Translations under genes and position numbers: made by a program
IMG/VR virus record: IMGVR_UViG_3300035698_025530
Location: 1 to 37,767 of that record
Strand: one strand, 5' to 3'
Length of the DNA: 37,767 nucleotides
Origin: a virus
The notes under the pieces: generated by a model
Told to the model about the DNA's origin: nothing
Seen by the model: the letters and a program-made list of their open reading frames with translations, nothing else
The model's database searches: none
Part shown: positions 1-37,767 of the stretch, one piece after another
Numbering within the stretch: the stretch's first letter is position 1
How the letters are laid out: each line of letters opens with the position of its first letter

Positions 1-8727: not shown

Positions 8728-9114
8728 TTAAATATCACAATCCCAGCCACCATAGTAATAGCATGTAAATGTCACCACATCTCCGATATCCAACAATTCG
8801 GCAGCATATTTATCACTTTCAATAAATATTACATCACCATTCTGTATTGCTGTTACGTCTATCTCAGCCTCATTGTGTAGGGTTGAACTCGTAACTTCAA
8901 TCTCTAGATCTGTCATACACTTCTCCTCAACCTCTTCAATTATCACGTATTCGTCGAGAAACTCATCGTATTCTTCCCACTCAGTCCATGTTTCTTCACA
9001 AATGGTTTCAGCTTCTAGAATTCTTCCTTTTAATACTGTTCTCGTACTTTTCATACATCCACCCAATAAGAGGGACACCCCTAAGACCACGAGGAGGGTT
9101 TGTAATTTTTTCAT
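8728..9114 (-). CDS. Predicted lipoprotein
   Basis: A 128-residue protein with a classic type II signal: MKKLQTLLVVLGVSLLLGGC, where LGGC is the lipobox and Cys20 would carry the lipid. The mature part is small, acidic (EETWTEWEEYDEFLDEYVIIEEVEEKC) and contains further cysteines (for example ETICEE, EEKCM, TFTCYYYGGWDC), allowing disulphides. It would be anchored on the outer face of the cell membrane. The 5' end overlaps the thg1-like gene by 107 bases in another frame, which is long for an operon overlap. In a phage such a protein could be involved in superinfection exclusion or lysis; that is inference. Confidence 0.75.
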   Translation of the reverse strand: MKKLQTLLVVLGVSLLLGGCMKSTRTVLKGRILEAETICEETWTEWEEYDEFLDEYVIIEEVEEKCMTDLEIEVTSSTLHNEAEIDVTAIQNGDVIFIESDKYAAELLDIGDVVTFTCYYYGGWDCDI

Positions 9115-9814
9115 CTTTTTTGTTTGATAAATTAATTGTCTCTATATCTAAATGGTCCTCTATATAACCTCTGTCAGAAGTGAAAATAGGTGTCTTTTCA
9201 TCAACTTGCCAGATATCACTACTCTTTATACAGCACCTACCATAAATCTGCTTGTCAGTTAATGCTTCAAATTTCCCATCCTTCTTTTTGATCATGTCCA
9301 AAAGTTGAGGCACCTTCTTTCCTTGCAATTGTTTATGAGTGTATAGGGATTGAGCTAGCATCTGTACGGCATTCCTTTTCGCATCTTGTTGTCTCCAAAC
9401 GAAGTAATTTGCCACCTCTGACTCTGGAATAACAAAAGCTCTACTATCAAATAATACATCTGTTTTATATTGCATGGACATTTTAGCAGACGCTATAGCC
9501 GCACTAATACTGACAATTTTTTGAATGTCATTGTCAAACCAAGCCTGAGAATCAAGCTTTTTGTAATTGTGAAGTAATAGACTGATCTCATCGCTTTGAG
9601 TGTAACCAAAGACTGTTGTTTGAACTTTTTTGCATAGCAAAATCATAGTGTCGTTCAAAGCTTTTGTGAGATTCTGATCGAATGGCTTCTCCATTCCTCT
9701 TGTAAAAGTATGAAATGCCTTTCCATCCAAACGGATAATTACGGGCATTCTCGCTGGGAGCCTTAAGTCCCAAACCTTTTCATAATTGTGTTTCATTCTT
9801 TCTCCAATATTCAT
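9008..9814 (-). CDS. Thg1-like tRNA 5'-end (3'-5') nucleotidyltransferase
   Basis: A 268-residue member of the tRNA-His guanylyltransferase (Thg1/TLP) family, enzymes that add nucleotides to tRNA 5' ends in the 3'-to-5' direction. Visible are the palm-domain metal motif RLDGKAFHTFTRG (Asp30, Gly31), the second carboxylate motif TQSDEISLLL (Asp75, Glu76), and WRQQDAKRNAVQMLAQ, typical of the family. Bacterial and phage TLPs repair 5'-truncated tRNAs rather than make the His G-1. Two tRNA genes lie in the same transcription unit. The last 35 residues overlap the lipoprotein gene. The length fits a full Thg1; active-site residues appear intact. Confidence 0.88.
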   Translation of the reverse strand: MNIGERMKHNYEKVWDLRLPARMPVIIRLDGKAFHTFTRGMEKPFDQNLTKALNDTMILLCKKVQTTVFGYTQSDEISLLLHNYKKLDSQAWFDNDIQKIVSISAAIASAKMSMQYKTDVLFDSRAFVIPESEVANYFVWRQQDAKRNAVQMLAQSLYTHKQLQGKKVPQLLDMIKKKDGKFEALTDKQIYGRCCIKSSDIWQVDEKTPIFTSDRGYIEDHLDIETINLSNKKDEKITNPPRGLRGVPLIGWMYEKYENSIKRKNSRS

Positions 9815-9873
9815 AAATCTACGACTAAACTTATTATGAATAATTTAGCACAGAATAAAACAGAAGTCAAGGA

Positions 9874-10044
9874 CTACTTAAAATCATCCAAGGAGAATGT
9901 GCCAGGCTGTACTTTAAGGTCTTCCTTGAAATATCCATCTGAAGCCATTTTCTCTAGATTTTTTGCAAGATCTATATCGACCTTACTTTTTTTCTTCTTT
10001 TTCTTTACTTTCTTTTTTCCTATTATTGCTTTCTTGTATTCCAT
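9874..10044 (-). CDS. 56-residue basic small protein
   Basis: ATG 10044 to TAG 9874 encodes a protein with a poly-lysine N-terminus (MEYKKAIIGKKKVKKKKKKS) followed by a normal-looking acidic/amphipathic part, KVDIDLAKNLEKMASDGYF, ending VQPGTFSLDDFK. It overlaps the end of the C5-methyltransferase remnant by 62 bases in another frame. The ordered C-terminal half suggests a real gene despite the size. Function unknown. Confidence 0.5.
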   Translation of the reverse strand: MEYKKAIIGKKKVKKKKKKSKVDIDLAKNLEKMASDGYFKEDLKVQPGTFSLDDFK

Positions 10045-10483
10045 TGTTTTGATTAAACATTTTAATTATTATTGCTTGAACAACATTCACCGTCACAGCA
10101 TTTCCTAGGCATTTGTAACGCTGAGTATCGCTCAATCCTTCTGTCCATCCATCAGGGAACCCTTGTAGTCTTTCACACTCCGTTGGGGTCAACCTACGAA
10201 TACGTGCGTTCTCTTTGAGGAAGTGCTCTTTTGATTGGTTGGCTGTAATAGTTCCAGAGATGCCATCTTTACGTTCTACTAGTTTCTTTCCTCTTCTTGG
10301 GGAGAAATCTTTCCCTTTACTCAGGGATTCCTTTCGAATGCGTTTAGCTTCTTGAGTGGAGAGAGGTCTCTGTTCGTCCAACCACCCTTGTTTACTCCCC
10401 TTGGGATTTGGTACATCATTGTACGCTTGTCCGATTGCAAGTTCAAAACCACCAATCCCACTAAATAAGCTTAGATATTTCAT
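9983..10483 (-). CDS. C5-cytosine DNA methyltransferase, internally deleted
   Basis: A 166-residue protein that begins with motif I of C5-cytosine methyltransferases (MKYLSLFSGIGGFELAIGQA, the SAM pocket) and ends with motifs IX-X (RRLTPTECERLQGFPDGW and YKCLGNAVTVNVVQAI). Motifs IV (PCQ, catalytic Cys), VI (ENV) and VIII are absent: residue 20 jumps into YNDVPNPKGSKQGW. A normal enzyme needs 300-400 residues. It should therefore be unable to methylate DNA. Either it is a deletion derivative or it retains only a binding role. The ATG lies directly at the 3' end of tRNA-Gln (1 base between). The C-terminus is a charged Lys/Glu tail overlapping the next small gene. Confidence 0.75.
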   Translation of the reverse strand: MKYLSLFSGIGGFELAIGQAYNDVPNPKGSKQGWLDEQRPLSTQEAKRIRKESLSKGKDFSPRRGKKLVERKDGISGTITANQSKEHFLKENARIRRLTPTECERLQGFPDGWTEGLSDTQRYKCLGNAVTVNVVQAIIIKMFNQNNGIQESNNRKKESKEKEEKK

Positions 10484-10484
10484 A

Positions 10485-10556
10485 TTGCGGAACCTAGATT
10501 CGAACTAAGACTACACGGGCCAGAACCGAGCGTCCTACCAATTAGACTACTCCGCA
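10485..10556 (-). tRNA. tRNA-Gln (anticodon CTG)
   Basis: A 72-base cloverleaf on the minus strand: acceptor TGCGGAG / TTCCGCA (7 pairs, one G-T), D arm GTCTAATTGGTAGGAC, anticodon arm CTCGG-TTCTGGC-CCGTG with CTG at 34-36, variable TAGT, T arm CTTAG-TTCGAAT-CTAGG, discriminator A. CCA is not encoded. The U1-A72 pair is a tRNA-Gln identity feature; the A discriminator (usually G for Gln) and the mismatch at 28:42 are unusual. Its first 10 bases overlap the end of the phosphatase gene including the stop codon, and its 3' end touches the next ATG. Confidence 0.9.
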
Positions 10557-11251
10557 TTTGCGAAATGGAATTTTTCACTAGGCAGTTCTAAAACAGTTAA
10601 TTTATTACTTCTTGGAGGACAGACAGCAGTGTCGATCCCAATTTTATTATCCATTATGATTGGTTCAAAAGCTTCAAACGGGTTTTTATTATACTTCGCA
10701 GTAGCATCGGCTGTGTGGCCGAATATTACTTTCTTCCCCCAATCGTAGTTTGAATCGATGAACTCATCTCGTATCCATAGTCTATCATCTCTGGAGGTTT
10801 CTTGCACACTTTTTCCTGGTTTTACACCTGCATGTACAAATATATAGTCATCGTTTTCATAAAATGGCTCTAACTTGGCTAGAAATTCTATATGCTCTTC
10901 TGGGTATTTTGCTTCTTTTGGTGTTGAACTTAAGACTCTGCCATAATTTCTTTCTGTTACGTCCCCTCCGTTAATTTGCCAGCACATGGGAGCGTACACC
11001 GCGCATTGTCTGAAATAGAAGTCTCTAAACATGTCTTCGTGGTTCCCATCAAGAAAAACCCAGTGAGGATTTTCTGACTTCAGTCCTCTTAGATTTTCTA
11101 TCACTCTTTTTGAGTCTGGTCCACGATCAATGTAGTCACCCAAGAAGATAACCTGGTGTTCTTTTTTAATCGGGAGTTCTTTTAAAAGCTTTTCTAGTGG
11201 TTTGTAACAACCATGGATATCTCCAAATACCCATATTTTCTCGTACTTCAT
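10547..11251 (-). CDS. PP2A/lambda-phosphatase-like serine/threonine phosphatase
   Basis: A 234-residue metallophosphoesterase with the full calcineurin-like motif set: GDIHG (Asp11, His13), GDYIDRGPDS (Asp39, Arg43), GNHED (Asn70, His71), later VHAG and FGHT histidines. This closely follows the bacteriophage lambda protein phosphatase / PrpA family, two-metal (Mn/Fe) enzymes that remove phosphate from Ser, Thr or nucleotide substrates. Insertions are minor and length is normal. The start overlaps the dnaN stop by 4 bases (ATGA type), so the two are translationally coupled. The stop codon lies inside the tRNA-Gln gene. Confidence 0.88.
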   Translation of the reverse strand: MKYEKIWVFGDIHGCYKPLEKLLKELPIKKEHQVIFLGDYIDRGPDSKRVIENLRGLKSENPHWVFLDGNHEDMFRDFYFRQCAVYAPMCWQINGGDVTERNYGRVLSSTPKEAKYPEEHIEFLAKLEPFYENDDYIFVHAGVKPGKSVQETSRDDRLWIRDEFIDSNYDWGKKVIFGHTADATAKYNKNPFEAFEPIIMDNKIGIDTAVCPPRSNKLTVLELPSEKFHFANAE

Positions 11252-12351
11252 AGTCTCATTGGCATAATTAAATGGAAGTAACTTTCATCACCTTTATTAT
11301 CAAATCTAATAACGGCTAGCTCTGATTGAGTTGATATCTCAATTGTTTCTGCATCTGTACTACTAAGGAAGTGTCCCAAATACTTACCAGAGAGGGCTAG
11401 TGTTTTATCTTCTCCGTCGTATTCGACATCAACCTTACTTTCATTTTTTCCCAGATCACTCATTTTAGCCATTAGTTTCAATGAGTTTTTCTCTAACCTT
11501 ATGGTTATTTTATTCCCAAGTGTGTTTTTACCTATGATATTAGCAATTTTCAACGCACTTTCAAGCTCCTCGACGTTGACCTGTACTGAGATCGGTGTAG
11601 ATACTGGGATAACTCCCTTGTAATCTGGGAAACTACCCTGGATTTCACGTGCGATAATTTCTATTCCTGCGAAACTGAAATATGTCATGTACTTATCACT
11701 ATTGTAAACGGTAATCTCATCTGTATCAAACTCCTGGATAGCTTGGTTAACATTCAGAATGCAGTTTCTTGGCACTAAAATACCTTTTCTTGCAATAGTT
11801 TCTGATTTAACTGTGAGCTTTGATAGTCTACAACCATCTGCCGTCACAAAACTCATACTTTTGTCTTTTATTTCAAATTTCACTCCTTGCAGAACTGGTT
11901 TCACATCATCTGTAGCAGAAGCAAAGACCACCTCTTTGGCAACCCTTTGCAACGTCTCCTTTGATAGTGTAAATTTCTTCCACGATGTGTCGATTTCATC
12001 AAATTTAGGGAAATTATCTATTTCCATTGTATTAAGATCGACACTACTTTTTAACCCCTTTACCTTTAAAACCTTCCCAGCCATACTAAAGGATAAATTT
12101 TCTCCAGCTGTAAGTTTCACAAAACTCGAAAGCTGTGACGCTGATACGGTTGTAGCACCTTTTACAGCTACTTCGGCTGGAATGGACGCTCTAAATGTTG
12201 TCTCCATATCTGTGGCGACAATCTTTACATGATCCTCATAAGCTTCTAGAAAGAAGTTTGCCATGACTGGAACGCCAGCATACTTTTTAACTGCTCTGAT
12301 CCCGACGTTAACATACTTAATAAGCTCTTCTCGGTTTAAAGTGAATTGCAT
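11248..12351 (-). CDS. dnaN: DNA polymerase III beta subunit (sliding clamp)
   Basis: A 367-residue protein of normal beta-clamp length and three-domain pattern. Family signatures: the N-terminal MQFTLNREELIKYVNVGIRAV, VKIVATDMETTFRA, VTADGCRLSKLTV at the second domain, REIQGSFPDYKGVIP at the domain 2/3 junction, and the C-terminal FHLIMPMRL, which corresponds to the YVVMPMRL clamp end that helps form the peptide-binding pocket. It would form a ring on DNA tethering the polymerase. Sequence is divergent from typical host clamps. Its location among phage-type genes without dnaA or recF next to it argues for a phage-encoded clamp. Coupled with the phosphatase gene. Confidence 0.93.
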   Translation of the reverse strand: MQFTLNREELIKYVNVGIRAVKKYAGVPVMANFFLEAYEDHVKIVATDMETTFRASIPAEVAVKGATTVSASQLSSFVKLTAGENLSFSMAGKVLKVKGLKSSVDLNTMEIDNFPKFDEIDTSWKKFTLSKETLQRVAKEVVFASATDDVKPVLQGVKFEIKDKSMSFVTADGCRLSKLTVKSETIARKGILVPRNCILNVNQAIQEFDTDEITVYNSDKYMTYFSFAGIEIIAREIQGSFPDYKGVIPVSTPISVQVNVEELESALKIANIIGKNTLGNKITIRLEKNSLKLMAKMSDLGKNESKVDVEYDGEDKTLALSGKYLGHFLSSTDAETIEISTQSELAVIRFDNKGDESYFHLIMPMRL

Positions 12352-12368
12352 TTATACGGGTGATAAAT

Positions 12369-13418
12369 TTATATAGTAAAGACAGGACATTCTCTGCAAT
12401 TTGAGAGCAAATCGTGTCTGAATTTCAAAGTTTCTTTGTTGTACCACACATCAATACCAAAATCCTTAGCTCCAATTATAGGTACGGGTTTAAATCCACT
12501 TTCACCTTCACAAAAACTGCAAGGATAGACTTCACCTTTTACATTGATATAAATAGAAAACAAGGTTGATTCGCAAGGTTCTACTACTCGAAAGATTCTT
12601 TGTAATTCCTCATCACTAGTATCCTTGGGGATACTTTTAATAAATTTGTGTGCAGAACACGAATCAAATCCAATCCGAATGTCATTTCCAAGTGCGTATT
12701 CTACAAGTGTCTTGTATTTATTCTCTGATAGAATGTTGTATGTATTGCGGTTACCTTTCTCTTTCAGACCTAGAAAGACTATTGTGTTTAATTTCTCTAA
12801 TCGTGGATCTGTTTTAAAATCCTTCATAGCTTGCATACAACCATCATAGGTTTCCTCTGAAACAAGTGCGTGAATATTGATTTGTGTCATCCCTACATCA
12901 GTAAGTCTTTTAACAGCTCCATAACAAATATCTGTTGTGTAAAGCGAGACCGCCACAGCCCCACAATACTCCTTAAATTTCTTAGCTATTTCCTCTGTCA
13001 AACCGTAGCCATTGATTGTTAGGTTTGGTACTACACCCTTTTCTCTGCAATGTGCGAATATTTTAAACATGTCTGGGTTGCTATCAATATCCCCTATACC
13101 AAATGCAATTTGAGTGATTGTTTCTGGTAATTTCTCGAGAACCTTTTCAAATGTTTCTAGCTTCATATATTCACCAACAGCGTTGTTGGATTTATAACAA
13201 TGTGTACACGGAGTCGCAACTCCATCCGTAGGAACTCCATGGCAAGTTGTAGCGATCTCTATGTCTGCAATTTCTGGGCCGAAAGGACACATTTCAGGGT
13301 CGTCATCCTTTGTCTTCCCCCAACGGATAAAAAATCCAGTCTTTTTATCAAAGAATGAATTATATATTTCTGACGTCATGAATTTAGCTAATTTGTGGTC
13401 CCTTATTTCGAGTTTCAT
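12369..13418 (-). CDS. Radical SAM protein with unusual Cys spacing and SPASM-like end
   Basis: A 349-residue radical SAM enzyme. The cluster cysteines appear as Cys59 in TTCHGVPTDG and Cys71/Cys74 in TPCTHCYKS, giving CX11CX2C instead of the usual CX3CX2C; CTHCYKS aligns with the second and third cluster ligands. The following IAFGIGDIDSNPD and LTINGYG match the SAM-binding strands. The C-terminal part has further Cys groups (EPCESTLF, YPCSFCEGE, NCRECPVF), as in SPASM/twitch auxiliary cluster domains used in peptide or protein modification. No substrate is identifiable nearby, except possibly the small protein encoded just upstream. Likely co-transcribed with dnaN. Confidence 0.85.
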   Translation of the reverse strand: MKLEIRDHKLAKFMTSEIYNSFFDKKTGFFIRWGKTKDDDPEMCPFGPEIADIEIATTCHGVPTDGVATPCTHCYKSNNAVGEYMKLETFEKVLEKLPETITQIAFGIGDIDSNPDMFKIFAHCREKGVVPNLTINGYGLTEEIAKKFKEYCGAVAVSLYTTDICYGAVKRLTDVGMTQINIHALVSEETYDGCMQAMKDFKTDPRLEKLNTIVFLGLKEKGNRNTYNILSENKYKTLVEYALGNDIRIGFDSCSAHKFIKSIPKDTSDEELQRIFRVVEPCESTLFSIYINVKGEVYPCSFCEGESGFKPVPIIGAKDFGIDVWYNKETLKFRHDLLSNCRECPVFTI

Positions 13419-13434
13419 GTTTCTTTGTTTAAAA

Positions 13435-13840
13435 TTAAGCCATTTGTGTACCCCAGATTATCTTTGGAGCATCTCCTTTTTTAATCCCTAGCTCATCGCA
13501 AAGTGTCTTTATGTTCTCAAGCATTTCCGGTGTAATCTCTATTTTACTTTCACCAAGTTCCTCGTCGCAGCCTGTCTCCTCTAGTATTTTACCTATGACT
13601 GCAAAATTCCAATCACTTTCAACAAAGAAGTCTAGGCCGTATTTACTCTCTTTCCCTTCAAGCTCATATCTCAAATCAGACACGTCGTCGTCCTCAAGCC
13701 CATCAATTTGTTCGGCGTTTTTTGGATATAATGCTTTCAATATCTTCCTCTGAATTTTTTTATTGAATTCGATCTTAACACCGAACACTATAAAACTTGA
13801 TGTTGAACTTATTACTTACGAATCCATTGCGAATTTTCAT
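13435..13840 (-). pseudogene. Phage 'MKIRNGFVSN' small protein, one-base frameshift
   Basis: The open frame 13435-13788 (117 residues from GTG 13788) is acidic and of unknown function. The true start is ATG 13840: it has a perfect SD (AAGGTGG, 13845-13851, 4-base spacing) and reads MKIRNGFVSN, the N-terminus of a phage protein family that I recall continuing with a run of serines and then FIV. That frame stops after 21 codons (13775). Skipping one base (A at 13810) after the AAT codon gives ...VSN-SSTSSFIVFGVKIEF, joining it precisely to the long frame (134 residues in all). So there is a single-base insertion, a sequencing error or +1 frameshifting. The rest (LEDDDVSDLRYELEGKES...) is globular and acidic. 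Confidence 0.7.
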
Positions 13841-13844
13841 ATTT

Positions 13845-13851
13845 CCACCTT
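13845..13851 (-). promoter_or_regulatory. Ribosome binding site fixing the start at 13840
   Basis: AAGGTGG on the minus strand lies 4 bases before ATG 13840. It is one of the few consensus Shine-Dalgarno sequences in this arm and argues that the upstream MKIRNGFVSN frame is the translated start rather than GTG 13788. Confidence 0.75.
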
Positions 13852-13968
13852 TTTAACTTATTTTAAATATCTTACCATACTCCAAGCATGTTCGCAACTC
13901 CTATGGATAGCTTGCGGGTAGAAATAACTTATAGTAGAATTAATAAGTAAATTTATTGAGAAGAAAAT

Positions 13969-14349
13969 ATGTTTAAGATTACTTCAACTTGCAATGGTGG
14001 TGGTTATAAATATTGTAGAACAGAACCCTTCCATCCGAAGGGTAACTCAGCGGGACTCTATCCATTGCATAGGGTCCTTATGGAAAATAAGCTTAACAGG
14101 TTGCTCACAAAGTCTGAGGTTGTCCACCATAAAGACAGAAATAAAGAGAATAATCGGATAGAGAACTTGGAGGTTTTAACAAAGTCTGAACATGCGAAGT
14201 TACACAGGCAAAAGATCGACCCAATTGAGTGTGTGTGTGGGCGGTGTGGAAAGGTTTTCATGTTAAAACCCCATTGTTACAGGCTGAGGATTGGTAGGAA
14301 TAAATCCAAAAGAGTCTATTGTGGAAGAAGTTGCGGGGGCCAGATTTGA
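13969..14349 (+). CDS. HNH homing-type endonuclease
   Basis: A 126-residue protein with the phage HNH_3 signature: LHRVLMENKLNRLLTKSEVVHHKDRNKENNRIENLEVLTKSEHAKLHR, where HHKD, N and H are the catalytic and metal residues. The C-terminal third has CVCGRCGK and CGRSCGGQI pairs, a possible zinc finger for DNA recognition. Such genes are selfish homing elements. It is the only plus-strand gene in the leftward arm, and its 3' end overlaps tRNA-Met (opposite strand) by 19 bases, so the last residues are read through the tRNA. ATG follows AT-rich DNA; TATAGT at 13930-13935 is a plausible -10. Confidence 0.88.
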   Translation: MFKITSTCNGGGYKYCRTEPFHPKGNSAGLYPLHRVLMENKLNRLLTKSEVVHHKDRNKENNRIENLEVLTKSEHAKLHRQKIDPIECVCGRCGKVFMLKPHCYRLRIGRNKSKRVYCGRSCGGQI

Positions 14350-14404
14350 ACTGGCGACCTTCGGTTTATGAGGCCGATGAGCCTTACCACTGCTCCACCC
14401 CGCA
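14331..14404 (-). tRNA. Initiator-like tRNA-Met (anticodon CAT)
   Basis: A 74-base cloverleaf on the minus strand: acceptor TGCGGGG / CCCCGCA, D arm GAGCAGTGGTAAGGCTC with the A11-U24 pair typical of initiators, anticodon arm TCGGC-CTCATAA-ACCGA, variable AGGTC, T arm GCCAG-TTCAAAT-CTGGC, discriminator A; no encoded CCA. The sequence strongly resembles bacterial initiator tRNA (CGCGGGGTGGAGCAG... AAGGTCG... CCCCCGCAA). Deviations: a U1-A72 pair instead of C1xA72, and the third G-C pair of the anticodon stem replaced by C31-A39. Ile-CAT (lysidine) is an alternative but fits less well. Confidence 0.9.
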
Positions 14405-14433
14405 TCACATTAATTGTACCACAGAATAAAAAT

Positions 14434-15942
14434 CTAGACAAGCTTGTTCCTTGAGAATGTGTTCGGGTCTTTAAGTGCGTCGACAAGCACCATTGTGGCT
14501 ATACAATCGTCCTCATTATAAAGTAGAATCCTATTTAAGATATCCTCGTCTCTACTGTCGATATAGTCATTGAACCACCTAATTGATAGTGCTCCAGATG
14601 GAGTTTTATCTCTCCAGCTGAAATCTAGGAACTGTGCAAGAGCTTTAATGGAGTAACTACTCAGTGGCCAATCTGTATATGGTAGAACAATATCTGAGTA
14701 TAAATCGACAACCTGTGTGAGTCGATATAGGTCGTGAACTTCTTGTACAGTAGTAATTTTGGGGTATTTTGCTGCTAGTCTCTTGTAGTAAGTTTCCTCA
14801 TGTGCAGAATAATAGTAAATAGCAAATTCACTCGGGTCGTAAGAACAGATAAATTCCCAAGAATCCCTCCAAGCTTTTTCCTCTGCTTCATTTGTCATTT
14901 CAGTTGCAACAAATGCCTTGAACTCTTCCTTTTTGGTTTTATTGTCTCGCACATAAAACCCATGCATGTAAACAAAATCCTGTGTAGGGTCGTCTTCAAT
15001 ATCAAAAAATAATTCATATCTAACATCTGGGAGTGAAAAATCTTCATACTTGACAGGTTTTGAGGAATTTTTGAGAACGTTGGCTCTATTGTAGATAGAC
15101 TCAAGGGTCTTTCTCCCTATACCCTTTAAAAACTCTTTATTGTTAGATTTGACTTCTAATAACCGTTCAATATCGAGGTCAAGGAATTCACTTATACTAC
15201 TGACATTTGTGTCCTCCAGTATCGTATCACGAACTGTTCTACCAACGTAGAAAACCTTGGTGAGGTCATCATTTTCTACTACCCAATTCTTACAACTTTC
15301 ATACCATGGACACATTTTACAGGACCCAGCCAATGCTGGAGTCGTGTTGTCCTTCATCTGCTTAATAAGTAGAACTTTCCCTTTAAGCTCTAGGTAGTAC
15401 TCCCAGAAAGATTGATGCGTTCTAGAGCCTATAGGGCTCGTTAGATCGTAAGTTATTGAGTCACCTGTGATGTCGATTATATCGGCAGTCCGCTCGTTAG
15501 AAAATCCTAGGAATTCAAGTAATTCCTGGTATAGACACAATTGAATTGCATACTCCTTTTTATACTTGATATAGTTTCCCCTCTCTTTAGTTGCTGTACC
15601 CGATTTCACGTCCACTGCTTTATATCTATCACCATCTAAAATGAGAAGATCTGGGATTCCACACATGTATTTGTTTTGTAACACTCCTTGGTAGATCACA
15701 GGCTCTCTTGACTTCATTGCCTCCATCGTTTCCGCAAATCGCCACACTAAATTTCCCTTCCTGAGGTCCAAGACCTTGTCAAAACTATTGAGGATTTTCT
15801 CTTCGTGTGTGACACCTTTCTCCCACAGGAGCTTCATAAATTCATTGTCACCAGTACCTTTCTCTCTCAACGAGCTATGACAATCCCTCCACACTCTGTG
15901 TGGGCATATCATATAACTGTATAAATCTTGTGCTGTAATCAT
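14434..15942 (-). CDS. RecB/Cas4-like nuclease fused to RNase-H-like exonuclease (TM0106-type)
   Basis: A 502-residue two-domain nuclease. Residues 1-220 form a PD-(D/E)XK domain of the Cas4/RecB type: GIPDLL (Asp98), AVDVKSG (Asp111, Lys113), QLCLYQ (Gln134) and four cysteines for a 4Fe-4S cluster (Cys13, Cys208, Cys211, Cys217 in SCKMCPWYESC). Residues 245-290 look like helix-hairpin-helix (LLEVKSNNKEFLKGIGRKTLESIY). Residues 305-500 are an RNase_H_2/DEDD-like domain (YELFFDIEDDP with Asp314 and Glu316, DLYSDIVLP, YNEDDCIATMVL). The same architecture is found in bacterial 'TM0106 family RecB-like putative nucleases'. A role in phage DNA processing or host DNA breakdown is likely; no cas genes or CRISPR array are nearby. 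Confidence 0.88.
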   Translation of the reverse strand: MITAQDLYSYMICPHRVWRDCHSSLREKGTGDNEFMKLLWEKGVTHEEKILNSFDKVLDLRKGNLVWRFAETMEAMKSREPVIYQGVLQNKYMCGIPDLLILDGDRYKAVDVKSGTATKERGNYIKYKKEYAIQLCLYQELLEFLGFSNERTADIIDITGDSITYDLTSPIGSRTHQSFWEYYLELKGKVLLIKQMKDNTTPALAGSCKMCPWYESCKNWVVENDDLTKVFYVGRTVRDTILEDTNVSSISEFLDLDIERLLEVKSNNKEFLKGIGRKTLESIYNRANVLKNSSKPVKYEDFSLPDVRYELFFDIEDDPTQDFVYMHGFYVRDNKTKKEEFKAFVATEMTNEAEEKAWRDSWEFICSYDPSEFAIYYYSAHEETYYKRLAAKYPKITTVQEVHDLYRLTQVVDLYSDIVLPYTDWPLSSYSIKALAQFLDFSWRDKTPSGALSIRWFNDYIDSRDEDILNRILLYNEDDCIATMVLVDALKDPNTFSRNKLV

Positions 15943-15970
15943 GTGGAGATCTTACCACATTTGCGGTAAA

Positions 15971-16009
15971 AATAAAAGTGGCGAAGGAAATATGAGAAAA
16001 ACCTTCGCC
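15971..16009 (-). terminator. Rho-independent terminator
   Basis: GGCGAAGG and CCTTCGCC (15980-15987 and 16002-16009) form an 8-base stem; in minus-strand sense the stem is followed by ACTTTTATTTTT. It lies downstream of the 67-residue ORF and upstream of the nuclease gene. A second inverted repeat (GTTCTT / AAGAAC, 16015-16037) precedes it. Confidence 0.7.
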
Positions 16010-16071
16010 GAGGAGTTCTTGAAGATATCTTAAGAACACCATATTATAGGTTTTACCATAGTTACTGTCAA

Positions 16072-16275
16072 CTAAAGGGGATGTTCCTCAGGCATTGACA
16101 TCATAACTAATGTCACGTCTTTTAGCCTCGCCTCTTTCTTCGCAGTATATTCAATAATTGGGAATATTGCCATGTTTGATTCGAGTCTTTCTAACTCCAA
16201 TGTTTCCTCCTCTGTTTGAGGGATTAATTTAACATGACAAGCTTCTTTATCTGTATAAATTAATTTTGCTTTCAT
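16072..16275 (-). CDS. Small acidic hypothetical protein
   Basis: A 67-residue protein (MKAKLIYTDKEACHVKLIPQTEEETLELERLESN... ending EEHPL) with an acidic helical middle, EEETLELERLES. It is the first gene of the leftward arm, divergent from terL across a 51-base gap, and is followed by a terminator. That position is common for phage regulators, but no HTH or other motif is visible, so no function is assigned. The ATG is preceded by AT-rich DNA without an SD. Confidence 0.6.
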   Translation of the reverse strand: MKAKLIYTDKEACHVKLIPQTEEETLELERLESNMAIFPIIEYTAKKEARLKDVTLVMMSMPEEHPL

Positions 16276-16326
16276 AATTTATGATAACACACAGCAATTA
16301 TGTAGTAAAGATTATTTGCTCAGATT
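16276..16326. promoter_or_regulatory. Divergent promoter region between early and late arms
   Basis: This 51-base AT-rich gap separates the leftward arm from terL and must contain or closely adjoin both transcription starts if neither comes from further away. TATGAT near 16280 and TATGTAGTAAAGATTAT (about 16300-16316) are possible promoter elements; the latter resembles sequences at 13930 and 27595. No clear -35 box or operator repeat is seen. Confidence 0.3.
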
Positions 16327-18759
16327 ATGGGTTTATCTTATAGTATTGTTGTGGATATACAGTTAAATGATATTGAAAAATTGATTGAGAAATGGAAGGG
16401 AGATCCTATAGCATTCGTTAAAGAAGCATTAAGGGTTGAACCAGAGAAGAATCAAGCAGAGATTTTAAAGGCATTGCCAGAAAATCACTTTATCGCTATA
16501 AAGTCAGGCCATGGAGTGGGTAAATGTTTTGGCGTCGGGACGGTAATTTTGATGCATAGTGGGGATGCGAAAAAGGTGGAAGATGTCGTTGTTGGAGATC
16601 TTCTAATGGGTGATGATGAAACGCCAAGGAAAGTTCTATCAACTGCGGCTGGAAACGAGCAGATGTATCGCATAAAATATAAGAGTGGTGAATATTATGA
16701 CGTGAATGAGTCACACATTCTTAGTTTGGTTGCATCGCAAACCCATGGAAGGCAAAAGCGTGGTGATATAACAAATGTTTCTGTTAAGGAATACTTAACA
16801 TGGAGTAGAAGAAGACAAAGGACAAATATTGGTTATAAGATGTCCTGTAGATTTAGCGAAAAGGAACTTGGAATTGACCCATATATATTGGGGGTTTGGC
16901 TCGGTGACGGGACAAGCGTTGCTCCAGAGATAACCAATATAGACCAGCCCATACTGGATGCTTGGTATGAAGATTGCGAGGGTAGGGGAATGATTATGAA
17001 AAGGTACAGAGAAATTTCATACTACATGACTAGGAATACTGAGGTTGGGCAAAGGCAAAATAACATGATGAATGATTTACGTTTTTACGATCTAATTGGA
17101 AACAAACACATTCCAAAGATATACAAGACTTCTTCTATTGATCAGAGGTTGGAATTGTTAGCTGGATTACTAGATTCCGACGGGTACTTAGGTACTAGCT
17201 CTTTTGAAATTATACAGAAAAATAAACAGTTAGCAGATGATATTGTTTGGGTGGCACGTTCGGTGGGGTGCCACGCTACGATTAGGGAAGTACAAAAATC
17301 ATGTAAATATAAGGGTGAGAAGAGAGTGGGGACTTATCATCGCGTTTTTATTAGTAGAAACGTAGACCGTATCCCTACAAGAATAAAGCGGAAACAGTAC
17401 AGACCAATCACTAAGCAAAGGTGCCGATTACACTATGGGTTTGATGTTATCCCCCTAGGAGTTGGGACATATTACGGCTTTGAAATTGATGGTAATGGCT
17501 TATTTGCATTGAATGATTTTACTGTAACGCACAACACGACTTTGCTATCTTGGATAATTTTATGGTTTATTACATGTTATTCGGATGTGAGAATTCCGTG
17601 TACAGCACCGACGGAGGCTCAATTGACTACTGTGTTATGGCCAGAGGTGAACAAATGGCTACAGAATTCGTTTTTAAGGGACATTGTTACTTGGTGGAAG
17701 ACTAAAATCTTCTTTACTGGGAATGAAAAAGGGTCTTTCGCACTTTTTAGGGCTGCGAGAAAACCAGAAGCGTTAGCAGGATTCCATGCAGACAACATTC
17801 TTTTCCTAGTCGACGAGGCTAGTGGTGTGGATGATCCTATATGGGGACCTATAGAGGGGGCTTTAACTGGTGAGAATTCCAGAGCGATTGTCGCAGGGAA
17901 CCCTACGAGGGCAGAAGGTAATTTCTATAGATGTTTCACAGATGATTCCAAATATTGGAAACACTTTACAATCAACTGTGAGGACAGTGATCGTGTAAGT
18001 AAAACATACATAGAGAGAATGAAAAGTAAGTACGGAGAGGATAGCGACATGTATCGTATCCGTGTTAAGGGTGATTTCCCAGAGATGTTGGGTAGTACAT
18101 TCATACCATTCCATTTATGTGAAAGAAGTCGTGGTTCTGACGTATTTGAGGGTGGAAGAAAAAGGCTTGGTGTTGACCCTGCTGGTAGTGGTGGAGATTA
18201 TGCCGTGTGGCTTATTAGGTGTGGTGGAAAGATAATACATGTGGAAAGACAGCAAATAACAGATCCTATGCAGGTTGCAGGGAATACAGTTCGGTTGATT
18301 AGGCAGTTTAATCTCGATGCTGGTGATGTTTTTGTTGATAAAATTGGTGAAGGCTCAGGGACTGTTGCACGTCTTATAGAGTTAGGTTATAATGTTATTG
18401 GTGTAAACGTAGCTCTCCCTGTTCCAAGGGAGGAAGACAAAGAGGTTTACTCAAACATTAGAGCTTGGCTTTATGGGATGGTCAGAGACGAATTACAGGC
18501 GAATAGGCTTAACCTTACTGTTCCAAATTCCCGTGAGTACACGGAGGGTTTGTGCGGTGAGTTAGCAAGTCCTAGATTCAAGTTCTCGTCTAAGGGCCAA
18601 TATGTTTTGGAAAGTAAAAGGGATATGAAGAGCAGGGGTGTGAGTAGTCCTGACATCGGAGACGCATTAGCACTAACGTACTATGAGTCAATTGATGGGG
18701 ATGCATCTCCAATGTTTTGGAGTCCTGGAAGTTTTAATTTACGTGATGATGATTTCTAG
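16327..18759 (+). CDS. terL: Terminase large subunit TerL containing an intein
   Basis: 810 residues: a 473-residue TerL interrupted by a 337-residue intein (residues 67-403). The extein halves join as KSGHGVGK-TTLLSW, a perfect Walker A. Walker B is LFLVDEASG (Asp496, Glu497), the coupling motif region is VAGNP, and the RNase-H-like nuclease carboxylates are Asp617 (GVDPAGSGGDYA), Asp671 (VFVDKIGEG) and Asp776/Asp779 (SPDIGDALAL). TerL is the ATP-driven motor that packages and cuts phage DNA. It starts the rightward structural operon; no TerS is recognised. Without splicing the P-loop is split, so the motor should be inactive. Portal follows 2 bases after the stop. Confidence 0.93.
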   Translation: MGLSYSIVVDIQLNDIEKLIEKWKGDPIAFVKEALRVEPEKNQAEILKALPENHFIAIKSGHGVGKCFGVGTVILMHSGDAKKVEDVVVGDLLMGDDETPRKVLSTAAGNEQMYRIKYKSGEYYDVNESHILSLVASQTHGRQKRGDITNVSVKEYLTWSRRRQRTNIGYKMSCRFSEKELGIDPYILGVWLGDGTSVAPEITNIDQPILDAWYEDCEGRGMIMKRYREISYYMTRNTEVGQRQNNMMNDLRFYDLIGNKHIPKIYKTSSIDQRLELLAGLLDSDGYLGTSSFEIIQKNKQLADDIVWVARSVGCHATIREVQKSCKYKGEKRVGTYHRVFISRNVDRIPTRIKRKQYRPITKQRCRLHYGFDVIPLGVGTYYGFEIDGNGLFALNDFTVTHNTTLLSWIILWFITCYSDVRIPCTAPTEAQLTTVLWPEVNKWLQNSFLRDIVTWWKTKIFFTGNEKGSFALFRAARKPEALAGFHADNILFLVDEASGVDDPIWGPIEGALTGENSRAIVAGNPTRAEGNFYRCFTDDSKYWKHFTINCEDSDRVSKTYIERMKSKYGEDSDMYRIRVKGDFPEMLGSTFIPFHLCERSRGSDVFEGGRKRLGVDPAGSGGDYAVWLIRCGGKIIHVERQQITDPMQVAGNTVRLIRQFNLDAGDVFVDKIGEGSGTVARLIELGYNVIGVNVALPVPREEDKEVYSNIRAWLYGMVRDELQANRLNLTVPNSREYTEGLCGELASPRFKFSSKGQYVLESKRDMKSRGVSSPDIGDALALTYYESIDGDASPMFWSPGSFNLRDDDF
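16525..17535 (+). mobile_element. Intein with LAGLIDADG homing endonuclease, in the TerL P-loop
   Basis: In-frame insertion within TerL. Splice features: N-terminal Cys67 (CFGVGTVILMHSGDAKKVEDVVVGDLL, block A), block B GEYYDVNESHILSL, block F/G YYGFEIDGNGLFALNDFTVTHN with penultimate His402 and Asn403, and extein Thr404 as nucleophile. Two LAGLIDADG helices are present: GVWLGDGTS and LLAGLLDSDGYL, each with its catalytic acid, so both splicing and homing functions look intact. The insertion falls between Lys and Thr of the Walker A lysine-threonine pair, a favoured intein site in ATPases. Confidence 0.95.
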
Positions 18760-18761
18760 AA

Positions 18762-20786
18762 ATGGAAAATGAAAATATAAAAGAGGTAAAAGCGGTTAAT
18801 GGGCAGTTATGCTCTGTTTCTGCTTCTACACCGCAACAGCCAGCTAAGAATGCTGAGCAATTTTTAAAAGGTTATACTGGTTGGGTTTATAGTGCGGTTA
18901 ACCTATCAGCAAAGAAGTTTGCTGAAGTCGAGATCAAGCTATATAGACGAAAGATAGTAGTGATCAATGGTCAGGAGACAAGAGAAGTTACAGAGGTTTT
19001 TGAACACGAATCAAAATCTGTTTTACAACATGTTAATGATTTCATGACACTCCCTCAATTAAAGGAGGTAACCTCTATTTATTTGGATTTGTTAGGTGAG
19101 GCAGCATGGGTTCTTTTTAGGGACAGAACAGGTGTACCTGTAGAAATTTGGCCAATAAGGCCAGATTGGTTACAGATCATTCCTTCCGAGACTGAATATA
19201 TAGACCATTACGATTACACGCCTACCAACGGAGAGAGTTGTAAGATTCCAAAGGAAGATGTGATCTTCATGAAGGAATTTGGACCAAGAAATCCATATAG
19301 AGGGTACGGAAAGGTTCAAGCTGCTGCACTAGCAATTGACATAGACACATTTTCTGACGAGTGGAATAGAAAATTCTTTTTTAACAACGCTTTACCAGAT
19401 TTCTTTTTGGTTACAAAAAGCAGTGTTACCGATGGACAGGTGAAAAGATTAATGGAATCTCTTTATAGAGAATTCCAAGGGAGAAGAAATGCACATAAAA
19501 TAGGAGTGATTCGAGGGGACTGGGAGGTAATAGAGGTGAAGAGGAATATGCAGGAATTGGATTATTTGAAATCTAAGGAGTTCCTTAGGGATCAAATTCT
19601 TTCAGCATGGCATACTTCTAAGGCTAATCTAGGAATTGTTGACGACGTAAACAGAGCTTCAATGGAAGCTGCAAATGCAGCATATTCAAGTAAGGTTACA
19701 AAGCCACGACTTGTTAGTTTTGTTGGAGCGCTTAATGAATTTTATTTAACAAATTGGCCAAGTGCGGAGAAGGAAGGGCTTTTTTATGGGTTTGTTGACC
19801 CTGTAAAAGCTGATACAGCTGCACAAGCAGAGTTTCTATCACTTGCGTCTAAGCATGGGTGGATGTCTCCAAACGAAATTAGGTCAGAGTTGAATTTACC
19901 ACCAGTAGAAGGTGGAGATATTATTTATGTTCCATTCACAATGCAACCACTTGGGACACCAATGCCTGGATCTGCTGCTGATGAGGCTTTGTCACTAGAA
20001 TTAACTGGTGGTGAGACAGGTACAGATGATGGTGCGGCAGACATAGAAGAGGATGACGAGGATATTGATGAAAATGAAGGAAAGAGTGGATTGTGGGGTA
20101 GGATATTTAAGAAGAAATCACCTAGTAAGAAAGCAATTGTAACTCCTAAGTATCTTGGGCTTAGAGCCCCAAGACCTCAGAGGAAGATTAACCTTGGGAT
20201 TCCAATTCCAGTTAAATCATTAAAGTCAATAAAGAAACAGCAGTTAAAAGAGGAGTTAAGAACTCCTGCAAAGACGTTAATTATGAGCCTTATGAGAAAG
20301 AATCAGCTCGATGAAAGCGAAGTGAAAAAGGTTTATAGTCAAGAGTATAAGGATGCACTCTGGAAGCAACTTGCTGCGAGGAATAGTGTCCCACAAGGGA
20401 AGCTATTAGATATAATTACAGATTTGGCGACCGAGCAAGAGGCAATCGTTATTAAAAAGATTGAAGATCATTCTAATAATTTTAAGTTCGCCAAGAACAA
20501 GATTACCCCAAGCACATTTCTTTTCCCATTGGAAAAAGAAAACAAGAGGTGGGAGGAAAAGATTTTCCCATTCATTGAGGATCTAATTGATTCTTCTGGA
20601 CAAAGTGCTTTGGATGAGTTTGGGTTTGATAGTGAGTTTGATGACGATGATGATAGAATTGCAGAATTTTTAATAATTCTCTCAATAGTATTTATAGATA
20701 GTGTTAACAGAACAACTAGGGAAAAGATTGAAAAGATAAATCGCAGACGCCTTGGTTGCTGGCCTTACTATGGACGAGGTCGTTGA
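18762..20786 (+). CDS. Portal protein with start of a fused MuF domain
   Basis: 674 residues. Residues about 30-400 are an HK97-type portal protein (GYTGWVYSAVNLSAKKFAEVEIKLYRR, KSKEFLRDQILSAWHTSKANLGIVDD, FLSLASKHGWMSPNEIRSELNLPPVEGGD), forming the dodecameric ring through which DNA enters the head. An acidic linker (about residues 427-443) is followed by a helical region (residues 490-665) that matches the N-terminal part of MuF/gp7 minor head proteins and ends ...NRTTREKIEKIN. At that point the MuF homology leaves this frame and continues in the +1 frame, leaving an unrelated end (RRRLGCWPYYGRGR). So the full portal-MuF polyprotein is split by an apparent frameshift near 20736-20745. It begins 2 bases after terL. 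Confidence 0.88.
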   Translation: MENENIKEVKAVNGQLCSVSASTPQQPAKNAEQFLKGYTGWVYSAVNLSAKKFAEVEIKLYRRKIVVINGQETREVTEVFEHESKSVLQHVNDFMTLPQLKEVTSIYLDLLGEAAWVLFRDRTGVPVEIWPIRPDWLQIIPSETEYIDHYDYTPTNGESCKIPKEDVIFMKEFGPRNPYRGYGKVQAAALAIDIDTFSDEWNRKFFFNNALPDFFLVTKSSVTDGQVKRLMESLYREFQGRRNAHKIGVIRGDWEVIEVKRNMQELDYLKSKEFLRDQILSAWHTSKANLGIVDDVNRASMEAANAAYSSKVTKPRLVSFVGALNEFYLTNWPSAEKEGLFYGFVDPVKADTAAQAEFLSLASKHGWMSPNEIRSELNLPPVEGGDIIYVPFTMQPLGTPMPGSAADEALSLELTGGETGTDDGAADIEEDDEDIDENEGKSGLWGRIFKKKSPSKKAIVTPKYLGLRAPRPQRKINLGIPIPVKSLKSIKKQQLKEELRTPAKTLIMSLMRKNQLDESEVKKVYSQEYKDALWKQLAARNSVPQGKLLDIITDLATEQEAIVIKKIEDHSNNFKFAKNKITPSTFLFPLEKENKRWEEKIFPFIEDLIDSSGQSALDEFGFDSEFDDDDDRIAEFLIILSIVFIDSVNRTTREKIEKINRRRLGCWPYYGRGR

Positions 20787-22866
20787 TTTGGTTAATGAGG
20801 TCTACAACTCGCTAAGGTCTGGTAGAGGCGGAACAATTTCACAGACAGAAGTTTGGAGGGCATTTAATTTTGCAAGTTGGTTGGCTTTTTCACAGACTGG
20901 GTTAGTCGTTTCAAAGGAATGGTTGACTGCTGGCGATGAAAAGGTCAGGATTGCCCACCAAGAGGCGGAGGGACAGATTGTCGGTTTTGACGAACCATTT
21001 ATAGTTGGTGGCGAGGAGCTCATGTATCCTACTGATCCAGTTGGAAGTGCGGATAACACAGTAAACTGTAGATGTGCAATGCTTCCTCTGACTACATTAG
21101 ATTTAAGAAGTATTGGAATGAATGCAAAAGAAAAGAACGACAAAAGAGTTGAAGATGTGTATGACGGTGTCATGCAGAAGATTGTTGAGAAGAGTTATTC
21201 TAAGATGCTTGAGAAGATAGATGAGGGTGGTAAAGAGATCTCTGATTTGAAAGATAAGAAAGTCGAGATAAGGGATTCTGTTAAACGAGAAGTTGAAGAA
21301 ATGGTGAAAACTGAGTTTAAAAAAATGGACAAGGAAACAAAGGAGAGAGCAATTGAGCAGAAAGCTATTGTTGAACAGGAGATTAAAGTAGAGAACAAGA
21401 GTTTGATTGACAGTATAAGAGACGGTAGAGATACCTTGGATGGTGTGGATAAAGGTATCCAAAAACTTCAAAGGGTTAGGGCAGGGATTAAAAAGGAAGT
21501 TTCACGTGAAACTGAAATTGCTAGGGAAAATGAAAAGGTCAAGCAAAAGCAAAGGGCGATTGAAGAAACGACTATTGCAAATGCTGAGAGAGACTTGGTA
21601 GTGAAAAATACTTTAAAAATAGAAGAAGATGCATCAGAGAAAACAAAGAAGATTGAACAGGAAGTGTTAGATCTTCAGAAAACAAGGGACTCTATTAAGA
21701 AGGATGTGAAACTAGAAACGAAGATGGCGAAGAAAGAGGCTAGCAAGAAATTAAAGGAAGAAATGATTGAAGAAACTGCTATTGTAAGTGCTGGAAAAGG
21801 TTTGATTGAGAAATCTATCAAGAAAAAGAGTGAGAAATTAACTAAGGAACTAGGCAAGGTCACTACAGAGATTTCAGAACTACAGAAGGTTAGAGCTAGT
21901 ATAAAGGAAGATATTGCACAAGAGAAAAAGGATGTTCTAGTGAAACAGAAAGAAGTGTCAAAAGAAAGGATTATAGAGGAAACTGCAATTATGAATGCAG
22001 AAAAGGCGTTAATGGAGAAAAATATGGAGAAGTCTCTTTTAGAGTCCGATTTGGAATTGGCTAAAAGAAAGGCAAAAATCAAGAGTCTCGGTGATGATAT
22101 TGAGAGTCTACAGAAAGACAGGGATGGTGTTAAGAAGGACATTATTGAGCAGCAGAAAAAGACTTTAACTGAAGAGAGAGAAAGAGTTGCAAAAGAATTG
22201 TTAATAGAAAAGAGTTTTGCAGAAGATTTAGTGCAAAAAGACCTGAACAGATTAGAGACTAAGGTCCAAAAGAAGAATAAAGCTCTAAACAACATCAATG
22301 AAAAAGTTTCAAAAGCGAGAGAGAACTTAAAGGACTTGAAGGTAGAAATGAAAAATAAAACAGAAGAACTTGTAGCAAAACAGGAAAAAGAGGTAAGAGA
22401 AGACAAAATTCAAAAAGAAGCTATCATGGACGATAGTTTTGTCGAGTTGCAAAAGGAGTTAGAAAAGCTTGAAACTCTTCTAGTTAAGAGGGAAAAGGAG
22501 CTTGGGAATTTAGATGAAAAGAAATGGGCTAAAGAGGCATCTATTAAAGGTGATTACGATGCATTTTTGGAGAAACAGGAAAATAAATTGAAGAAGAAAG
22601 CCGATGAAAGAAGGAAAGAGCTTGAAGGTGGTATTGATCTTCTTGATAAAAGTTTCAAGGTAAAAAGGGATGAGGTAAAGAAGTTGGAAGGCGATAAGGA
22701 GAAGATAGCCGCAGAAAACAAAAAGAAGATAGACAGTGCCAACCAAAAAGCTGATGGAATTATAGAGAAAGCTAAAAAGTCTGCACAGAAGATCACTGAA
22801 AAGGCTAAAAAAGAGTTTAAATTGTTAAGAGACAAAGTAGATGGGATCATCAATAGAGGAGATTAA
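20752..22866 (+). CDS. MuF C-terminal domain fused to a long repetitive coiled coil
   Basis: 704 residues from TTG 20752; ATG 20770 (MDEVVDLVNE) is the alternative. Residues 1-115 are the C-terminal half of phage Mu F-like head morphogenesis protein: VWRAFNFASWLAFSQTG, WLTAGDEKVRIAHQEAEGQ and DNTVNCRCAMLPL (the T-AGDE..R..H and NCRC signatures). Residues about 125-704 are Lys/Glu-rich, nearly pure coiled coil, including four units of about 69 residues (201-483). No SD precedes either start, so expression may depend on frameshifting from the portal gene. MuF proteins are minor capsid components ejected or bound near the portal; a helical extension of nearly 600 residues is unusual and could act as an internal scaffold. 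That role is inference. Confidence 0.8.
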   Translation: MVAGLTMDEVVDLVNEVYNSLRSGRGGTISQTEVWRAFNFASWLAFSQTGLVVSKEWLTAGDEKVRIAHQEAEGQIVGFDEPFIVGGEELMYPTDPVGSADNTVNCRCAMLPLTTLDLRSIGMNAKEKNDKRVEDVYDGVMQKIVEKSYSKMLEKIDEGGKEISDLKDKKVEIRDSVKREVEEMVKTEFKKMDKETKERAIEQKAIVEQEIKVENKSLIDSIRDGRDTLDGVDKGIQKLQRVRAGIKKEVSRETEIARENEKVKQKQRAIEETTIANAERDLVVKNTLKIEEDASEKTKKIEQEVLDLQKTRDSIKKDVKLETKMAKKEASKKLKEEMIEETAIVSAGKGLIEKSIKKKSEKLTKELGKVTTEISELQKVRASIKEDIAQEKKDVLVKQKEVSKERIIEETAIMNAEKALMEKNMEKSLLESDLELAKRKAKIKSLGDDIESLQKDRDGVKKDIIEQQKKTLTEERERVAKELLIEKSFAEDLVQKDLNRLETKVQKKNKALNNINEKVSKARENLKDLKVEMKNKTEELVAKQEKEVREDKIQKEAIMDDSFVELQKELEKLETLLVKREKELGNLDEKKWAKEASIKGDYDAFLEKQENKLKKKADERRKELEGGIDLLDKSFKVKRDEVKKLEGDKEKIAAENKKKIDSANQKADGIIEKAKKSAQKITEKAKKEFKLLRDKVDGIINRGD
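21352..22200 (+). repeat. Four tandem coiled-coil repeats of 69-76 residues
   Basis: Within the MuF fusion, anchor 1 recurs at residues 201 (IEQKAIVEQE), 270 (IEETTIANAE), 339 (IEETAIVSAG), 408 (IEETAIMNAE) and, weaker, 484. Anchor 2 recurs at 239 (LQRVRAGIKKE), 308 (LQKTRDSIKKD), 377 (LQKVRASIKED) and 453 (LQKDRDGVKKD). Spacing is 69, 69 and 69-76 residues, i.e. units of 207 to 228 bases that have diverged. Confidence 0.85.
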
Positions 22867-23269
22867 AAAGAGGGTGGGTGGGCAGATTGTAGTTAGGAAA
22901 GCGGAGAGGAAACAAAGAGCTCAGGACGAGCTTATTAGAGAGCCCTACATGTTCGAACTTTTAGAGAAATTACTAGAGGCTGTAAAAGAAAGCAAAATAG
23001 ATTTCCCCGAGGAGTTAAGTGTTTGGGTTAGGAATAAAACCAAACCATTGAAGCAGGTTTCCATTTCAAATTTAAAAGAAATCAAACCAAAAGACGAGGT
23101 TAAGATTACAAATCTAGAAGAAGTAAAGTTTCCAGACGAGATAAAGGTTAGTGGGTTAGAAGAGTTGATAGAAACAACGAAAAAGCAGAACAGTAATATT
23201 GAGACAATGATTAGAGATTTAACCAATATTAGAAATGACATTAGGAAATGGATAAACTCGAAGAGATAA
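22841..23269 (+). CDS. Small helical structural-module protein
   Basis: A 142-residue protein overlapping the MuF fusion by 26 bases. The N-terminal part is basic and helical (EEIKKRVGGQIVVRKAERKQR, then FELLEKLLEAVKESK). The middle has short beta-type repeats: VSISNLKEIKPKDEV, VKITNLEEVKFPDEI, IKVSGLEELIE. The C-terminus is a coiled coil (KKQNSNIETMIRDLTNIRNDIRKW). Such alternating short 'V-x-x-NL-E' repeats occur in phage structural proteins that I cannot name precisely. The overlap on both sides with structural genes suggests a virion or assembly role. Confidence 0.6.
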   Translation: MGSSIEEIKKRVGGQIVVRKAERKQRAQDELIREPYMFELLEKLLEAVKESKIDFPEELSVWVRNKTKPLKQVSISNLKEIKPKDEVKITNLEEVKFPDEIKVSGLEELIETTKKQNSNIETMIRDLTNIRNDIRKWINSKR

Positions 23270-24051
23270 GAGATGAGTTAACAAATGTTGTTGGAGATAA
23301 TGACAGTCAAACTTTAAAGCGGATTGTATCTGCGATAAAGGATTCAAACCCAAATGCAGAGATACTTGGGAAGATTGCTAATTTTGAAGAAAAATTAGTT
23401 GAAGACAACATTGATGTAAAATCTCTACTACTAGAGGTTGCTCAATTTGTTAAGGATTTCAAAAAGGTGAAACAGGGTGCTGCGGGGTTGGCAGGAGAGC
23501 CAGTTTTAAGTCCTGATTCACAGACCCAGATAGTCGATGCAAACGGATATGTGGCTGAAGTTGATGAGAGGTCTGGCAGCTTGAAGATTTTACAATACAG
23601 GCAATCTGTAATGAACGATGGTAACCACTATTTTGTTAAAGATGTCTATGATATTCCTGCAAGTACGACTGTTTATTTTATATTTAGGACACCCAACACT
23701 TCGACAAGAATACATGCTTTTGTTGCACTGGACGCAGAGTCGGAGTTCGATGTAAGCATATTCAAAGATGCTGCCGTAAGTGCTGATGGTACGCCAATAA
23801 CTGCACAGAACAACGACCAAGACAGCACCAATACTCCAGAACTTTCACCGTTTGCCAATCCTACTGTAAGTGATGAGGGTACGGAAATTTGGCACGCCAA
23901 AGTTGGTGTGGGGAAAAGCGCTGGTGTAAGTAATCAGCTTAATTACGAGATCCAAGCTAAGACTAACTCAATTTACTTATTCAAGATGGTGAATAATAAT
24001 GCACAAGAGAAATGGATAGATGTAGATTTTTATTGGTATGAAAATGCTTAA
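23248..24051 (+). CDS. Probable virion surface / structural protein
   Basis: 267 residues starting 22 bases inside the preceding gene. Residues 1-80 are helical (DKLEEIRDELTNVVG ... FVKDFKKVKQGAAG); residues 90-267 are beta-rich: YFVKDVYDIPASTTVYFIFRTPNTSTRIHAFVALDAESEFDVSIFKDAAV ... and ending EKWIDVDFYWYENA. This beta domain resembles a family that I recall as common near phage portal and capsid genes, with the pattern 'tPnt..w.H...e...e....l.E..t...GT'. It may be a decoration or fibre-base protein. No enzyme motif. Confidence 0.6.
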   Translation: MDKLEEIRDELTNVVGDNDSQTLKRIVSAIKDSNPNAEILGKIANFEEKLVEDNIDVKSLLLEVAQFVKDFKKVKQGAAGLAGEPVLSPDSQTQIVDANGYVAEVDERSGSLKILQYRQSVMNDGNHYFVKDVYDIPASTTVYFIFRTPNTSTRIHAFVALDAESEFDVSIFKDAAVSADGTPITAQNNDQDSTNTPELSPFANPTVSDEGTEIWHAKVGVGKSAGVSNQLNYEIQAKTNSIYLFKMVNNNAQEKWIDVDFYWYENA

Positions 24052-24053
24052 AC

Positions 24054-27000
24054 ATGAGTAATTGCATAAAAGAAATAATTGACGGTGTGAATCAGCGCAG
24101 TGGGGATCTGTTTAATCAGAATGATTACACAAAAGAGCCTACAGGTTTTACAACGGCTGAAGACGTTATTATTACGGGTGATAGTGCAACACGAACAGTT
24201 ACTTTGACTGGAACATTCAGTGCTTATTATAGAGGAATTGAAAACAGTACAATCGTTAGTGGTTACACTTCTCCTGCACATGGAACTGATACAAATGAAC
24301 AATATCTCTTAGTTTATAATGGTAGTGCCATATTATGGTTGGATTCTTCAGGGCTTACAGAGACTTTTTATCAAGATTTGTTGGTTTGCTTTGCATTCTA
24401 TGATAGCACTAACTCAACGTGGGTTTATTTAAGAGAATGTCACGGTTTAATGCCTTGGGAAGCACACAGAGAGTTTCATCAAACAACAGGCACATATAGA
24501 CGCAGTGGCGGTGCATTACAGGATTACACTTTAGCTAGTACGACTGCTGCTGATAGGAGGCCAAGTGTTGAGGCAACACTATTGTATGACGAAGACTTAC
24601 CAACAATAAGTCCAGTTCTTAACGATAGTTCTTATTCTAATTTCTATTTAAGTGGTGCCGGTGGTGGTGATGTCAATGTAAATATTAATCAAGCAGATAT
24701 AGTTCCACTTAGTACAAACAGGCCATACTGGAATGAATTCACGGGTGGTGCTTGGCAACAAACTTTAATGTCTAATAACAATTATATGGCTGTATGGGTG
24801 CTTTGTATACCTATGGCATCTGATACAAGCTCCCAGGAATTTAGATATTTATTTATTCAAGGTCAAAAACAGGATAATTCCTTGTCTAATTTCCAAGCCC
24901 TAACTCCACAGGATGTCTCCATAGGTGTATTAAGGGGATTGTTACCTGAGCTTGTTGTTACAAACAAAGTAATTATCCAATACAAATCTAGTAATTGGAA
25001 ATTAATTGAGGTCTCTGAAATTACTGGTACAAGTTCAAGCCAAACAACTTCACCTGCTGGAAATTATTTAACAAGTGTGACTTCAGACACGACATTAACA
25101 GGGCTGGGGACACCTTCTACTCCATTAAGCGTAGTTCAAAGTTATCCTATTTTAGCAGGACTCGCAGGAGGTCAAACACTCATAGGCGGTACACTGACCA
25201 CAGAGGATTTAACACTTCAAGATAATATAGTTGATGGAAATTCGATTACGGTTACTAGAATGTTAGAAATGTCTAGCTGGTTAGATCAGGATGTCAAGGT
25301 GGCAGCTAGTCCAACCTTTGAAGATTTAACAATTACTACTCCAGTAAATATCTATGCACTTTCTCACGATTCCTTTACCGATTATGTCGGTGATGAACAC
25401 GTAGCTCACTCAGGCGTTGATATTACTGCTGGTGCTGGTTTAACTGGTGGCGGAAATATTGCTGCTACTAGAACTTTAAATATTGGAGCTGGTACAGGAA
25501 TTACAGTTAATGCAGATACTATTCAAACTGATGATAGCGCAATTGATCATAATGCGCTTCTTAATACTCATAACCTCACCACCGATATTGATCACGATGC
25601 CATTACCAACACTCACCAAGATGTTAAAACTACAGCTTCACCAACATTCGTCAACGTTTCAAGCTCAAATAATGCCACAAATAATGATCATCTAGTTAGA
25701 TTAGATCAAATGAATAGTGCCATTGCCGGATTAGATTGGCAGCAAAGCGTAATAAACTTCTTTGATCCTACAGGCGGATTACCTGGCACACCTTCTACAG
25801 GTGATAGATATATTTCTACTGCTACAGCTAATGGCTGGACTGATGATTATATTTATGAATACAACGGTGCGACTTGGGACGAAACTATACCAAATGAGGG
25901 GTACACTGTTTGGGTTGAAGATCTCGATACAAACTATACTTTCAATGGTACAGCCTGGGTAGAATTTGGCTCCACTGTGTCCCACAATAACACAACAGGA
26001 CTACAGGGTGGCACAACAGCCGAGTATTATCATTTGACATCAGCACAACACGCAGAAGCAACTAGAGATGCAACTAATGTCCAAAATGGATTAATGCCTA
26101 CTGGAAAGCTAGATAATTGGGATGCAGCCTATACTCACTCGCAAGATAACACTCAAGCACATACAGACTACTTGATTAATAATGGTGATGACTCGACAAG
26201 TGGACGACTAACAGCAGCAGGATTTACTTCGAGTGAAGTTATAAATGTTACCAAATCAACGAACGCTCTATTCGATGCTTTTACCCTTACTAACACAAAC
26301 ACAGGGGCTTCGGCTGGTGTTAGAGCGCAGATAACAACTGACAAAGGTTCAATGTTTATTGAATCGTTTGGTGAAAACTTCTCTGTGGCTAACTGGGCTG
26401 GTAAAGGTGGTATTTTAACGTCTGCAAGCTTAGATGGAATGGTTTTCTCTTCTCCAAACTCAATTCAGTTTGACGATGATAGTGCAGCTACACAGTTTTA
26501 TTTTGATACTGATAACGGCTATCTTGGTGTGGGTACAGTTTCTCCTATCAGAACAGTTCACATTGTTGGTGCTGATGGGGCAGTTCCAGATATGCCGGCT
26601 AACCTTGGAGCTAAAGATTATATGTTGTTTGAGAATAACCAGAATATGAACTTTGGTTTTATAGCTGGTGTTGGCAAGTCAACAGGAATAAAGTTTTATG
26701 AATCAGGTAATGATGATTTTGCTGGAATGTTATTTTATAGGCATGGGGCTGACCAGTTTCTCTCGCTTGGCGTTGATGGGAATACAAATGATTTTACTGT
26801 TTTCACTGATGAGATTGTAGCTAATGACGATGCAAATGATATGGACTTTAGAGTAGAGGGGGACACTCTCCCGTACATGTTCTTTACAGACGCTACGGCA
26901 ACTACTGAAAATATCGCACTACTGACAGCTACCTCCCCAAACTGGCAATCAATGGATAGGGGTGTGTTTATTGGGGATGTGAGCACAGCTCCAACAGGCA

Positions 27001-27092
27001 ACCCTACCGCAGGGGGATTTCTGTATGTAGAGTCGGGTGCCTTGAAGTTTAGGGGTAGTTCTGGAACCGTAACAACAATTGCAGCCGCTTAA
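24054..27092 (+). CDS. Large tail-fibre / receptor-binding-type protein
   Basis: 1012 residues, 2 bases after the preceding gene. The N-terminal about 330 residues contain beta-rich domains (EDVIITGDSATRTVTLTGTF ... YLLVYNGSAILWLDSSG). From about residue 335 it becomes a repetitive fibre: WLDQDVKVAASPTFEDLTITTP, VDITAGAGLTGGGNIAATRTLNIGAGTGITVNAD, IDHDAITNTHQDVKTTASPTF, GLQGGTTAEYYHLTSAQHAEATRD. It ends with SGALKFRGSSGTVTTIAAA, a typical end of phage fibres. These trimeric beta-structured repeats are used for host binding. The position, before the protease and capsid genes rather than after the tail genes, is unusual. A head fibre is an alternative to a tail fibre. Confidence 0.85.
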   Translation: MSNCIKEIIDGVNQRSGDLFNQNDYTKEPTGFTTAEDVIITGDSATRTVTLTGTFSAYYRGIENSTIVSGYTSPAHGTDTNEQYLLVYNGSAILWLDSSGLTETFYQDLLVCFAFYDSTNSTWVYLRECHGLMPWEAHREFHQTTGTYRRSGGALQDYTLASTTAADRRPSVEATLLYDEDLPTISPVLNDSSYSNFYLSGAGGGDVNVNINQADIVPLSTNRPYWNEFTGGAWQQTLMSNNNYMAVWVLCIPMASDTSSQEFRYLFIQGQKQDNSLSNFQALTPQDVSIGVLRGLLPELVVTNKVIIQYKSSNWKLIEVSEITGTSSSQTTSPAGNYLTSVTSDTTLTGLGTPSTPLSVVQSYPILAGLAGGQTLIGGTLTTEDLTLQDNIVDGNSITVTRMLEMSSWLDQDVKVAASPTFEDLTITTPVNIYALSHDSFTDYVGDEHVAHSGVDITAGAGLTGGGNIAATRTLNIGAGTGITVNADTIQTDDSAIDHNALLNTHNLTTDIDHDAITNTHQDVKTTASPTFVNVSSSNNATNNDHLVRLDQMNSAIAGLDWQQSVINFFDPTGGLPGTPSTGDRYISTATANGWTDDYIYEYNGATWDETIPNEGYTVWVEDLDTNYTFNGTAWVEFGSTVSHNNTTGLQGGTTAEYYHLTSAQHAEATRDATNVQNGLMPTGKLDNWDAAYTHSQDNTQAHTDYLINNGDDSTSGRLTAAGFTSSEVINVTKSTNALFDAFTLTNTNTGASAGVRAQITTDKGSMFIESFGENFSVANWAGKGGILTSASLDGMVFSSPNSIQFDDDSAATQFYFDTDNGYLGVGTVSPIRTVHIVGADGAVPDMPANLGAKDYMLFENNQNMNFGFIAGVGKSTGIKFYESGNDDFAGMLFYRHGADQFLSLGVDGNTNDFTVFTDEIVANDDANDMDFRVEGDTLPYMFFTDATATTENIALLTATSPNWQSMDRGVFIGDVSTAPTGNPTAGGFLYVESGALKFRGSSGTVTTIAAA

Positions 27093-27108
27093 ATTTATTA
27101 TTAGTAAA

Positions 27109-27330
27109 ATGGCAATAGACATAATAGGTCATATAAACGAGGAATCCGATTTAACCACAGAACAAAAGGTAAAACTTTTAGACGACTTTTGTGCCCAACA
27201 CGGGTACGAGGAAGGTAATAAAAAAGATTTTGCCAACGCTGTTCTTTTAAGACTGGTTAAGGACTCGGTAAATACGTGGAGGTATAAACAAGCAAAAGAA
27301 ACAATTACTTATGAAAATTTAGATATTTAA
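27109..27330 (+). CDS. Small hypothetical protein
   Basis: 73 residues from ATG 27109 (MAIDIIGHINEESDLTTEQKVKLLDDFCAQHGYEEGNKKDF...). This start was preferred to an upstream non-ATG start at 27079 because it follows the fibre stop (27090-27092) and is preceded by the AT-rich leader TTAAATTTATTATTAGTAAA. Helical, acidic, soluble; function unknown. The sequence TTEQKVKLLDDFCAQHGYEE looks like a phage family of head-module accessory proteins but I cannot name it. Confidence 0.65.
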   Translation: MAIDIIGHINEESDLTTEQKVKLLDDFCAQHGYEEGNKKDFANAVLLRLVKDSVNTWRYKQAKETITYENLDI

Positions 27331-27340
27331 CTTATAGGAA

Positions 27341-27529
27341 ATGATTATGGATATTAAATTAACACGAGAGGAATGGCAAATAGTATTAAATGCTGTTATA
27401 AACACCTCTACAAGCGACCTGAATTCTGCAAGTACAATACTTCAGGTTGCAATAAAGTTACAGAACCAGTTAAACAGTATCAAGAAGGATGTAATCCTAG
27501 CTGATACTACAAAGAAAGTAAAGAAGTAA
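27341..27529 (+). CDS. Small helical hypothetical protein
   Basis: 62 residues (or 60 from ATG 27347), mostly helical: LTREEWQIVLNAVINTSTSDLNSASTILQVAIKLQNQLNSIKKD, with a Lys-rich end. AGGAAATG at the start gives a weak SD. Lies 10 bases after the previous gene; a promoter-like sequence follows before the protease gene. Function unknown. Confidence 0.6.
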   Translation: MIMDIKLTREEWQIVLNAVINTSTSDLNSASTILQVAIKLQNQLNSIKKDVILADTTKKVKK

Positions 27530-27560
27530 GCTATCTTAGAGAAGATTCTACAGAGATTGT

Positions 27561-27590
27561 TTGACAGGAGTGCTATATATATCGCATAAT
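27561..27590 (+). promoter_or_regulatory. Sigma70-type promoter before the protease-capsid genes
   Basis: TTGACA (27561-27566) and CATAAT (27585-27590) separated by 18 bases in the only sizable gap (123 bases) of the rightward operon. It would give extra transcription of the protease and capsid genes with a leader of about 55 bases. ATATATAT within the spacer adds AT-richness. Confidence 0.55.
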
Positions 27591-27652
27591 AACCTATAGT
27601 AAGAATTATATTGCTATTAAGGGATATTATAAATTAGTTTTGATGCAAACAA

Positions 27653-29032
27653 ATGGCTGAGATAAAGACACTTGATAAATTTCACACACTTTCTAATAAA
27701 AAGTTCAAAGGTGAGTTTGATAAGTTAGATACTGTAGATATTACAGCGGATAGGGATGGTGATGAAACAAAGGGATTGAAGGGTTTATTTGAGCCTAAGT
27801 CCAAACAGTTTAAGACCTACTTATTTGATAAAGAGGAATGGACAAAGGATGAGGCGAAGGAATGGCTTTCAAAGAATCAAGATAAAACAGAGGCAAAATC
27901 TGTAACTGGTTCTATTGAAAAGAAAGAGGATGGAATGTTGGTTATTGCGTCAGAAGAGGTTGAGGATAGAGAGGGAGAGGTTTTAAGTATTAAAGGTTGG
28001 GAGCTTGACAATTTCAAGTTGAACCCAGTGATGCTTTGGTATCACAATATGAGGGGTGATGGTGTCCCAGTAGGTAGAGTTGAAGATCTAAAAGTCCAGA
28101 AAATTAATGGAAAGAAGAGATTAACATTTAGACCAGTATTCCAAGAGGTAACGCAATTTGCAAGAGATCTAAAGAGATTGGTTGAAGAGGGATTCCTTAA
28201 CGCTGTTTCTGTTGGGTTTTTACCAAAGGAAAGAGATGGCAATACATACACAAAGCAAGAGCTTTTAGAAATTAGTTTGGTTCCAGTACCAGCATTACAA
28301 AGTGCAGTTTTCATACAGAGAGCTAAAAAAGGGTTGGAATTGACTAGAAAGAGAGCATTGAAATTCGTTGAAGGGAAGGCAGTTGTTCCATTTAGGGCAT
28401 ACTCACCAGCACCAGAATCTAAGAAATGGTCTGCAAGTGCAGCCGAAAAGAGAGGTACTGAGTGGGCAGGTGGAAAAGAGGATTTGGATTGGAACGAATA
28501 CAAGGAATTATTCACATGGTACGACGTAGAGAACAAAGATAAGCTTGGCTCATACAAGCTTCCACATCACGATGTAGAAGGTAAAACACTTATCACAGTA
28601 TGGAGAGGTGTCGTTGCAGCAATGGGTGCTCTATTAGGAGCAAGAGGTGGAGTTGATGTACCGGAATCAGAGAAGAAGAGAATTTACAATCACCTTGTAA
28701 AACATTATGAACAGTTCGACATGACACCACCAGAGTTTAGATTAGTCCAGACACAAGAACTGAAAGAGATGTTTGAAATTTTAGAGGATATGGCTTTCGC
28801 AAGAGCGGAGAAAGATTCCAAGAAAATGTTGACAACTATTATGAAAGAAATAAAGACTGCAAAAGCAGAGAAAGAAGTAATTAATTTTAGCGCGAAGGCT
28901 AAAGAGCCTGCATACAAATCACAAGAGGAACTTACGGTCGCCCTTGTCAATAAAGTCGGATCTGCATTAGCAGAAAAGCTAGTTGGGGACAGTAAGTCTG
29001 TTGAAAAATCTCATAAAAAGGAGGAAAAATAA
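27653..29032 (+). CDS. Prohead protease (HK97/U35 type) with extra C-terminal domain
   Basis: 459 residues, far longer than a usual prohead protease (about 200). Residues 75-225 are the protease: DREGEVLSIKGWELDNFKLNPVMLWYHN with catalytic His131, then FLNAVSVGFLPKE with catalytic Ser186, and LLEISLVPVPALQSA. Residues about 245-365 hold a second module (KKWSASAAEKRGTEWAGG ... YKLPHHDVEGKTLITVWRGVVAAMGALLGARGG ... RIYNHLVKHYEQFDMTPPEF), found joined to phage proteases elsewhere; function unclear. A helical charged tail follows, as in scaffold regions. The protease trims scaffold and capsid delta domains during head maturation. The capsid gene follows directly, its SD lying inside this gene's end. 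Confidence 0.9.
   Translation: MAEIKTLDKFHTLSNKKFKGEFDKLDTVDITADRDGDETKGLKGLFEPKSKQFKTYLFDKEEWTKDEAKEWLSKNQDKTEAKSVTGSIEKKEDGMLVIASEEVEDREGEVLSIKGWELDNFKLNPVMLWYHNMRGDGVPVGRVEDLKVQKINGKKRLTFRPVFQEVTQFARDLKRLVEEGFLNAVSVGFLPKERDGNTYTKQELLEISLVPVPALQSAVFIQRAKKGLELTRKRALKFVEGKAVVPFRAYSPAPESKKWSASAAEKRGTEWAGGKEDLDWNEYKELFTWYDVENKDKLGSYKLPHHDVEGKTLITVWRGVVAAMGALLGARGGVDVPESEKKRIYNHLVKHYEQFDMTPPEFRLVQTQELKEMFEILEDMAFARAEKDSKKMLTTIMKEIKTAKAEKEVINFSAKAKEPAYKSQEELTVALVNKVGSALAEKLVGDSKSVEKSHKKEEK
29018..29024 (+). promoter_or_regulatory. Consensus RBS of the major capsid gene
   Basis: AAGGAGG, fully complementary to a standard anti-SD, lies 10 bases before ATG 29035 and inside the last codons of the protease gene. 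It is the strongest SD in the window, in keeping with the highest-demand protein. Confidence 0.8.
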
Positions 29033-29034
29033 CA

Positions 29035-30246
29035 ATGGAAAACGAAACAATAAAAGACATGATCCGCGAGGTAATGGCTGAGAAAGAAGAGAAATTAGAA
29101 AAAGAGAGTAAGAAAGTGGAGGAAAAGGCTACTGTCGAAACTTCAATCGACTTAGAAAAGGCTGCTGAAAAAGCTGCCGAAATTCTAGCAGAGACGATGA
29201 TGAAGAAGATGGGTGGAGAGAATACTGCTGACAAAGATAAAATCAAGTCAACAATCTACACTCAAAAAGAAGGCTTTAAAGCAATTGAGTATCCTGCACA
29301 GAAAGATCTCGGTAAGTTGTCAGATGATGACAAGCTTGTTCTTTATTTCAAGTCTCTTACAGACAGATCTTATGAAGGAGAAGGAATTAGAAAGGCGCTT
29401 TCTGAAGGTGTAGCTGCTGATGGTGGGAACTTAGTTCCAACCCCTCTAGCTAACGAAATCTTTAGAATTCTCCCTGACCTATCCGTCATGAGACGACTCG
29501 CAAGAATTATGCCTATGTCTTCACAGACTTTAGCAATACCTGCACAGTCTACAAATCCAGAAGCTTATTGGATTGGTGAAAATAAAACCAAGACAACAAC
29601 TTCTATTGAGTGGGACCAAAAAACACTCACAGCTAACAAGCTGGTATGTAGAATCCCTGTGTCAGAAGAGTTGCTTGCAGATGCTAACTTTGATCTAGTA
29701 CAGATCATAATCGAGCAGTTTGCAGAAGCAATCGCTGAAGCAGAAGACAGAGCATTCTTCACAGGATCCGGAACAGGACAGCCAAGAGGTATCTCATTAG
29801 AGACCTTGACGACTATTGATGCTGGTGGAAACCTCACATTTGATGATGTGTTGACACTAATTCATACACCTGATCAGGCAGTTAGAAACTCTAATAAAGC
29901 CGCTTTTACAGCACACAAGACAGTAATTGAACAACTTCGAACACTCAAAGATGGTAATAACAACTATATTTGGAGAAACGGAGTGAGAGAATCTGGGGAA
30001 ACTCAGAGACTCCCAGATATGTTATACGGTTACCCTATTTACGAGCAGAACGATCTAAATCAGAAGGAGTTATACTTCGGAGATTGGAAACAGTATGTAA
30101 TCGGTGATAGACAACAGATAACAATCAGAACAAGTACTGAGGGCGCTGAAGCATGGCAGAGAGATCAATTAGAAATCAAAGCTGTGGAAAGAGTGGATGG
30201 AAAAGCAATCATTCCTAGAGCATTCGTAAAGGCTAACAACCTCTAA
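29035..30246 (+). CDS. Major capsid protein (HK97 fold)
   Basis: 403 residues. Residues 1-75 are a charged coiled coil (delta/scaffold domain: MIREVMAEKEEKLEKESKKVEEKATV...), likely removed by the upstream protease. The HK97-fold body follows: ALSEGVAADGGNLVPTPLANEIFRILPDLSVMRRLARIMPM, AYWIGENKTKTTTSIEWDQKTLTANKLVCRIPVSEELLADA, AEAEDRAFFTGSGTGQPRGI, DMLYGYPIYEQNDL and the C-terminal FGDWKQYVIGDRQQITIRTS. This protein forms the icosahedral shell. Consensus SD upstream; a hairpin follows the stop. Confidence 0.96.
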   Translation: MENETIKDMIREVMAEKEEKLEKESKKVEEKATVETSIDLEKAAEKAAEILAETMMKKMGGENTADKDKIKSTIYTQKEGFKAIEYPAQKDLGKLSDDDKLVLYFKSLTDRSYEGEGIRKALSEGVAADGGNLVPTPLANEIFRILPDLSVMRRLARIMPMSSQTLAIPAQSTNPEAYWIGENKTKTTTSIEWDQKTLTANKLVCRIPVSEELLADANFDLVQIIIEQFAEAIAEAEDRAFFTGSGTGQPRGISLETLTTIDAGGNLTFDDVLTLIHTPDQAVRNSNKAAFTAHKTVIEQLRTLKDGNNNYIWRNGVRESGETQRLPDMLYGYPIYEQNDLNQKELYFGDWKQYVIGDRQQITIRTSTEGAEAWQRDQLEIKAVERVDGKAIIPRAFVKANNL

Positions 30247-30281
30247 CCTCTTGAGGGTTGAGGAGTCCGAGGGCGACTCCT
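30245..30281 (+). terminator. Hairpin pair after the capsid gene
   Basis: AACCTC...GAGGGTT and AGGAGTC (30261-30267) with GACTCCT (30275-30281) around CGAGGGC. No U-run follows, so a partial terminator or mRNA-stabilising structure that would give capsid mRNA in excess is more likely than full termination. Confidence 0.45.
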
Positions 30282-30322
30282 TAACACTTAGAAGGTTATA
30301 TATAAGTTTATCGGTTTGGTAA

Positions 30323-30628
30323 ATGAAAAGAATAGTAATGGTCGGAGACCATAGAGAATTTAAGGAAGGTGAGATTAGAGAGGTCACACCAAACGAGGCA
30401 CATGCCTTGATTGATGCTGGACTTGCAGCTTTATATGAAAATGTAATTGAAGAAGAAGTGGTCGTACCTAAAAAGGTATCGAAGATGATGGAGGCTGAAA
30501 AACCAAAGCCAAGGAAGCTCGTTAAAAAAGTGGTCAAAAAGAAAAAGTCCAAGAAGGGACGAAAGAAGAAGGTCAAAAAGGATTCAAAGGTGTTGAACAT
30601 AGGGACTAAATTCTACAAAACTAAGTAG
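30323..30628 (+). CDS. Small capsid-adjacent protein with Lys-rich tail
   Basis: 101 residues. Residues 1-40 (MKRIVMVGDHREFKEGEIREVTPNEAHALIDAGLAALYE) follow a small beta-beta-alpha pattern ('G..vevs..eA..Li..GlA') that I know from proteins encoded between the capsid and connector genes of many siphoviruses. Residues 60-101 are extremely Lys-rich (KLVKKVVKKKKSKKGRKKKVKK), suggesting contact with DNA or an acidic surface. The connector gene starts 2 bases after the stop. Confidence 0.65.
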   Translation: MKRIVMVGDHREFKEGEIREVTPNEAHALIDAGLAALYENVIEEEVVVPKKVSKMMEAEKPKPRKLVKKVVKKKKSKKGRKKKVKKDSKVLNIGTKFYKTK

Positions 30629-30630
30629 AT

Positions 30631-31287
30631 ATGGACCTAACAACGGTCGAGAGATTCAAGAACTACGCAAACATAACAACAGATGCGGCTGGTGATGCAG
30701 TCATTGGCGTTATTGTGTCAGTTGTTTCTGAGTTTGTGAGACAGTATTGTGGAAGAACCTTTGTTGAGACGGTTCACACGAATGAGTTACATGATGGTAA
30801 GAATACCAATTCACTGTTACTTATAAATTATCCAGTAAATAGTTCGGAAGAATTTACATTGCAGGGGTTAGATACTTCATTTAATGAAGATCAGTGGACA
30901 ACCTGGGAGACAAAATTCTACTTTATAAGTTACGAAGAAGGTACCGTAAGGGGTGCCGGAGATAAGAGATTTCTACAGGGTAGAAATAATTATAGGGTAA
31001 TTTACACAGCTGGATATGATTTTGATAATATAACGACATTTCTTGCCGATACTGGGGCTGCTGACTTAGAGTTTGCAGTATGGTATCTAATGAAATCAAT
31101 TTGGTTTGATAGGGGCAAGGATCCTAACGTGGAATCGGAGAGGATAGGAGATTTTAGTTTGACATACAGGTCTGGAATTATGGATCTTGTTGTTACTAGG
31201 TTCAGGCAGGTTCCATTCGCACAGGTAATTTTAGACAAGTACAGAAGGTTAGAGGCACATTCAGTAGTTGCCCCAACTTTCCTATAA
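30631..31287 (+). CDS. Head-tail connector (gp6-like adaptor)
   Basis: 218 residues. MDLTTVERFKNYANITTDAAGDAVIGVIVSVVSEFVRQYCGRTF is the helical start of phage gp6-like / DUF3168-neighbour connector proteins, followed by the beta insert ELHDGKN...LLLINYPV and NYRVIYTAGYD, then a helical C-terminus (FAVWYLMKSIWFDRGKDPNVESERIGDFSLTYR). It binds the portal and extends the neck. It is followed by an HNH gene whose start is 4 bases after this stop, interrupting the usual connector to head-closure order. Confidence 0.82.
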   Translation: MDLTTVERFKNYANITTDAAGDAVIGVIVSVVSEFVRQYCGRTFVETVHTNELHDGKNTNSLLLINYPVNSSEEFTLQGLDTSFNEDQWTTWETKFYFISYEEGTVRGAGDKRFLQGRNNYRVIYTAGYDFDNITTFLADTGAADLEFAVWYLMKSIWFDRGKDPNVESERIGDFSLTYRSGIMDLVVTRFRQVPFAQVILDKYRRLEAHSVVAPTFL

Positions 31288-31291
31288 GGTT

Positions 31292-31876
31292 ATGGGAGTA
31301 CTAGTAAATTGTACAAAATGTGGTGAGATCTTTGAAAAGTCGTTGGCGTGTGTCAAGAAGTGCCAGTATCATTACTGTTCGAACGAATGTAAGTATGCTG
31401 ATGTTTCCCGTTTGTTAACCGGTAGGAAACAGAGCGAGGAGACAATTGCGAAGAGGGTTGCTAAGACAACGGGGCAGAAGAGATCGCAGGAAACGAAAGA
31501 TAAGATATCTCGTGCAAATAAAGGAAGGAAGCATAGCAAGGAGTACTGTGAAGCGATCAGTAAGAGGCAGAGGGGGGAAAGTAGGAAGGTAAACAAGATC
31601 TCATCCTTGAATGAGACTGTTAGAAAGTCTATACGATACAAGGAGTGGAGAAATAGTATCTTCGAGCGCGATGCTTGGACATGCCAAACATGTAGAGCAA
31701 GAGGGGTTTATATTGTCGCACACCATTTGTATGGATTGGCACAGATACTAAGAGACTTTGAAGTGGAATCTTTAGAGGACAGTATGGACTGTGGAATCCT
31801 TTGGGAGGTTGGAAATGGGGTAACTCTCTGCCAACAGTGTCATAGATTAGTTCATAAAAAGAAAGATGTCGATTAG
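31292..31876 (+). CDS. HNH homing endonuclease with NUMOD3 motifs
   Basis: 194 residues from ATG 31292 (MGVLVNCTKCGE); an upstream start at 31268 lies within the connector gene. Layout: zinc finger (CTKCGEIFEKS ... YHYCSNECKY), then NUMOD3-type DNA-binding repeats (GRKQSEETIAKRVAKTTG, KRSQETKDKISRANKG, KHSKEYCEAISKRQRG), then the HNH nuclease (RDAWTCQTCRARGVYIVAHHLYGL ... GVTLCQQCHRLVHKK). A selfish homing gene inserted in the neck module without an intron; it overlaps the next gene by 11 bases, so it has become part of the operon. Confidence 0.9.
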   Translation: MGVLVNCTKCGEIFEKSLACVKKCQYHYCSNECKYADVSRLLTGRKQSEETIAKRVAKTTGQKRSQETKDKISRANKGRKHSKEYCEAISKRQRGESRKVNKISSLNETVRKSIRYKEWRNSIFERDAWTCQTCRARGVYIVAHHLYGLAQILRDFEVESLEDSMDCGILWEVGNGVTLCQQCHRLVHKKKDVD

Positions 31877-32186
31877 AGATTTTTTCGGAAAAAAGGTTGT
31901 ATTCAGTAGGCTGAAAGATATTGGTAATAATAAGAAACAATATACTACGACAGCTACGGTTGATTGTCATATTCAAGAGGCTTCACGTGAAACACGTACT
32001 CAGTTGGGTATTATCGAAGAGAGGGCTTGGTTTATTTACATGGATTTGAATGCCGGGATAAAAGAGGAGGACATAGGTGTTGATGAGCGTGGTACAAGAT
32101 ATATTGTCAGAGAGGCAACATACAAAGATTATGTAGGTAGCAATAACATGCATTTAGAGTTATTAGTGGAAGAATACAATGCCTAA
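31866..32186 (+). CDS. Head-closure (stopper) protein
   Basis: 106 residues: a small beta-barrel type (FGKKVVFSRLKDIGNNKKQYTTTATVDCHIQEASRETRTQLG ... GIKEEDIGVDERGTRYIVREATYK), consistent with phage head-tail joining/stopper proteins of the gp16-SPP1 class, by both pattern and position between the connector and gp10-like genes. Low sequence conservation limits certainty. It overlaps both neighbours (11 and 8 bases). Confidence 0.65.
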   Translation: MSIRDFFGKKVVFSRLKDIGNNKKQYTTTATVDCHIQEASRETRTQLGIIEERAWFIYMDLNAGIKEEDIGVDERGTRYIVREATYKDYVGSNNMHLELLVEEYNA

Positions 32187-32616
32187 GAACATTAGGGGTA
32201 CGGAGAAGTTAACAAAATTAGGGAAAAACTTAAAGACCTTAAAATTTTCAGATAGAGCACAGTTATTCCTTAAGAAGATGGGAGTTAAAACAATAGCTAT
32301 CATACGAAGGGAGATTTTAACTGGTAATCATCGTGCTGTTAAGACTGGTGAAATGGCAAGATCGGTAAGAGTTCTTAAAACACAGAAAGATCTAATAGAG
32401 GTTGGGCCAGATGTTGATTATGCTCTACCAGTACACGATGGGCATGCACAGAAACCTGGTAGATATGTTGCACAGATAGGAAAGAAATTAGTGAGGCCGT
32501 TTGTAAAGGGTAGGCCATTCTTAAATCCATCTGTAAAGCTTGTAGAGGCAGAGATAGAGAAGTCTGGCAGTGAGTTCTCAAAGTTTATAAGTGTTAATAT
32601 TTTTAGGGGAACGTAA
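32179..32616 (+). CDS. HK97 gp10-like neck/tail-completion protein
   Basis: 145 residues with the pattern of HK97-gp10_like proteins: a helical start (LTKLGKNLKTLKFSDRAQLFLKKMGVKTIAIIRREI), VKTGEMARSVRVLKTQKDLIEVGPDVDYALPVHDGH and the typical GRPFLNPSVKLVEAEIEK near the end. It joins the tail to the neck. Overlaps the genes on either side by 8 bases and 1 base. Confidence 0.82.
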   Translation: MPKNIRGTEKLTKLGKNLKTLKFSDRAQLFLKKMGVKTIAIIRREILTGNHRAVKTGEMARSVRVLKTQKDLIEVGPDVDYALPVHDGHAQKPGRYVAQIGKKLVRPFVKGRPFLNPSVKLVEAEIEKSGSEFSKFISVNIFRGT

Positions 32617-33056
32617 TGAGTTGGCAAGTACTAAGGGCTCAAGTGACAGAAGTATTGCAAGGAATAACAAATATTGCAGAGGTTTCGTCGAGTCCAAAGT
32701 TAAATTTCAATAGTTATCCTGCTGTGACAGTAACCCCAGCTACAAACGGGAGTGCTTATCAGACGCAAGGCGATAACGAACGAACATACGCATTTGATGT
32801 TTCTCTTTTCTATGAAACAAAGATATCTACAATTGAAGTAGCTATTGGTATTTTAGACGGTATTGTGGACGAAGTTATTGACAAGTTCGATGAGGAGAAT
32901 GATAGTCAAACACGGACAATAGGGCAGGATTTACCTGCAAATAGTATCTTTCTCGATGTTAGGGTTTTAAAGGGAGAGTGGAATGAAGTTCCAGGAGAAC
33001 AATTATTACTTGTCCCAATTATTATTCAAATTAGATTATTAGTAGATATATCGTAG
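32616..33056 (+). CDS. Tail terminator-like protein, paralogue 1
   Basis: 146 residues, SWQVLRAQVTEVLQGITNIAEVSSSPKLNFNSYPAVTVTPATNG ... RTYAFDVSLFYETKI ... IILIDVS-like end. Size, alpha-beta pattern and position fit the tail terminator/tail-completion family (gpU/DUF3168-like). The next gene encodes a clear paralogue. Starts with 1-base overlap (taATG). Confidence 0.65.
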   Translation: MSWQVLRAQVTEVLQGITNIAEVSSSPKLNFNSYPAVTVTPATNGSAYQTQGDNERTYAFDVSLFYETKISTIEVAIGILDGIVDEVIDKFDEENDSQTRTIGQDLPANSIFLDVRVLKGEWNEVPGEQLLLVPIIIQIRLLVDIS

Positions 33057-33505
33057 TGTCATACAATACATTAAGACCACAAATTAAGACTTTACTGGAG
33101 ACAGTAAACAATGTCCAGGAAGTATCTGCATCACCGACTCTAAACGTGAGTGGTTACCCTGCGATAATAATAAACGACGCTGAGAATTCTGATGAATATG
33201 AGAATAATGCTGAGAACATAAGGAATTATGACTTTAGCATTATTCTCCTGTATGAGACAAAAACAGGAGATATAAGTTCAGCCTTTGATAGGCTGGAACC
33301 TATAGTTGATGATGTTATCAACCTTTTTGATGAAGAAGATCAGAAAGGAAAGAGTACAAGAACAATAGGTATAGATTTACCAAGTGGTTATACATTTATA
33401 AACATTTGGGCGACCCCGAGTGCCTGGGGCCAAATTGGTAAGGCAGAGTTATTAATGTCTACAGTTCGGGTAAGTATTCGAATTGCAGTAGACGTAAGAA
33501 CATAA
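33056..33505 (+). CDS. Tail terminator-like protein, paralogue 2
   Basis: 149 residues from GTG 33056 (overlapping the previous TAG). Shares the whole pattern of its neighbour: YNTLRPQIKTLLETVNNVQEVSASPTLNVSGYPAIIINDAENSDEY, NYDFSIILLYETKTG, FDRLEPIVDDVINLFDEE and a final STRTIGIDLPSG. Conserved words such as EVS.SP.LN, YPA, YETK, DLP confirm a tandem duplication. One copy may cap the tail and the other adapt it to the neck. Confidence 0.7.
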   Translation: MSYNTLRPQIKTLLETVNNVQEVSASPTLNVSGYPAIIINDAENSDEYENNAENIRNYDFSIILLYETKTGDISSAFDRLEPIVDDVINLFDEEDQKGKSTRTIGIDLPSGYTFINIWATPSAWGQIGKAELLMSTVRVSIRIAVDVRT

Positions 33506-33528
33506 GTAAATTTAATAATATTTAGGAA

Positions 33529-34512
33529 GTGAGTAAGTATATAGGAAGGTTAGTTAACCTTGGAGTTGGAATAGAGAGTTCAAGAGGAACTCCAGTTGCA
33601 CCAGCTTTTTGGGTTCCTAGAGTTGATCTTTCTTTCGCTGACAAGATAAGTCAGGTAAGAATAAACTCTTCATTAGGAACGAGGGAAGATGGGGAACAAG
33701 CACATGTGTTGTCAAAGTGGGCAGAAGGTGATATTGGAGCTGAGGTAAGAAGTGACTCCTTCGGGGCATTTCTAATTACCTTGTTTGGTGCAGTAAGCAC
33801 GGCAGGGCCAGTAGATGAGGCTTATACTCACTCATTCTCATTAGATAACACAAATTCTCAGCAGGATACATTGACATTTGTCATAGAGGATCCTGATAAA
33901 ACGGAGAGTTATAGTTTAGTTGCTTTAAATTCATTGGAGCTTTCAGCAGAACTAGAGGATGTCCTTAGGTTTTCAGCTGGATTCATGGGTAGGACCTCAA
34001 GAGGGGCTTCTGCGACACCGTCTTATTCTGTAGAGGATAAGTTCACAAAAAAGCATTTAGCTATAAAGTTAGCAGCAAACCTTGCAGGTTTAGCCGCTGC
34101 TTCAACATTGAGCCTGAAGTCATTTACCTTAACGTTTAGCAATAATATTATTACTGACGATGCGTTAGGTACGGCAGAACCAGAAGACTTTTTGGTCGGG
34201 CCATTTAGTGTTGAAGGTTCATTTGGTTTGAACTATGAAAACACAACAGTTAGAGAGTATATGAGAAATGGTACATACAGAGCGATGTCTGCAAAGTGGA
34301 CAAATACCGATGCAACAATTGGTGCTGGTTCTACAAACCCAAGTTTAGAGTTCCGAATGCCAAAGGTTGATTTCTTTGACTGGGAGCCTAATTGGGCGTT
34401 AGACGAGGTTGTTTCTGAGACTGTATCATTTAGAGCAAATGCTGATTTATCAGGCGGAAATGCCATGGTATCAACAGCACAGCTTGTTAATGCAACAGTA
34501 AGTTATCCTTAG
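33529..34512 (+). CDS. Major tail tube protein
   Basis: 327 residues from GTG 33529 with AGGAA just upstream. KYIGRLVNLGVGIESSRGTPVAPAFWVPRVDLSFADKISQVRINSSLGTRED ... EAYTHSFSLDNTNSQQDTLTFVIEDPD ... ELEDVLRFSAGFMGRTS is typical of phage tail tube/major tail proteins, whose beta-sandwich rings stack along the tape measure. Length is larger than most (about 200), with a second domain after residue 190. Followed by the chaperone genes in the usual order. Confidence 0.8.
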   Translation: MSKYIGRLVNLGVGIESSRGTPVAPAFWVPRVDLSFADKISQVRINSSLGTREDGEQAHVLSKWAEGDIGAEVRSDSFGAFLITLFGAVSTAGPVDEAYTHSFSLDNTNSQQDTLTFVIEDPDKTESYSLVALNSLELSAELEDVLRFSAGFMGRTSRGASATPSYSVEDKFTKKHLAIKLAANLAGLAAASTLSLKSFTLTFSNNIITDDALGTAEPEDFLVGPFSVEGSFGLNYENTTVREYMRNGTYRAMSAKWTNTDATIGAGSTNPSLEFRMPKVDFFDWEPNWALDEVVSETVSFRANADLSGGNAMVSTAQLVNATVSYP

Positions 34513-34536
34513 TATATAAAATAATAAAAAAATAAA

Positions 34537-34854
34537 ATGAGTTTTATTCTAAATAAAATATTAAACCTGGACAAGTATGGAGAAGAATGGAAGGGTTGTT
34601 ATATCAAATTAAGAGAACCTACTGTAGAAGAAATGCAGAGGTTAAATGCAAGTTCGGACGAAGACAAAGTAGTGGAGAGTGTAGAACAGGTTAAAAGTCT
34701 AGTACAGAAGTGTTTCGTTGAGGGGAAAGGGTTTAACGGAGAAAAGATTGTTTCAGTAAAGAGCGTGTCTACGCTTCCATATACGATTTACAAGGAGTGT
34801 GTAGATTTTTTATTGTCAGGTCAACAGGACTCGAAGACAGATACAAGCGAGTAA
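34537..34854 (+). CDS. Tail assembly chaperone G
   Basis: 105 residues encoded in the zero frame: LNKILNLDKYGEEWKGCYIKLREPTVEEMQRLNASSDEDKV ... TLPYTIYKECVDFLLSGQQ. Position between tail tube and tape measure and the overlapping -1 frame make it the G-type chaperone. It coats the tape measure during tail assembly. A classic UUUUUUA site (34806-34812) near its end allows a minor G-T fusion of 183 residues. Confidence 0.85.
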   Translation: MSFILNKILNLDKYGEEWKGCYIKLREPTVEEMQRLNASSDEDKVVESVEQVKSLVQKCFVEGKGFNGEKIVSVKSVSTLPYTIYKECVDFLLSGQQDSKTDTSE

Positions 34855-35087
34855 TTGCTGACGTAGTCCTTGGATTTTCTAGTGATGAAGATGATGAAGA
34901 AGACAGAACCGAGATAGAGCGGTACGCCGAACAAATGGTGTACCGAGAGCGGTTTGGCTTAAGCTGGAAAGAATTCCTAGAAGAACCATATAGAGTATAC
35001 AGGATCAATACAATGATCGATATAATAATCAAGCAGAACGGGGGTAAGAAGCATGGCAAAAAAAATAAGCATAATTCTAGATCTTAG
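34537..35087 (+). CDS. G-T tail chaperone fusion by -1 frameshift
   Basis: Reading the zero frame to 34812 and then shifting -1 gives a 183-residue protein: the first 92 residues of G joined as ...CVDFL-IVRSTGLEDRYKRVIADVVLGFSSDEDDEEDRTEIERYAEQMVYRERFGLSWKEFLEEPYRV... The second part has its own open frame but no separate start with an SD. Conserved G/GT frameshifting occurs in most long-tailed phages. The T part recruits the tail tube protein. The end overlaps the tape measure start by 35 bases. Confidence 0.85.
34806..34812 (+). promoter_or_regulatory. Programmed -1 frameshift slippery site
   Basis: The heptamer TTTTTTA reads T_TTT_TTA in the G frame, matching the X_XXY_YYZ rule exactly. 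Shifting here connects G to the T frame with no intervening stop. No strong downstream pseudoknot was recognised by eye. Confidence 0.88.
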
Positions 35088-37416
35088 AGATAAGGTTTCT
35101 TCAGAATTAAAAAAGATTGGTAAACAGGCTGCTATAACTGGCTTCAAACTAGCTGCTATAGGTGCTGTTAGTTTGAAGCTAGGAACTGATGCAGCCAGAG
35201 GTTTAGATCTCCAAAGGGGTTTTATAAGAAGTTTTGGAAAGGATGTCCAGGCAAATTTGAGAGCACTGAGGGAATCGTCACGTGGGACAATTTCAGACAT
35301 CGATCTGATGGCAGCTTCTAACCGAGCGGCACTTCTTGGTGTTACAAATAACATTGAGGAGTTAAAGGCCATAATGGCCTCTGCAAGAGTTCTTGGTAAG
35401 GACATGGGAATTACTATGACGCAAGCCTTTGACAACATTGTTACTGGTATTGGTCGAGGAAGCCCACTAATCCTTGATAATCTTGGAGTATTGATTCCAG
35501 ATGCGGTTAAAGAATCAATTAAGCAGTTCGACGAAGCGACTCAAAAACAAATGGTTATGCAGGAGGTCGTTAAACAGGGTTCTGTTCTACTTGGGCAGTA
35601 CGGTGGGGATGTTGAGACGGCTGCCGATAAGATTGCACAAATGAAGGTAGCATTTCAAAATGCAGCAAACAGTATTGGAATTGCATTGCTCCCAGCATTA
35701 ACAAAAATTTCCAATGTAATCGTTCCTATTATCAATCGCTTCTCAAACTTTATGAAAACTAACAAGGAATTGATAGGGACAATCCTCAAGATTGCTATTG
35801 CAATAGGTACCCTTGCTGTCTCTCTTTCTGTTGTATCCAAAATAATAGCCTTTCAAAAGGCACTAATCTTCCTTGTGAAGTCTTTCGGAATGGTAAACCA
35901 GGCCGTCATAGCATCACGTTTACAGATTGGTCTTTGGGGAATTGCATTGGCTGGGCTAGCACTGTTAATAGGGAGTGCTATGTCAAAACAGGCCGAATTA
36001 TCAAGCGCATATACTGAGTCTGGAGATGTATTAAATAAAGTCTCGGATAGTAAAAAAGATACTGGTAAGAGCTTGGGTGGATTGTCATCAAAAGGTACGA
36101 AGGCTGCAAAGGATATTGGGAAGGCATTTGCGGAAGCACAGAAGAGGGTAGAAGAATTGAACAAAGAAATTGAAAAAGAGAACGAAGCTTTTAATGAGCA
36201 ATTAATCGATATTGTCGACAAAAGGAAAGATGCAATTAAAAGTAATAAGGCCCTACTAGATGAGGAGAGAAAAGCATTCGCAGAGGCTCAGGAGGAAATG
36301 ACAGCTGATCACAAAGATGCCGTTGAGACTCAAGAAAAGAAGAATGCAGAGACGGTTGCATCGTTGAAATCACTGATTGCTCTTAAGCAATTACTTGGTG
36401 GATCTGCAAGTGCAGAAGAAATAGCAGCACTTGAAGAAAAGATTGCTCAAGAGGAAAGGCTTGGGGAAGAAGCCTTGAATAAATTAAAGGAGGAGCAAGG
36501 GAAGGAGACGGAAGAATTAAAGTCTCCGTTTGAAGAGAGAACCAGTGAATTAGAGAACAAGATAACTCAAGATGAAACTCTTCTTACGAAGCATGCCGAA
36601 GTTATAAAGGGAATAAATAGAGATATTTTGAAAGATGATATAGAAAAACTTGCAGAAAATCACGAGGAAAGACTCACTAAATTAGGAGAGCAGATTGACA
36701 AAGAGAAGAAGAAGATGACAGAGGGTGGAGATCACTTTGGTGGCGTGATGGATGGAATGGCAGGTGACTGGGACGCATTACTTGAGAATATTAACGGATC
36801 AGAAGTTGATTGGGATGGGGTTGTACAGGAAGATAAGTTAAAAAGTACTTTACAAATAGCAGGAGAGTCTATCGCAGGGTTGTTTACTGCTGCTGGGGCA
36901 CAACTCGCTGTTGTCGGTGCAGAACTACAGCTCGCCTTTGCGAGGATGTTTGTAACGGTATCTGGGACACTCAAAAGAATTGTTGACAGTTTCCCAGCAC
37001 TCAAGGCACTTACAAAAGGCTTTTTCGATACCCTGGTTAGGGGTGCCGTGATAAATCTAGCAACACAGAAGACAGGTGTCGCAGATGCGGCAAAAGCTGC
37101 AAATGAAGCGACAAGTGCACTTTCAACGGGGTCTTTAAAATCAGCGGTGGGTAGTAGTATAAAGCCATTTGCAAACGGGACAAATTTTGCCCCAGGTGGC
37201 CTTGCCTTGGTTGGTGAGGATGGAGAGGAACTTGTTAACCTTCCAAGGGGTTCACAAGTATTAAATGCTAGAGAAACAAGTAAAGCTGTGGGCGGGGTAA
37301 ACATAACTATCCAGGGTGATTTGAATGTTGATAGTGAACAAAGAGTTCAGGCCTTGGTGGGTGAACTCGAGTTAAGATTAGGAAACAGATTAAACTTAGA
37401 TTTAAGAGGAGGGTAA
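35053..37416 (+). CDS. Tail tape measure protein
   Basis: 787 residues. N-terminal KISIILDLRDKVSSELKKIGKQAAITGFKLAAIGAVSL and the TMP motif region LGKDMGITMTQAFDNIVTGIGRGSPLILDNLGVLIPD; two hydrophobic stretches (about residues 235-275 and 295-315), then a long charged coiled coil (about 350-560), and a C-terminus with FANGTNFAPGGLALVGEDGEELVNLPRGSQVLNARET, the conserved end of many tape measures. Its length sets tail length; about 787 residues suggests roughly 110-120 nm by the usual 1.5 Angstrom per residue. GGGGGTAAG precedes the ATG. The distal tail gene overlaps the stop by 1 base. Confidence 0.93.
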   Translation: MAKKISIILDLRDKVSSELKKIGKQAAITGFKLAAIGAVSLKLGTDAARGLDLQRGFIRSFGKDVQANLRALRESSRGTISDIDLMAASNRAALLGVTNNIEELKAIMASARVLGKDMGITMTQAFDNIVTGIGRGSPLILDNLGVLIPDAVKESIKQFDEATQKQMVMQEVVKQGSVLLGQYGGDVETAADKIAQMKVAFQNAANSIGIALLPALTKISNVIVPIINRFSNFMKTNKELIGTILKIAIAIGTLAVSLSVVSKIIAFQKALIFLVKSFGMVNQAVIASRLQIGLWGIALAGLALLIGSAMSKQAELSSAYTESGDVLNKVSDSKKDTGKSLGGLSSKGTKAAKDIGKAFAEAQKRVEELNKEIEKENEAFNEQLIDIVDKRKDAIKSNKALLDEERKAFAEAQEEMTADHKDAVETQEKKNAETVASLKSLIALKQLLGGSASAEEIAALEEKIAQEERLGEEALNKLKEEQGKETEELKSPFEERTSELENKITQDETLLTKHAEVIKGINRDILKDDIEKLAENHEERLTKLGEQIDKEKKKMTEGGDHFGGVMDGMAGDWDALLENINGSEVDWDGVVQEDKLKSTLQIAGESIAGLFTAAGAQLAVVGAELQLAFARMFVTVSGTLKRIVDSFPALKALTKGFFDTLVRGAVINLATQKTGVADAAKAANEATSALSTGSLKSAVGSSIKPFANGTNFAPGGLALVGEDGEELVNLPRGSQVLNARETSKAVGGVNITIQGDLNVDSEQRVQALVGELELRLGNRLNLDLRGG

Positions 37417-37767
37417 TGTCAGATCAGTTATTATATGGACCATACAATTTGAGTAGCGGTAAGGCTAGGGTCAGTGAAACTGATGTGAGGTCACTTCCGC
37501 AAAACACCGTGCAAAGCTTAAAGATTGCACGACAAGACGGTGCGAAGGTTGTTAACACGAATTACAACCCAAAGCAGATTTCTTTGGCTGGTAGGATTAA
37601 GAAGGAAAGTTCCGCTGCGATATCTTTTAGGGATGTCCAAGACGAGTTTGACAATGCTATGAGTAAAGACCAGAGGTTACTAAGAATCGCTAGAAGCTGG
37701 ACAAATATTAGTGACGTAGACTCACTTGGGGTTGGCGGTGGGTCGGCCTTTCCTGCGAATTTCAGTG
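37416..37767 (+). CDS. Distal tail protein (Dit-like), 3' end outside the window
   Basis: At least 117 residues from ATG 37416 (taATG overlap with the tape measure), open to the window edge. MSDQLLYGPYNLSSGKARVSETDVRSLPQNTVQ ... and VNTNYNPKQISLAGRIKKESSAAISFRDVQDEFDNAMSKDQRLLRI follow the pattern of Sipho_tail/Dit proteins, which often begin the baseplate genes after the tape measure. Assignment rests on position and general pattern, so moderate. Confidence 0.55.
   Translation, partial: MSDQLLYGPYNLSSGKARVSETDVRSLPQNTVQSLKIARQDGAKVVNTNYNPKQISLAGRIKKESSAAISFRDVQDEFDNAMSKDQRLLRIARSWTNISDVDSLGVGGGSAFPANFS

Follow-up and report, generated by a model that had tools for sequence, protein, structure and literature searches.

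A phage gene for a Thg1-like protein and its relation to two neighbouring tRNA genes

Why phages carry a polymerase of reverse direction is a question that the locus described here raises and does not itself answer. The DNA analysed (37,767 nt, hereafter the window) encodes a Thg1-like protein (TLP), predicted to be a template-dependent 3'-5' nucleotide-adding enzyme, near a tRNA-Gln gene and an initiator-like tRNA-Met gene. An initial annotation had placed the three in one leftward unit, had regarded the tRNAs as odd, and had proposed that they and the TLP form a system for re-making tRNA ends. The reading favoured here, with a probability of roughly 0.55, is that the TLP is a general tRNA 5'-end repair enzyme that was acquired independently, and that the tRNA genes are separate cargo.

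The TLP gene, the tRNA genes and their surroundings

The features of the locus are as follows.

8728-9114, minus strand: ORF that overlaps the TLP tail in a different frame; lipoprotein-like start on visual reading
9008-9814, minus strand: TLP, 268 aa (ORF call, Pfam, PHROG, solved relative)
9842-9870, minus strand: promoter-like element upstream of TLP, TTGACT - 17 nt - TAAATT (consensus match only)
9983-10483, minus strand: C5-cytosine methyltransferase remnant (Pfam, C-terminal part only)
10485-10556, minus strand: tRNA-Gln, anticodon CUG (ARAGORN; Rfam RF00005, 53.6 bits)
10547-11251, minus strand: calcineurin-like phosphoesterase (Pfam, PHROG, solved relatives)
13969-14349, plus strand: HNH endonuclease gene, sharing 20 nt with the 3' end of the tRNA-Met
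14330-14404, minus strand: initiator-like tRNA-Met, anticodon CAU (ARAGORN; Rfam RF00005, 59.7 bits)
14413-14441, minus strand: promoter-like element upstream of tRNA-Met, TTGTCT - 17 nt - TACAAT (consensus match only)

ORF calling, Pfam, PHROG, ARAGORN and Rfam agreed with the initial annotation on the identity and position of the TLP and both tRNAs. The TLP passed the curated cut-off of the Pfam Thg1 profile (PF04446; E = 5.7e-28, 97.9 bits against 29.2) and matched phrog_4717 (E = 9.2e-75). Its best solved relative was the Bacillus thuringiensis TLP (BtTLP; PDB 4kgk, E = 2.8e-56), with residues 2-221 aligned. The core spans approximately residues 2-222 and is followed by a 46-aa tail that was matched poorly in most relatives; the final 107 nt of the gene overlap ORF 8728-9114. 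The core is 44-46% identical to proteins of Staphylococcus phage PMBT8 and Bacillus phages FADO, G, Goe8 and BSP38, members of phrog_4717, the phage tRNA-His guanylyltransferase family. The window (bases 1-24000) had no megablast match in the phage collection, and searches with DnaN and portal likewise found no close relative.

Loss of the catalytic carboxylates, which the initial annotation had named as evidence against its proposal, was not observed. The metal-site residues D30, D75 and E76 (BtTLP numbering) were identical in all 40 rows of an alignment in which the window TLP was set beside 39 relatives (including three that nearly duplicate others, and excluding the short L040), as were R28, K99, D123, R125, N136-D144 and N148. 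Repair activity and the same carboxylates are described for BtTLP in PMC3701042, and the window TLP shares its family, domain, carboxylates and Arg28. It differs from BtTLP in being phage-borne, in its tail, and in having Ile190, where the 39 other phage rows have Lys or Arg. Given this residue and a long branch in the TLP tree (1.36, median 0.55), function may be weakened or shifted. By homology it is well supported that the TLP is intact and would be able to repair tRNA 5' ends. According to PMC6471195, TLPs of bacteria and archaea prefer 5'-truncated tRNAs in vitro and accept several tRNAs.

Both tRNAs scored well over the RF00005 cut-off of 29, and ARAGORN and Rfam found both a cloverleaf and a Gln anticodon in the tRNA-Gln. 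As initially annotated, both start with U1-A72; this pair is no defect. Their acceptor stems are fully paired, and their D and T stems are paired as well. Each has a single anticodon-stem mismatch, U28-U42 in the tRNA-Gln and C31-A39 in the tRNA-Met. The tRNA-Met shares G2-C71, C3-G70 and A11-U24 with bacterial tRNA-fMet (initiator features after PMC7949028). Its G-C trio at 29:41, 30:40 and 31:39 is incomplete: G29-C41 and G30-C40 are kept and C31-A39 replaces G31-C39, and it is therefore called initiator-like only. The weak U1-A72 pair stands where initiators have a mismatch (C1xA72 in E. coli); it was also present in 10 of 42 initiator-like tRNAs among the matches listed in a scan for A72 (loci L294-L373, some of them prophage-junction or host sequence). 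The exact anticodon-arm pattern of the tRNA-Gln occurred in four contigs. Codon compensation by the tRNA-Gln was considered and fits weakly, with 13.8 CAG and 18.3 CAA per thousand codons in 21 window ORFs.

The common strand of the TLP and tRNA genes agrees with the proposed leftward unit. Against a single unit, the opposite-strand HNH gene sits between the TLP and the tRNA-Met, each of which has its own promoter-like element. The two elements, the TLP-side one with TG preceding the second hexamer, each scored 59 (next window site, 43) and have an exact 12-mer in common, of which only two exact copies exist. Controls on this shared element were mixed. Promoter-like sites in 1-18000 numbered 67, against 54.1 (sd 6.6) in shuffles, and 524 of 74,982 12-mers recurred in the window; as a loose motif (up to two mismatches) the 12-mer was no commoner than chance, with 6 found and 8.3 expected.

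tRNA features in phages with and without a TLP

The oddness ascribed to the tRNAs survived in part. Phage tRNA-Gln usually has U1-A72 (14 of 23 and 6 of 7 distinct sequences), and the pair is not an oddity. A mismatch somewhere in the anticodon stem is also ordinary: of 610 distinct phage tRNAs, 115 have one (~19%; 86/455 in TLP-positive and 29/155 in TLP-negative phages). Mismatches in pairs 28-31, however, occurred in only 42 of 599 phage tRNAs, and their presence in both window tRNAs is a mild anomaly.

TLP phages had no excess of anticodon-stem or acceptor mismatches over TLP-negative phages. Distinct tRNAs with a mismatch at acceptor positions 1-3 numbered 30/455 and 11/155, respectively (30/465 and 11/156 before duplicates were removed, p = 0.85); these tRNAs were drawn from selected clusters in 19 of 40 TLP-positive and 8 of 36 control records, with the near-copies G027 and G028 among them, and ARAGORN discards badly paired tRNAs in both sets alike. 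On these equal rates, 5' tRNA editing of the mitochondrial type was rejected. The window tRNAs have no encoded mismatch at positions 1-3; their genes specify sound acceptor stems that would need no editing. These observations suggest that the encoded tRNA 5' ends are no less sound in TLP phages than elsewhere.

One difference emerged post hoc: by hand tally, U72 was present in the initiator-like tRNA of 9 of 12 TLP-positive and none of 5 TLP-negative records having one (p = 0.009). The window tRNA-Met has A72 and lies outside this pattern. Among the matches listed, a TLP was found in 7 of 50 U72-selected and none of 34 A72-selected records (p = 0.04; 80 listed loci each, tested where the record was at least 30 kb), a test that is not fully independent, as two of the seven (G023, G026) belong to the TLP-positive set that prompted the idea. 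At 80 kb or more the counts were 7/22 and 0/8 (p = 0.14; hand-tallied lengths, matches listed). All four U72 records above 300 kb among the matches listed carry a TLP, so size and lineage confound the link. Initiator-like loci above L373 were pattern-selected and were not counted as unselected.

Occurrence of TLP and tRNA genes across phages

Among named large phages, tRNA genes were present in 10 of 13 with a TLP (hand-chosen from 60 of 126 matches listed, and searched under Infernal's stricter filters) and 13 of 15 without one (likewise chosen, from 60 spread rows of 3794; p = 0.64). Among IMG/VR records of at least 60 kb, with near-copies G004, G024 and G027 omitted, a tRNA was present in 24 of 27 TLP-positive records and 7 of 12 GroEL-selected controls (36 of 80 loci used; p = 0.08), at medians of 10.0 and 1.7 tRNAs per 100 kb (p = 0.11). 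Pooled over named and IMG/VR sets, co-occurrence gave p = 0.35 in small samples. A tRNA gene was absent from 10 of 40 TLP-positive IMG/VR records (seven of them under 60 kb) and from 3 of 13 named TLP phages.

Both TLP records without tRNAs and tRNA-rich records without a TLP occur, which the initial annotation had regarded as evidence against a TLP-tRNA system in related phages; no truly close relatives are among these. The window has tRNA genes near its TLP, whereas 29 of 40 TLP loci had none in flanks of up to 10 kb. No neighbour family recurred in more than 8 of 37 TLP loci (L006, L025 and L029 left out), and the IMG/VR relatives had no recurring partner gene. A CCA-enzyme partner was present in 10 of 40 TLP-positive records, two of them near-copies; only TLP-positive records were covered. 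These observations suggest that TLP and tRNA genes do not form a tightly coupled set.

Explanations for the TLP and the tRNAs

The apparent absence of tight coupling, the seemingly sound encoded 5' ends and the weak case for tRNA-His (below) point to a TLP that repairs the tRNA pool at large. The TLP would rebuild damaged or over-trimmed tRNA 5' ends during infection, its substrates probably being the whole cell tRNA pool, host and phage; it would be an accessory gene acquired independently, with the two tRNA genes topping up the pool as separate cargo. The direct basis of the general-repair reading is the presence of the gene, its homology, its catalytic residues and the lack of a significant TLP-tRNA tie; from these we infer activity, substrates and benefit to the phage. 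Of the tRNA end re-making first proposed, the part that stands is an intact TLP, as judged by homology; the part in which it forms a system with these tRNAs found no support in co-occurrence or mismatch excess. The initial annotation also considered a takeover of translation start conceivable; the tRNA-Met that would serve it lacks one of the three G-C pairs characteristic of initiators. That phage Thg1 might repair RNA in the face of host defence had been suggested in print before, in 2010 (PMC2904730) and also in PMC7824862. In the phage RNA-repair sets treated there (PNK, RNA ligase, CCA enzyme, Thg1) Thg1 has the same proposed role of restoring tRNA 5' nucleotides; unlike those sets, the window had no RNA-ligase, kinase or CCA-enzyme domain in the subset of ORFs scanned, and the record may be a fragment.

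Some observations, besides the long branch and Ile190, count against general repair: the TLP-positive IMG/VR records are somewhat tRNA-richer than controls, matching promoter-like elements precede the TLP and the tRNA-Met, and annotated RNA-repair genes lie near some named TLP genes.

A less likely alternative, although the strongest of those considered, is that the tRNAs are drifting passengers whose stem mismatches mark decay, and that the HNH gene settled beside the tRNA-Met. The inner-stem mismatches in both tRNAs, the HNH overlap with the tRNA-Met and the eroded methyltransferase gene adjoining the tRNA-Gln (Pfam profile positions 235-323 of 324 matched, with an N-terminal motif before them read by eye) are consistent with decay; the paired acceptor, D and T stems and the Rfam scores argue against it.

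It is rather unlikely that the tRNAs are spares resisting host tRNA-cutting toxins, with no need of the TLP. The cut that enteric VapC makes in initiator tRNA falls between A38 and C39 (PMC4105405), the window tRNA-Met is altered at 31 and 39, and phage tRNAs have been proposed to bear insensitivity mutations (PMC10264068). This is a single case, however, and an exact search found the anticodon arm of the tRNA-Met in no other viral contig. Of the initiator-like tRNAs chosen without a pattern that fixes 31:39, those of L149 and L157 likewise lack G31-C39, but have standard pairs there. We know of no cut site to which the 28:42 mismatch of the tRNA-Gln could be tied.

Slightly less probable still is a dedicated system in which the TLP would act for the tRNAs that the phage itself encodes, chiefly the tRNA-Met with which it would be co-expressed. 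The matching promoter-like elements, the lean of TLP-positive IMG/VR records towards more tRNAs, and a cluster in Rhodococcus phage Weasels2 (phosphoesterase, tRNA-Met, TLP and 2'-5' RNA ligase within 4 kb) favour this. However, the Weasels2 tRNA-Met has G1-C72 and so looks like an elongator, TLP records without tRNAs occur, no neighbour recurs, and the 12-mer is at chance level as a loose motif; a loose initiator pattern, found in 0 of 13 TLP-positive and 0 of 15 TLP-negative named phages, says little.

Addition of G-1 to host or phage tRNA-His, which the family name and a lack of encoded G at -1 in 2 of 14 tRNA-His genes of TLP-positive phages (0 of 6 in TLP-negative; 'tRNA-???' rows left out) would favour, is improbable, as G-1 is encoded in the other 12 of 14 (10 of 12 distinct) and by most bacteria (PMC6471195), and ARAGORN found no tRNA-His gene in the window. 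These counts suggest that the tRNA-His explanation is weak.

More speculative than any of these is a two-part answer to attack on translation start, coordinated through the matching promoters, in which an initiator tRNA altered at the 38/39 bond would be uncuttable by VapC-type toxins and the TLP would repair tRNA 5' ends. More generally, the initiator-like tRNAs of TLP phages, unusual at 1:72 (U72), might conceivably serve in nature as substrates of templated A1 addition.

The phosphoesterase, whose ORF end overlaps the first 10 nt of the tRNA-Gln, was considered as an RNA-repair phosphatase and set aside, the solved relatives listed being mainly Ser/Thr-type phosphatases. It also matches the phosphoesterase-like part of phrog_8238, a PHROG named RNA ligase.

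The TLP gene and its surroundings

The window, a linear record of 37,767 bases that is possibly a fragment, carries genes for terminase, portal, capsid and tail on its right side and a block of mostly leftward genes on its left. The coordinates of the Thg1-like protein (TLP) and the two tRNAs in the initial annotation were correct, and all three lie on the minus strand of the leftward block:

9008-9814, minus strand, TLP
10485-10556, minus strand, tRNA-Gln(CUG)
14330-14404, minus strand, tRNA-Met(CAU)

A perfect consensus promoter (TTGACA - 17 - TATAAT, 12/12) is located at the head of the block (16043-16071, minus strand). The window also encodes a phage GroEL-type chaperonin (6440-8065), a radical SAM protein with a SPASM domain (12369-13418; phage family phrog_7293, of no known function) and a terminase large subunit ORF containing an intein-like Hint and homing endonuclease region (16327-18759).

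The TLP matched Pfam Thg1 (5.7e-28), phrog_4717 (9.2e-75) and, over residues 2-221, the solved structure of the B. thuringiensis TLP, 4kgk (2.8e-56). Asp30, Asp75 and Glu76 have been described as conserved carboxylates, and Arg28 as important for the incoming nucleotide (PMC3701042). All four occur at identical numbering in the window TLP and are invariant in 40/40 rows of an alignment with 39 phage relatives (three near-copies included, the short relative L040 omitted); the alignment check proposed for the catalytic carboxylates found all three retained. Lys99, Asp123, Arg125, Asn136-Asp144 and Asn148 are likewise invariant (40/40), and position 190, a Lys or Arg in each of the 39 relatives, is Ile in the window TLP. 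In the tree, the window TLP has a long branch and groups, with weak support (90/72), with four phage TLPs, whose records contain 0, 1, 1 and 11 tRNA genes.

TLP genes were detected by tblastn in 126 of 50,697 phage records, and a TLP in a phage is therefore not new. Phage Thg1 was raised as possible RNA repair against host defences in 2010 (PMC2904730), jumbo-phage Thg1 has been raised as a 5'-end restorer (PMC7824862), and phage Bc431v3 is reported to carry 20 tRNAs and a TLP (PMC3601020). Among the open-licence literature matches listed, no title or abstract opening mentioned that a phage TLP had been tested experimentally.

Association between TLP and tRNA genes

Four tests count against the earlier proposal that the TLP and the tRNAs form one system. 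Among named large phages, hand-picked and with the TLP-lacking set drawn from along the ranked matches of a thymidylate synthase search, tRNA genes were present in 10/13 with a TLP and 13/15 without (medians 9 and 8). Both Thg1 without tRNA genes and the reverse, named at the outset, for related phages, as evidence against the proposal, occur in these phages; PMBT8, phiA009 and Vibrio phage 1.170.O (a partial genome) have a TLP and no tRNA match. tRNAs were found in 30 of the 40 TLP-containing IMG/VR records; among records of at least 60 kb, the comparison with GroEL-selected controls (24/27 versus 7/12, p=0.08) leaned toward a link and was not significant, and pooling IMG/VR and named phages gave p=0.35. 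Each neighbouring gene family accompanied the TLP at no more than 8 of the 37 loci. Separately, none of 36 virus records selected by GroEL, from 80 loci, contained a TLP.

Mismatches at positions 1-3 were not in excess in tRNAs of TLP phages (30/455 versus 11/155 distinct tRNAs from the chosen clusters), and 5' editing of the encoded tRNAs, which would need such an excess, was rejected. The tRNA-His genes of TLP phages encode G-1 in 12/14 cases (10/12 distinct); those at two TLP-containing loci, L148 and L154, have no encoded G at -1, though position 73 is C.

Other observations favour a link. Promoter-like elements lie upstream of the TLP (9842-9870) and the tRNA-Met (14413-14441), both on the minus strand, and have in common an exact spacer 12-mer, TTTTATTCTGTG, placed at the same spacing between the promoter-like hexamers. 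It has no further exact copies in the window, and the combined score was 59 at both genes and 43 at the next place in the window. With up to two mismatches, the 12-mer was not above shuffles (6 found versus 8.3), and promoter-like sites as a class barely exceed chance (67 versus 54.1). Rhodococcus phage Weasels2 (L437) has a phosphoesterase, a tRNA-Met, a TLP and a 2'-5' RNA ligase inside 4 kb, an arrangement reminiscent of the window, although its tRNA-Met is elongator-like with G1-C72. In another single example, phage Yeet, a polynucleotide kinase begins ~0.6 kb past the TLP.

The most likely explanation is that the TLP would put back lost 5' nucleotides on tRNAs in general, and that the window tRNA genes would be separate cargo. 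Bacterial and archaeal TLPs have been reported to restore 5' nucleotides on tRNAs in vitro (PMC6471195); for the window TLP, we infer activity, substrates and benefit.

Features of the two tRNAs

The acceptor stems of both window tRNAs are paired. The oddities first ascribed to them are real in that both have U1-A72 and one anticodon-stem mismatch each, but are for the most part commonplace. U1-A72 is the commonest 1:72 pair in phage tRNA-Gln (14/23 distinct with a TLP, 6/7 without) and occurred in 10/42 initiator-like tRNAs among the matches listed in a search for A72, some of them host or prophage-junction sequence. At least one anticodon-stem mismatch was found in 115/610 distinct phage tRNAs, at equal rates with and without a TLP (86/455 versus 29/155). 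Mismatches within pairs 28-31, where both window tRNAs have theirs, occur in only 42/599 phage tRNAs; the post hoc chance of two in two is ~0.5% if independent.

Formylation features present in the tRNA-Met are G2-C71, C3-G70 and A11-U24. This tRNA is termed initiator-like only, because it is missing G31-C39, one of three G-C pairs described as marking initiators (PMC7949028). The most striking alternative is that this tRNA may be shaped to escape VapC: the enteric enzyme is reported to cut initiator tRNA between A38 and C39 (PMC4105405), the window tRNA-Met is altered at 31 and 39, and insensitivity mutations in phage tRNAs have already been proposed in a paper that also describes tRNA-fMet as mostly avoided by phages where VapC is present (PMC10264068). 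This is one case only.

Initiator-like tRNAs with U72 (C1-U72, U1-U72 or A1-U72) were frequent in TLP phages, in 9/12 records versus 0/5 without a TLP, tallied by hand and post hoc. The loci were:

L129, L132, L136, L138, L145, L149, L152, L154, L161

In the reverse test, among the matches listed, a TLP was present in 7/50 U72-selected and 0/34 A72-selected records; this test shares some records with the first tally, and genome size is a confounder.

Follow-up and report, generated by a model that had tools for sequence, protein, structure and literature searches.

The window, by which we mean the whole stretch of DNA analysed here, is a 37,767-base contig from an environmental virus. It belongs to a phage family in which the genes run in the order TerL, portal–MuF, variable genes, S78 protease, HK97-fold capsid protein, connector and tail genes (Table 1). 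The portal is the ring protein that forms the route by which DNA enters the head. In the window, its gene is divided between two open reading frames (ORFs). The first (18762–20786) encodes an HK97-family portal domain (Pfam Phage_portal, 7e-52, match 18885–19895) followed by a low-complexity linker at about 19960–20250, and its frame terminates at the stop codon at 20784–20786. The second (20752–22866) encodes 704 residues, including the terminal CRC motif of MuF (NCRC at residues 105–108) and a long helical rod.

Table 1. Features of the portal–MuF–rod locus and the neighbouring head genes
Feature	Coordinates	Strand	Evidence and detail
First half of split gene: portal core, linker, N-terminal helical part of MuF module	18762–20738	+	Pfam, PHROG 2662, model of L127
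Frame change inside conserved MuF helix	20737–20742	+	Alignment with fusions; codon-usage switch
Second half of MuF domain, ending in NCRC	20740–21075	+	Pfam Phage_Mu_F 2.7e-7; PHROG 2662 positions 601–705
Helical rod after MuF, residues 115–704 of 704-residue ORF, about 580 residues	21094–22863	+	Self-match, composition, AlphaFold2
Four clear repeat units	21280–22128	+	Starts 21280, 21487, 21694, 21901; 69, 69, 69, 76 residues; anchors, self-match
Degenerate units, about 69, 72, 72 residues	22129–22767	+	Lag-69 and lag-72 self-matches
C-terminal helix with ..K.LRDK[VI].., common to long tails	22747–22863	+	Tail alignment, motif tests
Variable slot between portal–MuF–rod and protease: 142, 267 and 1012 residues, probably fibrous proteins	22841–27092	+	Gene comparison
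S78-family prohead protease	27653–29032	+	Pfam Peptidase_S78 3.9e-5
Scaffold-like (delta-type) N-terminal region of capsid protein (gene 29035–30246)	29035–29400	+	Kept across family

The preliminary description of this DNA took the second ORF to be a complete MuF fusion gene of 704 residues; in fact the ORF begins in the middle of MuF, and the other half of the domain is encoded at the end of the portal ORF. Against the portal-family profile PHROG 2662, residues 39–659 of the first ORF match positions 67–594 and residues 3–110 of the second match positions 601–705. Alignment with two phage portal–MuF fusions shows that homology continues through the junction, with invariant positions on both sides, and codon usage moves from the first to the second frame at 20739. 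Portal and MuF domains are therefore not in one uninterrupted frame in this record, being split at 20737–20742, whereas in close relatives they are. Relatives were gathered by scans with portal and capsid alignments; about twenty related ORFs, some of comparable similarity to the window, have portal and MuF uninterrupted (L007, L091, L092, L119, L127, L142, L145, L188–L195, L198–L200, L202 and others), and a single PHROG 2662 match covers both domains. The full product expected from the two frames would be a portal–MuF–rod chain of about 1,370 residues.

The frame change at 20737–20742 could have arisen in assembly, or it could be a variant within the population, a true lesion or a frameshift that the virus uses. 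An exact-DNA scan across it for a second contig of the same virus returned no match, and neither did a single-protein scan with the portal. Because the polypeptide is interrupted in the record, the virus may fail to make a product with the rod, or may make it in a stoichiometry that differs from that of the portal.

Repeats and helical geometry of the rod

The 69-residue repeats that had been described in this region are real. The anchor IK[KE][DE][VI] occurs at residues 177, 246, 315, 384 and 460 of the 704-residue ORF, giving the reported spacings of 69, 69, 69 and 76. When the region after MuF is slid over itself, mean self-similarity peaks clearly at a lag of 69, where it is 5.8 SD higher than at other lags, and peaks again at 138. 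The best ungapped lag-69 self-match of the ORF (residues ~169–560) scores 345 over 324 residues; the highest score among 200 shuffles was 82. Weaker units follow at a lag of 72, residues ~494–574 matching ~566–646. The span first given, 21352–22200, does hold repeats, but they start near 21280 and the rod extends from about 21094 to the end of the ORF at 22863. Over their first 40 residues, units 1–4 share 11–18 identical positions (28–45%), and the DNA of their first 120 nt is 45–63% identical; this low identity indicates that the duplications in the rod are ancient.

Residues 141–704 are 49% K, R, D or E and include no proline or cysteine. Their hydrophobic residues follow a single period of 3.628, close to 69/19, with a power of 28.5, where the 99th percentile of shuffles is 9.6. 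Across 16 overlapping windows of 70 residues the phase never leaves the range 80–174 degrees, but it drifts at periods of 3.5 or 3.667, and so the choice between heptad and hendecad register that the preliminary description had posed is answered by neither. Given this period and the constant phase, each 69-residue repeat returns the stripe to the same side of the helix, and the hydrophobic stripe is nearly straight. Most related tails peak at 3.57–3.67.

In a low-confidence model (mean pLDDT 67, pTM 0.26), AlphaFold2 places MuF at residues 1–114 of the ORF and predicts helices at 115–225, 229–341, 350–445, 453–583 and 591–701, separated by four short breaks of low pLDDT. For the intact homologue L127, the model comprises a mostly confident portal core (residues ~20–362), a disordered linker (363–465), helices at the N-terminal end of the MuF module, then MuF as far as residue 757 and a helix reaching residue 1056; the L127 portal matches HK97 and gene-transfer-agent (GTA) portal structures in the PDB. 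A continuous rod of 560 residues at 0.15 nm per residue would measure ~85 nm if fully extended, which is longer than an ordinary T=7 head, and so a rod inside the head must bend or fold back. The four low-confidence breaks make a folded-back bundle of 14–20 nm helices as possible as a single continuous rod: the constant phase favours continuity, and the ordinary head size favours folding or bending.

In Pfam, the sole match within the rod is a sub-threshold hit to the coiled coil of ATP-synt_B (E = 0.012), and no toxin domain was found after MuF. A PDB search with the tail alignment returned Nup88, kinesin, apolipoprotein and haemagglutinin (E ≥ 7e-4), which we set aside as coiled-coil look-alikes reflecting low-complexity similarity.

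The last ~39 residues of the rod are conserved among the long tails (the window, L127, L121 and L119). In 12 of 15 tails, a Gibbs motif search found a C-terminal motif close to the end; its score of 250 is only slightly above the 235–243 obtained from shuffles. When a profile built from short tails only was applied to eight held-out longer tails, the C-terminal zone ranked 4/579, 2/291, 1/245, 2/227, 14/110, 1/96, 2/80 and 1/90, that is, between first and fourth in seven of them, a result that is suggestive. The tests lend moderate support to the presence of the motif in short tails and suggest a docking helix kept at a variable distance from MuF.

Tail length and scaffolding across the family

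What follows MuF varies widely among relatives. Nothing is present in L142, L191, L199 and L134; a coiled coil of 37–108 residues is found in L145, L007, L091, L192, L190, L189 and L188, and one of 216–291 residues in L121, L119 and L127. At ~580 residues, the part after MuF in the window is the longest seen, against 0–291 residues of coiled coil in relatives. The L127 tail has a 72-residue repeat of its own. A tree built from portal sequences places the window in one clade with L188, L189, L119 and L127 (support 100/100), and every tail in this clade is a coiled coil of at least 101 residues. Two lineages (L193 and L137; L195) have an unrelated domain in place of the coiled coil, and more distant family members encode portal and MuF as separate genes (for example, L009–L013). 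We read the rod as changing in length through repeat duplication and as something that the wider family can do without. The family provides a natural length series (0, ~40, ~100, ~250, ~290 and ~580 residues) for testing the role of portal-attached internal rods.

The unrelated C-terminal domains of the fusions at L193 2794–5409 and L195 3188–5893 are ~120 residues long and contain a DGxxR motif; a ParB-like reading of these tails, made by eye from DGxxR, was dropped when Pfam found nothing.

Two relatives lie in genome assemblies of Patescibacteria, which are tiny bacteria: L117 in Woesebacteria (capsid proteins 65% identical over 75 residues) and L116 in Magasanikbacteria (34% identical). 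On this basis the host of the window virus is probably also a patescibacterium, and the locus adds structural detail on phages of this group, few of which have been described.

The preliminary description saw no separate scaffold gene and proposed that the rod might fill that role. The capsid protein of the window, however, has about 115–120 residues ahead of the HK97 fold, and family capsid proteins whose start is covered have about 115–150 such residues. The region is charged and resembles helix, and a gene for an S78 protease lies upstream. In HK97, a region of this type is the scaffold, and its coiled-coil towers surround the portal (PMC10275583). The same capsid region and protease occur in L142 and L134, which are tail-less after MuF. 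The capsid protein itself carries a conventional scaffold in cis, and the length of the rod, from 0 to ~580 residues, is not conserved; the preliminary description had named largely this combination as what would refute it. The rod is not needed to explain scaffolding. Both the 704-residue MuF gene and the missing scaffold were products of reading a single record alone.

Possible roles of the rod

Portal–MuF fusions are already known. Those in PHROG 2662 from Bacillus phage Silence (AKU43342.1) and Faecalibacterium phage Roos (XAI97433.1) resemble the window in having a portal core followed by MuF, with homology across the frame change, but their chains stop 5–6 residues past MuF, whereas in the window ~580 residues of helical repeats follow and the chain is divided between two frames. 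In the literature searched we found no account of a portal with a repeat-expanded rod on its MuF module. The rod is a real and unusual variation on a type of protein that is already known.

Among MuF proteins, gp7 of SPP1 has been studied most closely. The SPP1 portal targets it to the procapsid interior, and phages without gp7 assemble but only ~25% are infectious (PMC6316719). Like the window, SPP1 gp7 and the MuF polymorphic toxins combine a portal-binding MuF with a C-terminal extension that varies among many phages (PMC6316719, PMC5576092); they differ in being encoded by a separate gene and present in one or two copies per capsid, and their extensions are toxins rather than rods. In other phages, MuF C-termini carry toxins or other effectors (PMC5576092, PMC5512222). 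The P22 portal offers a structural likeness: its C-terminus is a 123-residue coiled coil forming an inward helical barrel of 15 nm (PMC4992974). There, as in the window, a long coiled-coil helix lengthens the portal C-terminus, which in P22 projects into the head; the window helix is a single-chain prediction, and the P22 barrel rises straight from the portal without MuF; no homology in sequence is claimed. The HK97 delta domain is a coiled-coil scaffold around the portal (PMC10275583), similar to the region on the capsid protein of the window, but it differs from the rod in being part of the capsid protein and not of the portal.

The fusion, the repeats, their register, the variation in length and the separate scaffold are shown by the analysis; from gp7, the P22 barrel and the MuF C-termini of other phages we infer the function, interior location and oligomeric state of the rod. 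Our preferred reading, to which we assign a probability of roughly 55%, is that the locus encodes one portal–MuF–rod polypeptide in which the rod is a portal-anchored internal core element of variable, tunable length. The portal core would form the usual ring of 12 subunits, and the disordered linker would lead to the MuF module at the inner portal face. From MuF, the long α-helical rod with its straight hydrophobic stripe would run into the head and terminate in the conserved amphipathic helix. Being fused to the portal, the rod would need no separate packaging signal. Rods of neighbouring subunits would most likely join along their stripes into a portal-anchored core, comparable to the P22 barrel and to gp7, that may arrange scaffold or DNA about the portal axis or aid the start of DNA exit. 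The preliminary description had suggested an internal scaffold, a core or an ejected protein. It was right that a repeat-built helical rod is joined to MuF beside the portal, and an internal, portal-proximal place is the best reading, but the scaffold part of that suggestion falls away.

Ejection is a less likely reading: the prohead protease would cut the disordered linker, and the freed MuF–rod would leave with the DNA and help it to cross the envelope. Such a pilot protein would accord with the linker predicted to be disordered in L127, with the encoded S78 protease, with the MuF proteins of other phages that are thought to be delivered (PMC5512222, PMC5576092) and with the different domain that occupies the rod slot in L193 and L195. 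However, no cleavage site is known, nothing membrane-active was noticed along the rod, and the existence of tail-less members shows that there is no general need. A role as the assembly scaffold otherwise missing from the operon is highly improbable; although the rod is a coiled coil with 49% charged residues encoded within the head operon, the HK97-type capsid region beside the S78 protease is found even in tail-less relatives, and portal-linked copies would number at most 12. We consider a neck or collar fibre outside the head, similar to a T4 whisker, very unlikely: the length of the rod and the fibrous-looking neighbouring genes would suit it, but in other phages MuF proteins and portal C-termini are inside the head (PMC6316719, PMC4992974).

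Two further explanations concern the frame change itself. It is rather unlikely that the rod is functionless in this record. In that case the frame change would have disrupted the gene or would itself have arisen in assembly, and the rod would not be produced in the form that the ORF implies. The relatives are all uninterrupted, the second ORF lacks a start signal, and inspection of 20737–20742 by eye revealed no established shift-prone site; however, downstream the reading frame stays open over 700 codons and its codon usage is normal, so that any break would be very recent, and most genes in the record lack a Shine–Dalgarno sequence anyway. Doubtful, too, is the idea that the frame change acts as a functional copy-number switch yielding mostly bare portal subunits and a few with MuF and rod. 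A fixed small share of the subunits in a ring would then bear long rods, and the number of repeats would gauge a distance within the head.

Neighbouring genes

The slot between portal–MuF and the protease also holds repeat-rich, probably fibrous proteins in relatives, with (SPSASISL)n at L087 2–8292 and short (TFTIDGIVKE..)n repeats at L089 225–1325, L094 1330–4612 and L096 261–3686. The terminase large subunit gene of the window (16327–18759) is interrupted at the Walker A site by an intein with a LAGLIDADG homing-endonuclease domain; among relatives, a LAGLIDADG insertion lies within the portal at L197 5645–8962, and at L196 1113–3926 the MuF domain carries an intein at its CRC motif. Insertions of this kind seem to be frequent among the family's packaging genes.

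The strand that does not carry the head genes encodes GroEL and GroES-like proteins, the tRNA-His guanylyltransferase Thg1 and a DNA polymerase III beta clamp (6440–8378, 9008–9814 and 11248–12351; − strand), accompanied by genes for tRNA-Gln (CTG) and tRNA-Met. A C5-cytosine methyltransferase ORF of 166 residues (9983–10483, − strand) is matched by Pfam in its C-terminal part only (profile positions 235–323 of 324) and retains the N-terminal FSGIGG; it is probably an internally deleted remnant. Adjacent paralogous genes at 32616–33056 and 33056–33505 encode proteins of 146 and 149 residues, and most relatives compared show one match to both.
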